Source: Herpetosiphon aurantiacus DSM 785
GTDB taxonomy: Bacteria > Chloroflexota > Chloroflexia > Chloroflexales > Herpetosiphonaceae
Reading direction: 5' to 3'
DNA length: 64,000 nt
Assembly: GCA_000018565.1 (NCBI GenBank)
Contig: CP000875.1
Coordinates: 5,595,199-5,659,198 of the forward strand
Below the pieces are notes generated by a model, which saw only the letters and a program-made list of their open reading frames with translations, searched no databases and was not told where the DNA came from. Positions 1-64,000 of the stretch are shown here, in pieces; within the stretch, counting starts at the first letter, position 1, and each line of letters begins with the position of its first letter. The translations under genes were made by a program, and so were the position numbers.

Positions 1-965
1 TGGGTTTGGGCAAACTGGTAGGCCTCATTGGCAAAATACCAAGCTTCATCAGCGCGATTTAATGCGTGCAAAGCTCGCACATTCGCCAACAAAGCCCAAG
101 CCTCATCGCGGGAATGGAGCCGCTTGCGAGCTAATTCGAGGGCTTCGCGTGAAAAATCGAGCGCTCGTTCGCCCAGCTTTAATTGTAAGGCGATTTCGGC
201 TCGCCACATCGTCGCGTCTTGGTGATCGCTGGCAGAATCGTAGGCCAAGGCACTAGCAACATTTTCGCAAAACAAATCAAATGCTGCCTGAAGATTGCCT
301 TGTTGATAATGAAGATGGGCCAAATAACGACGAGCGGTGATCATCCACGCTGGGTTGCCTTCGCGCTGCGCATATTCAAAAGACAGCAACCCATAGCGCA
401 AGGCTTCGGCAGGCTCCTCGCGATGTGAATGCAAGCGTTGCAGCACCCGATAAAAGACGTAGCGGTAGAAATCAGCGGAGTAGGTATCGTGGCGAATCAG
501 GCCTAAGCCTTGTTGAGCGTATTGCAACGCATCATCATACTCTTGCATGGTCATGGCATTGCTGGCCAACAAGCGTAGACAATCGAGTTGCCAAGCAGTG
601 GTATTGCGGGCTTGAGCTTGTTGCAAACAATCGAGCAACAAGGTTTTAATTTCGCCCCAACGTCCTTTCAAATCAAGGTCGATCAGCGCACTGCACAGCC
701 GAATTGTGGCAACTAATTCATAGTGTGGTTCGCGCAATTGGCGTGCCCGCGCCAACATCGTGGTTGCCACCTCAAGCGCCTGCTGGCTCTGATCCAAGTT
801 CATCAGGGCTGCGGTGAGCTTTTGGTAGCACAGCAATTCGTTATCGCCGTCGGATTCTTGGCGTGCGGCGACAATTCCCTGCTCCAACAAACTCGCAGCG
901 CTGCGAAACTGACCTTGCCGAAAAAGCTGAGTTGCTTGATTACAAAGATCGGCAGCGTAACCCAT
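1..965 (-). CDS. TPR-repeat protein, C-terminus beyond left edge
   Basis: An uninterrupted reading frame of 321 codons runs on the minus strand from an ATG at 963-965 out of the left edge, so the protein is incomplete at its C-terminus. A GGGAGG ribosome-binding site lies about 8 bases before the ATG. The product is almost entirely amphipathic helix, rich in Ala, Leu, Gln and Tyr, with repeated alternating patterns of the TPR type (for example ALEVATTMLARARQ, ALQYAQQGLGLIRH and ALRYGLLSFEYAQR). No signal peptide or membrane segment is seen. TPR arrays usually mediate protein contacts. In related bacteria they are often fused to a C-terminal output domain, which would lie outside the window. 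The specific role cannot be assigned. Confidence 0.85.
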   Translation of the reverse strand, partial: MGYAADLCNQATQLFRQGQFRSAASLLEQGIVAARQESDGDNELLCYQKLTAALMNLDQSQQALEVATTMLARARQLREPHYELVATIRLCSALIDLDLKGRWGEIKTLLLDCLQQAQARNTTAWQLDCLRLLASNAMTMQEYDDALQYAQQGLGLIRHDTYSADFYRYVFYRVLQRLHSHREEPAEALRYGLLSFEYAQREGNPAWMITARRYLAHLHYQQGNLQAAFDLFCENVASALAYDSASDHQDATMWRAEIALQLKLGERALDFSREALELARKRLHSRDEAWALLANVRALHALNRADEAWYFANEAYQFAQT

Positions 966-1036
966 CGCACCAACCTCCCGCCATTGGACAACCTGAGACC
1001 AGCATGCGGTAGGGGCTTGCTGGCCTCATTGTCGGT

Positions 1037-1555
1037 TTAGTATTGAATTTGGGCGTAAAATGGCCGATTGCCAAGTTTTTCGCGCCCACCTAAAAAGGTC
1101 AATTCAATTAAAAAAGCTGCCTCAACCACCTCAGCCCCGAGTTGGTTGAGCAAATCGCAGGCCGCGACCACGGTTCCCCCAGTTGCCAAGAGATCATCGA
1201 CAACCACAACCCGATCGCCAGCTTGCAAGGCATCGTTATGAATTTCCAAGCGATTAGTGCCATATTCCAAGCTATAATCTACGCCAATGGTTTGGGCTGG
1301 CAATTTGCCAGGTTTACGAATTGGCACAAAGCCAATCCCCAACCGTAATGCCAAAGGCGCACCAAAAATAAAACCACGTGATTCAATCCCGACAATCGCT
1401 TGTAATTGTTGGTTGGCATAGCGCTGAGCAAAGTGCTCAATCGCTGCATCGAAAGCTTGAGCATTGCCCAACAACGGCGTAATATCTTTAAACTGAACCC
1501 CAGGAATTGGAAAATCGGGGATATTGCGAACAAACTGGGTTAAATCGAGGCTCAT
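1037..1555 (-). CDS. apt: adenine phosphoribosyltransferase
   Basis: Cytoplasmic purine-salvage enzyme that makes AMP and pyrophosphate from adenine and PRPP. The 172-residue length is normal for Apt. The PRPP-binding loop VVVVDDLLATGGT lies near residues 117-129. The N-terminal FPIPGVQFKDITPLL segment and the GIESRGFIFGAPLA segment are family hallmarks. Its ATG overlaps the stop of the upstream unknown gene in an ATGA junction, so the two are probably translated together. The neighbouring TPR gene starts about 70 bases downstream on the same strand. Confidence 0.96.
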   Translation of the reverse strand: MSLDLTQFVRNIPDFPIPGVQFKDITPLLGNAQAFDAAIEHFAQRYANQQLQAIVGIESRGFIFGAPLALRLGIGFVPIRKPGKLPAQTIGVDYSLEYGTNRLEIHNDALQAGDRVVVVDDLLATGGTVVAACDLLNQLGAEVVEAAFLIELTFLGGREKLGNRPFYAQIQY

Positions 1556-1989
1556 TCAATAATTTCCTTGGCCGCACCTGGCCCAGCTTCAATATAACGG
1601 CGAGCAGCAGCCACTAATTGGGTTAGCCGACCATCAACAATCTTGCGCCATTCGGCTGATTCTTGATCAGTTAATGCACCGCCCCCATAATGCAACTCCA
1701 TGGCTAGCTCCCAGCCACGGCGCAAAGCAAATTTTTCGATAATCGCCTGACGATCTTCGGGCCAGCGTTTGATATAGCGTTGAAACGCCGTCACTAATTT
1801 TTTGGAGCCATCAGCGTTGAGTGCGGGCAAGTCGAAATAGTTGTTATTGGCATCTTCCGGCGCAGGGCTTTTGGCGCTCGAAAAGTAAATTGTTTGGGTG
1901 GTAAAACAATAGCGTGCCTGACCTGCCTTCTCATAATCGCCGGGATTGCTGGCAATTGCCCCAATCAACATGCGATCAGTGATTGTCAT
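1552..1989 (-). CDS. unknown protein coupled to apt
   Basis: A 145-residue soluble protein that I do not recognise. The start is an ATG with an AGGAG site about 6 bases upstream, and the stop overlaps the apt start (ATGA), which supports a real, co-translated gene. The sequence is mixed alpha/beta with a central acidic and Asn-rich patch (PAPEDANNN) and a helical C-terminal half containing RRGWELAMELHYGGGALTD. There is no signal peptide, membrane span or obvious catalytic motif. The tight linkage to a purine salvage gene is the only functional hint. Confidence 0.75.
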   Translation of the reverse strand: MTITDRMLIGAIASNPGDYEKAGQARYCFTTQTIYFSSAKSPAPEDANNNYFDLPALNADGSKKLVTAFQRYIKRWPEDRQAIIEKFALRRGWELAMELHYGGGALTDQESAEWRKIVDGRLTQLVAAARRYIEAGPGAAKEIIE

Positions 1990-2067
1990 AGGCTACTCCT
2001 GTCTGGATTGTGCTATATCGAGTCTAGCATAGCCAACTCGCCATCGCAAGTTAGCGACCATGGCGCG

Positions 2068-2808
2068 TCAGCAGGCCGCTTGAATCGTAATAGCTTCAGC
2101 TACTAGCGCAGTACGAACGGCTTGGGCAAAAGCCAGTGCTTGCGGGGTATCGCTATGCAAACACAAACTTTGCACGGTTAACCTAATTGGTAGCTTAGTA
2201 TAACTTGGAAATGGCATGCCTTTGGCAAGCGCTAAAGCCTGTTGGAGTGCCACATTCGGTTCATGATGCACAGCTCCAGCCAAGCTGCGCGACCGCAAGC
2301 AACCATCAATTTCGTAAGCTCGGTCGATAAAGCCTTCGGCGATTGTTTGCAAGCCCGCCGTTGCCGCTTGTTCGAGCAACGAGCTACCCGCCAACCCCAT
2401 CAGCGCAAGGCTTGGATCGATGGTTTGGATTGTTGTAATCAGCAGTTGCGCTAAATCAGAATCAATCGCAGCCTGATTATATAAAGCGCCATGGGGTTTA
2501 ACATAGTGTACCTTAGTCCCTTGCTCAGTCGCCAAACGTTGTAACTGTGTAATCTGCGCGGTTAAGCTAGCTTGCAATTGGCTTGGCTCAAGTTCAAGCA
2601 CCACCCGCCCAAAATGCGCCCGATCAGGGTAGCTGGGGTGTGCGCCGACACAAAGGTTGTGTTGCTGAGCCAATTGCAAGGCCGTTCGCATGCTTGCTTG
2701 ATCGCCAGCATGGCCGCCACAAGCAATATTGCACGACGAAAGCAGCGACATTAATTCAGCATCAAAATCGCTGCCTTCGCCCAAATCGGCATTGAGATCG
2801 ATGATCAT
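2068..2808 (-). CDS. pxpA: 5-oxoprolinase subunit A (LamB/YcsF family)
   Basis: Family member of the ATP-dependent 5-oxoprolinase subunit PxpA, which acts on pyroglutamate in the cytoplasm. The N-terminus MIIDLNADLGEG and the segments NIACGGHAGD and GAHPSYPDR are diagnostic, as is VKPHGALYN. I chose the ATG at 2806-2808 because it gives the usual family N-terminus and an ATGA overlap with the upstream mscS stop. A TTG nine bases earlier is in frame but less likely. The partner subunits PxpB and PxpC, often adjacent, are not in this window, so they would have to be encoded elsewhere. Confidence 0.93.
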   Translation of the reverse strand: MIIDLNADLGEGSDFDAELMSLLSSCNIACGGHAGDQASMRTALQLAQQHNLCVGAHPSYPDRAHFGRVVLELEPSQLQASLTAQITQLQRLATEQGTKVHYVKPHGALYNQAAIDSDLAQLLITTIQTIDPSLALMGLAGSSLLEQAATAGLQTIAEGFIDRAYEIDGCLRSRSLAGAVHHEPNVALQQALALAKGMPFPSYTKLPIRLTVQSLCLHSDTPQALAFAQAVRTALVAEAITIQAAC

Positions 2809-3593
2809 GCCAGCCAATCCTCGGCTAGGGCTTTGGCTCGCAAGCGGCCAGCTAAATTCGAGCGTACTACGTTGCTATCTATACCTTTGGATGGCAACCA
2901 AAAACGGGTTTCGACAATCAAACCATCAGCTTTAACGGCGGTAATCAGCACCTCGGCAGCAGGTTTTTCGAGCACATGCTCGGTTGTCCGAGCTATTTCA
3001 GCTAAGCCCTGGACAACTGGGGCGGAATCCACATCGCGTTTGAGGGTCAGTTCAACGCTATGGCGACGCTGCACATAGCGGGTCAGATTGGTAATTGTGC
3101 CAGTGTAAATCGTGGCATTCGGCACCATCACTTCGCGACCATCGGCAGTGCGCATAGTAGTGGCACGTACTGCAATATCGGTGACTGTGCCCTCGTCGTT
3201 GCCAACTAAAATGCGGTCACCCACCCGAAACGGGCGCTGAAACAGCAACAAAATCCCAGCGGCCAAGTTTTTTGTGATGTCTTGTAAGGCAAAACCGATG
3301 ATCAAGCCGCTTACCCCCAAGCCTGCCACAAACGAAAGCGCCAGTTGGCCCCAGCCCATCACTAGCAACACAATCACCAAACCAGCCACTATCACCAAAA
3401 TTCGCACCAAGCGCAGAATCAAGTTTTCAGCTTCGCTGGGTAATTCCACCCGCTTTAATACCCGATTGGTTGCGCCATTGGCTAATCGAATGCCATAGCG
3501 TAAGGTGAGCAAAACCACAATTGCCGCTAAAATTCGTGGCAGCACCCGAATCGCAAAATCCTGCGCTTGTTCCGACCACAGATTCCAATCCAT
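2805..3593 (-). CDS. MscS-family mechanosensitive ion channel
   Basis: A 262-residue small-conductance mechanosensitive channel that would open in the inner membrane under hypo-osmotic stress. Two hydrophobic helices (about residues 18-35 and 63-83) precede the pore-lining helix, which has the Gly/Ala-rich pattern FVAGLGVSGLIIGFALQD around residues 88-105. This is followed by the beta domain with PFRVGDRILVGNDEGTV and the VPNATIYTGTITNLTR segment. The length matches minimal MscS. It overlaps pxpA and begins 21 bases after the DUF4230 gene, so the three probably share a transcript. Confidence 0.93.
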   Translation of the reverse strand: MDWNLWSEQAQDFAIRVLPRILAAIVVLLTLRYGIRLANGATNRVLKRVELPSEAENLILRLVRILVIVAGLVIVLLVMGWGQLALSFVAGLGVSGLIIGFALQDITKNLAAGILLLFQRPFRVGDRILVGNDEGTVTDIAVRATTMRTADGREVMVPNATIYTGTITNLTRYVQRRHSVELTLKRDVDSAPVVQGLAEIARTTEHVLEKPAAEVLITAVKADGLIVETRFWLPSKGIDSNVVRSNLAGRLRAKALAEDWLA

Positions 3594-3614
3594 ACCATAA
3601 CCCTCATACTTGGC

Positions 3615-4277
3615 TTATTGCGATTTTGTTGAATAGAGCACGGAGCCATTCGAGGCGCGAATCGTAATATTTTTATAGCCAACATCAGTTAACAAACGCC
3701 CAAGCTCCTCGCTAGCTTGTTGCTGTGATTGCGAAAGAATGCCTTTTTCAAGCGCATCTTGGCGCACTTGTTCGCGCAAGGTGTTTTGAGCTTCGACCGT
3801 CATGTCGGCAATTTCATGCGAACAGCCTGGCAGCCATTTGGGCGTATCTTGGGCAATAATTCGGCTATTTTGAGTATCAAGCTCGTTGCTCAGCAATTCA
3901 GCATCGGGCAACACAATTTCAACTGTGGCTTGGTCGGGGTAGCCATCATTGCTCACAATCAAACGTTCTTCGCTAATTTTGCTCAAATCAATGCCCGCTT
4001 GGACATTGAAATAGCCCAAATAGGTAATTTCTTCGGTGCAAGCCCCTAGCAAGCCATGTTCGCGAATAATCGTTGTATCTTTGGTGAAACTCATCGCGAG
4101 GGTTGAAAGCTTGGCTTGGCGCTTGATCGCTTGGAGTACCGTCATACCTGGCTTGATCGTCGAGGTTGGTTGGGCCATCAATCCATCAAAGCCGAGCGAT
4201 GGTGATAAAAACGCATAGCCAACCGTCCCGATCAGCGCCAACACCAACACCAGCATAAGCATCGTTCGAATTCGCAT
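3615..4277 (-). CDS. DUF4230-family membrane-anchored protein
   Basis: A 220-residue protein with one N-terminal hydrophobic helix (residues 5-24) that can act as a signal anchor, leaving the rest outside the membrane. The features GACTEEITYLGYFNVQAGID, LPDAELLSNELD and the C-terminal LLTDVGYKNITIRAS match the DUF4230 pattern as I know it. The biochemical role of that family is not established. The ATG has a strong GGGAGG site upstream. It is the first gene of the mscS-pxpA run. Confidence 0.8.
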   Translation of the reverse strand: MRIRTMLMLVLVLALIGTVGYAFLSPSLGFDGLMAQPTSTIKPGMTVLQAIKRQAKLSTLAMSFTKDTTIIREHGLLGACTEEITYLGYFNVQAGIDLSKISEERLIVSNDGYPDQATVEIVLPDAELLSNELDTQNSRIIAQDTPKWLPGCSHEIADMTVEAQNTLREQVRQDALEKGILSQSQQQASEELGRLLTDVGYKNITIRASNGSVLYSTKSQ

Positions 4278-4333
4278 AGGGTTATCCTCCCCACTATGTG
4301 TAATCGCTTATGATTTTAGCATTTGCCTATATT

Positions 4334-4433
4334 CCCTCATCCCCAACCCTTCTCCCACATGGCGGGAGAAGGGAGTTTGATTTAGTGATTCCCCCTCACT
4401 CGCTAGGAGGGATAGGGGGCTAGGGGGTGAGGG
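4334..4433. repeat. palindromic intergenic repeat, family A, copy 1
   Basis: About 100 bases bounded by the inverted ends CCCTCAT and GGGGGTGAGGG. Between them are two internal hairpins: a CTTCTCCC/GGGAGAAG pair and a second, more degenerate CCCCCTC/GAGGG-type arm. The same architecture recurs at 9230-9331 and 18284-18393, and in altered form at 58602-58814. It encodes nothing and resembles a REP or MITE-like element. Confidence 0.75.
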
Positions 4434-4510
4434 CTGAGGTTTGCCAAATTCTATAAACTATTACAACTATGAAATAGCCTTACGCGCGATTATAGTAGCC
4501 GAGATTAAGC

Positions 4511-4553
4511 CAAAAAACAAAAGAAGCGTCCCACAATTTGTGGAACGCTTCTT
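4511..4553 (-). terminator. intrinsic terminator of NlpC/P60 gene
   Basis: Inverted arms AAGAAGCGT...ACGCTTCTT (4521-4553) form a stem of about 15 pairs. On the minus strand the stem is followed by a T-rich tract (complement of 4511-4520). It lies just past the stop of the hydrolase gene. Confidence 0.88.
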
Positions 4554-4580
4554 GCATTGAACAGGTGTATGAAACAGCAA

Positions 4581-6251
4581 CTAGCGATAAGGCCGCAACG
4601 CGCCGTAATAGTGATTGAGCCAGTAGCTGCTATAGATGCTGACTGCACCAACCCCCGAAGCGGGAGTCATCGCATTGACCATCACACCACCGCCAACGTA
4701 GATGCCTACGTGGGTGATGCCCGGGCCAGCAGTGCCAGCATAGAACAGCAAATCGCCTGGTTGCAAGTTGCTCATGCTTCCGATGAAGGTGCCATAAGCG
4801 CTGCTATATTGGCCAGCGGCACTGTGGGGCAAGCTGACCCCAACTTGGCGATACAAATACTTGGTCAAGCCGCTGCAATCGAAGCCGCTGCTTGGGCTTT
4901 CGCCGCCCCAGCGATAGTTGTAGCCAACATAGGCCCAAGCCATCGAAGCAACGTCGCCGCTAGCAGTACCACCACCGCCGCCACCGCCACCAGCAGGTTG
5001 GCTAGGAGTGCTCTTTTTGGGGGCAGCTGGAGCAACTGGTAATGAGGGCACATTGGTTGTGAATGGTACACGGCGGAACACAAAGTTGCTGACATCAACT
5101 AAATCTTGTGAGATCCAGCCTTTGGTACCTTTGGCGGTTTGAACCTTGACCCATTCTTTGTAACGAGCTAATAAGGTTAATTCAGCGCCTTTGCTCAGTT
5201 TGCCCAATGAATCGAATTTGGTGCTTGGGCCAGAGCGCAAGTTGATGCCTTCATCAGTTGCCCAACCGACCAAATCGGGGTTAGCTGATGGAATCGATTC
5301 AGCTTCGGCGATCCGTTCGGCAACGCCAGCTTCAAGATTCAAGAATTCGGCTGAAACCCAACCCACATTACCTTCACCAGTTTCAATTTGATACCAGCCT
5401 TGATAGCGGGCCAACAATGAAACTTGGCTATCAATTCCCAGCTTTTTCATGCTGATGTAGTCAGTACCAGGGCCATCACGCAAGTTCAAATTATCTTGGG
5501 TGATCTTGCCCACTTTGGCTGGTGGTGGGGTTGGAATATTTTGGGCATCAGGCAAAGCATCGATCACCGATTGCTCTAAATCAAGCAAATCAGCGGCGAG
5601 CCAACCTTCTTGGCCGCCTTCGGTGCGCACTTGCACCCAATCGGCGTGGCGAGCCACAACGGTTACCTTGGTGCCTGGTTCTAATTTATCGAGACGATCG
5701 AATTCAGTGCTTGGGCCATTGCGCAAGTTGGCAATATCGGCGCTCACTACTGATTCGGGATAGGTCGGGTTGTTATTAACTGGGCGGCCTACTGGAATCA
5801 CCAACGAATCATCAAAATCGGGGCTGCTAATTGGCCCATCGCCAACACCTGGGTCAGGCGTAGCTTCTGAATCATTGAGAGCAGTCAACGGAGCTGGTTC
5901 GTTGCGGTGGGTCATGGTCATCAAGCCGAGTGCTGGCCGAACTTGGCGTTCAGCAGTTGGCGATGCGCTGACCAAGAGTGCAGTATCTACCTGAGGCTTA
6001 GTGGCATCTTTGTTGACAACTAAACCAACTGGTAAGAGCGAAAGCACCATAAGATGAAGTAGGTAGCGCCGTGGAGCTTTGCGCAGGTACGATGGAACCG
6101 CACGAAGTGCAGAAACCGAACGGGCGTTAACGCGCTGGCGTAAACTGGTCGTTCGTAAAAGCGAATTTTCGTTGTTCACAGCCCGCTGCTGGAAGTCTTG
6201 CAGATCATGATCTTCTTGGATCAGATCATTCGAGGACTTAGCATCTTGCAT
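4581..6251 (-). CDS. SH3b-repeat NlpC/P60 cell-wall endopeptidase
   Basis: A 556-residue exported peptidoglycan hydrolase that would cut peptide stems. A basic N-terminal region precedes a hydrophobic segment at residues 63-79 that serves as a signal or anchor. Three bacterial SH3 domains follow at about residues 170-230, 247-310 and 328-390, each with an LR(N/D/S)GPST-like start. A Pro- and Gly-rich linker with nine consecutive Gly leads to the C-terminal NlpC/P60 domain. Its catalytic Cys is about residue 459 in GFDCSGL and the His is about 514 in GITHVGIYVG. A GGGAGG site lies upstream of the ATG. The gene stands alone behind a 450-base AT-rich region and ends at a strong terminator. Confidence 0.93.
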   Translation of the reverse strand: MQDAKSSNDLIQEDHDLQDFQQRAVNNENSLLRTTSLRQRVNARSVSALRAVPSYLRKAPRRYLLHLMVLSLLPVGLVVNKDATKPQVDTALLVSASPTAERQVRPALGLMTMTHRNEPAPLTALNDSEATPDPGVGDGPISSPDFDDSLVIPVGRPVNNNPTYPESVVSADIANLRNGPSTEFDRLDKLEPGTKVTVVARHADWVQVRTEGGQEGWLAADLLDLEQSVIDALPDAQNIPTPPPAKVGKITQDNLNLRDGPGTDYISMKKLGIDSQVSLLARYQGWYQIETGEGNVGWVSAEFLNLEAGVAERIAEAESIPSANPDLVGWATDEGINLRSGPSTKFDSLGKLSKGAELTLLARYKEWVKVQTAKGTKGWISQDLVDVSNFVFRRVPFTTNVPSLPVAPAAPKKSTPSQPAGGGGGGGGTASGDVASMAWAYVGYNYRWGGESPSSGFDCSGLTKYLYRQVGVSLPHSAAGQYSSAYGTFIGSMSNLQPGDLLFYAGTAGPGITHVGIYVGGGVMVNAMTPASGVGAVSIYSSYWLNHYYGALRPYR

Positions 6252-6705
6252 GCAGCTGTAACCTCCCTATTATCGAATGCGGCTTAATGATATCGCACCG
6301 ACAATTAAATAATTAACGTTTATGCATCGTGCAATGCCGAGAGCGAAGTTAACATATTTGTGCCATGTTTGCAAATCTCAGCTATTTTTCAGACTACTGG
6401 CTTAAGCTTTTCAGATATTTATCAGATAGTACTTTTAGGCCATAGTAAAGCCTTAAATCAGCGTTTTCATCGTCAAATCAGCACATATTTTCTTGAAAGT
6501 GGATGAGAAAACTCTAATCATTATGTGATGTTAGGCACAAAGTTGACCATAATTAAGCTAAAAATTTAAGCACTTTTTTACCATTTTTCAGATATTTATT
6601 AATTTTAATTAACTAAGAAATTAAGCTTTTTGGCAATGATTCAGGTTTAAAATGCGCTAATTTAAAGGATTTAGCGCATCTGAATCATCCAAATCTGATC
6701 AAACC
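6252..6705. other. AT-rich intergenic region with direct repeats
   Basis: About 450 bases, distinctly more AT-rich than the surroundings, upstream of the NlpC/P60 gene. It contains a perfect 15-base direct repeat, TTTTCAGATATTTAT, at 6408-6422 and 6585-6599, and a related TTTTTCAGA near 6384. I looked for the conserved segments of the c-di-AMP riboswitch that often precedes such hydrolases and did not see them. No open frame is convincing. Confidence 0.6.
6638..6686. terminator. long hairpin downstream of glycosyltransferase
   Basis: GATTCAG (6638-6644) pairs with CTGAATC (6680-6686), and ATGCGCTAA (6652-6660) pairs with TTAGCGCAT (6671-6679), with a 7-base bulge on one side. It lies just past the stop of the minus-strand glycosyltransferase gene. 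No clear U-run follows, so it may be a weak terminator or a 3' stabilising stem. Confidence 0.5.
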
Positions 6706-7857
6706 CTAGGCTTTCTCATAAACCTTAAGCATCTGGGCGGTAAAGTGTTGCCAATTAAATTGGCTGGCTCGTTGTAAACCACGTTGGCGATATTCGTTAT
6801 TTAATTCAGCATCATTCAACATGCGCAACATTGCCATCGCCCAAGCCTCGGTATCGTGTGGCGGCAGCAAAATACCAGCCTCGCCGACAATTTCGGGCAT
6901 GCTGCTGGTATTCGAAGAAATCACGGGCGTACCACAACTCATCGCTTCTAATGGGGGCAAGCCAAAACCTTCATAGGTCGAGGGCCAAACAAATGCACTG
7001 GCTCCAGCAAATAGCGCGGCGTTTTCAGCATTCGTGACGCGCCCAGTAAAAATAATATCAGCAGCCAAATCTTCATCAAGAATTGTGGTTTCTAAAGCAG
7101 GAAAAAATGGCGAATTAGCCTTAGGACGGCTGCCAGCAATCACTAATTTAATTGGTTGCTCAATTCGGCGACGCACCCGCCCAAATGCCCGCAGCAATGT
7201 CGTGAGATTTTTGCGCACATCAAAGCCGCCGATATAATAAAAATAAGGCTGATTAAGATTAAAACGTTGCAAGGTTTGGCTAATCTGTTCATCTGTCTGC
7301 GGTTGATAATCAGGTGCAACGCCTTCGTAAATTGTATGCACGTGTAATGCATTAATATTCAATACATCAATAATATCATCGCGGGTATGGTCGGAGACTG
7401 CCACCAATTGACGACAACGGCGCACAGCACTCGTTGCCAGGGCAGTATAGGCTCGCATCGCCAACGAGCCACGGTATTCAGGCAAAATTAATGGAATAAT
7501 GTCGTGGACTGTTACCACAGTCGGCACTAATTGGCGACGTGGCGGCGCATAATAGGGCACATGCAACAGATCAACGGCTAAGCGCAAGGCGGCGCGGGGC
7601 AACTCAATTTGCTCATACCAAAGCTTGGCCAATTTAGGGTGTAGTTTATCAAACGGCGTTGGCACACGATCAACCGCAATATGCGGAATTTGAGGAATTT
7701 CGGCTTGGGTATAGGCTGGCAAAAACAACACATATTCGTGCTGAGGACCAACATGCGGCAAATGTTCAATTAAATGATGTAAATACTGACCGCTGCCCAC
7801 CATTGGTTCAGCCCAAAATGTGCCACTAATCCCAATCCGCACGATAGCTACTCCCAT
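6706..7857 (-). CDS. GT4-family glycosyltransferase
   Basis: A 383-residue GT-B fold glycosyltransferase, likely transferring a sugar from a nucleotide-sugar donor onto a glycan or lipid acceptor at the cytoplasmic membrane face. The N-terminal half has GSGQYLHHLIEHLP and the VTVHDIIPLI segment of the acceptor domain. The C-terminal half has YYIGGFDVRKNL, VIAGSR and the donor-binding EGFGLPPLEAMSCGTPV (the E-x7-E motif), typical of the mannosyltransferase-like branch. I placed the start at the ATG at 7857. An in-frame TTG 12 bases upstream is also possible. No other glycan genes adjoin it, so the substrate is unknown. Confidence 0.9.
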   Translation of the reverse strand: MGVAIVRIGISGTFWAEPMVGSGQYLHHLIEHLPHVGPQHEYVLFLPAYTQAEIPQIPHIAVDRVPTPFDKLHPKLAKLWYEQIELPRAALRLAVDLLHVPYYAPPRRQLVPTVVTVHDIIPLILPEYRGSLAMRAYTALATSAVRRCRQLVAVSDHTRDDIIDVLNINALHVHTIYEGVAPDYQPQTDEQISQTLQRFNLNQPYFYYIGGFDVRKNLTTLLRAFGRVRRRIEQPIKLVIAGSRPKANSPFFPALETTILDEDLAADIIFTGRVTNAENAALFAGASAFVWPSTYEGFGLPPLEAMSCGTPVISSNTSSMPEIVGEAGILLPPHDTEAWAMAMLRMLNDAELNNEYRQRGLQRASQFNWQHFTAQMLKVYEKA

Positions 7858-7906
7858 TACTGTGCCCAATCAGGCTGCATTATACCAGTGCTCAAGCCAG
7901 CCACGG

Positions 7907-8221
7907 TTATTGGCCAAACATCGCCGCCACCCACGTAATTAAAAAGATCGAGAAAATCGTGGGAATTGCACTAATTAATGGAAAGACGCTTTGGATAATT
8001 TGAAAACTTGCGCGTTTGCCTGTACTAATTTTGCTCAGATCATTCGGATGAATTTCCCATGTCTTGCCTTTGAAACGTTCGCTGCGCCGAATTTCAACCT
8101 GCCAGCGCTGGCTCAACCATTGACCAAAAAACCAATCTTCGGTTAAACGCACGCCGCGCAACCACCACAACACATTGCCTGCCAAAATCAAGGCAGTTAA
8201 AAATAATTGCATCCCGCTCAT
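7907..8221 (-). CDS. small two-helix membrane protein
   Basis: A 104-residue protein of unknown function. It has hydrophobic helices near the N-terminus (LFLTALILAGNVLWWL) and at the C-terminus (VFPLISAIPTIFSIFLITWV), with a basic middle region between them. I chose the ATG at 8221 because AGGAG sits 7 bases before it. An ATG six bases earlier would be only one base from that site. It lies between the SDR gene terminator and the glycosyltransferase on the same strand. No family is recognised. Confidence 0.65.
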   Translation of the reverse strand: MSGMQLFLTALILAGNVLWWLRGVRLTEDWFFGQWLSQRWQVEIRRSERFKGKTWEIHPNDLSKISTGKRASFQIIQSVFPLISAIPTIFSIFLITWVAAMFGQ

Positions 8222-8233
8222 CGCCATGCTCCT

Positions 8234-8268
8234 AAAAAACTAAGGCAGTGGCTGATTGTACCACTGCC
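8234..8268 (-). terminator. intrinsic terminator of SDR gene
   Basis: Perfect 8-base arms GGCAGTGG (8244-8251) and CCACTGCC (8261-8268). On the minus strand they are followed by TTAG and six T (complement of 8234-8239). The element lies 12 bases past the SDR stop and just before the ribosome-binding site of the next gene. Confidence 0.85.
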
Positions 8269-8280
8269 CCAGCCTAATAC

Positions 8281-9048
8281 TTACTTATAGCCCATGCGTA
8301 ATGCGCCATCCAAGCGAATGGTCTCACCATTTAACATCGGGTTTTCGAGAATATGCTGGGCCAGCATGGCAAACTCCGCCGGATCGCCCAAGCGTGGCGG
8401 GAAGGGCACTTGCGCGGCCAAGGTTTGGCGGGCTGGTTCGGGCAAACCTGCCAACAACGGCGTATCAAATGTACCTGGCGCAATCGTCATCACCCGAATG
8501 CCATGCCGCGCCAATTCGCGGGCAGCAGGCAGGGTTAGCCCAACAATTGCACCTTTCGAGGCGCTATAGGCGACTTGACCAATTTGGCCATCGAAGGCGG
8601 CAATCGAGGCAGTGTTAATAATGACCCCGCGTTCGCCAGCCGCATTTGGCTCATTTTGGCTCATGCGTTCAGCACCCAAGCGCAAGGCATTAAACACCCC
8701 ATTTAAGTTAACCTGGATTACCCGATTGAAAAGTTCAAGGCTATGCACGCCATTGCGGCCCAGAATTTTCTCGGCGCTGCCAACACCGGCACAGCTAATC
8801 ACCGCTTGCAAACGCCCATTGGTGGCAATCGCTTGATCAAATGCGGCGGCCAGCGATGTTTCATCGGTTACATCACAAGCCACAAATTGGGCATTTGAGC
8901 CTAATTCCTTGGCAAGCGCCTCACCAACCTCAATGTTACGATCGGCAATTACGACCTTGGCTCCAGCGCTATACAAGCGTCGCACGGTTGCCCCGCCCAA
9001 ACCAGAAGCTCCACCAGTTACCACTACACTCAAACTTTGTATTTCCAT
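8281..9048 (-). CDS. SDR 3-hydroxyacyl-CoA dehydrogenase-like
   Basis: A 255-residue short-chain dehydrogenase. The NAD-binding TGGASGLGG is near residues 11-19, CDVTDE binds the adenine ring region, and the catalytic residues are in INTASIAAF and YSASK. The length and the ending ([11 protein letters not shown]) resemble type II 3-hydroxyacyl-CoA dehydrogenases (HSD10-like). This fits the beta-oxidation genes nearby on the same strand. The substrate is inferred from similarity and context, and another hydroxyl substrate remains possible. Confidence 0.88.
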
Positions 9049-9439
9049 TGTTGGTCCTTATCTAAATGGGGATCGGTTGTTGGTTATTGGGGATCAGTTT
9101 TTTAACCACGAAGAACACGAAGACAGGCTATAGACTTTTGGCTATTGGCTATTGGAACATAACAAAACATTCCCCTAGTCTCTAGCCTATAGCTGTAATG
9201 GTTCATGAGGTTGGCAACCATGGTTCATTCCCTCACCCCCATCCCCTCGCCCACGGCGGCGGGCGAGGGGAGTACTCCTGGAGCGTTTCCCCCTCGCCTC
9301 GCGGGCGGGAGAGGGGGTCAGGGGGTGAGGGAACGCTGGGGGTTGTTAATGCGATAAACCATTACATATAGCCCATAATCACTATTGCTCTATGTTCTAT
9401 GTTCTACCAGCCCCCGATCCCTAACAACCAATCCCCAAG
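9049..9439. other. repeat-rich intergenic gap
   Basis: No gene is seen. The gap holds an ACCACGAAG-type repeat (family B, 9105-9122), the family A palindrome (9230-9331), and a TCTATGTTCTATGTTC run near 9390 (family D) followed by a CCCCGATCCCTAACAACC-like stretch. Confidence 0.75.
9230..9331. repeat. palindromic intergenic repeat, family A, copy 2
   Basis: Inverted ends CCCTCACCCC and GGGGGTGAGGG enclose two hairpins. The first is CCCCTCGCCC/GGGCGAGGGG. The second is CCCCCTCGCC with a GGCGGGAGAGGGGG arm. It is nearly the same as the copy at 18284-18393. Confidence 0.8.
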
Positions 9440-10594
9440 TTATACCCGCTCAATAATGGTGGCGGTCGCTTGACCGTGACCGATGCACATCACTTGCAAG
9501 CCAAATTGAGCATCGCGGCGTTCCAGTTCGTTGATCATTTTGCTCATCAAGACTGCGCCAGTTGCGCCCAATGGGTGACCATGAGCAATCGCGCCGCCGT
9601 TGGGATTTACGCGGCTAGGATCAAGCTTGAATTCACGCAACCATGCCAACACCACTGAAGCAAAAGCCTCGTTGATTTCGACCAGATCAATATCGTTGAT
9701 GCTCAAGCCAGCCTTGGCTAAGGCTTTATGCGTCGCAGGAATTACTTCGAGCAACTGCATGCGTGGATCACCAGCGGCAACCACGCGAGCACGGAATTTA
9801 GCACGGGGCTTGAAACCATCGGCGAGAGCTTGCTCGCGCTCACCAATTAATACAACCGCTGCACCATCGGAAATTTGGCTGGCGTTGGCGGCAGTCACCA
9901 CGCCATCGGCACGGAACACCGTTTTGAGCGTGCCCATCTTGGCGCGATCAGCCTCGAAGCGAATGCCTTCATCGTAGATTAATTCGTGGGGATTACCAGT
10001 TTTATCGCTGCCAACGATTGGCGCGAGTTGGCTGCTAAACCAACCAGCCTTGGTCGCGGCAGCGGCGCGTTGATGGCTCTCAAAGCTCCAATCATCAAGC
10101 TCGGTGCGCGATAATTGATATTTCTCGGCAATGAGTTCGGCTGATTCGCCTTGGTGCACCAGTTGATATTTTTCGTTGATCGCAGGATTGAAGGTGGCAA
10201 AATTGCCTGTCACATCGCTAAACATCGGCACGCGGCTCATCGATTCAACCCCGCCAGCGATTGCATAGCTCACGTCGCCTGCGGCAATTGCCTGCGCCGC
10301 GAAATGAATCGCCTGCTGAGCCGAGCCACACATGCGGTTGAGGGTTACCGCCGGAACCGTAATTGGCAAATTGGAGAGCATCACGCCCAAACGACCAATA
10401 TTTGCGCCTTGCTCACCAGTATTGGTTACGCAACCAGTAACCACATCTTCAATCAGGTTTGGATCAATCCCAGTGCGTTCGATTAAAGTGTTGAGCACAT
10501 GGGCATATAAAACATCGGGGCGCACATCGCGTAGGCTGCCTTGTTGGCGACCAATCGGCGTGCGAACGGCATCAATTAACACTGCTTCAGCCAT
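9440..10594 (-). CDS. thiolase (acetyl-CoA acyltransferase)
   Basis: A 384-residue thiolase that would cleave 3-ketoacyl-CoA with CoA, or run the reverse condensation. The nucleophile is Cys89 in NRMCGSAQQ. The His loop is GGAIAHGHPLGATG and the second catalytic Cys is in MCIGHGQA near the C-terminus, so all key residues are present. The family end is usually CIGGG; here it is CIGHG, a small departure. An AAGGAGG site precedes the ATG. It is separated by repeat-rich gaps from the SDR gene and topA. Whether it serves degradation or synthesis cannot be decided. Confidence 0.92.
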   Translation of the reverse strand: MAEAVLIDAVRTPIGRQQGSLRDVRPDVLYAHVLNTLIERTGIDPNLIEDVVTGCVTNTGEQGANIGRLGVMLSNLPITVPAVTLNRMCGSAQQAIHFAAQAIAAGDVSYAIAGGVESMSRVPMFSDVTGNFATFNPAINEKYQLVHQGESAELIAEKYQLSRTELDDWSFESHQRAAAATKAGWFSSQLAPIVGSDKTGNPHELIYDEGIRFEADRAKMGTLKTVFRADGVVTAANASQISDGAAVVLIGEREQALADGFKPRAKFRARVVAAGDPRMQLLEVIPATHKALAKAGLSINDIDLVEINEAFASVVLAWLREFKLDPSRVNPNGGAIAHGHPLGATGAVLMSKMINELERRDAQFGLQVMCIGHGQATATIIERV

Positions 10595-11012
10595 GAGGCT
10601 ACCTCCTTGGAGCTACTGACCACCTGTGTTATGCGCGAGTATAGCAGATTTGGAGAACATAGAGCATAGAGCAAAGAACATAGGGAGCAGAGAAGAAGGT
10701 TTTTAACCACGAAGGACACGAAGAGCACGAAGATCAATTTCTTAGTTCTCTGGTATTTGGTTGATGATTTAAGTATTGTGATTATCAGAATAGAATATGC
10801 GCTTTCAAACTCTTCGGTCAAAAGTTATATCCATGAGTGTTGACAGAAGTGGATAGTTGTGGCACTGTACTTCACGCCGCACGAATTCCAGATCGTGCCT
10901 CAACGAGGCCACCTAAAGCGACGCTGCCCCAGTACACGTCAACTTTGAACTGATTCGCCGCGTTTTGAATGCGTCGGTTGGTGGTATAGTGTGAACTTTT
11001 AAGGAAAACCCT
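10595..11012. other. repeat-rich gap and topA promoter region
   Basis: Divergent region between the thiolase and topA. It holds a family D run (GAACATAGAGCATAGAGC, near 10654) and a family B copy ACCACGAAGGACACGAAG at 10706-10723, extended by GAGCACGAAG. The topA promoter candidate lies at the right end. No gene is supported. Confidence 0.7.
10962..10990 (+). promoter_or_regulatory. candidate topA promoter
   Basis: A TATAGT -10-like box at 10985-10990, with a TTTTGA-like -35 about 16 bases upstream, sits 22 bases before the topA start codon. This is a sequence match only. Confidence 0.45.
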
Positions 11013-13394
11013 ATGGATCATAAATTGGTGATTGTTGAGTCGCCAGCCAAAGCAAAAACTATTCAAAAATATCTGGGTGCTGGCTATCGCGTTATGGCGA
11101 GTATGGGCCATGTGCGTGATTTGCCCAAGAGTAAAATTGGCATTGATATTGACAATGATTTTAGCCCTGTCTATGAAATTAGCGAGGGCAAAGATAAGCT
11201 CATTGCCGAATTGAAGCGCGAAATCAAGACTGCTGATGCTATTTACCTCGCAACCGACCACGACCGCGAAGGCGAGGCGATCGCTTGGCATATTTTACAA
11301 GCAGCTAATATTGGCAAACGTAAGCCAGTCTATCGCATTACCTTTAACGAAATTACCAAGGATTCGATTCAGCACGCCATTCGCAATCCGCGCGAAATCG
11401 ACGCAAACCTAGTTGATGCCCAACAGGCACGACGGGTGCTTGATCGCTTGGTTGGCTATAAAATTTCACCAATTTTGTGGGCCAAGGTGCGGCGCGGGCT
11501 TTCGGCTGGGCGGGTGCAATCGGTTGCTGTGCGTATGGTGGTTGAGCGTGAACGCGAAATCGAAAGCTTCGTGCCCAAAGAATATTGGACGATCGAGGCC
11601 GATTTATCGCCAGCTGGGCTGAAGAAACTTGGCAAGCACGATATTTTTCGCGCAATCTTGCATGCTCGCAATGGCAAAAAGCTCGATAAATTTGCGATTC
11701 CTAGCAAAGATGCTGCTGATGCAGTTTTGGCTGCCTTGGAAGGGGCAAATTATCTTGTTGGCACTGTAACCCGCAAGGATAAACGGCGCTCGCCAGCCCC
11801 GCCATTTATCACCAGTACCCTGCAACAAGAAGCTAGCCGCAAGCTTGGGTTTAGCTCCAAACGCACTATGCAAGTGGCCCAAAAACTGTATGAAGGGGTC
11901 GATATTGGTGGCAAAGATGGTACAGTTGGTCTGATTACCTATATGCGTACCGATTCAACCAACGTTTCAGTCGATGCCCAAACCGAGGCTCGTACACTGA
12001 TTACTGAACTCTATGGCAAAGAGTACGTTCCAGCTAAGCCCAATATCTACAAAACCAAGGCTAAAGGTGCGCAGGAAGCTCACGAGGCGATCCGCCCAAC
12101 CAGCGTAGTCCGCCGCCCTGATCAATTAAAAACAGCGCTTGGCCGCGATGAGTTTCGGCTTTACGACTTGATCTGGAAGCGCTTTATGGCTTCGCAGATG
12201 GCGGCGGCAATTTTTGATAGTACGAGCGTCGATATTGGTGCTGGGGCCGGAATCAAAACTGCTGCTGGAGCGCCATTTACCTTCCGCGCAACTGGCTCAG
12301 TGCTCAAATTCAATGGCTTTTTGGCAGTCTACAACGTCAGCCTCGATGAAGGCGACGAAGATGAAGACAAAGAGGCCTTGTTGCCGCCGCTCAACGAAGG
12401 CCAAGCCCTCGATTTGCATGATCTCTTTGGCGAGCAACATTTCACTACGCCACCACCACGCTATACCGAAGCAACCTTGGTTAAGCAGATGGAAAGTGAA
12501 GGGATTGGTCGCCCATCAACCTATGCGCCGACGATCTCAACCATCGTTGCCCGCGAATATGTTGAGTTGGTCGAAAAGAAATTGATGCCCACCACCTTAG
12601 GCCGGGTTGTGACCGACTTGCTAGTTGAGCACTTCAAAGATATTGTCGATTACAACTTTACTTCGGATATGGAACAGCGGCTTGATGATATCGCTGAAGG
12701 CCAACGTCGTTGGGTGCCAGTGCTGCGCGAATTTTACGATCCGTTTGCTGTACGCTTGCATGCTGCCGAAACCGAAATGCGCAACGTCAAGCGCGAAGAA
12801 ATCAAAACTGAATTGCCCTGCCCGCAATGTGGCACGCATCTGGTGATCAAATGGGGGCGTAATGGCGAATTCTTGGCTTGTTCGCGTTACCCTGAGTGTA
12901 GCTGGACGGGTGATTTAGAGCGTGATGGCGATGGCGGGATTCATATCGCCTCGCAGCCTGAAATTTTTGGCAACACCAATTGCCCTGAATGCGACAACCC
13001 AATGAGCCTCAAAAAAGGTCGTTTTGGGCCGTTTCTCGCCTGTAACAACTACCCAACTTGTAAGGGTATTCGCAAAGTACGGGCGCAAGGCAAAGATTTT
13101 GTGGTGATTCCGCCGCCTAAGCCAACCGAGGAAAAATGCCCCAAATGTAACCGCCCAATGGTGCAAAAAGAGGGCAAATTTGGGCCATTCTTATCATGCA
13201 CCGGCTACCCTGAATGCCGCTCGATTGTACGATTAACGCCCAACGATGCCCCAACCTGCCCTCAATGTGGTGAGGGTAAAGTTGTCGCCAAACGTGCGCG
13301 TGGTGGCCGTACCTTCTTCTCTTGCACACGCTACCCCGATTGTACGTATGCGAGTAACGCCTTACCTGTGGCGGTTTCCGAAGAAGTAGCCTAA
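11013..13394 (+). CDS. topA: DNA topoisomerase I
   Basis: A type IA topoisomerase of 793 residues that relaxes negative supercoils. The Toprim domain begins at VIVESPAKAKTI and includes ATDHDREGEAIAWH. The active-site Tyr is near residue 309 in GLITYMRTDSTN. The C-terminus carries four C4 zinc fingers between about residues 601 and 787, each of the form CPxC...C..YPxC, which is a common bacterial arrangement. An AAGGA site precedes the ATG. It is followed by a hairpin and then cobS. Confidence 0.97.
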   Translation: MDHKLVIVESPAKAKTIQKYLGAGYRVMASMGHVRDLPKSKIGIDIDNDFSPVYEISEGKDKLIAELKREIKTADAIYLATDHDREGEAIAWHILQAANIGKRKPVYRITFNEITKDSIQHAIRNPREIDANLVDAQQARRVLDRLVGYKISPILWAKVRRGLSAGRVQSVAVRMVVEREREIESFVPKEYWTIEADLSPAGLKKLGKHDIFRAILHARNGKKLDKFAIPSKDAADAVLAALEGANYLVGTVTRKDKRRSPAPPFITSTLQQEASRKLGFSSKRTMQVAQKLYEGVDIGGKDGTVGLITYMRTDSTNVSVDAQTEARTLITELYGKEYVPAKPNIYKTKAKGAQEAHEAIRPTSVVRRPDQLKTALGRDEFRLYDLIWKRFMASQMAAAIFDSTSVDIGAGAGIKTAAGAPFTFRATGSVLKFNGFLAVYNVSLDEGDEDEDKEALLPPLNEGQALDLHDLFGEQHFTTPPPRYTEATLVKQMESEGIGRPSTYAPTISTIVAREYVELVEKKLMPTTLGRVVTDLLVEHFKDIVDYNFTSDMEQRLDDIAEGQRRWVPVLREFYDPFAVRLHAAETEMRNVKREEIKTELPCPQCGTHLVIKWGRNGEFLACSRYPECSWTGDLERDGDGGIHIASQPEIFGNTNCPECDNPMSLKKGRFGPFLACNNYPTCKGIRKVRAQGKDFVVIPPPKPTEEKCPKCNRPMVQKEGKFGPFLSCTGYPECRSIVRLTPNDAPTCPQCGEGKVVAKRARGGRTFFSCTRYPDCTYASNALPVAVSEEVA

Positions 13395-13407
13395 GTTTTT
13401 TGCTTGA

Positions 13408-13442
13408 CGCAAGGTTTTATCGTATTTCGATAAAACCTTGCG
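13408..13442 (+). terminator. perfect hairpin between topA and cobS
   Basis: Perfect 15-base arms, CGCAAGGTTTTATCG and its complement, with a 5-base TATTT loop, start 14 bases after the topA stop. Only a weak T-rich tract follows, and the cobS ribosome-binding site begins 12 bases later. It may terminate topA partially or attenuate cobS. Confidence 0.65.
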
Positions 13443-13461
13443 TTGCTGTTTAAAGGAGCTG

Positions 13462-14214
13462 ATGGTGATCAAGCATCTGGCTGAGGCGTTGCGTTTTCTC
13501 ACAATCTTGCCAATTCCAGGCAAACCTGCGCTCAGCGAACAAGCCTTAGTCCGTTCGATGGTGGCTTTTCCGCTAGCTGGAACGCTGATTGGCGGTTTGG
13601 TTGCGGCGACATGGTTTGGGGCAACCTGGCTGTGGGGCACGACTACCGGCAGTTTATGTGCAATTCTCACCTGGGGGGCAATTACCAGCGGCTTGCATTT
13701 GGATGGAATTGCAGATAGTGCCGATGCGCTGTTTAGCTGGCGTTCGCGTGAGCGCAAGCTCGAAATTATGAAAGATAGCCGAATTGGCACGATGGGCGCA
13801 ATCGCATTAATCAGTATTTTGCTGCTGAAATGGCTGTTTGTGCTTGGTTGCGGCGATCTTGCTTGGCGAGCATTGATTGTGGCTCCAACGCTTGGCCGTT
13901 GGGTCGATATTATCGGAATTTTCTGGTTTCCGCCTGCGGCTGAAGGTGGGCTTGGGCGCACATTTCACGACCATACGCGGCGCAGCGATTTTTGGTGGGC
14001 GACGAGCTGTGCTGGTTTGGTTGCGGCGGGGTTGCTCTGGTGGTGGGCTGGGTTAATTTTTGCCGTCGTGATTGTGGCTACGATCATTATTGCCCGCTGG
14101 ATGGTGCGCTCGTTGGGTGGCTTAACTGGTGATACCTATGGGGCGCTCTGTGAAATTGCCGAAATGCTGGTGTTGGCGGTGGTTGCGGCATTGGTTAATC
14201 ATCAAGTGCTTTAA
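13462..14214 (+). CDS. cobS: adenosylcobinamide-GDP ribazoletransferase
   Basis: A 250-residue integral membrane cobalamin synthase that joins adenosylcobinamide-GDP to alpha-ribazole. The family signatures RFLTILPIPG, GLHLDGIADSADALFSW and KDSRIGTMGAIA are present, followed by several membrane helices. The start is the ATG at 13462 with AAAGGAG 5 bases upstream. No other cobalamin genes lie in the window, so it is an isolated member of the pathway here. Confidence 0.95.
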   Translation: MVIKHLAEALRFLTILPIPGKPALSEQALVRSMVAFPLAGTLIGGLVAATWFGATWLWGTTTGSLCAILTWGAITSGLHLDGIADSADALFSWRSRERKLEIMKDSRIGTMGAIALISILLLKWLFVLGCGDLAWRALIVAPTLGRWVDIIGIFWFPPAAEGGLGRTFHDHTRRSDFWWATSCAGLVAAGLLWWWAGLIFAVVIVATIIIARWMVRSLGGLTGDTYGALCEIAEMLVLAVVAALVNHQVL

Positions 14215-14391
14215 AATACCACCGCGCCATCAAAGCTTGGCGCGGGTAAGTACGAGAATTCATTGCTGAACTCGCTTCTGCTCGGATATATGTACGGCAG
14301 TTGTTAGCAAATGTTGCAGCAAACTCAAAAGATCGTAACTTTTCAAGCTACGATTGCAAAAACTAGGTTAATTTGGGCTGTGGTTCGACGA

Positions 14392-14580
14392 TTATGGTAA
14401 GCGAGTAATGGTTTCAATAGTGATCAAGCACGATTCGCCGATCACCATGTTGCCTTCAAGCTGAACTTTTTAACCTAACTTGACGACCGCTTCTGCATCA
14501 TCGTGAACAACAACGGTCTCCTCGCTATAATTTTCTGGCACTAATGCCTCTTCCAACTTTGACGCACAATCGCCCGCGCT
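14392..14580 (-). pseudogene. possible decayed coding remnant
   Basis: One minus-strand frame reads KLEEALVPENYSEETVVV and then HDDAEAVVKLG, a TAA stop, then KVQLEGNMVIGESCLIT up to a second stop at 14392-14394. An adjacent frame just upstream reads KQARAIVRQS. The composition is protein-like across the interruption, which suggests a gene broken by a stop and a frameshift. No family is recognised, and chance is possible. Confidence 0.25.
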
Positions 14581-14593
14581 TGTTTAAATGAAC

Positions 14594-14626
14594 AATGGCA
14601 TCATGAGCAGTGCTCATAATGCCATT
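14594..14626. terminator. near-perfect palindrome downstream of acyl-CoA dehydrogenase
   Basis: A 33-base palindrome with arms AATGGCAT-ATGAGCA and TGCTCAT-ATGCCATT, interrupted by single mismatches. It lies 29 bases past the stop of the minus-strand acyl-CoA dehydrogenase. There is no strong U-run, so it may be a terminator or a protein-binding site. Confidence 0.4.
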
Positions 14627-14654
14627 ATGCTGAAACTCGCGTCAATCAATGACA

Positions 14655-15815
14655 CTACATTTTGATTTTATGGCCCAGTTTTTTGAGTTCTTCGCCAGCA
14701 ATCACATATTTTTGAATTTCGTTTGTGCCTTCAAAAATCCGCGTGACCCGAGCATCGCGATACATCCGTTCGAGTGGTACTTCGCGGCTAAAGCCCATTC
14801 CACCATAAATTTGAATCGCTTCGTCGATAATTTGCGAAGCAGCCTCGGTGCAGAACAACTTGACCATCGATGATTCAAGCGTGGCTGGCTTTTTGGCATC
14901 AACCAAGGCTGCGCAGTGATAAACCATTTGCTCCATAGCATAGATTTTAGTGCGCATTTCGGCCAATTTGATCTGAATTGCTTGGAAATCGGCGATTGGG
15001 CGGCCAAATTGTTGGCGTTCAACGCTGTAGTGCAAGGCCAAATCGTAGGCTTCTTTGGCTGAGCCAAGCGCACTTGCGCCCAAACCACAGCGCCCAATAT
15101 CGAGGGTTTTCATGGCAACGCCAAAGCCTGCTCCAATTTCGCCCAATACATTTTTAGCGGGCACACGGCAATTTTCAAAAAAGATCGAGGCGGTATGCGA
15201 GGCTCGCAAGCCCATTTTTTCCTCGACTTTGCCAACTTTGAAGCCCGCGAAATCTTTTTCGACGATAAATGCGCTGATGCCGCCGCGTGCGCCGCGCTCG
15301 CGATTGGTCGAGGCAAACACCACAATCACATCGGCAAACGAGCCATTGGTGATCCACATCTTGCCGCCGTTGATGATCCAATCGTCGCCATCTTGGGTTG
15401 CGGTGGTGGTAATGCTGGCCGCATCGGAGCCGGCATTTGGCTCGGTGAGTGCCCAAGCACCCAATAATTTGCCTTCGTTGAGTTTGCTAAGATAGCGTGA
15501 TTTTTGCTCATCATTGCCCGATAGAAAAATCGACATGCCACAAAGCTGGGCATGTGCGCCAATAATCGTGCCAGTTGAGGCACAATAACGGTTGATTTCC
15601 TCTTGCAAAATACAATAGCCGACGATCCCTGCATCAGCGCCGCCGTATTCCTCGGGGAAGGGAATGCCGAGCAAGCCCAAATTACCAGCCTTGCGAATTG
15701 TCTCGAATGGTACGCGTTCTGCTTCATCAACTTCGCGGGCAATTGGCTTAATTTCTTTGACGGCAAAATCGCGCACGGTTTCACGCAACATGCGTAGCTC
15801 TTCGTTGAGTTCCAT
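14655..15815 (-). CDS. acyl-CoA dehydrogenase
   Basis: A 386-residue FAD-dependent dehydrogenase catalysing the first step of beta-oxidation (acyl-CoA to trans-2-enoyl-CoA). Visible family signatures are GAWALTEPNAGSDA and WITNGSFAD in the middle domain. The C-terminal helical domain contains QFGRPIADFQAIQ and the catalytic Glu in ARVTRIFEGTNEIQ. The length is typical of short- or medium-chain enzymes. An AGGAGG site precedes the ATG. It belongs to the scattered fatty-acid gene set between 8 and 21 kb. The electron acceptor would be ETF, which is not encoded here. Confidence 0.95.
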   Translation of the reverse strand: MELNEELRMLRETVRDFAVKEIKPIAREVDEAERVPFETIRKAGNLGLLGIPFPEEYGGADAGIVGYCILQEEINRYCASTGTIIGAHAQLCGMSIFLSGNDEQKSRYLSKLNEGKLLGAWALTEPNAGSDAASITTTATQDGDDWIINGGKMWITNGSFADVIVVFASTNRERGARGGISAFIVEKDFAGFKVGKVEEKMGLRASHTASIFFENCRVPAKNVLGEIGAGFGVAMKTLDIGRCGLGASALGSAKEAYDLALHYSVERQQFGRPIADFQAIQIKLAEMRTKIYAMEQMVYHCAALVDAKKPATLESSMVKLFCTEAASQIIDEAIQIYGGMGFSREVPLERMYRDARVTRIFEGTNEIQKYVIAGEELKKLGHKIKM

Positions 15816-15843
15816 CGGGAAAACCTCCTAAATAAGGGCAAAA

Positions 15844-15945
15844 GGCAGAAGGCAAAATAGCAGGTTTTGATGAAAGTTTTCAGTGCTTAAATTAGGGTGT
15901 ATCATTTAAGCAAGAATTCTTGAGTTGAATATTTTGCCTTTTGCC
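15844..15945. repeat. GGCAAAAGGCAAAA-type inverted repeat (family C)
   Basis: GGCAGAAGGCAAAATA at 15844-15859 and TATTTTGCCTTTTGCC at 15930-15945 match as an inverted pair in 15 of 16 bases. They lie on either side of the divergent promoter region between the acyl-CoA dehydrogenase and the C45 gene. Confidence 0.6.
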
Positions 15946-15964
15946 TTTTGATTTCTGATTTTCT

Positions 15965-16933
15965 ATGTATCGTTTTTTGCAATTAATTGGCTCGCCAAGC
16001 GAGATTGGGCGCTATTTGGCGAGTGTGCTACAACGAGTTGTCTCGCCGTTTCGCTCAAGCGCGTGGGAGCACGATTTGGCTTTTTTGGCCGAATGTGCGG
16101 CGATTATTCGGCATACCCATTCAGCCTTGTGGGATGAATTGGTGGCCTTCGCTGATGCCTTCGATGCACCTGCTGAACGTAGTTTGTTTCTGCGAGCGGC
16201 TGCCTTGCCTCAAGCCTGTTCCGCTGTGGCTTGGCAACATTCCAGCGGCCAAGTATTCGTTGGGCGTAACTACGATTTTTACATCAATATGCCAACCCGC
16301 GATTTGCTCTCCACCAGCAGCAGTTATGGCTATCAGCACATTGGCATGAATGGTGGCTTGGTTGGCGGGCGCTACGATGGTATCAACGAACATGGCTTGT
16401 TTGTTGGGCTGCATAAAGTGATGGCTGATCGTCAGGAGCACTTGCTACCAGGTGTGCCGTTTCATCTGCTGCCACGTTTAGCTTTAGATTTATGTACCAG
16501 CACCGCCGAAGTGATTAGCTTATTTCGCCAATTGCCCCAGCTTTCATCCTTTAATTACACCGTCGCTGATCGTCATGGCCATTTCGCTCGTTTAGAGTGC
16601 TATCCTGGCCAACCGATCGGCGTTTTGGAAGCGGATGGATTGTTCGCAACTACCAACCATTTTGATCACCCTGATTTGGTACGCTTGCAAGGTCGCCGCC
16701 AACGTGACGATTCCAAAGCTCGCGAAGCCTTTTTATGTGCTGCTGTGAGCCATGAACAGGGCGACCCTTGGTTACAAACCGCCCAAGCCATGAGCGATCA
16801 TCAGGTGCCAGTTTGTTGTCATAAAGAATTTTCAAGCACACTTTGGTCGGGTTTGTACGAATTGACCCAGCAACGGGTGGCCTATAGTTTTGGCGCACCC
16901 TGCCACGTTGGCTATCGAGAGTTAGAATTTTAA
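15965..16933 (+). CDS. C45-like acyltransferase/peptidase
   Basis: A 322-residue protein resembling the C45 (acyl-CoA:6-aminopenicillanic acid acyltransferase-like) Ntn-hydrolase family. The probable autocatalytic nucleophile is Cys85 in QACSAVAW, followed by the typical GQVFVGRNYDF. The segments GGLVGGRYDGINEHGLFV and FNYTVADRHG also fit. Members self-cleave before the Cys and act on amide bonds. The substrate here is unknown. No ribosome-binding site is obvious before the ATG, so the exact start is less sure. It converges on the following thiolase gene across a large inverted repeat. Confidence 0.8.
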   Translation: MYRFLQLIGSPSEIGRYLASVLQRVVSPFRSSAWEHDLAFLAECAAIIRHTHSALWDELVAFADAFDAPAERSLFLRAAALPQACSAVAWQHSSGQVFVGRNYDFYINMPTRDLLSTSSSYGYQHIGMNGGLVGGRYDGINEHGLFVGLHKVMADRQEHLLPGVPFHLLPRLALDLCTSTAEVISLFRQLPQLSSFNYTVADRHGHFARLECYPGQPIGVLEADGLFATTNHFDHPDLVRLQGRRQRDDSKAREAFLCAAVSHEQGDPWLQTAQAMSDHQVPVCCHKEFSSTLWSGLYELTQQRVAYSFGAPCHVGYRELEF

Positions 16934-16942
16934 ATTTTTTCA

Positions 16943-17012
16943 ACCACGAAGGACACGAAGTTTCACGAAGATTTAGTTTATGGTTCTTAGTGCGCTTCGT
17001 GTCCTTCGTGGT
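16943..17012. repeat. family B repeat as an 18-base perfect inverted pair
   Basis: ACCACGAAGGACACGAAG at 16943-16960 and its exact reverse complement at 16995-17012 face each other across 34 bases. They sit between two convergent genes that end at 16933 and 17020. The arrangement could form a long hairpin acting as a two-way terminator. Single copies of the same motif occur at 9105, 10706 and 21416. Confidence 0.8.
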
Positions 17013-17019
17013 TTCAGCT

Positions 17020-18198
17020 TTACAACAACTCGAAAATGCCCGCAGCGCCCATACCACCGCCGATACACATCGTTACCATGCCGTAGCGGCCATTGCGGCG
17101 ACGAAGTTCATTAATGATTTGGACGGTCAGTTTCGCGCCAGTACAGCCAAGTGGGTGACCCAAGGCGATTGCGCCACCATTGACGTTGGTTTTGCTTTCG
17201 TCGATGCCAAGCTCGCGAATAACCGCCAAAGCTTGCGCACCAAAAGCCTCGTTCAATTCAATCAAATCAATGTCGCTGAGATTCAAGCCAGTTTTCTTCA
17301 AAACTTTTGGAATCGCCACGACTGGGCCAATGCCCATGACTTCAGGCCCAACGCCACCAACTGCAAAGCCAATAAAGCGAGCCAACGGTTTTAGCCCAAG
17401 TTCATCGGCTTTTTGGCGGTTCATCAAGAGCACAGCGGCAGCGCCATCGCTGGTTTGCGATGAATTGCCAGCAGTGACTGTGCCTTTGGCATGAAACACT
17501 GGGCGCAATTTGGCCAAGCCTTCTAAGGTCGTGTCACGGCGTGGGCCTTCATCGACCTTGACGGTTGCGGTGCTGCGCTTGATTGCACCGCCAGCTTCGG
17601 CCTCGGCAAACTCAACATCGACTGGTACAATTTCGTCAGCAAAGCGACCTGCTTGAATTGCTTCGATCGCCTTCATATGCGAGCGATACGAGAAGGCATC
17701 GGCATCTTCGCGGCTGATATTGAACTGTCGAGCAACATTTTCGGCGGTCAAGCCCATGTTGATGTAAATTTCGGGGTAGTGTTCAGCCATCCATGGGTTT
17801 GGTGCAAATTTATTGCCCGACATTGGAACCATGCTCATCGATTCAGCGCCACCAGCGATGATCACATCAGCGCCGCCAGCCATAATTCGTTCAGCACCCA
17901 AGGCAATTGTTTGCAAACCTGAAGCGCAAAAACGATTGACGGTTTGAGCGGGCACATCGATTGGTAAACCAGCGCGGAGCGATGCGATCCGTGCCATATT
18001 CAGGCCTTGCTCGCCCTCGGGCATAGCACAACCCAAAATCAAATCTTCGATTTCGCGAGGGTCGAGGCCTGGCGCTTGTTCAACCACAGCTTTAATCGCT
18101 GCTGCTGCCAAATCATCAGGCCGGCTATTGCGAAACATTCCACGCTTGGATTTGCCGACGGCGGTTCGCGCACCAGCTACAATCACAGCTTCATTCAT
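17020..18198 (-). CDS. fadA: 3-ketoacyl-CoA thiolase
   Basis: A 392-residue thiolase for the last step of beta-oxidation. The nucleophile is Cys91 in [10 protein letters not shown], the His loop is [14 protein letters not shown], and the second Cys is in [11 protein letters not shown], all intact. An AAGGAG site precedes the ATG. It lies downstream of the FadN-like gene on the same strand with a family A repeat between, so the two are likely co-regulated as the beta-oxidation core. The gene symbol is by function. Confidence 0.93.
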
Positions 18199-18283
18199 CG
18201 TTGAATACTCCTTTATGGGTATGGATATGGGGATCGATTGTTGAATGAGTAAATAGGGTTCAGGATTCAGGTTGAGTTACATT

Positions 18284-18393
18284 CCCTCACCCCAACCCCT
18301 CGCCCACTGCGGCGGGCGAGGGGCGTTCCACGGTTCATGCTGGAGGTATTCCCCCTCGCCTGCTGGGCGGGAGAGGGGGCTAGGGGGTGAGGG
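18284..18393. repeat. palindromic intergenic repeat, family A, copy 3
   Basis: Ends CCCTCACCCC and GGGGGTGAGGG enclose CCCCTCGCCC/GGGCGAGGGG and CCCCCTCGCC/GGCGGGAGAGGGGG arms. It lies between the FadN-like gene and the thiolase gene. Confidence 0.8.
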
Positions 18394-18425
18394 AATGCGC
18401 TTTCTTGCCCTGACCCATCATCCTT

Positions 18426-20840
18426 CTAATTCCGCAATGGCTTGTTGTTTTGCAACATAAACATAATGCGTTCCATGGTCTTTGGTTCGCGGCAAAGTGC
18501 CAAGAATACTTCGCGCTCCATCGCCAAGAAATGCTCTTCATCGACCCATTGTGGGCTGCTGAGGTCGCCGCCAGCGATCGCATAAGCCAGTTTGTTGCCG
18601 ATAAACGCATCGTATTCGGAGATATAGCCGCCTTGTTGCATCATCCACACGCCAACCCGCATTGCAGCCAAGCCATCGCGGCCAGCAGCGTAGAGTTTTT
18701 CGCGGGCGGGCGGCGTAAAGCCAGCCGCTGCCAGATCAAGCACAAACTGCTTGGCACGGCCTAGCAACTCATCAGCATTCATCACAATCCGATCAGCTTC
18801 GGTGACAAAGCCTTGATCGCGAGCTTCAAAGGCGCTGGTGCCAACTTTGGCCATCCCAATTTGCTCAAATACTCGTTGCAAGTATGGCGTTGGATCGCTT
18901 TCGGGAGCCAGTTTGATGGCTGGAGTAATGATCCGGCGCACAAATTCTTTGACCCCACCAGCCCCAGGAATCAAGCCAACCCCAACTTCGACCAAGCCCA
19001 TATAGGTTTCAGCGGCGATACACATGCGCGAGCCGTGCATTGAAACTTCAGCGCCACCACCGAGCACGCGCCCGAATGGTGCGGTGACAATTGGTTTGGG
19101 TGAGAAGCGCATACCTTGCATCAAGTCGTGCGAAGTTTTCAACATCTGCTCAAGCTGGTCGAATTGATCGTTTTGAGCAGCCATCATCAACATAAAGATA
19201 TTGGCACCGATGCAGAAATCTGAGCCTTGGTTGCCAACGACCATACCTGTCCAGCGATCGTCTTTGAGCAATTCCAAGGCTTTGAAGCCCATTTCGGTGA
19301 TTTCGCTATCCAGCGCATTCATCTTGGAATGGAATTCGAAGCACAATACGCCATCGCCTAAATCGAGCAGGCTGGCTGAATCGTTGCGGGCAACTTCTTT
19401 GCCTGTGCTGCGCAACTCGTCAAGGTCGATTTTCAGGTCGGAGCTTGGCACGGCTTCGTATTCGCCAGTGACTGGGCTATAGGCTTGTTTCGCGCCATCG
19501 ACCGTTTGATAGAACGAGTTATGGCCTTTTTCGAGTAATGCCAAAACCCAATCGGCCACCTGAATATCGCGATCTTGCATTAGCTTCACGCCATCGGCGA
19601 GGCCAATCGCATCCCACATTTCAAATGGCCCCATCTCCTTGGCAAAGCCCCAGCGCAAAGCATTATCAACATCGTACAGATGGTCGCTAATTTCTGGCAC
19701 GCGGCGAGCAGCATAGGCCAACGATGGCAACAAGGTATCGGCGATCAGTTTGCCGCCACGATCTTGGCTTTGGTTGACCAAGAAACGCAGGCGAGCCGCC
19801 AAGTTGCCCTGCTTTTTGGCTTGCTTGATGATCGGCAAATCAACTTCTCGTGGGGCGCGATGTTCGCCAGTTTCCCAATCGAGCACCCAAAATTCCTTGC
19901 CATTTGCGCCTTTGACGGTTTTGTAGAAACCTTGGCCTGATTTTTGGCCGAGCCAGCCCCGTTCTAGCAAGCCTTGCACGGGAGCTGGAGCCAGCAGCGC
20001 GTCGCGTGATTCGTCGTTGGGCACGAGATTGTAGAGGTTGTGGGCCACCCCAACCATCACATCAATCCCCACCAAATCGCCAAGCCGGAAGGTTCCCGAT
20101 TTGGGATTGCCAATTAAGGTTCCGGTCAAGGCATCGACTTCTTCAATCGTGTAGCCGTTATCGACGATATATTTCATGGCGTATGCGCCGCCAAAGGTGC
20201 CGATGCGGTTGGCGATAAAGTTCGGCGTATCTTTGGCAATCACCACGCCTTTACCCAAGCGTTCTTGACCAAAACTGCGAATATAGTCAATAATCGCCTG
20301 ATCGGTATCTGGCGTTGGAATCACTTCGAGTAATTTGAGGTAGCGGGGTGGGTTGAAGAAGTGGGTTCCAAGGAAGTGCTTTTTGAAATCGTCGGAGCGA
20401 CCTTCAGCAATTTTGTGAATTGGAATCCCGCTGGTGTTCGATGAAATAATGCTGCCAGCTTTGCGAATTTCATCGATTCGCGCCATAAGTTGTTGCTTGG
20501 GTTCGAGTTTTTCAACGATAACTTCAATTACCCAATCAGCTTCGCTGACAACTGTGAAATCGTCTTCGAGATTGCCAAGCTGCACCAATTCGCCAGCTTT
20601 TTTGTTCATGAGCGCGGCGGGGCTGCTCTTGACCACGCGATCCCAGCCAGTTTGCACAATTCGATTGCGCACGGCTTTGCTTTGCAACGAAAGCCCTTTG
20701 GCCTCTTCCTCAGGCGTGAGCGTGCTTGGCACAATATCCAACAACACGGTGCGCACGCCAGCATTGGCTAGATGAGCGGCGATGCCACCACCCATTGTGC
20801 CTGAGCCAATTACCACTGCACGTTGAATGCGGTACGTCAT
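18426..20840 (-). CDS. 3-hydroxyacyl-CoA dehydrogenase/enoyl-CoA hydratase, FadN type
   Basis: An 804-residue bifunctional beta-oxidation enzyme. The NAD-binding dehydrogenase is N-terminal (GSGTMGGGIAAHLA near residues 12-25; SSNTSGIPIHKIA; THFFNPPRYLKLLEV). The hydratase/isomerase-like domain is C-terminal (FHSKMNALDSE, FGRVLGGGAEVSMHG, GLIPGAGG). This dehydrogenase-first order is that of Bacillus FadN rather than E. coli FadB. It lies between a MarR regulator and a thiolase, forming a fadNA-like unit. Confidence 0.93.
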   Translation of the reverse strand: MTYRIQRAVVIGSGTMGGGIAAHLANAGVRTVLLDIVPSTLTPEEEAKGLSLQSKAVRNRIVQTGWDRVVKSSPAALMNKKAGELVQLGNLEDDFTVVSEADWVIEVIVEKLEPKQQLMARIDEIRKAGSIISSNTSGIPIHKIAEGRSDDFKKHFLGTHFFNPPRYLKLLEVIPTPDTDQAIIDYIRSFGQERLGKGVVIAKDTPNFIANRIGTFGGAYAMKYIVDNGYTIEEVDALTGTLIGNPKSGTFRLGDLVGIDVMVGVAHNLYNLVPNDESRDALLAPAPVQGLLERGWLGQKSGQGFYKTVKGANGKEFWVLDWETGEHRAPREVDLPIIKQAKKQGNLAARLRFLVNQSQDRGGKLIADTLLPSLAYAARRVPEISDHLYDVDNALRWGFAKEMGPFEMWDAIGLADGVKLMQDRDIQVADWVLALLEKGHNSFYQTVDGAKQAYSPVTGEYEAVPSSDLKIDLDELRSTGKEVARNDSASLLDLGDGVLCFEFHSKMNALDSEITEMGFKALELLKDDRWTGMVVGNQGSDFCIGANIFMLMMAAQNDQFDQLEQMLKTSHDLMQGMRFSPKPIVTAPFGRVLGGGAEVSMHGSRMCIAAETYMGLVEVGVGLIPGAGGVKEFVRRIITPAIKLAPESDPTPYLQRVFEQIGMAKVGTSAFEARDQGFVTEADRIVMNADELLGRAKQFVLDLAAAGFTPPAREKLYAAGRDGLAAMRVGVWMMQQGGYISEYDAFIGNKLAYAIAGGDLSSPQWVDEEHFLAMEREVFLALCREPKTMERIMFMLQNNKPLRN

Positions 20841-20945
20841 TGAACCACCTTTCTTTCTGGTTGGAAGCGATTTTTATCAACAATCGGTTGTAATCAGCGA
20901 GGGTTTTGCAGCGATTAGTGGCTGATTACAGGTTAGGAAACAGAT

Positions 20946-21365
20946 TTAGAGTTCGATGCGGGCGACTTTGCGTAAACCATCGGTCAATAAATCGACCAAT
21001 GGATCGCCCAATTGCTCACGCATAGCGTTTTCGACCGCATCGCCACGTTGGCGAGCATCGGGCAAGCGTTCGAGACCACTGCTAGTTAATTGGATGCGGG
21101 TTGTGCGCCGATCAGTGGGGTCGGACATTCGTTCGAGCCAGCCATCACGCTCAAGGCGATCGACGATTGGCGTTAGAGTTGAATTATCGAGATAGGTGCG
21201 GTTGGAAAGTTCGCCCATGGTTGGGGCTTCATCGGGCTTGATCGCAACGAGGACGAAGTATTGAGCGGTGGTCAGCCCCAATGGAGCCAGCACTCGATTG
21301 TAGTGGCTGATCAATTGGCGGGCTACCCGCCCAACTTGAAAACACAAATGATAGTGCGCTTCCAC
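20946..21365 (-). CDS. MarR-family transcriptional regulator
   Basis: A 139-residue winged-helix regulator. The recognition region reads PTMGELSNRTYLDNSTLTPI, and the wing has the DPTDRRTTRIQLT pattern of MarR proteins. The start is a GTG with an AAGGA site about 9 bases upstream. It lies immediately upstream of the FadN-like gene on the same strand, so it is likely to control the beta-oxidation genes, perhaps in response to an acyl-CoA. That regulatory role is inferred from position alone. Confidence 0.9.
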   Translation of the reverse strand: MEAHYHLCFQVGRVARQLISHYNRVLAPLGLTTAQYFVLVAIKPDEAPTMGELSNRTYLDNSTLTPIVDRLERDGWLERMSDPTDRRTTRIQLTSSGLERLPDARQRGDAVENAMREQLGDPLVDLLTDGLRKVARIEL

Positions 21366-21801
21366 AATGCTACGTCCTTGTAAGCTTGATGAAGAACAGC
21401 GAATCGATTAATTTAACCACGAAGGGCACGAAGAGCACGAAGGGAGTATGGCTCTAGGCTATGAGGCTATCGGAATATTTTCTAGAATTTCAAACGATCC
21501 AATAGCCTCACCTGCTCTGCGCCTCTGCGTTAAAACCGAATCTTCTTTTGGTTTCTACACTCCAATCCCCGACCCCCAACAACCGATCCCCAAATTCCTA
21601 TGTTCTATGTTCTTTGCTCTATGATCTTCAGTCTCTCGTATACAAATAGTCCGTACACAAACTAACTATACGCACTGCGTTATGCTTTGTCAAGATTGCG
21701 ATTTTTGCTACGAAGTCGCTGCTTGTGAGAGTGGGGAAAGCTTGGTATGATTAGGCAATCCTCACTTGGTCATGGCATCCGCCGGAGAAATGCGTGCTAC
21801 C
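21366..21801. other. repeat-rich gap between marR and the Wadjet operon
   Basis: The divergent gap contains a family B copy (ACCACGAAGGGCACGAAG, 21416-21433), a CCCCGACCCCCAACAACC-like stretch, a family D run (TTCTATGTTCTTTGCTC, near 21602) and a TATGAT box at 21745-21750. No additional gene is seen. Confidence 0.65.
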
Positions 21802-23202
21802 ATGAGTTTGTTCGAGACCGTTCCTACCACCCTTTTTCGCCCATTAGCTAGCCCTGGCGCTGCAATTTACACCCAGGTTTTGCTAGCGCTGTTTGCTGCC
21901 ACCAAGCAACAATCGCAACCACTCAGCCGCGAACGGGCATTAAGCCTCGTCGAGCAACAATTAGAGTTACCCAATGCCGAGGCTCTTACCAGCGATGCTC
22001 ACGAGGAAGAATCAGAGCTTGAGCAAAATAACCATGCTTCGGCGATTTTGCGTTCGCTGCGGGCTTGGGGCTGGCTGCGCTTCGAGCAACAAAGCGATTA
22101 TTCCTCGGCGATCATTTTGCCCGATTATGCGTTTCGGCTGTTGCAACTCTTTGAAGACCTTGCAACCAAACAGCGCCAACATTTGCGCGGCATGATTTGT
22201 GGCATTCACGATGTGCTCGAAAAAGCCTGTACTGGCGATGCACCCCACGATCGGCTCTCGAATGCCTATGAACAAACACTTTTTCTAACGCAGGCGTTGA
22301 AAGAATTGCAACACAACATTGGCTTGCATATTCAAAAAGTGCTGCAAACCCTCAAAACCAAAGATGTGTTGGAGCATGTGTTTGGTACCTATCGCAAAGA
22401 TATTGTCGATCAAGCCTATCATCAACTGCGTACATCCGACCATCTTTCGCGCTATCGGCCTGCGATTTTGCAGTTTTTGCAGAAAATAGAGCGCACCAAT
22501 TTGTTGGAGTTATCGGCACAACATTTGGTTAGTCGCGGCGAGGCTGCTAGTTTTGAAGTGGCGTATAACCGATTAACTGACCAAATTGATACAATTCGCA
22601 GCCATTTCGACCAACTTGATCAATTAATTGGCGTGATCGATTTGCGCCATAGCCAATTTGTCGATTCGGCGGTGCGCAATATTGAATTATTTTTGAGTGC
22701 GAGCACCAGCACCAGCGGCCAACTCCACCGCATTTTGAGCCAAATTTTGCCCAATCAACAAGCCTTCGAGCAAGCCAGCCCTGAAATTAGCGAAATGCTC
22801 AGCATCTACGAATTTCAATTGACCGATCAGCAATCACTGAGTGCTCCAACTCGCGCTGCCGTGCCATTTGAAATTCAAGCTGAGAGCTATGCTCCGCTCA
22901 GCGAGGCCGAAATTGCCCAAGCACAGGCCGACACCTTGCGCCAATTGCGCCGCTCAATCAGCCGTGATCGCGTGCGGCGTTATGCTTTGCAATTGTTGGG
23001 CGATGCCGAACAACGCCGTGGCTCGGAGATTGAACTTGAAGGTGTTGACGATTTATCATTAATTATCTATTTGCGTTCGTATGGCGATGGATCGTTGGGC
23101 TACACGGTTGAGTCAATCGACGATGGCGTTTGGGTCGAGCGCGATGGTGTGGGCTTTCGCGATTTCTTGGTGCGGCGGGTTTCAACGGAGCAACCAGCAT
23201 GA
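21802..23202 (+). CDS. jetA: Wadjet subunit JetA (kleisin-like)
   Basis: First gene of a Wadjet anti-plasmid system. The 466-residue helical protein begins MSLFETVPTTLFRPL, matching the start of the DUF5716 JetA family known from type III systems. JetA is the kleisin-like bridge of the SMC-type JetABC complex. Long predicted helices run through the middle, with a beta-rich acidic C-terminus (YLRSYGDGSLGYTVE). I chose the ATG at 21802 from the family N-terminus. In-frame ATGs at 21772 and 21790 are possible, and the GGAGA at 21784 does not clearly decide. Its stop overlaps the jetB start (ATGA). Confidence 0.88.
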   Translation: MSLFETVPTTLFRPLASPGAAIYTQVLLALFAATKQQSQPLSRERALSLVEQQLELPNAEALTSDAHEEESELEQNNHASAILRSLRAWGWLRFEQQSDYSSAIILPDYAFRLLQLFEDLATKQRQHLRGMICGIHDVLEKACTGDAPHDRLSNAYEQTLFLTQALKELQHNIGLHIQKVLQTLKTKDVLEHVFGTYRKDIVDQAYHQLRTSDHLSRYRPAILQFLQKIERTNLLELSAQHLVSRGEAASFEVAYNRLTDQIDTIRSHFDQLDQLIGVIDLRHSQFVDSAVRNIELFLSASTSTSGQLHRILSQILPNQQAFEQASPEISEMLSIYEFQLTDQQSLSAPTRAAVPFEIQAESYAPLSEAEIAQAQADTLRQLRRSISRDRVRRYALQLLGDAEQRRGSEIELEGVDDLSLIIYLRSYGDGSLGYTVESIDDGVWVERDGVGFRDFLVRRVSTEQPA

Positions 23203-23831
23203 GCTTAGTCAATTTTGCTGAAGAATATAGCCAACTTTCATCAACCGAGCAGCAATTATTTGCCGATAGTGTGCGGCGTTTGCTCAGCGATGGCCTGATT
23301 TGGCGCGAAGATGAGCAGGATCGGCGGATTTTTGCTTGGTTAGTGCGACGGATCGATTTGGTACGCGATTATTTGGCGGTCGCTGGCTGGGAATTGCATT
23401 ACGCCGAAAATTTACATATTTTCCATGTATTTCATCGTGATGGCAGCCATCGCCGCCGCTTCAACCGTGAAACCACCTTATGGCTGTTATTGCTGCGTTT
23501 AATCTACGCTGAACAATATGAGTCGCTCAATCCAAGCTTGACGCGCTATCCAACCACCACCGTGAGCGATGTCTATAGCCGTTATGGAGAGTTTTTTCCT
23601 GGCCAAACGATTCGCAAAAAAGGCGCGTTCGATGAGGCTTTACGCCTATTCAATGGGCTAAAACTCGTGCGCGCTCCCAATAGCAAAGCACTGCGTGCCA
23701 ACGACCCCGATGCGGTGATCGAATTATTGCCAGCGCTTGAGGTAATAGTGCCAGCTAGTGGCATCGCCGCCTTGGCCGAACGCCTAGCCGAATATCAACG
23801 CCCCAACAGTGCTGACGAGGAGCAAGAATGA
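23199..23831 (+). CDS. jetB: Wadjet subunit JetB (DUF4194-like)
   Basis: A 210-residue protein with the winged-helix, KITE-like character of JetB/MukE-type subunits. It has an N-terminal helical part, ending in the WRED and RRIFAWLVRRIDLVRDYL stretch, and the RFNRETTLWLLLLRLIYAEQ segment typical of DUF4194. The subunit would bind JetA and the SMC heads. Both ends overlap neighbours by ATGA (start at 23199, stop shared with the jetC start), indicating tight translational coupling and fixed stoichiometry. Confidence 0.88.
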   Translation: MSLVNFAEEYSQLSSTEQQLFADSVRRLLSDGLIWREDEQDRRIFAWLVRRIDLVRDYLAVAGWELHYAENLHIFHVFHRDGSHRRRFNRETTLWLLLLRLIYAEQYESLNPSLTRYPTTTVSDVYSRYGEFFPGQTIRKKGAFDEALRLFNGLKLVRAPNSKALRANDPDAVIELLPALEVIVPASGIAALAERLAEYQRPNSADEEQE

Positions 23832-26800
23832 TCAAGCTTAGTCGCATTTTTCTGTATCATTGGCATCGCTTCGATTGGCATGTGTTGGATGTGCAGGATA
23901 GTTTGTATTTGGCGGGCCACAACGGTTCAGGCAAATCGTCGATTCTTGATGCCTTGCAATTGGTGCTGGTGGCCGATTTGGGTCGCGTGCGTTTCAACAG
24001 CGCGGCCCAAGATCGCTCGCAACGCTCGTTGGATAGCTATGTGCGCGGCAAAATTGGCGAGCAACATTGGCTGCGGCCTGGCGACACGATTGGTTATGTG
24101 GTGCTGGAGTGGACTGAAGATCTGAAGCATCAAGCCTTTGTTAGCGGGGTTTGCTTGGAAGCTCGTGCCGCGACCCAAAGCGTTGAAAAAACCTTTTTTA
24201 TCTTTGATGGCCACTTAAATCCTGATGTATTTATTGAGCAAGGCAAACCACGCACCCGCCGCGAAATCAAAGCGATGGCGCGTAATCGCTCAACTGCCGA
24301 AAGTTTCGATCAAACTGGCGAATATCAAGCGGCGTTGCTCAATCGGTTGGGCGGCTTGAATCAACGCTTTTTCGATTTATTTCTGCGTGCCTTGACCTTC
24401 CAGCCAATTCGTAATATTCGTGAGTTTGTTGAGCAATGGCTGCTGGAGCCAAATTCGTTGGATGTTCACACCTTGCAAAATGTGGTTGAACGCTTACGCG
24501 ATTTGGAGCGAAAAGCTAAAGATGTTGAAGAACAATTAAAAAGCCTCGGTGCTATTATCAAAACCCAAGAAGAAGCCAAGCGCTTGCGTGGCCTGCATGG
24601 GAAATTTGAGATTCTGGCGGCTCACTATAGCGTGGCGGCAATTCAGCAACAAATTAATCAACAGCAACAACGATTAATCGATACTCGCCGCGATTACGAA
24701 TTGAATCAGACTGATTTGGAACAACAACTTGGCTTACAGCAAAATGCCCAAGCTGCCTTAGTTGAAGCCCAAGTTCAATTAAGCCAATCTGATGTTGTGC
24801 GGCGTAAAAACCAACTTGCCGCTGAAATTCAGCAATTGCAGCAACACATTCAAAAAATTAACCAACGTTGGCGACAACTACAAGCCAAATTAATCCAAAT
24901 TGCGGCATTATTGAATAAATTACAGCCAATTGCTGAGCAAGATTTGGTTAATTTATTGCAGCAGCCTGAGCACATTCCCCAATCACAGCAAATTGTGCCT
25001 TTATTACAACAACAGAGCACGGCGGCTGGCTCTGCTTTGAAATTGCAACTCCAGGCGATGACCAGAACCGACGATAAAATCTCGCGCTTATTTGAACAAG
25101 AAAGCCGCCTAAAACAAGAAATTACCCAGCTTGAGCAATCGAATCGCCAAAATCATTATCCCCAAAATGTGGAAAATGTGCGTAAGTACTTAAAATCAGC
25201 ATTAAATATTGAACTCTTTTTGCTTTGTGAGCTGTTAGAAATTCCTGATGAACATTGGCAAAATGCGGTTGAGGCAATGCTTGGTCAACGCCGTTTCAAT
25301 ATTATTGTCGAACCTAAATATTATAGCCAAGCCCTTGATTTGCTTGATCAGTTACGCGAAAAAGAGCGGATCTATGATGTTGGTTTGGTTGATTTACAAC
25401 AAGCTAGTGCAGAAGCTCGCCCAGCACGACCATTATCATTGGCGACCAAAGTCAAAGCCAAAACTGGCTTGATTGATAAATATATTGCGGCAATTTTAGG
25501 TGATATTATTACTTGTCAGCATGTGCAAGATTTGCGTCAACATCGCCGTGCGATTACCGCTGAAGTGATGGTTTATCAAGAATGGACAGCGCGTTCGATT
25601 GATCCACGGAAATTTCAGCCTTGGTTTATCGGTGAACGCGCCCAACGCTCGCAAATTGAAAGCCGCCGCCAGCAATTAACCGAAATCCAAGCCGAATTGG
25701 CGATATTACGCCCAGAACAACAACGCCAGCGCCAATATTATGATCAATTGGAAAAATTACAACAACTTTTATTAGGCTTAGATTCGTATTTCGAGGAAGA
25801 ACTTGATTCAAGCGAATTACAAACGACACTTGCTGAATTGCAACGCGAACACGATAGCATTGATACTAGCGGCGTGGCGGCACTTGAGGCCGAAGTTAAA
25901 CGTTTACACATAATTCATGAAGAATATGCCTTGAATATTCGCCGTTTAGAGCGGATTATTGGCACACTGAATAATCAAATTACTCAGATTGAACAACAAC
26001 TTCAAGAAAACCAACATCAATTGTTGAATGCTCAAAGCCTGTTTGAGCATACGCAGCAACGCTATCCCGACCAAATTGACGATGCACTCAACGATTTTCA
26101 GCGCGAGAACAATGAGCAAGCGCAATTTAGCCGTTTGCAAGAAACCGCCGAGCAACAAGGTCGTGGCTATAATACCCGTTTTAACAATACCCAAGAACAA
26201 TTACGCGAACAAGTTATACTCTATAATCGCGATTTTCGAGCGCGTGAACTAGCCAATATCGAGCAAACGAGCTTCCAAGAGAAACGCGCTGAGCTTGAGG
26301 CTACTGATTTACCGCATTTTGTACAGAAAATTGCTGAAGCCAAACATGAAACTGAAACCGAGCTACGCGAACATGTTCTGCATAAATTGCGTGAAAATAT
26401 TGGTCGCGCCAAAGCAGAGCTTGATCGGATTAATGATGCTTTGCAAGGCTTAGATTTCAATGGCCAGCGTTATCATTTTCGCTATGAAATTGCCGATTCA
26501 TTGCGTGATTTTTATCAATTGATTGAGCAATCAGCCAATGTTACTAGCGAGATGATTCAGGATAGTGAATTTTATCAGCAGCACAAAGCCACGTTTGATC
26601 GTTTCTTCCAATTGTTAATTCAGCCTGGCCTAACCGACCAAGAAAAGCTTGAGCAGGCTCAAATTACCGATTATCGGCGCTACTTGAGCTATGATATTGA
26701 TGTGATTGAGCGTGATGGTACTCGTTCACGCTTGAGCAAAATTATGGGTCAAACATCTGGCGGCGAAACTCAAACTCCGTTTTATGTGACGATTGCGGCC

Positions 26801-27109
26801 TCGTTTGTGCAGCTTTATAAAATTAATGAACGTAGCAAACGCTCAACCATTCGGATTGTGGCCTTCGATGAAGCCTTTTCCAAAATGGATCAAGATCGGA
26901 TTGGCTCGACGCTTGATCTATTTCACCATTTTGGTTTACAAATTATCACGGCCACGCCGATTGAGCGTTGCGAATATTTAGTGCCCAAAATGTGTACAAC
27001 CTTGGTTTTGACTGGCTTGAAAGATCGCCAGCAGCGGGTTTTGGTCGAGCCATATCGTAATTATGCAGCTCGTCTAGAGGCGCTGAATGCTGAATCTGAA
27101 CAAAACTAG
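23828..27109 (+). CDS. jetC: Wadjet SMC-like ATPase JetC
   Basis: A 1,093-residue SMC/MukB-like ATPase, the motor of the Wadjet complex that extrudes DNA loops and senses small circular DNA. Walker A GHNGSGKS is at residues 30-37. The signature motif is in GQTSGGETQTPFY and Walker B in RIVAFDEAFSKMD near residue 1015. Two long Gln-rich coiled-coil regions (about 220-470 and 640-900) flank a hinge-like globular part containing RRFNIIVEPKYYSQALDLL. The start overlaps jetB by ATGA, and the last 23 bases overlap the jetD start. Confidence 0.95.
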   Translation: MIKLSRIFLYHWHRFDWHVLDVQDSLYLAGHNGSGKSSILDALQLVLVADLGRVRFNSAAQDRSQRSLDSYVRGKIGEQHWLRPGDTIGYVVLEWTEDLKHQAFVSGVCLEARAATQSVEKTFFIFDGHLNPDVFIEQGKPRTRREIKAMARNRSTAESFDQTGEYQAALLNRLGGLNQRFFDLFLRALTFQPIRNIREFVEQWLLEPNSLDVHTLQNVVERLRDLERKAKDVEEQLKSLGAIIKTQEEAKRLRGLHGKFEILAAHYSVAAIQQQINQQQQRLIDTRRDYELNQTDLEQQLGLQQNAQAALVEAQVQLSQSDVVRRKNQLAAEIQQLQQHIQKINQRWRQLQAKLIQIAALLNKLQPIAEQDLVNLLQQPEHIPQSQQIVPLLQQQSTAAGSALKLQLQAMTRTDDKISRLFEQESRLKQEITQLEQSNRQNHYPQNVENVRKYLKSALNIELFLLCELLEIPDEHWQNAVEAMLGQRRFNIIVEPKYYSQALDLLDQLREKERIYDVGLVDLQQASAEARPARPLSLATKVKAKTGLIDKYIAAILGDIITCQHVQDLRQHRRAITAEVMVYQEWTARSIDPRKFQPWFIGERAQRSQIESRRQQLTEIQAELAILRPEQQRQRQYYDQLEKLQQLLLGLDSYFEEELDSSELQTTLAELQREHDSIDTSGVAALEAEVKRLHIIHEEYALNIRRLERIIGTLNNQITQIEQQLQENQHQLLNAQSLFEHTQQRYPDQIDDALNDFQRENNEQAQFSRLQETAEQQGRGYNTRFNNTQEQLREQVILYNRDFRARELANIEQTSFQEKRAELEATDLPHFVQKIAEAKHETETELREHVLHKLRENIGRAKAELDRINDALQGLDFNGQRYHFRYEIADSLRDFYQLIEQSANVTSEMIQDSEFYQQHKATFDRFFQLLIQPGLTDQEKLEQAQITDYRRYLSYDIDVIERDGTRSRLSKIMGQTSGGETQTPFYVTIAASFVQLYKINERSKRSTIRIVAFDEAFSKMDQDRIGSTLDLFHHFGLQIITATPIERCEYLVPKMCTTLVLTGLKDRQQRVLVEPYRNYAARLEALNAESEQN

Positions 27110-28292
27110 CAATGCAATTTTGCAGCAATTACTTGATCAACACGAGCAGCCAGAGCGTCAGCGAGTCAATCGGGTGCAGATTAAAGCGGCCAAATTTTCG
27201 CGTTATTTTGATGATAAACAGATTGACGAACGCCAACAAACCAATAACTACTTGGTTGAGCTAGCAAAAAATCAGATAATCAAGTTGTATTGGCGTAAAT
27301 GGGAAGAAGGCAATTGGCTTGAAGCGGTTGATTTGCTTGATGCGGCGGCGCTATATCGTTTGCTGAAACGCCAACCCTTGGCCGAGCAACAGCAGGCCTT
27401 GCGTACATTATTGGCTGAATATGTGCCAGTTCAAGGCTGGCTGGCTGATTGGCTGGCGTGGCTCGAACAGCAATTAATCCAACAGCGCTCGATCCAACCG
27501 CTTGATTTAACCGACCCTGCTTGGAATCGCGATGTACTACGGGCGATTTATGGCCTGACTCAGCTAGAAACGCCAATTTTAGAGCGTTTATTTAGCGTAG
27601 GTTGGCTGGGTCAGAGCAAACGATTTAGCGAGCTAGAAGGCGCAGTTTTGCGGGTTTTGCGCCAATTTGCCCCGCAAGCCAAGCAATTTGGCGACAATGA
27701 TCGGGCTTTGCTGCAAGCCTTTAATCTCGAAAAAGTGCCAGAATATGTGCTACTTGCTGGCGATTTACAACTGGAATTGCATGGGAATCGGCTGGAATTA
27801 GGCGCGTTTCGGCCAAGTTTGGGCTTGCCTAGCTCGATGTTGCGTCAAGCTCAGGTGCTGGATTCAGCCTGTACTGAAATTATTACGATTGAAAACTTGA
27901 CCAGCTTCCACAGTATGCTTGCCCGCCAACCACAGGCGTTGTTGATCTATACCGGTGGCTTTGCTAGCCCCAGCCTCTGCCAATTTTTGAGCAAACTAGC
28001 CATGGCTTTGCCCAATTTAACGTGGTATCACTGGGGCGATTACGATGTAGGTGGTTTGCGAATTTTGGCGCATCTACGCCAGCATGTTGCCAAGATTCGC
28101 CTGTGGCAGCCTGATCCAGCGATTTTTCAGCGGGCTGGCAAAGCTACCCAAAGCTTGAATTCTAAAGAACGCCAAAGCCTCACTGAACTCCAACAACACC
28201 CATTGCTTTATGATTGCCAAGCCTTGATCGGGGCAATGCTGGAACAGAATATCAAACTTGAGCAAGAGCAACTTGATCTTTTGGGGCACTAA
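27087..28292 (+). CDS. jetD: Wadjet nuclease JetD (DUF3322/DUF2220, Toprim)
   Basis: A 401-residue subunit that in studied Wadjet systems cleaves plasmid DNA. The N-terminal part corresponds to the DNA-binding arm. The C-terminal Toprim-like domain shows ITIENLTSFH (acidic residue near 266) and YHWGDYDVGGLRIL (near 316), the topoVI-A-like metal-binding motif. The ATG has an AGAGG site 6 bases upstream, inside the jetC 3' end. It is the last gene of the four-gene operon. All motifs appear intact, so the system is probably functional. Confidence 0.92.
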   Translation: MLNLNKTSNAILQQLLDQHEQPERQRVNRVQIKAAKFSRYFDDKQIDERQQTNNYLVELAKNQIIKLYWRKWEEGNWLEAVDLLDAAALYRLLKRQPLAEQQQALRTLLAEYVPVQGWLADWLAWLEQQLIQQRSIQPLDLTDPAWNRDVLRAIYGLTQLETPILERLFSVGWLGQSKRFSELEGAVLRVLRQFAPQAKQFGDNDRALLQAFNLEKVPEYVLLAGDLQLELHGNRLELGAFRPSLGLPSSMLRQAQVLDSACTEIITIENLTSFHSMLARQPQALLIYTGGFASPSLCQFLSKLAMALPNLTWYHWGDYDVGGLRILAHLRQHVAKIRLWQPDPAIFQRAGKATQSLNSKERQSLTELQQHPLLYDCQALIGAMLEQNIKLEQEQLDLLGH

Positions 28293-28296
28293 AAAT

Positions 28297-28329
28297 CCTT
28301 TGCCCAGCGAGGGGGACGCTGGGCAAAGG
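28297..28329 (-). terminator. strong intrinsic terminator, minus-strand polarity
   Basis: Perfect 13-base arms CCTTTGCCCAGCG (28297-28309) and CGCTGGGCAAAGG (28317-28329) with a 7-base loop. The T-run (ATTTTTAG) follows only on the minus strand, so it ends a transcript coming from the right rather than jetD. Confidence 0.8.
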
Positions 28330-28510
28330 TGCGGCGGAAGGAGGTGTCTACGCCGTTGCTGGCTTAGCAGGAGGCGCGGTGGATTTGTTGCGCCCGTCCA
28401 TGGGGTGCCAAGGCGCGGCAACAGCCAACGAGCAAGGCCAGCGCATCCGGCGACGTTTCAGCCAATATCAACACGATAGCAATCGTGAAAAGGAGGGCAT
28501 TGGCCTCGTA
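28297..28510 (-). ncRNA. candidate structured RNA of unknown class
   Basis: The minus strand has a TATAAC box (complement of 28517-28522) and a TTGGTA box (complement of 28542-28547) 19 bases apart. These are followed by a GC-rich stretch with hairpins, including GGCCAAT pairing with ATTGGCT around an inner CACGAT-TGCT-ATCGTG stem, and then a strong terminator. The mutY stop lies 640 bases upstream, which makes an independent short transcript plausible. I could not match it to 6S, SRP, tmRNA or RNase P patterns. A decayed coding sequence is the alternative. Confidence 0.3.
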
Positions 28511-28963
28511 CCGGTGGTTATAACAGGCTAGCTTCGTAAACTACCAAAATTGGTATCAATCGCGATCAAAGCATCAAGCCTCAGAGCGAACCGAATGAGT
28601 AATGAACCAACTTCAGGTTTGCGAACCAGTTGAAGACATGGCGAATACTCTTGTTCAGGCATTGCGACGGTACGCTGTTCGAGCTTTTCTGGTTATTCAG
28701 GGCAGCAACGGCCTAGCATTGACTACTTTGCTGAATAAACTCAGATGCGATGCTTTTAATGTGCTTGCCTTCGTAATGAAGGAATTTGCTGAAGCTAGTT
28801 GGCGAATTCATCATCGTTCGTTGAGAAGAATTCCTCAAACGATTGTGTCCAGCAGTGATGATGGTTCACTTGGCCTCGTTTGTTTATGGGTTTAGAATAC
28901 AGGTATTTACCCAGCAGCAACGAAATAGTTTCGCAACGTCTCGTAGCGAGTCCTTCACCTTGG

Positions 28964-29935
28964 TTAAGCTGGTAGTCGCACACTCCACTCGGCTAATTGC
29001 TGCTCTGGTTGCTGCTGCCAAATCAGCAAGCCATCTTGGGCCAAACCATTGACCAACTTGGCTAGCCATGTGAGATCATGCTCATTGCCGACCCAATCTG
29101 GCTTGACTTGTGGCCCCAAACTAGCCAGATCAAGGCTTTGCTGGGTTTCGAGTGCTCGCAGGGCATCGATAATGCGCCCACGAAAATAGCGGTTTGATGT
29201 ATGAAATGGTTGTTCGGCAGCCTTTTTGCGTGGTTTGATCACTGGTGGTTGCCACATATCAAGCTGCGTGTTGGCTTCGCGCCAAATCGCGTAGGCTCGG
29301 CAATGTTGATTGACTGGGCAACGCCAGCATTGAGGTTTGGCGGCACTACAAATTAACGCTCCCAATTCCATAATTGCTTGGTTCCATGCCCAGCCTTGGC
29401 CTTGGGGAATTAATTGTTGGGCATAATCGATCAACGTTTGTTCATTGGTTTCAGGCGGAGCATCTTCGGGGCCGACCAACAAACGTCGTACCACACGCCG
29501 AATATTAGTATCAAGAAAGGCCACATCACGCTCGAAGGCAAAACATGCGACCGCCCCCGAGGTGTAAGCTCCAATCCCTGGCAAATTGCGCAAACCCTCG
29601 GGTGTAGCGGGGAAACCAGCAGGATCGGCGGGATAGCCTGCTGCGACAATTGCTTGGGCCGCCCGTTGCAGATTGACCGCGCGACGATTGTAGCCCAAGC
29701 CTTGCCACGAACGAATGACATCGGCGGTTGAAGCACTAGCCAAGGCCTCGACCGTCGGAAATAGGGCCAAAAATGCCTCATATTTGGGAATCACCCGATC
29801 AACTTGGGTTTGTTGCAGCATGGTTTCCGACACCAAAATATAGTAAGGATTACGGGTGCGTCGCCATGGTAAATCGCGGCCATTGGCTTGAAACCACGCT
29901 AGCAGATCGATTTGTAAGGTACTTAATTCGCTCAT
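28964..29935 (-). CDS. mutY: A/G-specific adenine DNA glycosylase
   Basis: A 323-residue base-excision repair enzyme that removes adenine mispaired with 8-oxoguanine. The HhH-GPD core has catalytic Glu37 in SETMLQQTQV, the helix-hairpin-helix LPGIGAYTSGA, and Asp142 in FLDTNIRRV. The 4Fe-4S cluster ligands are Cys196, 203, 206 and 212 (C-x6-C-x2-C-x5-C). The C-terminal part is short, with YFRGRIIDALRAL as in actinobacterial forms, and does not look like the usual NUDIX-type 8-oxoG recognition domain. Confidence 0.94.
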   Translation of the reverse strand: MSELSTLQIDLLAWFQANGRDLPWRRTRNPYYILVSETMLQQTQVDRVIPKYEAFLALFPTVEALASASTADVIRSWQGLGYNRRAVNLQRAAQAIVAAGYPADPAGFPATPEGLRNLPGIGAYTSGAVACFAFERDVAFLDTNIRRVVRRLLVGPEDAPPETNEQTLIDYAQQLIPQGQGWAWNQAIMELGALICSAAKPQCWRCPVNQHCRAYAIWREANTQLDMWQPPVIKPRKKAAEQPFHTSNRYFRGRIIDALRALETQQSLDLASLGPQVKPDWVGNEHDLTWLAKLVNGLAQDGLLIWQQQPEQQLAEWSVRLPA

Positions 29936-30021
29936 AATGCTTTCTGTTCTAAAACGTTCTAGCTTGATCGTACCATAAACTAACGGGCATGGCTCAAATC
30001 TCGGTCTTTAGTCGCTCGATC

Positions 30022-30037
30022 ACGCACAACTGTGCGT
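30022..30037 (+). promoter_or_regulatory. palindrome next to a -10 box upstream of hydrolase
   Basis: ACGCACA-AC-TGTGCGT is a perfect 7-base inverted repeat immediately before a TATACT -10-like box at 30039-30044. The position between the expected -35 and -10 suits a repressor operator. Only the sequence supports this. Confidence 0.4.
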
Positions 30038-30077
30038 TTATACTAACAACAACAAATGTTCATCAGGAGAATGCTGA

Positions 30078-30905
30078 ATGAGTCAAGCGCTTGAAACAGG
30101 CTACGTCGCTGTTGATGGTGGTGAATTGTATTATGAAGCGGTGGGCAGTGGCTTGCCGTTGGTGTTTATTCACGCTGGGGTGGCCGATTTGCGCATGTGG
30201 GATGCCCAAGTTGCCCATTTTTCGCCCAACTATCGCGTCATTCGCTATGATACCCGCGGCTTTGGGCGCTCCAAGACCGAAGCGGTGAGTTTCTCCAATC
30301 GCCAAGATCTTTTGGCTGTGCTTGATCATTGCAAGGTGGATCAGGCGGTGTTGATTGGCAACTCGCGTGGCGGCAGCATTGCAATTGATTCAGCCTTAAG
30401 TTTTCCCGAACGGGTTAACGGCTTGGTGGTGCTTGGCTCAGGCTTGGGTGGCTTTGGCTCGGAAGAAATTCCCCCCGAATTAGTTGAGCCAATCGGCAAG
30501 ATGCAAGCAGCGCAAGAAGCCAAAGATTGGGCTTTATTGGCCGAACTAGAGGCGCGTTTTTGGACTGATGGCCCCAATCAACCAGCAGGGCGAGCTGATT
30601 CAGCAGTCTACGAAGCTGTGCGCTCGATGACCTACGAGAATTTTATTAATCAGCCTGTCGAAGCCCAAGCCCAACCCTTGGAGCCACCAGCGGTTGGTCG
30701 TTTAGCCGAAATTAAAGTGCCAATGTTGATTTTGATTGGCTTGCTTGATGAATCTGATTGTGTTGAAGCAGCCAAATATTTAGCTGAGCATGTTGTCAAC
30801 ACCCAATATGTGGCCTTCCCCGATGTGGCACATATGGTCAGCTTGGAAAAACCGCAAGAATTTAATCGCGTAATGGGCGAATTTATTGAACGTAGCGTAT
30901 TGTAA
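30078..30905 (+). CDS. alpha/beta-fold hydrolase
   Basis: A 275-residue alpha/beta hydrolase. The nucleophile is Ser96 in the elbow GNSRGGS, the oxyanion region is FIHAGVADLRMWD, the acid is probably in LIGLLDESD, and the His is in PDVAHMVSLE. The arrangement resembles the 3-oxoadipate enol-lactonase and esterase branch, but the substrate cannot be told. It is a single gene with its own candidate promoter and operator. The convergent membrane-protein gene ends right next to its stop. Confidence 0.88.
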   Translation: MSQALETGYVAVDGGELYYEAVGSGLPLVFIHAGVADLRMWDAQVAHFSPNYRVIRYDTRGFGRSKTEAVSFSNRQDLLAVLDHCKVDQAVLIGNSRGGSIAIDSALSFPERVNGLVVLGSGLGGFGSEEIPPELVEPIGKMQAAQEAKDWALLAELEARFWTDGPNQPAGRADSAVYEAVRSMTYENFINQPVEAQAQPLEPPAVGRLAEIKVPMLILIGLLDESDCVEAAKYLAEHVVNTQYVAFPDVAHMVSLEKPQEFNRVMGEFIERSVL

Positions 30906-31649
30906 TTAATGAATTGGCCCAGCCCGCCCATTTAGTTTGGGTTGGGCCAAACTATCATCAAGCATCGCCATAATTCGTTGAATCTGCTGCCGTCGCTTGG
31001 TGCTCTGATACAAAATCCAGCCCGCCCCAGCAAAACAGAGCGCCGCCAACATATTGGTCGTCAACACCATCGAAATCATTAAGTCGTTTTGTTCGTTAAA
31101 ACTATGAGCAATGATATTCATGCTGCTGATCATCGTGAGATAGGCTGCCGAAAAGATGATTACCGTGCGCAAGCCTTGCCAACGGGCTTGGCGAATACAC
31201 AGACCAATCATGGTAAAACTGGCGATGCTGGTAAAACTTAACAGCACAATAAACTGACTTGGGCCATTTTGGCGACCAATCATCAAGGCAGCAAAGCTCT
31301 GAATCGCGAAAATTGTGAGCATTGGGGCCAGCCAAATCTGGGTTGTGCGGCGTAGGCGCAGGGCTTGTTGGCCATACCACAGGCCATAGGCCAAACAGAC
31401 AAAGCCTGGGGTTAAAAATTGAAACAGATCGATCGACCAACCAAACAAACTTTGCCCCATGGCCAAACGACTAAACCGATTGAGTGATGATAACGCACCA
31501 CCGAAACTGATCATTAATGCGCCGAGGCCAGCCAAGTAGCCACTTTCGGCATCCATCAAGCCAATCATACTGGTAAGCCACCACAGAGCAGCGGTAGTCA
31601 AGGAAAATGTCAGCAAATCGCCTGCTGCGAGCATCCACATTGTTTGCAT
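30906..31649 (-). CDS. polytopic membrane protein downstream of two-component genes
   Basis: A 247-residue protein with about seven hydrophobic helices and a basic C-terminal tail (YQSTKRRQQIQRIM). I placed the start at the ATG at 31649, with AGAGG about 6 bases upstream, because a longer frame would overlap the receiver gene. I recognise no family. The layout resembles 7TM sensor-like modules without an attached catalytic domain. It is the third gene after the histidine kinase and receiver on the same strand, so it may feed the same pathway. Confidence 0.7.
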   Translation of the reverse strand: MQTMWMLAAGDLLTFSLTTAALWWLTSMIGLMDAESGYLAGLGALMISFGGALSSLNRFSRLAMGQSLFGWSIDLFQFLTPGFVCLAYGLWYGQQALRLRRTTQIWLAPMLTIFAIQSFAALMIGRQNGPSQFIVLLSFTSIASFTMIGLCIRQARWQGLRTVIIFSAAYLTMISSMNIIAHSFNEQNDLMISMVLTTNMLAALCFAGAGWILYQSTKRRQQIQRIMAMLDDSLAQPKLNGRAGPIH

Positions 31650-31677
31650 AAAAAGCGCCTCTCGACCTTTGGGTTGG

Positions 31678-32094
31678 CTAACGTGGTTCCCAAACCCATT
31701 CATCATGTAGAATGCGCCAAATTTGGTTGGGAAAACGATCTTGTTTGACTGGAATGCCAATAAAGCCATCGAAGCCAGCATTCCGCGTTCGTTCTACGTC
31801 ATCGGGCATGATATTGGCGGTTAAGGCTATAATGCGTGTGCCAATCAATTTTGGATGCACGCGCAACATTGGTAATTGGGCAAAGGCATCACGCAAGGGT
31901 CGCTTAATATCATACAAAATTAAGTCAAATAGCCCTGATGTTGGTGCATCGAGCATGGTGATTAACGAACGTCCATCGCGGCAGCGCACGCACGAGCGAA
32001 CCCCAATTTCAGTGATCAGCAGATCTTGCACCACGAAAAAGGTATCATCACGGTCTTCAACAACCAGCACATGGGCAAAGTTTGGGTCAATCAT
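31678..32094 (-). CDS. single-domain response regulator
   Basis: A 138-residue receiver domain with no output domain. VVEDRDD carries the acidic pair, the phospho-acceptor Asp is in LILYDIKRPL, the conserved Thr is in ALTANI and the Lys in IPVKQD. The sequence after the Asp departs from the usual D-x-x-MP. Its ATG overlaps the stop of the histidine kinase (ATGA), so it is the cognate partner. Such regulators act by protein contact, with no DNA binding of their own. Confidence 0.88.
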   Translation of the reverse strand: MIDPNFAHVLVVEDRDDTFFVVQDLLITEIGVRSCVRCRDGRSLITMLDAPTSGLFDLILYDIKRPLRDAFAQLPMLRVHPKLIGTRIIALTANIMPDDVERTRNAGFDGFIGIPVKQDRFPNQIWRILHDEWVWEPR

Positions 32095-33584
32095 AGCGCT
32101 GTCTGTTTCGTTTGTGGGTCGAAAATAACGACTTCGGGCGTAAGATTTTCAGCAATTGGCAGGGTGAAACTAAAACTTGAGCCACTGCCAAATTGACTTT
32201 CGGCCCACATGGTGCCGCCCTGTAATTCTACCAAGTGGCGGCTAATTGGCAAGCCCAAGCCGGTGCCTTGTTGGCGTTGGGCTGAGGCGGCTTGCTCAAC
32301 TTGGTGAAATTCTTCAAAAACCAAGGGCAATTCGTGAGCCGGAATACCTGCGCCAGTATCGATGACTGAAATTTGTACCATCCCATCGCTCTCGAAGGCG
32401 CGGAGCGTAATGCCGCCGCTGTCGGTAAATTTGGCAGCGTTGGAAAGCAAATTGAGCAAAATCTGGCGTACCCGCACTTTATCGCCACGTACAGGCGGAA
32501 TTTCTTCCTCAACATCTGATTCGAGGTTTAAGCCTTTGCTCTTGGTCAAGCCAACCGCTGTTGCCATAACCCCATTGAAAATTGGCTGCAAATCAAGCAG
32601 CTCAAGGTGCAATTCCATGCGTCCGGCTTCGATCTTCGAGAGATCTAAGATATCGTTGATTAGGCCAAGCAGATGCTCGCTATTGACTAAGACCCGTTCT
32701 TGCAGCTCAATTTGGCGGGCAGTCAAATCGCCATAGCGGGGTTTGCCCAAAAACTGGGTAAAGTTGATGATCGCATTGAGTGGCGTGCGCAGCTCGTGCG
32801 ACATATTGGCTAAGAAGCGAGTTTTTAATGTATTAGCCTCATCGGCGGCAGTCCGTGCTACCTCTAGCTCTTTGTTAAGAACTTGTAACTGGCTATTCAA
32901 GCGCGATTGCATTTCATAAGCGCCCTCAAGCTCAAGCAAGGTACGGGCAACCCGTGCTTCACTGACCCGCAGGCGTTCGGCGCGGCGTTCGGCTAAACGA
33001 TGGCTTTCCATGGCCCATTCGACGGTTGCTACCAAGTCGCGGGTTGCTAGCCAACTGGTAAGCGCTGCCAACAGCAACGTGACTGAAGGCGGCGTAAAGG
33101 TAGTGATAAATTGAGTAATTGAGCCATAGTGATTGGTAAAATTGGTTGCCGAGGCCATTCCAACCATTAAGAAGATAACCACTACAAGTGCAACAACGGT
33201 GAATGGGGCGCGAGGCGAATACAAAATCCCCGCGATAATCACCGCCAACACTAGCGAGTAGCTCATAAATTGAGTTGTGCCAGGCAGCAAAAAGAGGCTA
33301 ATCGTTGGTGTGCCGACAATTGAAAAGAAGAAAGCACTTCGTGCCAAGCGAATTTTGTTGTAGCGCAGGCCCATAAAAGCCATGCCTGTGCCAACAGCAA
33401 AGAGCACCCACGGCGGGCCGCTACGGGTATAATCGCCTGCATTGCTGGTAACTTGGGTTAGCAGCATAGCGAACCAAAGCACGCCAAACCCCAAGCACAA
33501 ATACACTAAAATCGTGAGGGTGTCGATCCGAAACGATAAGAGATTTTCCTGAAGGCTGGCATCGATTTGATCGTGTTCTTCCAT
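32091..33584 (-). CDS. membrane sensor histidine kinase
   Basis: A 497-residue kinase with five to six N-terminal membrane helices (about residues 20-180), a coiled coil (about 195-250) and a HisKA domain with the phospho-acceptor His near residue 262 in MSHELRTPLN. The HATPase domain shows the N box LLNLLSNAAKFTDSG, the G1 box DTGAGI and the G2 box GTGLGLPISRHLV. The membrane part has no large extracellular loop, so it may sense a membrane-related cue. It is co-translated with the receiver gene. Confidence 0.94.
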   Translation of the reverse strand: MEEHDQIDASLQENLLSFRIDTLTILVYLCLGFGVLWFAMLLTQVTSNAGDYTRSGPPWVLFAVGTGMAFMGLRYNKIRLARSAFFFSIVGTPTISLFLLPGTTQFMSYSLVLAVIIAGILYSPRAPFTVVALVVVIFLMVGMASATNFTNHYGSITQFITTFTPPSVTLLLAALTSWLATRDLVATVEWAMESHRLAERRAERLRVSEARVARTLLELEGAYEMQSRLNSQLQVLNKELEVARTAADEANTLKTRFLANMSHELRTPLNAIINFTQFLGKPRYGDLTARQIELQERVLVNSEHLLGLINDILDLSKIEAGRMELHLELLDLQPIFNGVMATAVGLTKSKGLNLESDVEEEIPPVRGDKVRVRQILLNLLSNAAKFTDSGGITLRAFESDGMVQISVIDTGAGIPAHELPLVFEEFHQVEQAASAQRQQGTGLGLPISRHLVELQGGTMWAESQFGSGSSFSFTLPIAENLTPEVVIFDPQTKQTAL

Positions 33585-33667
33585 GGTGGGGCCACCATTC
33601 AGTTGAATTAATATGCTTGCTGAACAATTGATTGATTATGGCTCAAAATCATACCATGTTTTTGCAA

Positions 33668-34504
33668 TTATTGTGCATCAGATTGCGCTAAATCGGCCTG
33701 CTGAGCCTCAAGTAAACGCGGCCAATCCTCACGCTTCCAGCGATAGGGCAATTGAATGAATGTGCCTGCTTGCGCTGCGTTGATCAATAGATTCAATCCA
33801 TGGTTAATTAATAGTTGCTGTTGTGCAAGATTATCTGGCTCGCCCAATACATGGCCGAACGGAAACTTCACGCTTAGCCCTCGTGGAATACCCAGCTGTT
33901 GGGCAATTTCAGCCAGCAGAAAAAAGCTGACGGTGCTAATCCCAGCCGCTTCTAAAACTCGTGCGATCAGTCCCACGGACTGATTACAGATGCCTCAGGC
34001 CGGAGTAAGCACTGCTGCTGTCACGCCAGCTTCGCGCAAATTGCGGGCAATGGTTGGGGCAGTTTGCTTGATTAATGTCTCAATATGTTCATCGGTGATA
34101 TGGCCCATGAAACTATAGCATGGCCCAAGGCTTTGAATTGTGCCACGGGCGGCGAGTTGCTGAAAATGGCTGATCGGCAAGACAATATTAATATCACGAT
34201 CAGCGTCACGATGATCATAATAATCGTGGGTAATCATCAAATCGTTGGGGCTAGCGGTGGCGGGAATCAAACGAAAATTGGGGTCGCCGTGCGGGTCGTG
34301 CATATCAAACACTGGATCGGTGCGTAGATGCACGCCGCCAGTGGTAATTAAACTGATTCGCTGTTGAGCTAACGTGCCATGCAGCGGAGTCCATGGAATT
34401 TGGGCTGCAACCGCCTGCACCTGAAAGCGTTTGGCCCAACGTTGGCCAAGCCCAGGCATTGCGCGATACAACCACGCCCCAAGTTGATTGAATGTTCGCC
34501 GCAT
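33668..34504 (-). CDS. GrdB-like selenoprotein with in-frame UGA (Sec)
   Basis: A single frame of 278 residues interrupted only by one TGA, at 33995-33997. It resembles the glycine/sarcosine/betaine reductase selenoprotein B family, as shown by ISLITTGGVHLRTDP, FDMHDPHGDPNFRLIP and HDYYDHRDADRDINIVLPI. Downstream of the TGA come CNQSVGLIARVLEAAGI and VKFPFGHVLGEPDN. The TGA falls where the family keeps Sec or Cys, giving U-G-I-C, a redox UxxC motif, at residue 170. An 8-pair hairpin with a GUG loop starts 10 bases past the UGA. I chose the ATG at 34504 (GGAG 9 bases before); an ATG at 34519 is possible. The function is probably thiol redox chemistry with an unknown substrate. trxA lies upstream on the same strand. 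Confidence 0.8.
33966..33997 (-). promoter_or_regulatory. Sec codon and bacterial SECIS hairpin
   Basis: The UGA (complement of 33995-33997) is followed after 10 bases by ATCAGTCC-GTG-GGACTGAT, a perfect 8-pair stem with a 3-base loop starting with G (33966-33984). The loop lies 18 bases after the UGA. This agrees with the published bacterial SECIS model: a loop 16-37 bases after UGA, with a guanine among its first two bases. SelB would bind here to insert selenocysteine. Confidence 0.72.
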
Positions 34505-34567
34505 GGCCAAAAACTCCATGATCAAACCTGCTTCAAGCAGTTTAGCATGCTAAGGAATGTTGGGCAA

Positions 34568-34602
34568 TAAAAAACAGCACCAATCATAACGATCGGTGCT
34601 GT
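34568..34602 (-). terminator. intrinsic terminator of trxA
   Basis: Arms ACAGCACC-ATC and GAT-GGTGCTGT (34574-34602) form a stem that is followed on the minus strand by six T. It separates trxA from the selenoprotein gene. Confidence 0.88.
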
Positions 34603-34624
34603 GGTTACTTACGATTAAAGTCGA

Positions 34625-34966
34625 TTATGCTTCGGTAACTGGGTTAAGAATCGCTTCGATTCGTTCTTGATAGATCTTCTTAGGGCCAGCGCCGACAATC
34701 CGATCAACTTCTTGACCGCCTTGGAAGAAGATCAAGGTTGGGATACCTTGGACCCCAAACTTCATAGCGTTGCCACTATCTTCATCGGTGTTAACCTTGG
34801 CAATCAACAATTTGCCTTGGTATTCGTCAGCCAACTCTTCGAGCACAGGGGCGATTGAGCGGCAAGGCCCACACCATGGTGCCCAAAAATCAACCAAAAC
34901 GGGAATATCGGAATTAATCACTGCTGATTCGAATTCGGCATCGCTAACTGCTAATGGCTTGGCCAT
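34625..34966 (-). CDS. trxA: thioredoxin
   Basis: A 113-residue thioredoxin, the general cytoplasmic disulfide reductant. The active site is WCGPC (Cys32 and Cys35), with VLVDFWAPWCG before it and the cis-Pro loop GIPTLIFF. The start is the ATG at 34966 with an AGGAGG site. It ends at a strong terminator. Its position beside a UxxC-containing selenoprotein gene could reflect a shared redox function. Confidence 0.96.
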   Translation of the reverse strand: MAKPLAVSDAEFESAVINSDIPVLVDFWAPWCGPCRSIAPVLEELADEYQGKLLIAKVNTDEDSGNAMKFGVQGIPTLIFFQGGQEVDRIVGAGPKKIYQERIEAILNPVTEA

Positions 34967-35066
34967 TGAAAGTCCTCCTTGATAGCTTGTGCATTGCTGC
35001 ACCTGCATGTAGTGTAGCACGTTTTTGGCAAAAGCTAATAAGCGTTATATTAATCTTTTGCTGCTC

Positions 35067-35738
35067 CTAAGCGCCATTAAAACGTTGTTGCAAAGCTTGT
35101 TCAATCGCCTTAGAAACTTGATCAGGTGTACCATCAGCATCGATCAAAATCAGCAAATCGCGTTCGCCATAGAATTGTAGCAGTGGCTCAGTTTTGGCAT
35201 TGTATTCAGCTAAACGGCGTTTGATCGTCTCCGGCTTATCGTCATCACGCTCGATTAACATGCCGCCATTAGCTCGACAAGCATCTAAAGCTGCTTGATC
35301 ATTAATATGCAAAATTTGGTCGGGCTGGCCTTTGATTCGGCAGATGCGGCGGCCACTTAAGCGCCGAATGGCCTCTTCATCAGAGAGGGTTAGGGCAATC
35401 ACCACATCAAGCGGACGGCTAATGGTCTGCATCAATTGATCAAGGCTTTGGGCTTGGCTCAGCGTGCGTGGATAACCATCGAGCAGCACCCCAACCTCGC
35501 TAGGAATGCCTAGCAACCATTCGTTCAGTAATTTGTTCATTAATGTATCGTCAACCAAACGACCTTCAGCCATGACCTGAGCGACCTCTTGACCCAATTC
35601 AGAGCCAGTTTCGACAGTTTGGCGTAGGCGTTGGCCGGTGGAGATTGAATCAATCGCTGCCAATTTATCCAAATAGGCAGCTTGGGTCGATTTCCCCGCA
35701 CCTGGGGGGCCAAAAAGAATGAGGTTAAGCGGTTTCAT
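35067..35738 (-). CDS. adk: adenylate kinase
   Basis: A 223-residue nucleotide kinase interconverting ATP + AMP and 2 ADP. The P-loop GPPGAGKS is at residues 10-17, the AMP-binding part has STGQRLRQTVETGSELG, and DGYPRT is conserved. The LID region (GRRICRIKG ... ERDDDKPETIKRRL) is intact but lacks the four-Cys zinc site of many Gram-positive enzymes. A GAGG site precedes the ATG. It stands alone, well away from the ribosomal cluster where adk is often found. Confidence 0.94.
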   Translation of the reverse strand: MKPLNLILFGPPGAGKSTQAAYLDKLAAIDSISTGQRLRQTVETGSELGQEVAQVMAEGRLVDDTLMNKLLNEWLLGIPSEVGVLLDGYPRTLSQAQSLDQLMQTISRPLDVVIALTLSDEEAIRRLSGRRICRIKGQPDQILHINDQAALDACRANGGMLIERDDDKPETIKRRLAEYNAKTEPLLQFYGERDLLILIDADGTPDQVSKAIEQALQQRFNGA

Positions 35739-35808
35739 CCTTATACCTCGATATTAAACAACACTAGCCATAATCTTATCACAGCCGTTTATGGCTGAGG
35801 TAGCAGGT

Positions 35809-35840
35809 TTAAAACAAAACAACCGCGAATATTCGCGATT
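35809..35840 (-). terminator. terminator of tRNA-Leu
   Basis: AACCGCGAATATTCGCGATT (35821-35840) is a near-perfect palindrome. On the minus strand it is followed by TTTTGTTTT. It lies 7 bases past the CCA of the tRNA. Confidence 0.85.
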
Positions 35841-35846
35841 GTTGAG

Positions 35847-35933
35847 TGGTGCCGATGGTGGGAGTCGAACCCACACTCCCTTGCGAGAACTACGCCCTGA
35901 ACGTAGCGCGTCTGCCAATTCCGCCACATCGGC
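35847..35933 (-). tRNA. tRNA-Leu(CAG)
   Basis: Acceptor arms GCCGATG and CATCGGC pair, followed by A73 and an encoded CCA. The anticodon stem CTACG/CGTAG encloses the loop TTCAGGG, giving the anticodon CAG. A long variable arm (TTCTCGCAAGGGAG) and the T-arm GTGGGTTCGACTCCCAC mark it as a class II leucine tRNA. The full 87-base cloverleaf fits. Confidence 0.97.
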
Positions 35934-36057
35934 TAAGGGATTGTTGCGCATGCAACGTTGTTGAGTATAGCTGATTTTAGGTGATTGTGCAAGTTGGATT
36001 TAGCATTTCAGGGCCGCCTCTGAACGTTTTCTGACGAATAACCGAACCTGCTGAGGG

Positions 36058-36675
36058 CTAGATTCGCTCGATACAAGCGGCAAGTGCGGCGACTGGCGGC
36101 CCAACTCGATTGAGAAATTGGGCTGGTTGCAGATCGAGCACACGCCAACCACGCTCAGCAGTAAATCGACCGCGAATTTCCTCCTCGGTAATGGCACGAG
36201 GCACATTAACGCTGGCAAACTCGATGCCAAACGCCAACAAATAATAGCGGCCTTGAGGTTGTAAGGCTTGAGCCAATTCGTCAATAAAGCCTTCGGTATC
36301 AGCTTGATTAAACAAATGATAAAAGCCAGTATCGACGATTGCCCCAAATTTGGTTTCAAGCAAGGAGGGCTTAAGGCCATCACCAACTAGAAAACGCAGG
36401 CGTTGGGCAACCTCGCTGGGCAAGGCTGCCGCTTTGGCTTGGGCTTGTTCAATCGCAGTTGGCACAAAATCGACTCCAACCGCCGTATAACCAAGTTGCG
36501 CGAGGCCAATTGCCAAATCGCCCGAACCACAACCAACATCAAGAATAGGATTTTGCGGTGGAAAGGCGTTGATTAACTCAATCAAGGCTGGTTGGGGTGC
36601 GGCAACATCCCACGGCGGCACATCGTTATAGACATTTTGAAAAAATTCTAGCGGTTCTGCACCAAAACGGCTCAT
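36058..36675 (-). CDS. SAM-dependent class I methyltransferase
   Basis: A 205-residue Rossmann-fold methyltransferase. The SAM-binding motif I is ILDVGCGSGDLAIGLA near residue 45. It is followed by the acidic VGVDF and the product-region FGAIVDTGFYHLF, which resembles the thiopurine methyltransferase-like (small thiol/oxyanion) group. The ATG at 36675 has AGGAGG 6 bases upstream; a GTG directly before it is less likely. The substrate is unknown. It is a single gene, divergent from the lipoprotein. Confidence 0.85.
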   Translation of the reverse strand: MSRFGAEPLEFFQNVYNDVPPWDVAAPQPALIELINAFPPQNPILDVGCGSGDLAIGLAQLGYTAVGVDFVPTAIEQAQAKAAALPSEVAQRLRFLVGDGLKPSLLETKFGAIVDTGFYHLFNQADTEGFIDELAQALQPQGRYYLLAFGIEFASVNVPRAITEEEIRGRFTAERGWRVLDLQPAQFLNRVGPPVAALAACIERI

Positions 36676-36893
36676 CACCCACCTCCTACATTTAACGCTT
36701 TTAGGAACTATAACAAAGCAGTCGATATCAAAACTCAGCCTTGATACCGAAATTGAGCGCAGAAGTTTACTGCCAATTACTGTTTAGCCCAACTATTGGC
36801 AGTAAAAACCAATTGTTTGGCCCAATTATCCAGCTAGAGTAAGCAGTGAGATCAGCGATTTAAGTTGGTGGATTTTGAACTGGAGAATGATGT

Positions 36894-38840
36894 ATGCAAC
36901 GTCGATCGAACTATTGGTTTTTGCTCATAAGCTTCGTTTTAGCTGCTTGTGGTCAACCAGATAGCTTGCTTTCAACAAGTCCAACAGTAACAATGGCCGA
37001 CCAAGCCAACCCAACCAGCACGCCGATCAACGGTGGTCAGAGTAGCGATCTTGCCATAATCGAGCAATTGCAACGACCAGCCCAAAGCCAACCCTACGAG
37101 TTTGCACCAAACCCAATGAGTGCTAACATTAATGATTGGTTGAGGATACTTATGCCGAAGGTTATGCTCGATCAGCTTATGACACTTGATCTCGATTCAA
37201 ACAGTAATCCCAACGATTTACCAATTAAAGCAATTGACGATTATTTCACTGATACGCCAATCGATAAGCTGATTGAGCATTATCGAACCAGCTTGGCCGC
37301 CACAAATTGGATTGCTCAGCCGATTCAGCACATAAATCCCCAAGATACAACCTTGATATTTGAGCATGAGCAAACCCAGCTTTACATTTTTATCTTTACG
37401 CCGATGAATACTGATCAATTGTTTGTTTCGATTAAATTGCTGCAAACGAATCATTCACGGCCAAACCTCGAACTGCCGTTAGTAAATACTTCAGATATCT
37501 TTACAACGCACGATGTGCGCTTCCCATCAGATACCACCATCAATAATGAACTGTTGAATGACCCAGCCAGGGGCGAATTGCTTAAACGCGATCTGCTGAT
37601 GCCAATTCGCCAACTACAAAGCTTTTGGCCGGGCGAGATCACGCTCGAAGCGAGCCTCGTAGCTGAGACTTTCGGTTCTCAGCAGATTACCTACGATTTA
37701 GCTAAAGCTATATCTGAACTTGGTGGCTGGCAAGCAAGCAATACGTTATTGGGAAGTGATAGTTATATCGGCCCTCCATTGTTGCGTTTTGTTGATAATA
37801 CAATTCAAGTGCTGCTAATGAACCAGCTCAGCGAGCACGAATATCTGGCCCAATCAAGCCCAAACGATTGGCTGTTGGGGATGCATCTGTTAACTCTGCG
37901 ATCCTCCGAGCAGCCAAATTTCACGTTAGACCCCAGCTTTTTCAGCCCAATTGAAGCATTAGAAATCCCAACCCAACCAGATCAGCAGGATTATCAGCTT
38001 GGTACAGATCGATTAGTTGATAGCTTGCTCTATGGCTGGCAGCATAATCAGATCACCAAAACCAAGCTTCAGGCCTACATCAACACCAACTATCCACCTG
38101 AATCCGCATGTAGCCCAAGCACAACCAACCCAAACAGCAACATTCGCTATAGTGTTTTCAGCAGCGACAGCAACCCAAGCCAAATATCAGCAACATATAA
38201 ACAAACATTAACTGAACCAAACAACTGGAATAACCTCGAAGACGATACAACCTTTGCATTTTATGGAGTCAGAACTGAGCAAGGCTATCATGGTGGTACG
38301 CTTAGTTTGATTGAACGAAGTCGCTACAACCTTCAGTTAAGCGGCAGTATTGGGATTATCAGCGAATCGACCCCAAATAGTGTTCCACAGATTAGCTTTC
38401 GAGGGCAAGAATATCCTTCTTATATCGGAGTAGCATGGCTCGTTGAGCCAATTACCCATAGCTTGCCATTACTACCCGATGCGATGGTGTTTAACTCTGT
38501 CTCTCACGAACGCTTTAATGGCTATGCTTACGGCTGGCTTAGAAGTTTGAATTACCAACGCTCCAGTAACGATTGCAAGGAAATCACCTATATTGATGGC
38601 GTACAAGCCTTGGTCATCGATTCAAGTGACTTAACGCTTGCACCCAATTTCTACGACCCAATCTTACTCGGCCAAGGCTGGCAGAAAATTGTGATGAGTG
38701 ATCAGCATCATCGCTACATTAAAACAGAGCAAGATGGTAAAGTCATCAATACAATCAACATTCGCTGGCAACTTGGCAGCCGTATCACAGGTGACATAAT
38801 CCAAGTCGTGATGATCGATTCAAGCATTACTTATCGCTAA
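36894..38840 (+). CDS. secreted lipoprotein of unknown function
   Basis: A 648-residue lipoprotein. The signal peptide ends with the lipobox FVLAAC, so Cys19 would be lipidated and the protein anchored outside the membrane. A short Ser/Thr/Pro-rich linker follows. The rest shows several related blocks of about 110-150 residues, each with a helix plus beta pattern (DKLIEHYRTSLAATNWIAQP, DLAKAISELGGWQ, ISATYKQTLTEPNNWNN), suggesting internal duplication. No enzyme motif is seen. It is a single gene with a terminator downstream. Confidence 0.8.
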   Translation: MQRRSNYWFLLISFVLAACGQPDSLLSTSPTVTMADQANPTSTPINGGQSSDLAIIEQLQRPAQSQPYEFAPNPMSANINDWLRILMPKVMLDQLMTLDLDSNSNPNDLPIKAIDDYFTDTPIDKLIEHYRTSLAATNWIAQPIQHINPQDTTLIFEHEQTQLYIFIFTPMNTDQLFVSIKLLQTNHSRPNLELPLVNTSDIFTTHDVRFPSDTTINNELLNDPARGELLKRDLLMPIRQLQSFWPGEITLEASLVAETFGSQQITYDLAKAISELGGWQASNTLLGSDSYIGPPLLRFVDNTIQVLLMNQLSEHEYLAQSSPNDWLLGMHLLTLRSSEQPNFTLDPSFFSPIEALEIPTQPDQQDYQLGTDRLVDSLLYGWQHNQITKTKLQAYINTNYPPESACSPSTTNPNSNIRYSVFSSDSNPSQISATYKQTLTEPNNWNNLEDDTTFAFYGVRTEQGYHGGTLSLIERSRYNLQLSGSIGIISESTPNSVPQISFRGQEYPSYIGVAWLVEPITHSLPLLPDAMVFNSVSHERFNGYAYGWLRSLNYQRSSNDCKEITYIDGVQALVIDSSDLTLAPNFYDPILLGQGWQKIVMSDQHHRYIKTEQDGKVINTINIRWQLGSRITGDIIQVVMIDSSITYR

Positions 38841-38860
38841 ATTGCCCCAATGCTTGCAAA

Positions 38861-38902
38861 CTGCGCTATGGCGACAAACCCATGGCGCAGTTGCTCTTTT
38901 TA
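38861..38902 (+). terminator. intrinsic terminator of lipoprotein gene
   Basis: CTGCGCTATG (38861-38870) pairs with CATGGCGCAG (38881-38890) with one G-U pair, followed by TTGCTCTTTTT. It lies 20 bases past the stop. Confidence 0.82.
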
Positions 38903-38994
38903 GCCCACAACGCTGTATTGAGTCTAATCTCTACTCCTTGATCCCGAGCCAGTCACAACGATCAGCATTGTTATGATGCAGCGCATTATGCTGC

Positions 38995-39000
38995 TATAAT
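38995..39000 (+). promoter_or_regulatory. -10 box of the talC-pgsA-plsY operon
   Basis: A consensus TATAAT lies 58 bases before the talC start. The best -35 candidate (TTGTTA, 38969-38974) is at a longer than normal distance. The small palindrome GCAGC-GCATTATGC-TGC overlaps the upstream part. Confidence 0.45.
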
Positions 39001-39058
39001 GCATGCTGGAAGTCTGAGAGGCATAGGTTCTAACCAGGGCAATCAAAGGAGCAACTGG

Positions 39059-39724
39059 ATGAAAATCTTTTTGGATACTGCTGATGTCGAAGAGATTCGC
39101 CAAGGGGTGGCGATGGGTGTGGTTGATGGTGTGACCACCAACCCTTCATTAGCAGCAAAAGCAGGCCGCAACTTCCGTGATGTGGTTTTAGAGATTGTTG
39201 AAATTTGTCCCGGCCCAGTCAGTGCCGAAACCGTGGCATTGCAAGCCGATGAAATAGTCCGCGAAGGCCGAATTTTGGCCAAATGGGCACCAAACATTGT
39301 GGTCAAAGTGCCGTTGATGGCTGAAGGCTTGAAAGCTGTTAAGCAATTGACCAGCGAAGGCATCAAAACTAATGTAACCTTGATTTTCTCAGCTTCCCAA
39401 GCCTTGTTGGCCGCCAAAGCTGGGGCCACCTTCGTTAGTCCGTTCTTGGGGCGGCTCGATGATATCGGCCAAGATGGCATGATCTTGATTCGCGATATTG
39501 TCCAGATTTTCAAAAACTACAATATCCAAACCGAAGTCTTGGCGGCCTCAATTCGCCACCCAGTTCACGTTTTGCAATCGGCATTGGCTGGCTCGCATGT
39601 TGCTACCATGCCATTCAAAGTGCTACAACAACTGGTCAAGCACCCGTTAACTGACAAAGGCATCGAAACCTTCTTAGTCGATTGGCAACAAGTGCCCGAT
39701 GCCGCAACCGTGTTTGCTGAGTAA
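39059..39724 (+). CDS. talC: transaldolase / fructose-6-phosphate aldolase-like
   Basis: A 221-residue member of the short transaldolase family. The Schiff-base Lys is Lys83 in NIVVKVPLM, and [21 protein letters not shown] and [11 protein letters not shown] are conserved. It would transfer a dihydroxyacetone unit in the pentose phosphate pathway, or act as an F6P aldolase; sequence alone does not decide. The ATG has an AAAGGAG site. It ends 3 bases before pgsA, so the three genes form an operon linking sugar phosphate and phospholipid synthesis. Confidence 0.93.
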
Positions 39725-39727
39725 TCA

Positions 39728-40438
39728 ATGAGTAATGCACCTTCATCAGGGCAATCACCTGCACCGCGTTTTCAACGCAGTAAACGCCCCCCGCTGCTTC
39801 GTCGGAAGGAGCGGGCGGGTCGTAAGCCTTGGGTGAACCCATGGAATTTGGCCAACATTTTAAGTTCGATCCGCATCATCGCAACGATTCCGTTGTTGAT
39901 GTTGTTGCTTAACGACACTGCCATCAGTTATTTCTGGGCATTTTGGTTTTATGTGGTGGTCGCGCTCACCGATATGCTCGATGGCCAATTGGCCCGAAAA
40001 TATGGCTGGGTCAGCAATTTGGGCATCTTCCTCGACCTGACTGCCGATAAAATTTACACTGCTGGCATTTTGGTCTGTTTGGTTGCCACCAACCTGCTTG
40101 ACCCATGGGCGGCGATTATTATTTTGGTGCGTGAATTTGTGGTGACTGGCTTGCGATCACTCGCCGCTTCCGAAGGCGTGGTTATTCCATCGGGGCGTTG
40201 GGGCAAGCTAAAAATGATCATCACAATCGTAGCACTCGGCTGGATTATGGTTCGCGCCAACCTCGACCGTGACGGCTGGTTTAAGTTGATCGATTTTGCT
40301 GGCGGTTTAACCTGGCTGAGCCATTTATCATCGATTGTGCTGTGGCTTGCAGTATTGCTCACGATTATGTCGGGAGTCGAATACATCTGGGGTGCTCGGG
40401 CTATTTTCCGCCAACCACCACGCCAAAAACAAGACTAA
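39728..40438 (+). CDS. pgsA: CDP-diacylglycerol-glycerol-3-phosphate phosphatidyltransferase
   Basis: A 236-residue integral membrane CDP-alcohol phosphatidyltransferase for phosphatidylglycerophosphate. The catalytic motif D-x2-DG-x2-AR-x8-G-x3-D-x3-D is present, beginning DMLDGQLAR near residue 82 and ending FLDLTADK. A basic 35-residue N-terminal extension precedes the usual start LANILSSIRI. No strong ribosome-binding site is seen, so translation is probably coupled to talC three bases upstream. The next gene, plsY, makes an earlier intermediate of the same pathway. Confidence 0.93.
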   Translation: MSNAPSSGQSPAPRFQRSKRPPLLRRKERAGRKPWVNPWNLANILSSIRIIATIPLLMLLLNDTAISYFWAFWFYVVVALTDMLDGQLARKYGWVSNLGIFLDLTADKIYTAGILVCLVATNLLDPWAAIIILVREFVVTGLRSLAASEGVVIPSGRWGKLKMIITIVALGWIMVRANLDRDGWFKLIDFAGGLTWLSHLSSIVLWLAVLLTIMSGVEYIWGARAIFRQPPRQKQD

Positions 40439-40447
40439 GGAGGCTCT

Positions 40448-41062
40448 GTGAACTATTTGCTGATTGCAGTGATCAGTTATTTGCTTGGGTCGATTCCTTT
40501 TGGGTTGTTGATTGGGCGCATGGTTGGCGGAATTGATGTGCGTTCGTATGGCTCGAAGCGCACTGGGGCAACCAATGTGTTGCGCACACTTGGGCCACGC
40601 TATGGCGGCTTGGTGTTTGTGCTCGATGCGCTTAAAGGCATTGCGGCAATTTGGGCCGCGCGTTGGCTTATGCCTGATAATGCTTGGGCTATGGTTATGG
40701 CTGCCACAATTGCCGTGGTTGGCCATATTTACCCGATTTTTGCTGGTTTTCATGGTGGCCGTGGGGTGGCAACTGGCTTGGGCGGTGTTTTAGGCCTCTT
40801 TCCGTGGGGTTTTTTGGCAGCGGCCTTGGTTTGGTGGGCGGTTGTGTTGTTGACTCGCTACGTTTCGTTGGCCTCAATTTTGGCCAGCATTGCCGCCGCG
40901 ATTACCGCTGGCGTGTTTTTTATGCTTGATCAAAGCCATATTGCGATTGTGACCTACTGTGCCTTGATCGCCTTAGCCGTGGTGGTTTCGCATCGTGATA
41001 ACATTACGCGGTTGCGCAATGGTACCGAGAGCAAGTTTGGTCAGCGGGTCAGCGTCGAATAG
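40448..41062 (+). CDS. plsY: glycerol-3-phosphate acyltransferase
   Basis: A 204-residue membrane acyltransferase using acyl-phosphate to make lysophosphatidic acid. GSIPFGLLIGR, the GATNVLR loop, HIYPIFAGFHGGRGVAT and HRDNITRL are the conserved PlsY motifs. The start is a GTG with AGGAGG 4 bases before it, 9 bases after the pgsA stop. It is the last gene of the operon. Confidence 0.95.
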   Translation: MNYLLIAVISYLLGSIPFGLLIGRMVGGIDVRSYGSKRTGATNVLRTLGPRYGGLVFVLDALKGIAAIWAARWLMPDNAWAMVMAATIAVVGHIYPIFAGFHGGRGVATGLGGVLGLFPWGFLAAALVWWAVVLLTRYVSLASILASIAAAITAGVFFMLDQSHIAIVTYCALIALAVVVSHRDNITRLRNGTESKFGQRVSVE

Positions 41063-41153
41063 CTAGCCTATCGAGAATCAGACAAGCCTAAATTCGTGTA
41101 CAATATCAACACATGATTCTTAGGTTGTTGAATCCTGAGTTTAATTTGCGCTT

Positions 41154-41816
41154 ATGACGCATGCAGCAGCAACACTTGCGGCCATTGCTGAAGAAGTCGC
41201 CCAATGCACTGCCTGCCCGCTCTGTCGCACCCGAACCAATGCAGTGCCAGGCGAAGGCCCAGCCAATGCCGAGATTTTATTAATTGGAGAAGGGCCAGGC
41301 CAACGTGAAGATGCACTTGGTCGGCCTTTCGTCGGGCCTTCGGGCGATTTGTTGGAACAATGGTTGGCCGAAATTGGCCTAACCCGCGAACAAGTCTTTA
41401 TCGCCAATGTGGTGAAATGTCGGCCACCTGGCAACCGCGACCCTGAGCCAAGCGAAATCGCTGCTTGTGCCCATTTTTTGGATCGCCAGATTGCGGCTTT
41501 GGCTCCCAAGTTGATAGCGACGCTTGGGCGGCATTCGATGAACAAATTTTTTCCTGGTGGCAAAATTACCAAAATTCATGGCATTCGTGGGGTTAAACGC
41601 CAAGGCCAAACGGTATTTCTGCCCTTATTTCACCCAGCCTATGTGCTGCGTAACATGAACGCCATGCCCGATGCAATTGCCGATATCAAGTTGATACCAC
41701 GGCTGATTGCGCGGCTCAACCAGCGTTTGCAAGAAGAAACTAACGAAACAACTGAGCCAAATTTGCCCGAAACCGACGAGCCAACAACGCCACCACAACA
41801 AATGTCAATGTTTTAA
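41154..41816 (+). CDS. uracil-DNA glycosylase, family 4
   Basis: A 220-residue iron-sulfur uracil-DNA glycosylase that removes uracil from DNA. The 4Fe-4S ligands are Cys18, Cys21, Cys89 and Cys105, with the C-x15-C spacing of thermophile family 4 enzymes. Motif 1 is GEGPGQREDALGRPFVGPSG and motif 2 is HPAYVLRN. An acidic, Pro/Thr-rich tail of about 30 residues ends MSMF. The ATG has no strong ribosome-binding site. It lies about 90 bases after plsY. Confidence 0.92.
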   Translation: MTHAAATLAAIAEEVAQCTACPLCRTRTNAVPGEGPANAEILLIGEGPGQREDALGRPFVGPSGDLLEQWLAEIGLTREQVFIANVVKCRPPGNRDPEPSEIAACAHFLDRQIAALAPKLIATLGRHSMNKFFPGGKITKIHGIRGVKRQGQTVFLPLFHPAYVLRNMNAMPDAIADIKLIPRLIARLNQRLQEETNETTEPNLPETDEPTTPPQQMSMF

Positions 41817-41875
41817 GGTCTCACCGCCGAAACCCCAGAACATCCGATTGATTGCTAGACCTAGAAGGATGCTGA

Positions 41876-42385
41876 ATGAGCTTTTTTCGGCAACGTAGAT
41901 CATTAATTGTGCTGAGCTTGCTGAACATCGGCTTATTACTCACAACATGGTGGCTTTTATGGCGGCTTTTGGGTTTAGAACTAACGGCATTGCCTAGCTC
42001 ATGGCGGCAACAAGCCCCAAGCTGGACTGATGGCCAAAAAGTTACGGCGTTTTTCTTGCTAAGTTTGGGTTTAACCCTGCCACGCATGCTCTGGCAATTA
42101 CTCTTGGAGTGGAACACCAGCTATCAAGTTGAGGCTGATGGGCTGACAATTCGCACGCTGGGCTTGCTGCAATATTATCCATGGCAGGCGTTGGCCCAAT
42201 TACGGCCAAATTATAGCTATGACGATTATGTGCAGCGAATTGATGTGCTGATTGCGCCAGAATTTAGCCAAACTCGTTGGTATCGGCGCTGGTTTTATCG
42301 CCATTACTACAACAAAGTGCCGTTATATGCCACATCGGGGCAACTCGTGAGCTTGCTAAGCCAAATTAAACGGCATTGTGGCTAA
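41876..42385 (+). CDS. membrane protein, unknown
   Basis: A 169-residue protein with two hydrophobic helices (about residues 10-30 and 58-78). These are followed by a C-terminal domain of about 80 residues that begins YQVEADGLTIRTLGLLQYYPW, a pattern seen in bacterial PH-like domains. The tail is very rich in Tyr, Trp and Arg (RWYRRWFYRHYYNK). An AGAAGGA site precedes the ATG. No family can be named with confidence. Confidence 0.7.
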   Translation: MSFFRQRRSLIVLSLLNIGLLLTTWWLLWRLLGLELTALPSSWRQQAPSWTDGQKVTAFFLLSLGLTLPRMLWQLLLEWNTSYQVEADGLTIRTLGLLQYYPWQALAQLRPNYSYDDYVQRIDVLIAPEFSQTRWYRRWFYRHYYNKVPLYATSGQLVSLLSQIKRHCG

Positions 42386-42518
42386 CATGGGCTTTTGGGC
42401 AATTGCGCAAAGGCTTGATCTGAAGAACTGCTACTCATCGTTATGTGGAGTGGTACAAGAAAATTCTATTTAACAACTATCTCAGCCAAACGGGGTTGGG
42501 ATTATTCAGAAAGGAGCC

Positions 42519-42569
42519 ATGACGACAGTGCAGGCCTACTTGCACTGTGGTTTGTATTCGTATGACTAA
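42519..42569 (+). CDS. 16-codon leader ORF overlapping rnj start
   Basis: ATG at 42519, directly after AAGGAG, opens a 16-codon frame (MTTVQAYLHCGLYSYD) whose stop at 42567-42569 lies 3 bases past the rnj ATG at 42562. The only good ribosome-binding site in the area serves this frame, although it sits just 2 bases before the ATG. An AGTGCA/TGCACT hairpin lies inside it. It could couple or gate translation of RNase J. Confidence 0.4.
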   Translation: MTTVQAYLHCGLYSYD

Positions 42570-44271
42570 AAACAAATTACGGGTTATCCCACTTGGGGGC
42601 GCATCGGAAGTTGGCCGCAACATGTGGGTTTTTGAGTATGAAGAAGATATTGTCATCTGCGACATGGGCGTGATGTTTCCCGAAAGCGAGATGATGGGCG
42701 TTGATTTGGTGTTGCCCGACATCACCTATTTGCGCGATAAAGTTGCGAATATTCGCGGTATTTTGCTGACCCACGGCCACGAAGACCACATCGGAGCCGT
42801 GCCTTGGTTGATTGGCGATCTAGGCTTTCCAACAGTGTATGGCACAACATTAACCCTTGGCTTGCTCTCGAATAAACTCAAAGAACATCGGCTAACAGAT
42901 AAAGTTGCAACCAAAGTCATTGCGCCAGGCGATAAATTCCAGCTTGGGTGCTTCACGATTGAGCCATTTCACATTGCCCACTCCATCCCTGATTCAGTCG
43001 GCTTTGGCTTGACCTCGCCTGCTGGTTTGGCCTTGTACATCACCGACTGGAAGCTTGACCATACCCCCGTTGACAATTGGCCAACCGAAATTGATCGGTT
43101 GGTTGATTTTGGCCGCCGCAACCCAATCGTGTTGGTTACCGACTGCGTGCGGGTTGAATCGAAAGGCTATACCCCATCGGAGCGAGTGGTGGGTGATGCC
43201 TTTGATCAAATTTTTGCCACAGCTCCTGGGCGAGTCATTATGGCCACCTTTGCCTCAAATATCTCACGGGTGCAAATGGCAATTAATGCAGCGATTGATT
43301 ATGGTCGCAAAGTTGTGCCAGTTGGTCGCTCGATGGAAAACAACACCTCGATCGCCCGTGAATTGGGCTACCTTGAAGTGCCTGATGGTACGTTGATTCG
43401 AGCAGGCGATATGAAGAACTTGCCTGATGATCAAATTGCGATTGTCTGTACGGGCAGCCAAGGCGAGCCAATGGCGGCGCTCTCACGCATGGCCAATCGC
43501 GACCATCGCCAAATTTCAATTCAACGCGGCGATACCGTGGTTATCTCAGCCTCGCCAATTCCAGGCAACGAAGTATCGGTCTATAAAGTGATCGATAATT
43601 TGTACAAACTTGGGGCAAATGTGATCTATGGTTCAGATTTGCCAGTGCATGTTTCTGGGCACGCCGCTCAAGAAGAGCTGAAAATGTTGCTCAACTTGGT
43701 GCAACCACAGTATGTTATTCCCTTCCACGGCGATTATCGTCACTTGGCCCGCTATAAGCAATTGGCCGAGGGAATGGGCTTTAACGGCGATAACGTGCTA
43801 ATTGCCGAGGGCGGCTCGATTATGGAATTCAGCCAAAATTACGGCAAACTGGTTAGCCGCGCTCCCGTCGGCCATGTCTTTGTTGATGGCGTTTCGGTGG
43901 GCGATATTGGTGGGGCTGTGGTGCGCGACCGCCAAATGCTTTCCAAAGATGGCATCCTGATGGTTGTCGTTTCGGTCGATCTTCAAACTGGCAACTTGGT
44001 GGCTGGGCCAGATATTGTGAGCCGCGGCTTTGTTTCGACCCGCGATTCAACCGATTTGATCGAGGGAGCCAAAGAAGCGGTGCGAGCCTCGTTCAGCGAA
44101 AGCTATGTGGTGCCAGCACGGGCATTTAGCGATGGTGAAGAAACCGCCGAAGGCAACTCGCCAGCAGTTTCCTCGCCAGCAGCTCGTAAAATCAAAGAAG
44201 TGGTTGGGCGTTTCCTCTACGAACGTACCCGCCGCCGCCCAATGGTTATTCCGGTGGTGATGGAAGTTTAA
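42562..44271 (+). CDS. rnj: ribonuclease J
   Basis: A 569-residue metallo-beta-lactamase/beta-CASP ribonuclease for mRNA decay and rRNA processing. The zinc motif LTHGHEDHIG is near residue 70. The beta-CASP motifs include IMATFASNISRVQ, VCTGSQGEP and IPFHGDYRHL, and the family C-terminal region is present. I chose the ATG at 42562. An in-frame GTG 15 bases upstream is possible. A stop in this frame at 42520 limits any extension. No ribosome-binding site directly precedes the ATG; the overlapping leader ORF may provide coupling. Confidence 0.94.
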   Translation: MTKNKLRVIPLGGASEVGRNMWVFEYEEDIVICDMGVMFPESEMMGVDLVLPDITYLRDKVANIRGILLTHGHEDHIGAVPWLIGDLGFPTVYGTTLTLGLLSNKLKEHRLTDKVATKVIAPGDKFQLGCFTIEPFHIAHSIPDSVGFGLTSPAGLALYITDWKLDHTPVDNWPTEIDRLVDFGRRNPIVLVTDCVRVESKGYTPSERVVGDAFDQIFATAPGRVIMATFASNISRVQMAINAAIDYGRKVVPVGRSMENNTSIARELGYLEVPDGTLIRAGDMKNLPDDQIAIVCTGSQGEPMAALSRMANRDHRQISIQRGDTVVISASPIPGNEVSVYKVIDNLYKLGANVIYGSDLPVHVSGHAAQEELKMLLNLVQPQYVIPFHGDYRHLARYKQLAEGMGFNGDNVLIAEGGSIMEFSQNYGKLVSRAPVGHVFVDGVSVGDIGGAVVRDRQMLSKDGILMVVVSVDLQTGNLVAGPDIVSRGFVSTRDSTDLIEGAKEAVRASFSESYVVPARAFSDGEETAEGNSPAVSSPAARKIKEVVGRFLYERTRRRPMVIPVVMEV

Positions 44272-44280
44272 CTACTACAA

Positions 44281-44322
44281 GCAAAGGCCGCCTTGGAAAT
44301 GCTCCAAGGCGGCCTTTGCTTT
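44281..44322 (+). terminator. intrinsic terminator of rnj
   Basis: Perfect 17-base arms, GCAAAGGCCGCCTTGGA at 44281-44297 and its complement at 44303-44319, with a 5-base loop and a short T-tract after it. Confidence 0.9.
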
Positions 44323-44334
44323 AACCAATTAAAT

Positions 44335-44364
44335 GGCAGTTACTGAAAAATCTCAGTAACTGCC
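44335..44364 (-). terminator. intrinsic terminator of first giant protease gene
   Basis: GGCAGTTACTGA (44335-44346) and TCAGTAACTGCC (44353-44364) pair perfectly. The stem lies 9 bases past the protease stop on the minus strand, followed by ATTTAATT. Confidence 0.8.
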
Positions 44365-44372
44365 AACTTGTT

Positions 44373-47300
44373 TTAGTTCTTGCTGACCATTGGTAAGTAG
44401 AGCTTACGGGTTGGGTCAACATTCTCAGTCACGTTGATAGTGACTGGAATTTGAACATTTGGTCGGGTTGTGTCGTTGGTTTGGATACACAGGTTGACTG
44501 TGTGGAGACCAGCGGCCAAGCCATTGGTGTTGAATTCAAGTGCCACATTGGCTGAGCCATCGGCTGCAATCGTACCGCTATTTGGTACTGCGCGAACCCA
44601 TGGAGCAGCATCAGCAACACATGATGCACCGCCACCAATATCGAGTGAAACATCGTCGAGGAAGAAGTTGGTGTTACCACTGCCATCAACAAACGATTCA
44701 AACAACAAGGTATGGTTGGTGGTATCGGCCAAAACGGCTGCGCTGATTGGAACTTCGACCAACGTGTAGGTTGGGAAGTCGGCAACTTCTGCGTTGGTAA
44801 CCGTGAAGACCGTAGTACCGTCGATCTTAACCTTGAGATAGTCGCTATCAACACCGCTTTGTTCGTTCATAAACAACCAGAACGATAAGGTACCTGAGGC
44901 ATTGCCAGCAGCGGTAAAGGTTTGCGAGATCGTGCCCAACTCATCTGGTGGGCTTTGTGATGGGGTCAGACCACCAAACCAAGCGTACCAAGTTCCAGTG
45001 TGTGGAACGTCGGCGGTGCCAGTTGAACATCCGGTGGTACAGAGCACAACCCCGAAGTTGGTTGAGGTTTGGCTCCAGTTTGGATTCGAACTATCGCCAG
45101 CATTGGTTTCCTCGAAGCTGCCATCTTGAACAACTTCATCGGCTGGAACAGTTTGCTTGCTACCAGCAGAGCGTAAGTTGGCTGGAACTGGCTTGCGGGT
45201 TGGTGCTGCTTCGCCACTTGGGGCTTGGCGACCACTTGCAGCCAATTCAGCGATTGTCCACGTCAAGGCCGCTGCACCGTTGTTATCCAAGGTGAGGGTT
45301 TGGGTGGTAATGCTGTTGATGGCAACCGTTTCGCTAATTGGAGTGGTATCAACATCCAAACATGGCGCATTCAAGCGCAGTTGACCATTTTGGGTCACTG
45401 TGCCAGCGGTAGGAACCGTCACGTTGTAGATTTGGGTGACATAGCCAGCCTTGGCAACGGTAACCGTGTAGCTACCAGCAGCCAAACTATAGCTATATGT
45501 CCCCGAACCACTGGTGGTCAAGACAGTTGCTGGCGTGGTGTTGATCGTCACGGTTGCGCCACTTAATGGAGCAGGTGAGACATCACATGCAGCTAAGCCT
45601 TGAATCGTACCACTGATCGTACCGAAGTTCGGTGGAGCAGTAACCGTCAAAGTAACAGGGATAGTTACCACTGGTTGAGGAGCGTTGTGGTTCAAGACCA
45701 AGTTACCGGTATAAACCCCAGCTTGGGTCAGACCGTTGGTCGAGAAGCTCACATTGACGACTTGGGTGCTGACTGGCGTACCAGCCAAACCAGTAATCGT
45801 GTTTGGCGTTTCAGTCAACCATGAAATGGCATCACAGGTAGCGCCAACACACAAGGCCATTTCGCTGCGCAAGCGAGCTTGGTTGAAGCTGAATTGAGCA
45901 GCTTGAGCCGTGCTTGCTCCACGCACACCAACGGTTGCACTCAAACCATTGTTGTACAACGGATCGCCGTAATCGAGATCTTTATATTGGTAGATCATGC
46001 CACCTTGTTCGTTGATTACAACTTGGAAGGTTGCATTACCAATACCGTTATAGTGCGGGCGATTTTCCCACTGAACGATCAATGAGCGGTTTGGCGCAGT
46101 ACCAACAACTTTCCAGTAGGTTGCCCCTGATTCATCATCAACATCATCCCAGAATGGCGAGATAACATTGTTGGTTGCGCCAGTTAGCAAGGATTCGTTA
46201 GTTGCGGCTACATCACCAGTGGTTGCACCGACCAAGACAACCCCATTGTTAGCAACCCGCAAGTTACGGCTGCTGGTGTTGAAGATGGTTACAGTGAATG
46301 GGCTAGTAATGTTGGCTTCAGCATCATCGGTTAAGTTCAAGTTCGTCCCATCGTTGGCTTCGAGCCAGCTATAGGGAACTTCCGAGATGGTATAGCCAGC
46401 TTGGCTGATTGCGCTGCGGCTTTGCTCACTAATGGTTGCATTGAGCGGGGCAGCACCCTTGCTGGTGACAACCAAGGTTTGGTTAACCGGAGCAGCGCCC
46501 AATTGGAGCGAAGCGCTCAATGAGCCTGGGCTAACCGTGACACAAGGCTTATTCAAGCGTAAGGTGAAGTTTTGGGTAACTTCAGCACCATCAGCAACTG
46601 TGACGCTTTGCGATTGACCAAGGTGGTCAACGGCGCTAGCGGCAACAGTATAGGTGCCACCTTGAGGCACGAAGAAGGCATATTCACCATTGGCATTGGT
46701 GGTAACTGTTGCAGTCATCCCGCTGGTATAGGTGATCAAAATTGTAGCGCCAGCAGCTGGAGCTGGAACAGTGTCACAGACCCCTGATGAGGTAACCGTA
46801 CCACTAATTCGTGCTTGAGTTGCGGCTGGGTTGACCACCATCGTCACTGGAATATTGAAGGTTTGGCTAATCACTGAGGAGTAGCCAAGGTTCAGGCTGC
46901 CAGTGTAGGTGCCAGGTTGGGTAATCACACCGGGATTCCAGCCAATTGCTACGTTGGTGCTATCACCACCAGCAATTACGCCAGTCGCAGGAGCTTCCTG
47001 CAACCAGGCAATGCTATCGCCACTACCAACAATTGCTTGCAACACACGCTCAAGCACGGTGCGCTCGATCGCTTCGCCACTGGCACCAGTGCCCAAGTTA
47101 ATGAAGTCGGTTGCGAGGTAGACAGCTTTGTAGCCATTACGTTGGATGAAACTACCGCCAACTGCGTTATTGCCATAGCGGAAGATTACCGTCGATGAGC
47201 TACCTGGAGTATAGAAGTCAGGGTATGCATCCACTGAGGCAGCATTTACGCCAGCCATGAAATCGAAGCCAGTCAAGGCCCGATTCGCAGCACCTGGATC

Positions 47301-50300
47301 ATCACCACCATAGGTTGAGTCAAGCATGGTTCGGTAGAACGTGCCTGCATTGGTGAAGAAACCAAGGTCGTTGTCAGCGATAAACAGCTTACCACCTGCG
47401 TTGAGGTATTCAGTAAGTTTGGTTTCGCTGGCATTATTGGCGGTTGCGTTAGTTGAACCAAGGAAGAGTACTGCATCAAAAGTTTGCAAATTGGCCAAGC
47501 TACGGGCTTCGAATGCAATGTTATCGATTGATTCAAAGGTATAGCCAAGCGCGGTCAAAGCCGTAGTTGCAGCTGTTGCCGAGGTTGCTGAGTTGCGTTG
47601 AACCACCAAGACGTTGCCACCAGCGCGGTTGACCGCTGGGGTAAAGCCAGTCGCACCATTTTCGCGAATGGTGTAGGTGAATGGCTGAGTGCCATTATTG
47701 GTTAATTCTAAGCCAACCGTATCGGTGAATGGCGCATCACCAAAGGTAAAGGTGCGGGTCAAGCTGGCTGGGGTATAACCAAAAGCTGGTGTAATTTCCA
47801 GATCTTGGGTTGTCGTAACCCCATTGCTAATCGTCAAGCTGGCGCTATCAGCAGCGAAACCAATCTTTGAAGCGGTCAGGGTATGACTGCCTGGCTCCAA
47901 GCGAATGGCAAAGCTACCGTCAGCTTTGGTCTTGACGTATTGGTTGCTGATGGCGACCGTTGCATCGCCAACTGGTGCACCGTTAGCGCTGTTGGTCACA
48001 ATCCCTGCGACCGCGCCAGCAGCCAAGGTAAAGTCTTGGGTCGCCGTGCCTGCATCAACCACCGTTACCGATTGTGATTGGGTGGCGTATTTTGGTGCAC
48101 TGACCGTTACCAAGGTTGAGCCAACATTGGCTACTGGAATGGTGTATTGACCAGCAGCATTGGTTGTGGTGCTATAGCCAATGACCGAAACATTTGCTCC
48201 CACAATTGGGCGGCTGGGGGTAAAGGCATCACGTACCGTCCCTGTAATTGAGCCGTAGCTCAATACAAAGTTTTGGGTCGTGGTGACATTTTCGGTAATC
48301 GATACGCTTGGAACAGTTTGGAAAGCACCTTGCAAGCTAGCGGTTACCGCATAGGTACCAACTGGTACGATCATGCTGTAGTTACCACTGGCGTTGGTCA
48401 AAGCGCTTGAGCCACCGCTGGTGCGAACCGTTGCGCCAACAACTGGGTTGTTGTTGCTTTGGGCAACGCGGCCAGTCAAGGTACCGGTTGGGCCAACCGA
48501 GCCGTTGTAGACATACAAGGCAAAGTCTTGGTCGGTGGTATCAGCATTGCCTGGGATGGCATCGCCAGCGATGTTGCGGGCAATGACTTTGACTTGGATC
48601 GAGCCACTTGTGCCTGCTGGCAAGTACACACCTTCAATGTTGTTCTTGTTATCAGCAGTGCCGCCAGTGGTTGAAAGTGCGCCGTTGAAGACGTTACCTT
48701 TGTAGGTTTGGCCACCAACCGTCACTTCGAGATCAAGGTCGTTGACATAGCTGTTGCCAGTGGTGCTGCCAACTGCGTCAGTCCAAGCCAAGGTAATCCG
48801 AATTGGTTTGGCTGAATCGGCAATCTGACCAACTTGGGTAAATTCTTCACCCGTTGCGCCGAAGGTGCGGGTTTGGTCAACCACGATCCGTGGGGTGCTG
48901 TCCAAGGCCGGAGCCAAGTTTACATCGCCCCAGCCTTGGTTATTTGATGGCAAGGTGCCGCCAGTCCCATTCCCGTTGAGGTAGCGTGTTGAGGCCAACA
49001 TATAGGCTTTCAACATTGCTGGGCTTGGAGCAACCCCACCGCCGAAGCTGGTGCGATATTTGGTGTAGAGCAATGAAGCCGAGCCTGCAACTGCTGGGGT
49101 TGAGTGGCTCGTACCACTCGACCAGCTATAGAGGGTTTGACCATTGGGGTAGTGAGTGCCACTGCTTGGCCCACAAAGGCCAGTCCCATCAAAGGTGGCG
49201 ATTTGTGAAGCTGGCCCCATCACGTGCGTCCCGGGAGCCATGATGTCAGGTTTTACCCGTGCATCATCGGTTGGACCACGGCTGGAGAAACTGGCAATAT
49301 CATCAGCACTATCAGCATTGCCTTCGTTACAGCCGTCGAGCACGCCTTCGTCGCGCACGTTTTCGGTTGCACCTACGGTAATAACGTTTTTGGCTGTACC
49401 AGGTGAGCCAACTGTGTTCGTACCTGAACCAGCGTTACCAGCGGCAATGATGTGAGTCATTTCTTGGTTGCCAGCAGTGGTGCTGCTTGCATCGCGGGTT
49501 CCTTGGTCGAAGGCTTGTGATGAAGCGGTATAGGCACCACCACTGTTTGAACCCCAACTGTTGGACGAGATGGCAGCGCCATGGCTGTAGGCCATTGCAA
49601 TAATTCCAATGTAGTTGCTACCGCCACCACAATTGGTCAGATCAAAGCTCCCAGCATTGTTGAAGATCTTGGTGCTGGCAATTCGGCTGAATGGCGAAAT
49701 GCCTAAGCCAACGCGATAGCCGCCAGCAATCCCTGAGCTAGCACCGTCAACGTGGGGCGAGCCAGTCAGGTTGTTGTAGCTACCAACGATCCCAATATTC
49801 AGGTTACCGTGGCCTGCCTGACCATTACCAGTGGCATCGGCAGTACAGTTACCAACAGCTGTAATCCGTGAAGTACCAGGCCGAACCCCATTGACATAGA
49901 AGTCAGGATGCAATGGTGAGGTTGTCCCATTATCCAGACCATCATCGACAACATCGACAATTGGATATTGGTTGGGGTCGGTTGGCACGCCTTGGCTTTG
50001 CAACCAGCTTAAGTAGCCTGGGCCGTTCGGCACCACTTTGCCACCAGCGGTGGTTACGTTACCAGCAATAATTTGGCCTTGGCGCTCATCCATTTTTTGA
50101 GGAGCTTCCCACGCTTCAATGTTGTAGACATTGGCGCGGCGAGCAATTGGAGCCAAAGCGGCTTCGCTGACTTGCACCGAAATTGTAGTGAAATTGAGCA
50201 CCTGCCATGGGGTCGCGTACACTTGGGCGCTGGCATCAAGCACTTCGCGCACATCACGTTCAACCGTAGCACTGTTGTAGAACTGAATCGTAACATCGAC

Positions 50301-50921
50301 CAGCCCCTTCGCATCAGGGTTGCTGGCTTTTTGGCGGAACTCAGGAGCTAAGCGATATTCGGGGTGGTAGGCACCAGCCCATTGAATCGCCCCATTGCTC
50401 TTGCTGAGTGCATCAAGTTTGGCCACAGTTTGGCCATTTGCCCAAACGAGGTAAGCGTTGTTGGGCATATATATGACGCGTTCCGCGCCAGCTTTGGTTA
50501 GTTCATCCAACCAAGCATCCTTGAGCGGCCCCGCAAATTGCACCAACCACAATTGTTGGTCGGCAGTTGGGCTTTGGCTCAGGCTTGGTTGCGGCGTGGG
50601 AACGCTCTTTAAAGGATTGAAGCTGATTCCCCGTAAGCCAATCGTATCCAAATCGGCGGCTTGTGCACCAGCCAATTGACTAAGACTGCTGGTGTTGTTA
50701 TTGGCAACTTGCCAGACTGAAAAAGAACCATAATCGGCAATCAATGTGCCATTCGTGCGGACAAATTTGTTGGCTGGGCTGTTTGGTTCAACGAGGAACT
50801 TGGTCGTCGCAGTCGGAGCACGCATTACTTCGGCACGGGCTGGTTGCGCCGCACCCTGAAGTCCCAATGAGAGCGTCATTGCAATGAGGGCTGCTTGCCG
50901 AATGAAGGGGAATTTGGCCAT
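44373..50921 (-). CDS. giant secreted S8 (subtilisin) protease, multidomain
   Basis: A 2,182-residue secreted protease. The signal peptide (FIRQAALIAMTLSLGLQGAAQPARA) and a prodomain of about 270 residues precede an S8 catalytic domain. Asp is near 322 in VDVVDDG, His near 369 in GHGNLNIG, and Ser near 603 in GTSHSTPAVAG. A jelly-roll domain like that of KP-43 proteases follows (660-810). Then come carboxypeptidase-regulatory-like repeats (about 812, 890, 967, 1368 and 1764), a Rossmann-like LFLGSTN/GGKLFIADNDLGFF domain (1104-1270), BACON-like and beta domains, and a MAM-like domain with DGSFEETN (1930-2094). It ends LYLPMVSKN. The start is the ATG with GGAGG upstream. Likely extracellular protein degradation; paralogue of the next gene. 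Confidence 0.93.
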   Translation of the reverse strand: MAKFPFIRQAALIAMTLSLGLQGAAQPARAEVMRAPTATTKFLVEPNSPANKFVRTNGTLIADYGSFSVWQVANNNTSSLSQLAGAQAADLDTIGLRGISFNPLKSVPTPQPSLSQSPTADQQLWLVQFAGPLKDAWLDELTKAGAERVIYMPNNAYLVWANGQTVAKLDALSKSNGAIQWAGAYHPEYRLAPEFRQKASNPDAKGLVDVTIQFYNSATVERDVREVLDASAQVYATPWQVLNFTTISVQVSEAALAPIARRANVYNIEAWEAPQKMDERQGQIIAGNVTTAGGKVVPNGPGYLSWLQSQGVPTDPNQYPIVDVVDDGLDNGTTSPLHPDFYVNGVRPGTSRITAVGNCTADATGNGQAGHGNLNIGIVGSYNNLTGSPHVDGASSGIAGGYRVGLGISPFSRIASTKIFNNAGSFDLTNCGGGSNYIGIIAMAYSHGAAISSNSWGSNSGGAYTASSQAFDQGTRDASSTTAGNQEMTHIIAAGNAGSGTNTVGSPGTAKNVITVGATENVRDEGVLDGCNEGNADSADDIASFSSRGPTDDARVKPDIMAPGTHVMGPASQIATFDGTGLCGPSSGTHYPNGQTLYSWSSGTSHSTPAVAGSASLLYTKYRTSFGGGVAPSPAMLKAYMLASTRYLNGNGTGGTLPSNNQGWGDVNLAPALDSTPRIVVDQTRTFGATGEEFTQVGQIADSAKPIRITLAWTDAVGSTTGNSYVNDLDLEVTVGGQTYKGNVFNGALSTTGGTADNKNNIEGVYLPAGTSGSIQVKVIARNIAGDAIPGNADTTDQDFALYVYNGSVGPTGTLTGRVAQSNNNPVVGATVRTSGGSSALTNASGNYSMIVPVGTYAVTASLQGAFQTVPSVSITENVTTTQNFVLSYGSITGTVRDAFTPSRPIVGANVSVIGYSTTTNAAGQYTIPVANVGSTLVTVSAPKYATQSQSVTVVDAGTATQDFTLAAGAVAGIVTNSANGAPVGDATVAISNQYVKTKADGSFAIRLEPGSHTLTASKIGFAADSASLTISNGVTTTQDLEITPAFGYTPASLTRTFTFGDAPFTDTVGLELTNNGTQPFTYTIRENGATGFTPAVNRAGGNVLVVQRNSATSATAATTALTALGYTFESIDNIAFEARSLANLQTFDAVLFLGSTNATANNASETKLTEYLNAGGKLFIADNDLGFFTNAGTFYRTMLDSTYGGDDPGAANRALTGFDFMAGVNAASVDAYPDFYTPGSSSTVIFRYGNNAVGGSFIQRNGYKAVYLATDFINLGTGASGEAIERTVLERVLQAIVGSGDSIAWLQEAPATGVIAGGDSTNVAIGWNPGVITQPGTYTGSLNLGYSSVISQTFNIPVTMVVNPAATQARISGTVTSSGVCDTVPAPAAGATILITYTSGMTATVTTNANGEYAFFVPQGGTYTVAASAVDHLGQSQSVTVADGAEVTQNFTLRLNKPCVTVSPGSLSASLQLGAAPVNQTLVVTSKGAAPLNATISEQSRSAISQAGYTISEVPYSWLEANDGTNLNLTDDAEANITSPFTVTIFNTSSRNLRVANNGVVLVGATTGDVAATNESLLTGATNNVISPFWDDVDDESGATYWKVVGTAPNRSLIVQWENRPHYNGIGNATFQVVINEQGGMIYQYKDLDYGDPLYNNGLSATVGVRGASTAQAAQFSFNQARLRSEMALCVGATCDAISWLTETPNTITGLAGTPVSTQVVNVSFSTNGLTQAGVYTGNLVLNHNAPQPVVTIPVTLTVTAPPNFGTISGTIQGLAACDVSPAPLSGATVTINTTPATVLTTSGSGTYSYSLAAGSYTVTVAKAGYVTQIYNVTVPTAGTVTQNGQLRLNAPCLDVDTTPISETVAINSITTQTLTLDNNGAAALTWTIAELAASGRQAPSGEAAPTRKPVPANLRSAGSKQTVPADEVVQDGSFEETNAGDSSNPNWSQTSTNFGVVLCTTGCSTGTADVPHTGTWYAWFGGLTPSQSPPDELGTISQTFTAAGNASGTLSFWLFMNEQSGVDSDYLKVKIDGTTVFTVTNAEVADFPTYTLVEVPISAAVLADTTNHTLLFESFVDGSGNTNFFLDDVSLDIGGGASCVADAAPWVRAVPNSGTIAADGSANVALEFNTNGLAAGLHTVNLCIQTNDTTRPNVQIPVTINVTENVDPTRKLYLPMVSKN

Positions 50922-51323
50922 GCCATCCTCCACACACAAGTGTGTATGTAATACCAGTCAATTCCAAGAGGTACAATCGTGAGCATGTGGCTAAAATATC
51001 AAAATAAAAATATTAAGCTGTATCCCTCCTTTCTACAAAAGGGGATTGTCGCAGGTTGGTGAGAGTAATAGCTTAAAAAAGCCCGTTCACTGGCTATGGG
51101 CGTATTCTAACGCTTCAGTTTGAGGCGCTATGGGGCAACAATCTCTTATATCCATTATCCCGTTGGGGATGGGACTATTGTACTAGCAAGCATTTTTTTA
51201 TGCAAATTTAACCTAATTGCCCATTCTAATCAGCAAAATCTAATATTTGCTTAACGAAAACCCCCTGTGATTAGAGGATCACAGGGGGTTTTGCTTGATG
51301 AGTTTTAAAATCAGGCTATGTAC
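50922..51323. other. intergenic gap between the two giant proteases
   Basis: About 400 bases upstream of the first protease and downstream of the second. It holds the terminator at 51257-51292. The remainder is AT-rich and presumably contains the promoter of the downstream gene, but no box is clear. No gene is seen. Confidence 0.65.
51257..51292 (-). terminator. intrinsic terminator of second giant protease gene
   Basis: Perfect 15-base arms AAAACCCCCTGTGAT (51257-51271) and ATCACAGGGGGTTTT (51278-51292). The built-in T-run at the 3' side makes it a strong terminator in either direction. Confidence 0.9.
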
Positions 51324-54300
51324 TTAGTTGCGCATAATCATAGGTAGATAGAGTGGATAGTTCGGGATCGCCGCTGGCTCAACGGTCAAGCTAACGGGAA
51401 TTCGTACATTTTGGCGATTGGGGTTGTTAGTAATCAAGCATAAACTTGCAGTATGCGTGCCTACTGCCAAGCCCGTTGGGTCAAACGCAACATCAATTGT
51501 TTGCTCGCTATCGGCGGCTATACTGCCCCGAGTCGGCTCAACGTGCAACCAATCCACTGCATCGCCAGCACAGCTTTGGATTAAATCAAGGCTCAGATCG
51601 TCAATAAAGAAGTTGGTGTTGCCGCCTTGGACAATTTGGGCTTCAAAGCGAATGCTATGCAACTCGCGGCCACCGAGCACTTGCTCATTAATCGGCACAG
51701 TTACAAGGGTGTAGCTGCCGTAATTGGCCCGATCGGCATTGGTCACCCGAAATACTTCATTGTTGTTGATCAGCACTCGCATGTAATCATCAGGCCGATC
51801 CATCGGCGCAGTAACCGATAACCAGAAACTCAATGTACCTGCGCTAAAGCTGGTTTGGCTGAAGTCTTGGCTGAAATAGCTGGTTTCAGTGCCAAAGTTT
51901 GACCCAATCCCACCCATCCAGATAAACCAATCACCAGTATGCGGCATAATATCATCACACTCCACAGTGCAGAGCAAGCTGGCAAAGTTGCGCGAATCTT
52001 GGCTCCAATAGGGGTTGGTCGCCACATTATCGCTAATCGTAGTGGCCTCGAAGCCGCCATCAAGCAAACGTTCGCTGGCTGGAACCAGTTGCGGTTGAGC
52101 CTCTGTTTGGCTGGTCGTTACTCGTTGGGCATTGGCTGCCAAGGCTTTTTGTTGTGGCAAACGTTCTTCAATTTGCCAATCGAGCACACCTGCGCCGATA
52201 TTGCTCAAGCTAAAGCTAGCGGTGATTGGCATATTCAATTCGGTTGTGGTGGTAATCGCTGGCGTACTGCTGGTATCCAAACATGGCGCTTTCAAACGTA
52301 ACAGCGAATCTTGCTGATAGGTCTGGCCTGCCTCAACTGTTAGTTGATAGCTGACACTGGTAAATGCCCCCGGGTAGCCTTCAACCAATACGTTGTAGCT
52401 GCCTGCCGGAATTGGGCGGCTGTAGTTGCCCACATTATTGGTATATAAAACCGTTGGCGGCTCAGTGTCAATCGTAATTTTGACGTTGGCCAAAGGCATT
52501 GGATTAACATCACAAACCAAGGTTGTTTCAACCAAACCATTCAGCACGCCATAGCCTTCGGGCAAGGTTACATTGACGGTTACAGGAACAACTACTGGCG
52601 GCTGTGGCGTGGTGTGGTTTAGCACCAAATTGGTGGTGTACACGCCAACCGTCTCAAAGTTGCTGGTATCAATCGCGAGATCAACCGTTTGGAAACTCGA
52701 TGGTGTGCCAGTCAAGTTGCTAAGTTTATTCGGGCTAACGCTCAGCCAATTCAAACTATCGCAGGTTTGTGAGATACACAAGGCCATGCGATCACGCAGC
52801 ACTGGCTGATCAACGCTATATTGGGCAATCTCGCTGCGTGTGCCGCGTACCCCAATCGTAGCACTAGCCCCAAAATCCAAGAATGGTTCGTTGAAATCAA
52901 CATCCTTGTATTGGAACAAAATATCGCCTTGTTCTGAGAGCACCGCTTGGAAAGTGGTGTTATCCCAAAAGTTGTAGTGCGGGCGATTTTCCCATTGCAC
53001 CACCACCGCGCGATTGGGCGCTTCGCCGACGACTTTCCAATACACGCCGCCTGTTTCATCATCCAAATCGTCCCAGTAAGGTGCAATTACGTAGTTATGG
53101 ATGGCGTTCTCTAGGCTGGGATTGAAGATTTCGATCAAGCCAGTCAGATTGTTGAGAATCATCACGCCGTTATTCGAGATGCGCAAATCGGTGGTGCTCA
53201 CGCCATACAAATTAATCGGAAATGGCGTGACGATATTGACCAAATCGTAAGCACCCATATTCAAATTCGTGCCATCGCTGGCTTCGATCCAGTTGTAATC
53301 AACTTCGGTCAGCGTTAGATCGCCGCTGTTGACGGTTTTAGCACGGGTCTCACTAATTGCTACATCCAGCGCTTGCGCTCCGGTGCTGATCACAAATAGT
53401 TGCTCGGTTTTGCTTTCGCCAAACACCACATTGGTATTGATCGCATGTGGCCCAACAATCAGACAACCTTTATCTAGCCGCAATTGCACATTATTGACAC
53501 TTGGCTCACCATCAGCAACCGTAATACTTTGGCTGCTGGCAACGTGGTCGGTTGCGCTAAATTCAAGGCTATACTCGTCGCCTGTTGGCACAAACACCAC
53601 ATACTCGCCTGCGCTATTGGTGCGCACGCTGGTAACCAAGCCTTGTTGATCATTGATCGTCACCAATACATTAGCTAATGGCGCTGGGGTATTGCTACAA
53701 ACGCCCGAGCCAGTCACAACGCCGCTCAGTCGGGCCTGGCTGGTGTTGGGCGTGATCGTAATGCTGATTGGAATTTCGGCAGTTTGGGTGTAGACCGCTG
53801 TTTGGGCCAAAACCACCGTGCCAGTGTAAGTTCCAGGTTGAGTTAATCGATCAGGGAACCAGCTAACTGCCACCGAACTGTTTTGTCCTGCTGCCACTTC
53901 GCCGCGCAATGGCGCAAGCTCCACCCAATTAATTTGATCGGTGGTTCCCAGCAATTGAGCAAGACTGACTTCAACAATATCGCGTTCAATGCGCTCACCA
54001 AAGGCACCTGTGCCAAAGTTACGGAAATCAACTGCCAAATAAATTGCTTTATAGCCGTTACGCTCAATATACGAGCCACCAACCGAGCCATCGCTATAAC
54101 GGAAGATCGCGCGTGATGAACTGCCAGGCGCGAAATAATCAGGGGAGAAATCAACCACCATGGGATTGATTCCGGCCATGAAATCTAGCCCAATCAAGTT
54201 GTAATTGGCAGTGTTAGGATCGTCGCTGCCAAAGCTCGCATCAAGATATTGCTGATAAAAACTGCCTGTGCGCGTGAAGAAACCCAAATCGTTATCAGCA

Positions 54301-57300
54301 ATCAACAACCGCCCGCCAGCATCGAGATATTCGGCCAATTTGGCTTCTTGCGGGTTGTTGGCAGCAGTATCGGTTGTCCCAAGATACATCACTGCATCGT
54401 AGGCTTGAATATCGGCCAAACTCATTGTGGCAAATTCGCCAAATTCAATCTGGTCGTATGCATAGCCTAGTTGGCTCAGCGGGATGGTTACGGCGTTAGC
54501 ATCATCACTACCCGTGCGCAGCACCACCAAAATCCGTTGTTGGTTACGCGCAGGTGTAAAGCCAGCATCGCTCAATTCGCGCAGGCTATAGCTAATTGGC
54601 TGAGTCGTATTGTTGGTTAATTCCAAGCTCAAACTATCGCTAATCGGAGCCGCCCCAAACTCAAAGCTTTGGCTAAGGCTGCTCGGTGTATAGCTGAGCA
54701 ATGGAATCAAACTGAGGTTTAATGTGCTGGTCAGGCCATTGCTAAGGGTCAAATTCTGCGTTTCGGCGATTAGGCCAACTTTGCTAGCCCCAACGCTGTA
54801 GCTGCCCAAGGGCAAACGTAAACTGTAGTAACCCGCCGCATTGGTTTTGACCGTGTAACTGTCAAGCGTGACCACAGCATCCTTGACTCCTAGGCCGCTG
54901 CTGGCATCGCTAATCATCCCTTCAACCGCACCCGCTGCCAAATTGAAATTGCCTGTGGTGGTGGTATTGGCAACTACATTCAGATTTTGCTGCTGCGGCG
55001 TGTAACGATCGGCCTGAACATTCAGCGCCACCGTGCCCGGCGCGGCCACCGGAATTTGATAGGCACCTGAACTATCAGTAAAGGTACTGAAGCCAGCGGT
55101 CGAAACCAAGGCTCCACCAATTGGCAAACTGGGCGTGAAGCTATCGCGCACCACCCCGCTAATGCTGCCATACACCAAGGTAAAGTTTTGGCTAATTTGG
55201 GCATTTTGGCCAATGGTGAGCGCTGGCACACTTTGAAATACGCCATTTATGCTTGCGGTCAGAGCATAGGTGCCAACAGGTAGAACCAAACGATAGTTCC
55301 CATTGGCATCGCTCACGGTGCTTAAATTATTGCTGGTGGCAATTCGCACATTAGCAACGGGAGCATTGCTGGCGTTGCTCACCCGCCCCGTAACTGTGCC
55401 AATCGCGCCTTGGCTAGCATTGTAGACATACAGGGCAAAATCTTGGTCGGTAGTATCAGCATTACCAGGAATGGCATCGCCAGCAATATTGCGGGCAATC
55501 ACCCGCACCTGAATCGCGCCACTTGCCCCTGCTGGCAGATAAACCGATTCGACATTGTTTTTGGCATCGGCCACGCCGCCAGTCGTTGAGAGTGTTTCAT
55601 TAAACACATTTCCTTTATAAACTTGGCCGCCAACCGTCACTTCCAGATCAAGGTCATTGACAAAGGCATCGCCAGTAGTACCGCCCGCTGCATCTGTCCA
55701 TGTGAGGGCGACCCGCAACGCTTTGTTGCTATCGGCAATTTGGCCAACTTGGCTGAAACTTTCGCCGCTCGCCCCAAACACATGGCTTTGATCAACCACA
55801 ATTCTAGGGGTGCTATCGAGTGCAGTTTTCAGGTAGACATCGCCCCAACCTTGCTGATTGGTTGGCAAATTGCCGCCAGTATTCACCCCATCCAAATAGC
55901 GGCTCGAAGCCAACAAATAGGCCTTAAGCATAGCTGGGCTTGGGGTTGCTCCATTGCCAAAGCTTGTACGATATTTGGTGTAGAGCAATGAAGCTGCGCC
56001 TGACACAGCGGGAGCTGAGTGGCTGGTACCGCTTGACCAGGTGTAAAGGGTTTGATTATCAGGATAATATGGATTAGTTAGGCCACCACAAACCCCAGCG
56101 CCCAGAAAGCCCGATTCTTGGGGGGCTGGGCCAATTACGTGTGTGCCAGGAGCCATAATGTCGGGCTTGATTCGGCTATCATCGGTTGGGCCTTTGCCCG
56201 AAAAAACCGCCAAATCATCAGCATTATCGGCTTGCGAAATCTCACAACCGTTGCCATCCAAAACGCCTTCATCGCGCACATTTTCGGTTGCACCGACCGA
56301 AATCACGTTTTTGGCAGTGCTCGGTGCGCTAACCGTATTTGCCCCAAATTCACCCATATTGCCTGCGGCAAAAATATGCAACATGGCTTGGTTGCCCGCA
56401 TCGTCGCTGCTCGCGTCACGGGTTAGTTGGTCGTAAAGCTGTGAATAAATGTTGTACGCGCCCATTGAGCCTGGCTGGCCCCAACTATTCGAGGTAATCG
56501 CCGCTTGATGCTCATAACCAGCAGTCACAATATCGGCGTAGCTATCGCCACCATCACAATTGCTAATGCTAAACGAGCCACTATTACGAAAGATTTTGGT
56601 GCTGGACATACGGGTATAGGGCGCAATTCCAAGCCCAATATTATAGCCGCCAGCAATCCCAGAGCTAGCTTCATCGATATAGGGAAAGCCTGTGAGATTG
56701 TTGTAGCCGCCGATAATTCCCGCGTTGATTTGGCCGTGACCCGCCAAACTATTGCCGCGCGGGTCAAGAGTACAGTTGGATGTGGCGGTGATGCGCGAAG
56801 TTCCAGGTCGCACGCCGTTTAGATAAAAATCAGGATGCAATGGATTGATCGTGCCATCATCGAAGCCATCATCGACCACGTCAACAATTGGATACTCGGC
56901 AGGGTTGTTGGGCAAGCCTTGGCTTTGCAACCAGCTTAAATAGCCAGGCCCACTTGGCACAGTTTTGCCATTCAGCGTCGTCACATTGCCCGCGATAATC
57001 TGGCCTTGGCGTTCATCAAACAGCTCTGGCTCACTCCAAGGCTCAATATTGTAGATATTCGCTCGTTGTGCCAACGCTGCCAATTCAGTTTCAGGCAGTT
57101 GGACCGAAAGTGTGGTGAAATTGAGCACCTGCCATGGTCGGGCATGCAGTTTGCTACTCGCCGCAATGACTGCATCAACCGAGGCTTGTATATCGCCAGC
57201 ATTGTAGATTTGCACGCTGACATCAACCAATTCAGTCCGCTTGGGGCTACTTGCCTTAGTGCGTAGTTCTGGAGCCAAACGATATTCAGGCTGATAGACA

Positions 57301-57839
57301 CCCATCCATTGAATAGCGTGGCTGGTTTGTTGTAATTGATTGAGCTTGTTGAGGCTCGCGCCATCAGCCCACACCAAATAGCTATTGCTCGGCACATAAA
57401 TCACCAATTCGGCTCCAGCCTTGGTGAGTTGCTCCAACCAAGTATCTTTGATTGGCCCGATAAATTGTACCAACCACAATTGATGCTCAGCGGTTGGGCT
57501 TTGGGTTAATCTGAGGCTTGGTTGGGCTTTCAGTGGATTGAAGCGAATCCCACGAAAGTTAAGCGTATCTAGATCGTTGGTTGTCGCACCAGCCAATTGC
57601 TTAACCTGGTTCAGTTGATTATCGGCAATTTGCCACAAACCAAATGCCCCATAATCAACCAGCAATTTGCCATGAGTTTGGGCGAAACGGCTCGCTGAGC
57701 TACCAGTATCGATCAACAGTTTGCTGAATGTTTGCGGGTTTGCCGAAGTTTGGGCGGCGCTTGGTTGCCCAGCTGGCAATGCCAAACCCACCAGCATCAA
57801 CGCCAAAACCAGTTGGCGCACCAAAGAAAATCGAGCCAT
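51324..57839 (-). CDS. giant secreted S8 (subtilisin) protease, paralogue
   Basis: A 2,171-residue secreted protease with the same domain order as its neighbour. It has a signal peptide (LVRQLVLALMLVGLALPAG), a prodomain, and an S8 triad with Asp near 316 in VDVVDDG, His near 365 in GHGQINAG, and Ser near 603 in GTSHSAPAVSG. The KP-43-like jelly roll, repeated carboxypeptidase-regulatory-like modules, Rossmann-like insert, beta domains and MAM-like C-terminal part follow, ending LYLPMIMRN. The catalytic core is close to the paralogue, while the repeat modules have diverged more. The ATG has a GGAGG site. The two genes have separate terminators, so they are transcribed separately. Substrates are unknown. 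Confidence 0.93.
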   Translation of the reverse strand: MARFSLVRQLVLALMLVGLALPAGQPSAAQTSANPQTFSKLLIDTGSSASRFAQTHGKLLVDYGAFGLWQIADNQLNQVKQLAGATTNDLDTLNFRGIRFNPLKAQPSLRLTQSPTAEHQLWLVQFIGPIKDTWLEQLTKAGAELVIYVPSNSYLVWADGASLNKLNQLQQTSHAIQWMGVYQPEYRLAPELRTKASSPKRTELVDVSVQIYNAGDIQASVDAVIAASSKLHARPWQVLNFTTLSVQLPETELAALAQRANIYNIEPWSEPELFDERQGQIIAGNVTTLNGKTVPSGPGYLSWLQSQGLPNNPAEYPIVDVVDDGFDDGTINPLHPDFYLNGVRPGTSRITATSNCTLDPRGNSLAGHGQINAGIIGGYNNLTGFPYIDEASSGIAGGYNIGLGIAPYTRMSSTKIFRNSGSFSISNCDGGDSYADIVTAGYEHQAAITSNSWGQPGSMGAYNIYSQLYDQLTRDASSDDAGNQAMLHIFAAGNMGEFGANTVSAPSTAKNVISVGATENVRDEGVLDGNGCEISQADNADDLAVFSGKGPTDDSRIKPDIMAPGTHVIGPAPQESGFLGAGVCGGLTNPYYPDNQTLYTWSSGTSHSAPAVSGAASLLYTKYRTSFGNGATPSPAMLKAYLLASSRYLDGVNTGGNLPTNQQGWGDVYLKTALDSTPRIVVDQSHVFGASGESFSQVGQIADSNKALRVALTWTDAAGGTTGDAFVNDLDLEVTVGGQVYKGNVFNETLSTTGGVADAKNNVESVYLPAGASGAIQVRVIARNIAGDAIPGNADTTDQDFALYVYNASQGAIGTVTGRVSNASNAPVANVRIATSNNLSTVSDANGNYRLVLPVGTYALTASINGVFQSVPALTIGQNAQISQNFTLVYGSISGVVRDSFTPSLPIGGALVSTAGFSTFTDSSGAYQIPVAAPGTVALNVQADRYTPQQQNLNVVANTTTTGNFNLAAGAVEGMISDASSGLGVKDAVVTLDSYTVKTNAAGYYSLRLPLGSYSVGASKVGLIAETQNLTLSNGLTSTLNLSLIPLLSYTPSSLSQSFEFGAAPISDSLSLELTNNTTQPISYSLRELSDAGFTPARNQQRILVVLRTGSDDANAVTIPLSQLGYAYDQIEFGEFATMSLADIQAYDAVMYLGTTDTAANNPQEAKLAEYLDAGGRLLIADNDLGFFTRTGSFYQQYLDASFGSDDPNTANYNLIGLDFMAGINPMVVDFSPDYFAPGSSSRAIFRYSDGSVGGSYIERNGYKAIYLAVDFRNFGTGAFGERIERDIVEVSLAQLLGTTDQINWVELAPLRGEVAAGQNSSVAVSWFPDRLTQPGTYTGTVVLAQTAVYTQTAEIPISITITPNTSQARLSGVVTGSGVCSNTPAPLANVLVTINDQQGLVTSVRTNSAGEYVVFVPTGDEYSLEFSATDHVASSQSITVADGEPSVNNVQLRLDKGCLIVGPHAINTNVVFGESKTEQLFVISTGAQALDVAISETRAKTVNSGDLTLTEVDYNWIEASDGTNLNMGAYDLVNIVTPFPINLYGVSTTDLRISNNGVMILNNLTGLIEIFNPSLENAIHNYVIAPYWDDLDDETGGVYWKVVGEAPNRAVVVQWENRPHYNFWDNTTFQAVLSEQGDILFQYKDVDFNEPFLDFGASATIGVRGTRSEIAQYSVDQPVLRDRMALCISQTCDSLNWLSVSPNKLSNLTGTPSSFQTVDLAIDTSNFETVGVYTTNLVLNHTTPQPPVVVPVTVNVTLPEGYGVLNGLVETTLVCDVNPMPLANVKITIDTEPPTVLYTNNVGNYSRPIPAGSYNVLVEGYPGAFTSVSYQLTVEAGQTYQQDSLLRLKAPCLDTSSTPAITTTTELNMPITASFSLSNIGAGVLDWQIEERLPQQKALAANAQRVTTSQTEAQPQLVPASERLLDGGFEATTISDNVATNPYWSQDSRNFASLLCTVECDDIMPHTGDWFIWMGGIGSNFGTETSYFSQDFSQTSFSAGTLSFWLSVTAPMDRPDDYMRVLINNNEVFRVTNADRANYGSYTLVTVPINEQVLGGRELHSIRFEAQIVQGGNTNFFIDDLSLDLIQSCAGDAVDWLHVEPTRGSIAADSEQTIDVAFDPTGLAVGTHTASLCLITNNPNRQNVRIPVSLTVEPAAIPNYPLYLPMIMRN

Positions 57840-58306
57840 GCTATTTCCTCCACACAGCGAGATCACGGCAACAAGTGCCAACCACAGCCGATTCAATCGA
57901 CCAGACCAGCGTGATTGAACCGACTGCCCCCTTGACTTGAGCACAGCAAAGCCAACCTAGGAAGGTTGTAGTTGTAGTCAAGCCTCGATTATTCAGTTGT
58001 TGCAGCATTGCAGGGAATGTAGCCAAACCAGCATTCGTACTCGAACGTGTTCGCTAAAGAGACCGGTTCCAGAGACTGCGATCCAAAGGTATTGCGTTTA
58101 AGAATGCTTGGTACTATGTCCGCCAATGGACGAATTAAGCGAGCAGCCTTCCTCGGACGGTGCGTGGTGTAGGAGCAACAGCGAGCCTAGATGACGCGAA
58201 GTATGAGGCACTTCATCGTGGGGCTGAGCAATAATCGTGATTGATTATTGGGATCGGTCTCATTTTACTAAAAATTTTATTTTTTGCAACTAACTCAATC
58301 TTTGGA
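57840..58306. other. divergent intergenic region upstream of protease and leuS
   Basis: About 470 bases between the second protease (minus) and the leuS promoter (plus). It includes the palindromic CGAACGTGTTCG near 58040 and a GC-rich stretch around 58140-58220 that could fold. I recognise no riboswitch or gene. The promoter of the protease must lie at the left side. Confidence 0.55.
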
Positions 58307-58337
58307 TTGATGTCTACAAATCAAGCCGTGGTATAAT
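58307..58337 (+). promoter_or_regulatory. leuS T-box promoter
   Basis: A TTGATG -35-like box (58307-58312) and a consensus TATAAT (58332-58337), 19 bases apart, directly before the T-box leader. Confidence 0.65.
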
Positions 58338-58344
58338 CGCCCTA

Positions 58345-58580
58345 AATCAGAATCTGGTTCGCGGGAGTATTAAGCGCGTTTTTACAGAGAGTAGCTGGCT
58401 GGTGCAAAGCTACACCCAGTGCCCAACTCGCCCGTTTATGCCCCATCAGGGAACAGCTTCGGCCTAGTAGTTGGTGGCGGGTGCGCCCGTTATTGCGCCT
58501 ACGAGTGATGTGCTTCGGCTCATAAGCAGGGTGGTACCACGGGGTTTTGCTCCGTCCCTGACATGGGTTCGGGGTTTTTT
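58345..58580 (+). promoter_or_regulatory. T-box leader controlling leuS
   Basis: The T-box sequence AGGGTGGTACCACGG occurs at 58529-58542, followed by CTCCGTCCCTG and a GGGGTTTTTTG tract that serve as the terminator/antiterminator part. Upstream, AGAGAGTAGCTGGCTGGTGC has the form of a T-box stem with its AGTA and GGTG elements. A CTC (Leu) triplet lies in CCCAACTCGCCC where a specifier could be; that assignment is tentative. Uncharged tRNA-Leu would promote readthrough into leuS, the next gene. Confidence 0.88.
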
Positions 58581-58601
58581 GTTTTAGATTTTTGTTTAGT
58601 T

Positions 58602-58814
58602 CCCTCACCCTTCGCTTACAAGGGTAGGTTTCTGCTGCGAACCACGGATAGGCTGGTTCATCGGTAGATCTATGACTACCAACAATTGCCCTTGAGGGGG
58701 TGCAGGGGGCTTTAATCCCCCTGCGTCTCCCGCCTTGAGGCGGGACGGAAGGGTGATGATCAATGATCATGTTTAAAACCTATCCTTGACAGAAGCGAGC
58801 CAGGGGGTGAGGGG
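58602..58814. repeat. family A repeat, altered or expanded copy
   Basis: The same boundary elements TCCCTCACCC and GGGGGTGAGGGG are 200 bases apart instead of about 100. The interior differs: it contains CAGGGGGCTTTAATCCCCCTG and CCCGCCTTGAGGCGGG hairpins. It lies between the T-box and the leuS start codon, so it is transcribed as part of the leader. Confidence 0.55.
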
Positions 58815-58866
58815 AAAAGTTTTAGATTTTGCCAATTGCAGATATTTTTTAGCCAAGGAGTTGATG

Positions 58867-61311
58867 ATGGCCACTCGCTATGATAGTAGCATCACCGAGC
58901 CAAAATGGCGCGAACGTTGGGAACGCGACGGCATTTATCGCTTCGAGCCAGACAGCGATAAGCCTAAACACTATGCCGTCACTATGTTGCCCTATCCATC
59001 GGGCAATTTGCACATTGGCCATTGGTATGCCATGTCGCCCAGCGACGTGCATGCCCGCTACATGCGCATGCGTGGCTACAACGTCTTTTTCCCAATGGGC
59101 TTCGATGCCTTTGGCCTGCCCGCTGAAAACGCCGCAATCAAAAACAACTTAGATCCGCGCAAATGGACCTATTCCAACATTGAATATATGCGCGGCCAAT
59201 TGCAATCGATGGGCATGATGGTCGATTGGGATCAGCAAATTGTTAGCGCCGACCCTGAATATTATCGCTGGAATCAGTGGTTTTTTATTCAGTTTTTCAA
59301 GCGTGGCTTAGCCTACAAAAAATTCTCAGCCGTCGATTGGTGTCCCAAGTGTAATACAACCTTGGCCCGCGAACAGGTTGTGGGCGATGAGCGGCGCTGT
59401 GAACGCTGCGATAGCTTAGTCACCAAGCGCGATTTGGATCAATGGTATTTCAAAATTACTTCATACGCTGATGAATTGCTGAATTTCTCAGAGTTGGATT
59501 GGCCTGAGCGCATCACAACCATGCAGCGCAACTGGATTGGTCGCTCAGAAGGAGCTGAAATCAGCTTCAAATCTGAGGCTGGCGACCCAATTACGGTCTT
59601 TTCAACTCGCCCCGACACCTTGTGGGGTGCAACCTTTATGGTGTTGGCTCCGGAACATCCGTTGGTTGCCAAATTGACCAGCGCCGAGCAAAAAGCCAGC
59701 GTCGATGCCTATGTAGCCGAAGCAATTCGCAAAACCGAAGTTGAGCGCCAATCGACCGACGACGAAAAGCCCAAAACTGGCGTGTGGATCGGTGCGTATG
59801 CGATCAATCCAGCGAGCCAAGAGCGCGTGCCAATTTGGATTGCCGATTATGTGTTGATGACCTATGGCACTGGCGCGATCATGGCCGTGCCCGGCCACGA
59901 TGAACGCGATTTTGCCTTTGCCAAAACCTTTGGCTTGGCAATCAAACGCGTAGTTACCCAATCTGAGCAAACTGCCGAAACTCCCTTGGAAGCAGCCGAG
60001 CCAGCCTATGGCACGGTCGTTAATTCAGGCCAAATCGATGGCTTGAGCTCAGCCGAGGCCAAAGAAGCTGTGATTAACTGGCTGGAAGCTGAGCAATTGG
60101 GCAAACGGGCGATTAATTATCGTTTGCGCGATTGGCTGGTCAGCCGCCAACGCTATTGGGGTACGCCAATCCCGATGATTTATTGCCCAACATGTGGTAC
60201 TGTACCCGTGCCAGAAGATCAATTACCATTGTTGCTGCCCGATAGTGTTGATTTCAAGCCAACAGGCGAATCGCCCTTGAAATTGCACCCAACCTGGCGC
60301 TTTACCACATGTCCAACCTGTGGCGGCGAGGCTGAGCGCGACACCGACACCATGGATACATTTGTTGATTCGTCGTGGTATCAAGTGCGCTACTTAAGCC
60401 CGCACGAAACGAATGCGCCCTTTACCAAAGCGATTGCCGATAAATGGTTGCCAGTTGATCAATATACGGGTGGTCGCGAACATGCCGTGATGCACTTGCT
60501 GTACACCCGTTTTTGGTGGAAAGCCATGCGTGATATGGGCTTAGTCAGCGCTAACGAGCCAATGACCCGTTTGATCAACCAAGGGGTGATTTTAGGCGAA
60601 GATAGTAATAAAATGTCGAAATCGCGCGGCAATGTGATTGACCCAGATATGCTGGTAGCCCAATATGGTGCTGACACCGTGCGCACTTTCTTGATGTTTA
60701 TTGGCCCGTGGGAGCAAGGCGGTCCATGGAATAATCGCGGGATCGAAGGTTGTGTGCGCTTCTTGGATCGGGCTTGGCGGGTCGTGACTGATACGCCACA
60801 ACGCCACGATGCTGTGGGCGATGCTAGCACATTGGAGCGCCAAACCCATCGGATCATCAAAAAAGTTGGCGACGATTTGCAGCGTTTTGCCTTTAACACC
60901 GCCATTGCTGGCTTGATGGAGTTCGTCAACGAATTGATGAAAGTCCGCGAAACCGATGTGTATGGCACTACAACATGGCGCAAGGCCACCGAAACCTTGA
61001 CCTTGTTGTTAGCACCAATCGCTCCCCACATTGCTGAAGAATTATGGGAATTTTTGGGCAACAGCCAAAGCGTCCATTTGCAAGCTTGGCCAAGCTACGA
61101 TGAAACCTTATTGATCGACGAATCGATTGAATTGCCAGTGCAAATAAATGGTAAAGTTCGCGGTAAAATACAGGTAGCCGCCACCGCCGATGAACCAAGC
61201 ATCATTGCAACCGCTTTGGCTGATGAAAAGATTGCCCCCTTGGTCGCGGGCAAAACCATCGTCAAGCAAATTGTGGTACCAAATCGCTTGGTCAATATCG
61301 TAATCAAATAA
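58867..61311 (+). CDS. leuS: leucyl-tRNA synthetase
   Basis: An 814-residue class I synthetase that charges tRNA-Leu. HIGH is at residues 49-52 (NLHIGHWYAMSP) and KMSKS near 582 (NKMSKSRGN). The CP1 editing domain spans about 220-420 with FSTRPDTLWGATF and GTGAIMAVPGHD. Zinc-knuckle Cys pairs occur in CPKC...CERC and again in CPTCGT and CPTCGG. AAGGAG lies 6 bases before the ATG at 58867; the ATG at 58864 is closer than optimal. It is preceded by a T-box. Confidence 0.97.
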   Translation: MATRYDSSITEPKWRERWERDGIYRFEPDSDKPKHYAVTMLPYPSGNLHIGHWYAMSPSDVHARYMRMRGYNVFFPMGFDAFGLPAENAAIKNNLDPRKWTYSNIEYMRGQLQSMGMMVDWDQQIVSADPEYYRWNQWFFIQFFKRGLAYKKFSAVDWCPKCNTTLAREQVVGDERRCERCDSLVTKRDLDQWYFKITSYADELLNFSELDWPERITTMQRNWIGRSEGAEISFKSEAGDPITVFSTRPDTLWGATFMVLAPEHPLVAKLTSAEQKASVDAYVAEAIRKTEVERQSTDDEKPKTGVWIGAYAINPASQERVPIWIADYVLMTYGTGAIMAVPGHDERDFAFAKTFGLAIKRVVTQSEQTAETPLEAAEPAYGTVVNSGQIDGLSSAEAKEAVINWLEAEQLGKRAINYRLRDWLVSRQRYWGTPIPMIYCPTCGTVPVPEDQLPLLLPDSVDFKPTGESPLKLHPTWRFTTCPTCGGEAERDTDTMDTFVDSSWYQVRYLSPHETNAPFTKAIADKWLPVDQYTGGREHAVMHLLYTRFWWKAMRDMGLVSANEPMTRLINQGVILGEDSNKMSKSRGNVIDPDMLVAQYGADTVRTFLMFIGPWEQGGPWNNRGIEGCVRFLDRAWRVVTDTPQRHDAVGDASTLERQTHRIIKKVGDDLQRFAFNTAIAGLMEFVNELMKVRETDVYGTTTWRKATETLTLLLAPIAPHIAEELWEFLGNSQSVHLQAWPSYDETLLIDESIELPVQINGKVRGKIQVAATADEPSIIATALADEKIAPLVAGKTIVKQIVVPNRLVNIVIK

Positions 61312-61324
61312 GTTTTTGGCCAGA

Positions 61325-61356
61325 CAACGGAAGGGTCGTAGAGAAACCCTTCCGTT
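61325..61356 (+). terminator. hairpin between leuS and STAS gene
   Basis: CAACGGAAGGGT and ACCCTTCCGTTG, 12 perfect pairs with a 9-base loop, lie 14 bases past the leuS stop. There is no T-run, so termination may be partial. Confidence 0.6.
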
Positions 61357-61420
61357 GGCCAACCCAAGAAGCGAGATAGCTTGGCAATTCGGAAACGTTG
61401 CCAACATTCAAGGAGCCTGC

Positions 61421-62236
61421 ATGACCAACTATTACGAAATGTTCAAGCAGCACGAAGAATCGATCGTCGAAACCATTATTACTACCTTGCAAACCCAAAT
61501 TCCTACCTACGGCAAAATATCACGCGATGATGTTCGCAAACGGGTCATCGCTGGGCTTGATCCATATGCCCGCGATTTGGATACAGAGCATCCCAAGGCT
61601 TTTCCTGATTATTGGCGCGAAACGAGCTACTTACGGGCGCAACAAGGTATTCCTATTGGCGATTTCTTGCAGGTTTTGCTCCTTTCCACCGATATTATGA
61701 TTCAGGGTTTGCGCCAAGCCTACCCCGATAGTACCGCTGATCAAATTAATGTGATTGAAAAAGGCCATCAAATTACGACCGCTGCGATTGCTGCTGTCTA
61801 CGAAGGCTTTCAACAACACAAAGATGAAATTATCTCATCACAAACCTACGCACTGGCCGAAGTTTCATCGCCAATCGTGCCAGTCTATGAAGGCGTTTTG
61901 GTCTTGCCCTTGATTGGCTCAATCGATTCGATGCGGGCAGGCCAAATTATGGAATCGCTGCTTGAATCAATCAACACCTATAGCGCAGATGTCGTCATTT
62001 TGGATATTACTGGTGTTCCAGTGATCGACACGGGCGTTGCCAATTATTTGTTGCAATCCGCTCGCGCCGCGCGTTTGCTTGGTTCAACCGTGGTACTGGT
62101 CGGGATTGGCGCTGAAATTGCCCAAACGATTGTCCAATTAGGCATCGATCTTACGGGCATCGTCACCCGCGCCAACTTACAATCGGGCATCGAATACGCC
62201 CTAGATTTACAAGGCTTGGCGATTCGCCCCCGTTAA
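61421..62236 (+). CDS. RsbR-like STAS protein 1
   Basis: A 271-residue cytoplasmic protein with an N-terminal RsbRD-like helical domain (about 1-150) and a C-terminal STAS domain (about 160-270). The STAS part has VLPLIGSID, VVILDITGVPVIDTGVANYL with the region of the phosphorylatable Thr/Ser, and STVVLVGIGAEIAQTI. Such proteins are stressosome components that control partner-switching kinases. AAGGAG precedes the ATG at 61421. No RsbS or RsbT partner lies nearby in the window. It is followed by a close paralogue. Confidence 0.9.
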   Translation: MTNYYEMFKQHEESIVETIITTLQTQIPTYGKISRDDVRKRVIAGLDPYARDLDTEHPKAFPDYWRETSYLRAQQGIPIGDFLQVLLLSTDIMIQGLRQAYPDSTADQINVIEKGHQITTAAIAAVYEGFQQHKDEIISSQTYALAEVSSPIVPVYEGVLVLPLIGSIDSMRAGQIMESLLESINTYSADVVILDITGVPVIDTGVANYLLQSARAARLLGSTVVLVGIGAEIAQTIVQLGIDLTGIVTRANLQSGIEYALDLQGLAIRPR

Positions 62237-62347
62237 TTAGGCTCAACGCTGTTAAATCAGCATAGTTTTAGAGACTCGGCAGATCGCAGTAGGTTGGCAT
62301 TTTTATCGCAATCAAAAAAACCTAAGGTTTTAGGAGGGCTCGCAACT

Positions 62348-63163
62348 ATGTCAGATTTAGCAGCTTTTTACACCAAACACTTTGATGAAATTATCGACAC
62401 TACGATCGAATTAATTCAAGCCAATGTGGTTGAATATAGCAAAATGGCGCGTGATGAGCTTAAAAAGCGAGCTGTTGCCGCCATCGATGCATTAATTCGC
62501 GATTTACGTGAGCCAGATATCCATGCCTACCAACAACATATGCGAGCGATAAGCTATGAGCGCTTCCGCCAAAATATTCCATTAAATAGCGTTCAACAAG
62601 TCTTGCGCAGCATTAATCAAGCGACCTCCAATACATTTCGCAAATACTATGCTGAAGATCCCATCCTTTTGCTCGAAATGGTCGAACGCCTGCATGAGCT
62701 AACCGAAGAAGGTATGATGGGCATGTTCAATGGCTATGAAGATGCCCAAATCGAAATTATCTCCAACCAAGAATCTGCCTTAGCCGAAGTTTCATCACCA
62801 ATCGTGCCAGTTTATGGTGGAATTCTGGTGTTGCCACTGATTGGCTCAGTTGATTCGCGGCGAGCTGGCCAAATTATGGAAGCCCTGCTCGAAGCAATCA
62901 ACACCTATAGCGCCGATGTCGTGATTTTGGATATTACGGGTGTTCCGGTGATCGATACTGGCGTTGCCAATTATCTCCTCCAAGCTGCTCGTGCTGCACG
63001 TTTGCTCGGCTCGACCGTGGTGCTGGTGGGGATTGGCGCTGAAATTGCCCAAACGATTGTTCAATTGGGCATCGATTTGACTGGGATTGTTACCCGCGCC
63101 AACCTGCAAGCCGGAGTTGAATATGCGCTCGAATTGCAAGGCCTAGCGATTCGCCCGCGCTAA
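62348..63163 (+). CDS. RsbR-like STAS protein 2
   Basis: A 271-residue paralogue of the preceding gene with the same N-terminal helical plus C-terminal STAS layout. The C-terminal 110 residues are almost identical to those of the first copy (shared AEVSSPIVPVY, SADVVILDITGVPVIDTG and GIVTRANLQ), whereas the N-terminal sensor-like halves differ strongly. AGGAGG lies about 10 bases before the ATG at 62348. The two likely co-assemble while reading different inputs, which is an inference. Confidence 0.9.
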   Translation: MSDLAAFYTKHFDEIIDTTIELIQANVVEYSKMARDELKKRAVAAIDALIRDLREPDIHAYQQHMRAISYERFRQNIPLNSVQQVLRSINQATSNTFRKYYAEDPILLLEMVERLHELTEEGMMGMFNGYEDAQIEIISNQESALAEVSSPIVPVYGGILVLPLIGSVDSRRAGQIMEALLEAINTYSADVVILDITGVPVIDTGVANYLLQAARAARLLGSTVVLVGIGAEIAQTIVQLGIDLTGIVTRANLQAGVEYALELQGLAIRPR

Positions 63164-63206
63164 ACATTAATTGCCTGAGCCACGTCATTTTTTGGTTTGG
63201 CGTGGC

Positions 63207-64000
63207 CTAGCCTTTGGCGATAATTTGGCCGACCGCAGCTTGCAGGGTTGCGGCGGTCGCGACATGCTGCAAATCAGCGCCCATTCCAACCAAGGCTTGA
63301 GCGACCTCAGGTCGTACCCCGATTAATGTTGTTTGAGCACCAAGCAAATAGGCGGCCCGCAACATTCGCTGCATGCCAATTGCACCTTCAGCATCGATCA
63401 ATTGAACTCCGGTCAAATCTATCAGCAAACGTTGAACTGGCTGCTGATTCAATGATTCCATCAAAACCCGTTGACATTCAATAATTCGCTGCTGATCAAG
63501 TACCCCGATCAGGGGTAGAACCAGCACGCCCGGCAAAACCGGAATCGTTGGAAATGAGAGCGCCTGAACTGCTTGAGTCAATTGATTACGTTGGATTTGT
63601 TCCTGCTCAAGTTGTTCTACCATTACGCTCAAGCGCCGCCGTTCCTGCTCCAACAAAGCCGTGTGCCGCTCCAACTCGGTAATATCCCGAATGAACAACA
63701 TCGTACCTTGGCTCTGTCCAGCGCTATCCAAAATTGGTGATACTGCATTTTCTAGCAAGCGCAAAGGGTTGCCCAAGGCCAGCGTTTGAGTAAAAGCTTG
63801 GATTTGCGGCTGCGCTAATGCTTTAGCCAAAGCCGCAACATCATCAACTGCAACTCCAATCGTTTGAAATGCCTGTTGAAGTGGTTGCTGAGTTTGCAAA
63901 CCAAGCTGGTGGGCCGCATTATTGAGATAAACAATCATTCCTTCGCGATCAACGACCACCATCGCTTCGCTCATGGTTTGCAAAGCCTGCTGCACCGCTA
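63207..64000 (-). CDS. PAS-STAS regulatory protein, N-terminus beyond right edge
   Basis: The minus-strand frame is open to the right edge; a GTG at 63995 is in frame, but the coding sequence probably continues. The visible 262 residues have a PAS domain (MSEAMVVVDREGMIVYLNNA; MLFIRDITELE), a coiled coil of about 40 residues rich in Gln and Glu, and a C-terminal STAS domain with VLVLPLIGVLD and LLIDLTGVQLIDAEGA. It converges on the two RsbR-like genes and shares their STAS motifs, which points to one partner-switching network. Confidence 0.85.
   Translation of the reverse strand, partial: AVQQALQTMSEAMVVVDREGMIVYLNNAAHQLGLQTQQPLQQAFQTIGVAVDDVAALAKALAQPQIQAFTQTLALGNPLRLLENAVSPILDSAGQSQGTMLFIRDITELERHTALLEQERRRLSVMVEQLEQEQIQRNQLTQAVQALSFPTIPVLPGVLVLPLIGVLDQQRIIECQRVLMESLNQQPVQRLLIDLTGVQLIDAEGAIGMQRMLRAAYLLGAQTTLIGVRPEVAQALVGMGADLQHVATAATLQAAVGQIIAKG

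Follow-up and report, generated by a model that had tools for sequence, protein, structure and literature searches.

The four overlapping genes at this locus of Herpetosiphon aurantiacus DSM 785 raise the question of whether they constitute a complete Wadjet system that could act on foreign plasmids, and to which type such a system would belong. The window referred to below is the whole stretch of 64,000 nucleotides that was analysed (contig CP000875.1, positions 5,595,199 to 5,659,198), and coordinates are those of the window unless another locus is named.

Layout of the jet operon

The jet operon consists of four genes at 21802-28292, all on the plus strand, the open reading frames of which are real and uninterrupted. 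The preliminary description of this DNA had given the gene positions together with overlaps of ATGA, ATGA and 23 bases, and both agree with the ORF coordinates, in that ATGA is common to jetA and jetB at 23199-23202 and to jetB and jetC at 23828-23831, and the last 23 bases of jetC (27087-27109) are also the first of jetD. The true start of jetA could lie four codons further 5' than listed here, at an in-frame ATG (21790).

21723-21751, plus strand: weak candidate jet promoter, TTGTGA-17-TATGAT, from a consensus scan only (9/12 matches)
21802-23202, plus strand: jetA, 466 aa, kleisin (MukF-like) subunit of the DUF5716/PF18982 branch
23199-23831, plus strand: jetB, 210 aa, KITE (MukE-like) subunit, DUF4194
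23828-27109, plus strand: jetC, 1,093 aa, SMC ATPase motor with Walker A, signature, Walker B/D-loop and SMC hinge
27087-28292, plus strand: jetD, 401 aa, Toprim nuclease with E269, D318, D320, E392 and E394 conserved

The candidate jet promoter lies approximately 50 bases 5' of the jetA ATG, and its -10-like TATGAT is kept in two congeners (G002 and G004); the number of sites returned by the consensus scan was not above shuffle expectation. The jet operon and the MarR/FadJ side share this intergenic region, and a near-consensus promoter within it (TTGACA-17-TATAGT, 11/12 matches, 21665-21693) faces the latter.

Family identity of the four subunits

Searches with JetA-D profiles, proposed earlier as a check on the assignment, matched all four proteins to Wadjet models of subtype I. 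JetA was matched by PADLOC JetA1 (8.1e-87) and Pfam JetA PF18982 (4.7e-84), JetB by JetB1 (1.1e-65) and PF13835 (DUF4194, 7.9e-19), and JetD by JetD1 (1.2e-92, 309 bits) and PF09983 (JetD_C, 3.4e-24). The match of JetC to JetC1 reached 4.7e-302 (1,003 bits), accompanied by the Pfam domains PF13558 (SbcC Walker B), PF13555 (AAA_29) and PF06470 (SMC hinge), a weak Pfam match to the MukB N terminus and, in a sequence search, a match to the solved JetC of Pseudomonas aeruginosa PA14 (8dk1_C, 2.8e-12). A profile built from 10 JetD homologues retrieved three solved type I nucleases, namely PA14 JetD (7til), Corynebacterium glutamicum MksG (8b7f) and Escherichia coli JetD(E248A) (8q72). Neither phmmer nor family profiles gave a sequence match between JetA or JetB and the solved JetA and JetB proteins, and a comparison of JetA with a DUF3375 JetA by hhalign gave no informative result. 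A chance origin is excluded by the profile E-values, which range from 1e-65 to 5e-302, and by dN/dS values of 0.00-0.15 across congeners; the locus has the kleisin, KITE, SMC and Toprim genes of a four-gene Wadjet operon.

Assignment to type I

The best PADLOC models for all four proteins were those of type I (PDLC00442, PDLC00500, PDLC00519 and PDLC00533). The preliminary description, in which types II and III alone were weighed, had preferred type III on the ground that JetA resembles DUF5716, a preference that the profile scores overturned. PADLOC type I takes in two JetA branches, DUF5716 and DUF3375, the latter including the solved JetA proteins of PA14 and E. coli, and the scanned subunits of a Streptomyces DUF3375 operon and of a Cohnella DUF5716 operon were both placed in type I. 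Type II models reached at most 66 bits for JetC2, against 1,003 for JetC1, and at most 46 bits for JetD2, against 309 for JetD1.

A type III Wadjet is favoured by a weak match of JetD to the JetD3 models (24 and 19 bits, the best being PDLC00591 at 4.6e-6); the JetD1 score stands against it, and type III models were not among the PADLOC matches listed for JetA, JetB and JetC. Wadjet-II and Wadjet-III have been described as lacking a hinge channel and as mostly long-armed, unlike Wadjet-I (PMC12647877), and by this criterion the short length of JetC and its Pfam match to an SMC hinge (5.7e-6) would also fit type I. Type III, with profile scores far under those of type I, was therefore rejected as extremely improbable, and on the basis of PADLOC and PMC12647877 the operon is best called a type I Wadjet of the DUF5716 JetA branch.

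Catalytic motifs and predicted structures

All three ATPase motifs are present in JetC, these being Walker A (GHNGSGKSS, residues 30-38), the signature (SGGE, 977-980) and Walker B with its DE (1014-1015), and all were conserved in an alignment of eight JetC proteins; GHNGSGKSS, SGGE and FDEAF do not vary among close relatives and are for the most part retained in distant proteins. The Toprim residues of JetD, comprising the glutamate E269, WGDxD (D318 and D320) and a terminal ExE (E392 and E394), are conserved among 11 JetD proteins, and the motifs of JetC and JetD alike are conserved across both JetA branches, the one exception being a divergent Variovorax JetD. The nuclease activity of C. 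glutamicum MksG is drastically impaired when E236 or D279 is mutated, and its conserved glutamates E349/E351 match the proposed nucleophiles in JetD (PMC10123090); judged by position and motif, MksG E236, D279 and E349/E351 probably correspond to JetD E269, D318/D320 and E392/E394, respectively. An N-terminal IFDR motif in JetB has been reported as a contact with JetD (PMC10586767). This motif is not present at the N terminus of the JetB encoded here, so the details of how it couples to JetD may differ.

The predicted structure of JetD (mean pLDDT 86.9) was matched by Foldseek to Topo VI-A, Spo11, MksG and JetD, and VIA-align gave Z values of 19.8 to Topo VI-A, 14.8 to MksG and 13.4 to PA14 JetD, in keeping with a Topo VI-A/MksG-like fold (Z 13-20). 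The JetA model was of low confidence (pLDDT 67.8), its best matches being MukF chains followed by Wadjet-II JetA (Z 9.9 to 9qe1_E); these are Z values at which helical bundles can match by arrangement alone, so that a MukF-like fold is suggestive only. The earlier account of a complete Wadjet operon with intact JetC motifs and an intact JetD Toprim motif is thus backed by PADLOC, Pfam, residue alignment and the JetD fold.

Conservation within Herpetosiphon

The operon is present at the same site in four of five congeners, with MarR/FadJ on the left and MutY on the right, and in five Herpetosiphon genomes none of the four frames is interrupted. For every jet gene, dN/dS across the four congeners was 0.00-0.15, indicating strong purifying selection, with jetD the least constrained of the four. 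The remaining congener, G005, has a FadJ-MutY spacing of approximately 1.55 kb (contig C145), and at this locus (L029) approximately 11 bases lie between flanks matching window positions 21731 and 28288.

21732-28287: segment absent from congener G005, an empty site or deletion footprint spanning the whole operon

A tree of the flanks placed G005 with G002 and G004 (75% support; 56% for the pairing of G002 with G005), which makes deletion in G005, rather than gain by the others, the simplest reading.

Genomic setting

The genome has three contigs with a total of 6,785,430 bases, and the window is part of the 6,346,587-base contig. The two remaining contigs sum to 438,843 bases, and we take them for two plasmids, one of roughly 340 kb and the other of roughly 99 kb. 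Escape from Wadjet is reported for plasmids larger than about 50-100 kb (PMC10586767). Coexistence of the operon with two replicons of the presumed sizes fits such escape, without amounting to a test of it. A JetD_C search found a single such gene in the genome, and no second Wadjet; the genome also encodes an SMC and ScpA of its own. A defence island was considered and rejected, as seven nearby proteins yielded two weak PADLOC matches with E above 1e-5 (a MarR regulator and a histidine kinase), and the operon is outside any recognisable island of this kind. In a limited search, no literature linking Herpetosiphon to Wadjet was found.

Between mutY and jetD, a region of approximately 670 bases (28297-28963, minus strand, that of mutY) is conserved in six Herpetosiphon genomes, at approximately 78% in distant Herpetosiphon, with reading frames that are not kept between species. 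It ends in a strong intrinsic terminator (a 13-pair stem, then a T run), was without a match in Rfam, and may represent either an extended 3' UTR of mutY or an RNA that is not annotated. Just before the terminator, at approximately 28335-28350 on the minus strand, the anti-Shine-Dalgarno-like sequence ACACCTCCTTCC is invariant in 6/6 species. Elsewhere in the window, two adjacent and very long ORFs of 2,188 and 2,206 aa occupy 44373-57944 on the minus strand.

Relatives beyond the genus

Among 400 sampled Chloroflexota genomes, 22 gave a match to PF18982, which exceeded the Pfam cut-off in 19. Gene order was the same in Chloroflexales relatives, with identities of approximately 41-50% for JetA, JetC and JetD and 52-62% for JetB. 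In three relatives (L038, 9543-12526; L042, 6693-9290; L050, 5681-8276), jetA and jetD sequence is kept and jetB is missing together with most or all of jetC; at L038, JetC is reduced to its last 94 matched residues, and at L042 and L050 jetA is split into two matches. The motor may have been lost more than once, or the pattern may stem from assembly. In Candidatus Oscillochloris fontis (L043), inserts at 356-2158 and 5406-7986 separate jetB from jetC and jetC from jetD, with jetC and jetD remaining open; the first insert carries a nucleotidyltransferase-domain gene and, as judged by eye, an apparent TnpB/IS605-type gene. On a 352-kb conjugative plasmid of Vibrio nigripulchritudo (L052, 1714-6436), an IS3-family transposase gene splits jetC.

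Proposed function and alternative explanations

We consider the locus to be a complete and probably functional type I Wadjet with a DUF5716-type JetA, at a probability of roughly 0.93. This reading draws on family membership, subtype, intact motifs, the JetD fold, purifying selection and the conserved chromosomal site, and we infer activity from characterised type I systems, on whose model the subunits would assemble into a complex, extrude loops, cleave DNA and restrict plasmids in the host (PMC10586767, PMC10123090, PMC12647877). JetA (kleisin), JetB (KITE) and JetC (SMC) would assemble as a dimer-of-dimers, an ATP-driven motor for DNA extrusion, and complete extrusion of a small circle would activate the JetD Toprim nuclease, by analogy with the systems of PMC10586767 and PMC12647877. 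Activated JetD would then make a sequence-independent double-strand cut, whilst linear replicons, very large ones and the chromosome itself would escape. That the Herpetosiphon jet operon restricts plasmids is, on this analogy, what we may fairly infer.

The complex could instead be a chromosome-organising condensin in which plasmid restriction is secondary or has been lost, as described for MksBEF, and the vertical conservation of the operon in a house-keeping neighbourhood, with no recognised defence island, would suit such a role. However, JetD is present with its catalytic residues intact and under purifying selection, G005 lives without the operon, and, given the dedicated SMC and ScpA, no role as chromosomal condensin has to be assigned to JetABC; we therefore regard this role as very improbable. 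Hardly conceivable is a decaying, inactive remnant, for whilst losses or truncations occur among relatives (G005, L038, L042 and L050), no frame is interrupted in any of five Herpetosiphon genomes, dN/dS is at most 0.15 and the catalytic motifs are conserved. For the preferred type I Wadjet, the JetB without IFDR and a JetA that is not alignable by sequence raise the further idea that the DUF5716 branch couples motor to nuclease unlike the solved DUF3375-branch complexes. This we judge unlikely; were it so, the substrate size limit or the activation geometry may differ.

An intact system, predicted to restrict plasmids, is hereby documented in Herpetosiphon (Chloroflexota). It points to a specific obstacle for genetic tools in this genus, in that small shuttle plasmids may be destroyed, and G005, which is without the operon, offers a natural comparison. 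Since sequence searches found no solved JetA or JetB for the DUF5716 branch, this branch is also a reasonable structural target.

Comparison with known systems

The JetA model is nearest in fold to MukF of the MukBEF condensin, to which the weak MukB N-terminal match of JetC also relates, though MukBEF has, to our knowledge, no JetD-type nuclease subunit. The SMC-kleisin-KITE-Toprim organisation is shared with type II Wadjet (Neobacillus vireti JetABC, 9qe0/9qe1, including the 9qe1_E chain matched by the JetA model); type II JetC models are however approximately 1,360 positions in length, and their scores here fall far short of those of type I. The DUF3375-branch operons of P. aeruginosa PA14 and E. 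coli GF4-3 are of the same PADLOC type, as is C. glutamicum MksBEFG, and the likeness extends to JetC (8dk1_C), to the JetD profile (7til, 8b7f and 8q72) and to the JetD fold (8b7f and 7til), whereas JetA belongs to the other type I JetA family and JetB is without the N-terminal IFDR. Also among the closest known systems are DUF5716-branch type I operons such as those of Cohnella herbarum (NZ_CP051681) and Rossellomorea sp. AcN35-11 (CP128836), which have the same genes in the same order, separated by small overlaps or gaps as here, and the same families, namely PF18982/DUF5716 JetA, DUF4194 JetB, SbcC-like JetC and JetD_C/DUF2220 JetD. Identity to the Cohnella proteins is approximately 26-28%, protein by protein, and the Herpetosiphon operon is chromosomal, whereas those of Cohnella and Rossellomorea are located on large plasmids. 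The Herpetosiphon operon is a sound, well conserved and ordinary member of the known type I Wadjet family.

Follow-up and report, generated by a model that had tools for sequence, protein, structure and literature searches.

Reports of PrdB-type selenoproteins with a UxxC motif go back to 2005 at the latest, and the Herpetosiphon aurantiacus gene described here adds a further member to this group. In the Sargasso Sea survey, PrdB with UxxC is counted among the commonest selenoproteins, with 42 selenocysteine (Sec) forms and one cysteine (Cys) form (PMC1088965), and the GOS study reports 235 Sec and 110 Cys forms (PMC2398784). In two reviews PrdB is listed as UxxC (PMC9312934) and with one Sec (PMC13188914). 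PrdA, the partner of PrdB, is called a homologue of GrdE (PMC9751293). GrdB-type proteins act together with a partner subunit on substrates that are activated via a carbonyl group (PMC10838667, PMC13188914). The genome paper of Herpetosiphon aurantiacus 114-95T presents an aerobic heterotroph, and selenium is absent from its main text (PMC3368417). A literature search on Herpetosiphon, Chloroflexota and selenoproteins found no report of the PrdB-like gene in open-licence papers, within the portions of these papers that were available.

A PrdB-like gene with one in-frame UGA

Within the window (the whole stretch of 64,000 nucleotides of Herpetosiphon aurantiacus DNA that was analysed, C1:5595199-5659198 in a genome of three contigs totalling 6,785,430 bases), the gene consists of two stretches in the same minus-strand frame that are parted by a single TGA (Table 1), and gene calling with table 11 cuts this frame into two ORFs. 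Read through the TGA, the translation is ...AAVLTPA-U-GICNQSVGLIARVLEAAG... and continues to the next stop, a TAA; the motif at the TGA is UGIC, which corresponds to the UxxC with Sec of PrdB. The start codon is most likely ATG 34504, because this ATG, like the length of 278 codons and the position of the TGA at codon 170, is common to all six Herpetosiphon genomes; ATG 34519 and TTG 34525 are alternative starts. We consider it highly probable that the locus is one selenoprotein gene of PrdB-like type whose UGA is read as Sec; the case for selenocysteine insertion is very strong, although it is comparative throughout. The initial annotation had likewise proposed a single selenoprotein gene with its own SECIS, as opposed to two genes or a pseudogene, and the machinery, homologues and intact frames presented below agree with it; its frame, TGA and stem are retained, and the strand, which it had not given, is added.

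Table 1. Coordinates of the PrdB-like selenoprotein gene and associated features in the window.
Feature	Position	Strand	Basis or remark
PrdB-like selenoprotein gene	33668..34504	minus	ATG 34504 to TAA 33668-33670; 278 residues; one in-frame TGA
In-frame TGA, predicted Sec170, first residue of UGIC	33995..33997	minus	homologue comparison
Predicted bacterial SECIS hairpin AUCAGUCC-GUG-GGACUGAU	33966..33984	minus	sequence, RNAfold, synonymous covariation
trxA (thioredoxin)	34625..34978	minus	PF00085 110 bits, TIGR01068 120.9 bits

Gene neighbourhood

The trxA gene lies upstream on the same strand, with 120 bases between its stop and the start of the PrdB-like gene, and the order adk, trxA, PrdB-like gene, histidine kinase is kept in all four Herpetosiphon loci compared. 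This conserved adjacency, along with the statement in PMC13188914 that thioredoxin feeds glycine reductase, would suit a dedicated redox pair formed by the selenoprotein and the adjacent thioredoxin. We regard such a pairing as unlikely, however, since neighbourhood clustering of 80 loci did not find trxA near the PrdB-like gene outside Herpetosiphon, and within the genus other genes are syntenic as well; for this reason the adjacency says little on function and is probably not informative for the PrdB-like gene. The earlier proposal that the protein works beside trxA is accordingly not upheld by the neighbourhood, and the predicted fold looks Rossmann-like. A thiol or selenol redox role as such is plausible because of the UxxC motif. 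No conserved partner gene outside the genus emerged from the clustering of the 80 loci; small recurrent neighbours were an AhpD-like protein (4 loci) and a TetR-like regulator (5 loci), too few for interpretation.

Relationship to PrdB and GrdB

The PrdB model TIGR04483 matches the protein with 164.6 bits over 15-236 of its 238 positions, a homology over the whole length that is accompanied by similar size and the UxxC motif, and PrdB is matched by every one of the 57 sequences in a broad alignment. The NCBIfam models of GrdH, GrdF and GrdB score 36-49 bits, GrdB (TIGR01917) giving 36.4 bits with a protein of 278 residues compared with 602 bits and about 430 residues for the curated family, and PF07355 scores 27 bits, barely above its loose cut-off of 22 bits. 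The likeness to GrdB, GrdF and GrdH (PF07355, TIGR01917, TIGR01918) extends over about 150 homologous residues around Sec, including the UxxC found there, whereas their models span about 430 positions and match the Herpetosiphon aurantiacus protein with only 27-49 bits, and no GrdE was found in the genome. The term GrdB-like, used in the initial annotation, proved too loose: the closest curated family is PrdB, yet the score remains under the PrdB equivalog cut-off of 300.

A GrdE/PrdA-type partner was searched for with PF09338, which we take to cover PrdA as well. None of the order's 82 genomes, Herpetosiphon aurantiacus among them, gave a match, and as a control the identical search detects PF09338 in five other Chloroflexota. 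Because the PrdB score lies far under the cut-off and PF09338 was not found in these genomes, the protein is best described, on sequence comparison, as a PrdB-like orphan without a PrdA/GrdE partner. The matches to the PrdB and GrdB models could speak for a true component of one of these reductases, but the score amounts to about half of the PrdB cut-off and falls far under that of GrdB, no PF09338 partner is detected, and the host is described as an aerobic heterotroph (PMC3368417), so that we consider this assignment very improbable. The orphan "PrdB" proteins of the Sargasso Sea and GOS data (PMC1088965, PMC2398784) resemble the Herpetosiphon aurantiacus protein in being described as PrdB with UxxC, mostly as Sec and in some cases as Cys, and they are common in marine communities; they differ in being marine metagenome sequences, and going by the descriptions they may belong to the same subgroup.

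The AlphaFold2 model (mean pLDDT 93.4) has an alpha/beta fold in which Sec170 occupies the loop between the strand 163-167 and the helix 173-186. A Foldseek search with this model returned no match at E <= 0.001, and a PDB search with the sequence returned nothing credible. Rossmann-type folds predominate among the best VIA-align matches (Z up to 8.0 over 131-158 residues, rmsd about 3.6), which may reflect a mere common arrangement.

Homologues and conservation of both halves

When 84,980 species genomes and 400 Chloroflexota were scanned, homologues turned up in Desulfobacterota, Nitrospirota, Acidobacteria, Poribacteria, Bacillota, Actinomycetota and others. The sample is biased to members bearing the peptide QSVGL, which was itself one of the two search patterns, and with this leaning TGA occupies the Sec column in all but one of 110 distinct contexts of homologues from many phyla. 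Within the order, PF07355 matches 33 of 82 genomes, and the Sec-region homologues read at the Sec codon all have TGA. In 17 Chloroflexota homologues the column instead holds TGC or TGT, that is Cys (TAGCPLCHR...), the frame runs continuously straight through it, and both QSVGL and the stem described below are missing. Homologues therefore carry Sec or Cys at this column, in line with what the initial annotation had expected of the family.

Over the 108 codons 3' of the TGA, comparison with five other Herpetosiphon genomes gives dN of 0.01-0.09 and dS of 0.3-1.7, and the constraint 5' of the TGA is equally strong; judged by these rates, both halves of the gene are under purifying selection. Disrupted frames in close relatives, named earlier as the sign of a pseudogene, were not encountered in these genomes, where the frame is intact and both halves of the gene show a dN much lower than dS.

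Several variant members were also observed. In a Desulfobacterales MAG (L113, about position 5508), TCA (Ser) replaces the TGA and the stem is decayed, a possible recent loss of Sec. Four Sec forms (L131 on the minus strand, L137, L144 and L149) have Asp for the resolving Cys (UPLD or USLD, then HQSVGL), which means that some members of the family lack the UxxC pair. One member of the otherwise Cys-type group (L208, G119:C10, minus strand) reads UPLCHRTVV, with TGA at the column, and lacks QSVGL; inspection by eye suggests another stem, AUCGCA/UGCGAU, beginning at the same 10-base distance, and a further upstream TGA lies in the aligned stretch, so it is listed as a candidate Sec form. One genome (G050) has PrdB-like selenoprotein genes at two loci separated by about 2 kb (L046 and L080), one with UGLC and the other with UPLC.

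A probable SECIS hairpin adjacent to the UGA

Eight perfect pairs, AUCAGUCC/GGACUGAU, form a stem that begins 10 bases past the UGA and places a GUG loop (33974-33976) 18 bases past it; stem, loop and both distances are as the initial annotation gave them. The spacing between the in-frame UGA and this hairpin is thus that of a SECIS. The pattern TGA-N6-TGY-N3-CARTCCGTNGGAYTG has a single occurrence in the 6.79 Mb genome. In RNAfold the minimum free energy structure of a 39-nt segment (-13.4 kcal/mol, z = -1.95) includes the hairpin, thermodynamics that by themselves are only moderate evidence for a SECIS. Since the folding z-score is weak alone, covariation and codon-usage controls were applied, and the strong evidence for the hairpin is comparative, in that it is conserved and covarying.

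The facing Gln and Leu codons of the stem occur as CAG/CTG in 86 of 110 distinct contexts, as CAA/TTG in 15, as CAG/TTG (a G-U pair) in 3, as CAA/CTG in none, and in other combinations in 6. Codon usage does not account for this pattern, because TTG makes up only 17.5% of the remaining Leu codons in the CAA/TTG genes. The Fisher value for the codon pairing is 2e-15, a figure that overstates the number of independent events, as related sequences share history; the CAA/TTG state is present in several phyla. Synonymous choice in the hairpin region is likewise skewed relative to the rest of the same genes, with TCC for Ser at 88% compared with 20.5% elsewhere and GGA for Gly at 84% compared with 14%. 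The peptide QSVGL is probably kept by the RNA hairpin and not by protein chemistry, because the Cys homologues lack both.

Selenocysteine machinery and probable decoding of the UGA

The machinery on which the initial annotation made its reading depend is complete, with selA, selB, selD and tRNA-Sec all present in the one genome. SelA is encoded at C1:3739696 (533 bits), SelB at C1:1286745 (312 bits, other elongation-factor-like genes falling under the cut-off) and SelD at C1:1421105-1422037 (minus strand, L069, 378 bits), and tRNA-Sec lies at C1:6252166-6252258, where RF01852 scores 62.6 bits and ARAGORN calls a tRNA-SeC with anticodon tca (UCA). The SelD frame itself contains one in-frame TGA, because of which Herpetosiphon aurantiacus SelD is likely a selenoprotein too; the SelD genes of the other eight genomes searched have one in-frame TGA likewise. 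The tRNA-Sec gene (L039, 8167-8263) directly precedes an EF-Tu gene and a series of ribosomal protein genes and is distant from selA, selB and selD. SelA occurs in most of the Chloroflexota examined, and its presence does not split Sec from Cys forms.

A pseudogene or a pair of genes, with translation ending at the TGA and the frame beyond it being either a relic or an ORF of its own, would agree with the two ORFs called under table 11, but the conservation of the TGA and of both halves within the genus and the order and across many phyla, the low dN relative to dS 3' of the TGA, the conserved and covarying hairpin, the Cys homologues that read straight through and the Sec machinery in the genome leave it almost no probability. 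Decoding of the TGA as some other residue, by Trp insertion or near-cognate readthrough, is just as hard to credit, given that the sense residue at the column is Cys in 17 homologues and never Trp, that a hairpin occupies the SECIS position and that the genome encodes SelB and a tRNA-Sec with anticodon UCA.

A side branch with two UGAs

PrdB-like genes with two in-frame TGAs three codons apart, predicting U-P-I-U, occur in four genomes from three families (L204 in G052, L205 in G053, L206 in G348 and L207 in G455, each at about position 1500); a reversed control pattern gave 0 matches. The usual hairpin is lost from these genes, and a GC-rich stem, CGCGCU/AGCGCG, with the loop CGUGC lies 9 bases further downstream, where its GUG is exactly 18 bases past the second UGA. 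This branch is less expected than the single-Sec PrdB-like gene: UxxU is listed for Prx-like and mercuric-reductase selenoproteins and not for PrdB in the reviews PMC13188914 and PMC9312934.

Proposed mechanism and implications

On the selenoprotein reading, SelA, SelD and tRNA-Sec would produce selenocysteyl-tRNA, and SelB would bind the hairpin directly 3' of the UGA and deliver Sec at residue 170 of 278. The product, homologous to PrdB, which is the Sec-containing subunit of D-proline reductase, would be an orphan that is active without a PrdA/GrdE partner. The Sec170 selenolate would most likely attack a small reducible substrate; the Cys at +3 from Sec would then resolve the adduct, and a thioredoxin-type thiol donor would reduce the selenylsulfide. 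This catalytic cycle of selenolate attack, Cys resolution and thiol reduction is drawn from the motif and from PrdB and GrdB chemistry, and we put it forward tentatively. Without a GrdE/PrdA-type partner, the activation step would have to differ from that of the GrdB-type reaction.

More broadly, it is possible, although we hold it with less than even confidence, that these genes encode a PrdB-like selenoenzyme of wide distribution, which works independently of a PrdA/GrdE partner, occurs also in an aerobe and carries out a reaction so far undescribed, with QSVGL fixed by the hairpin and with some relatives having gained a second Sec (UPIU) and a hairpin moved 9 bases downstream, so that a GUG loop stays 18 bases from the second UGA.

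The locus reveals a probable selenoprotein in an aerobic, gliding, predatory bacterium of the Chloroflexota. It also provides clean comparative evidence for recoding, through synonymous covariation in the stem and the joint loss of stem and QSVGL where Sec is replaced by Cys. For the family, the finding is a warning against annotating orphan PrdB-like proteins as reductases of D-proline or glycine.
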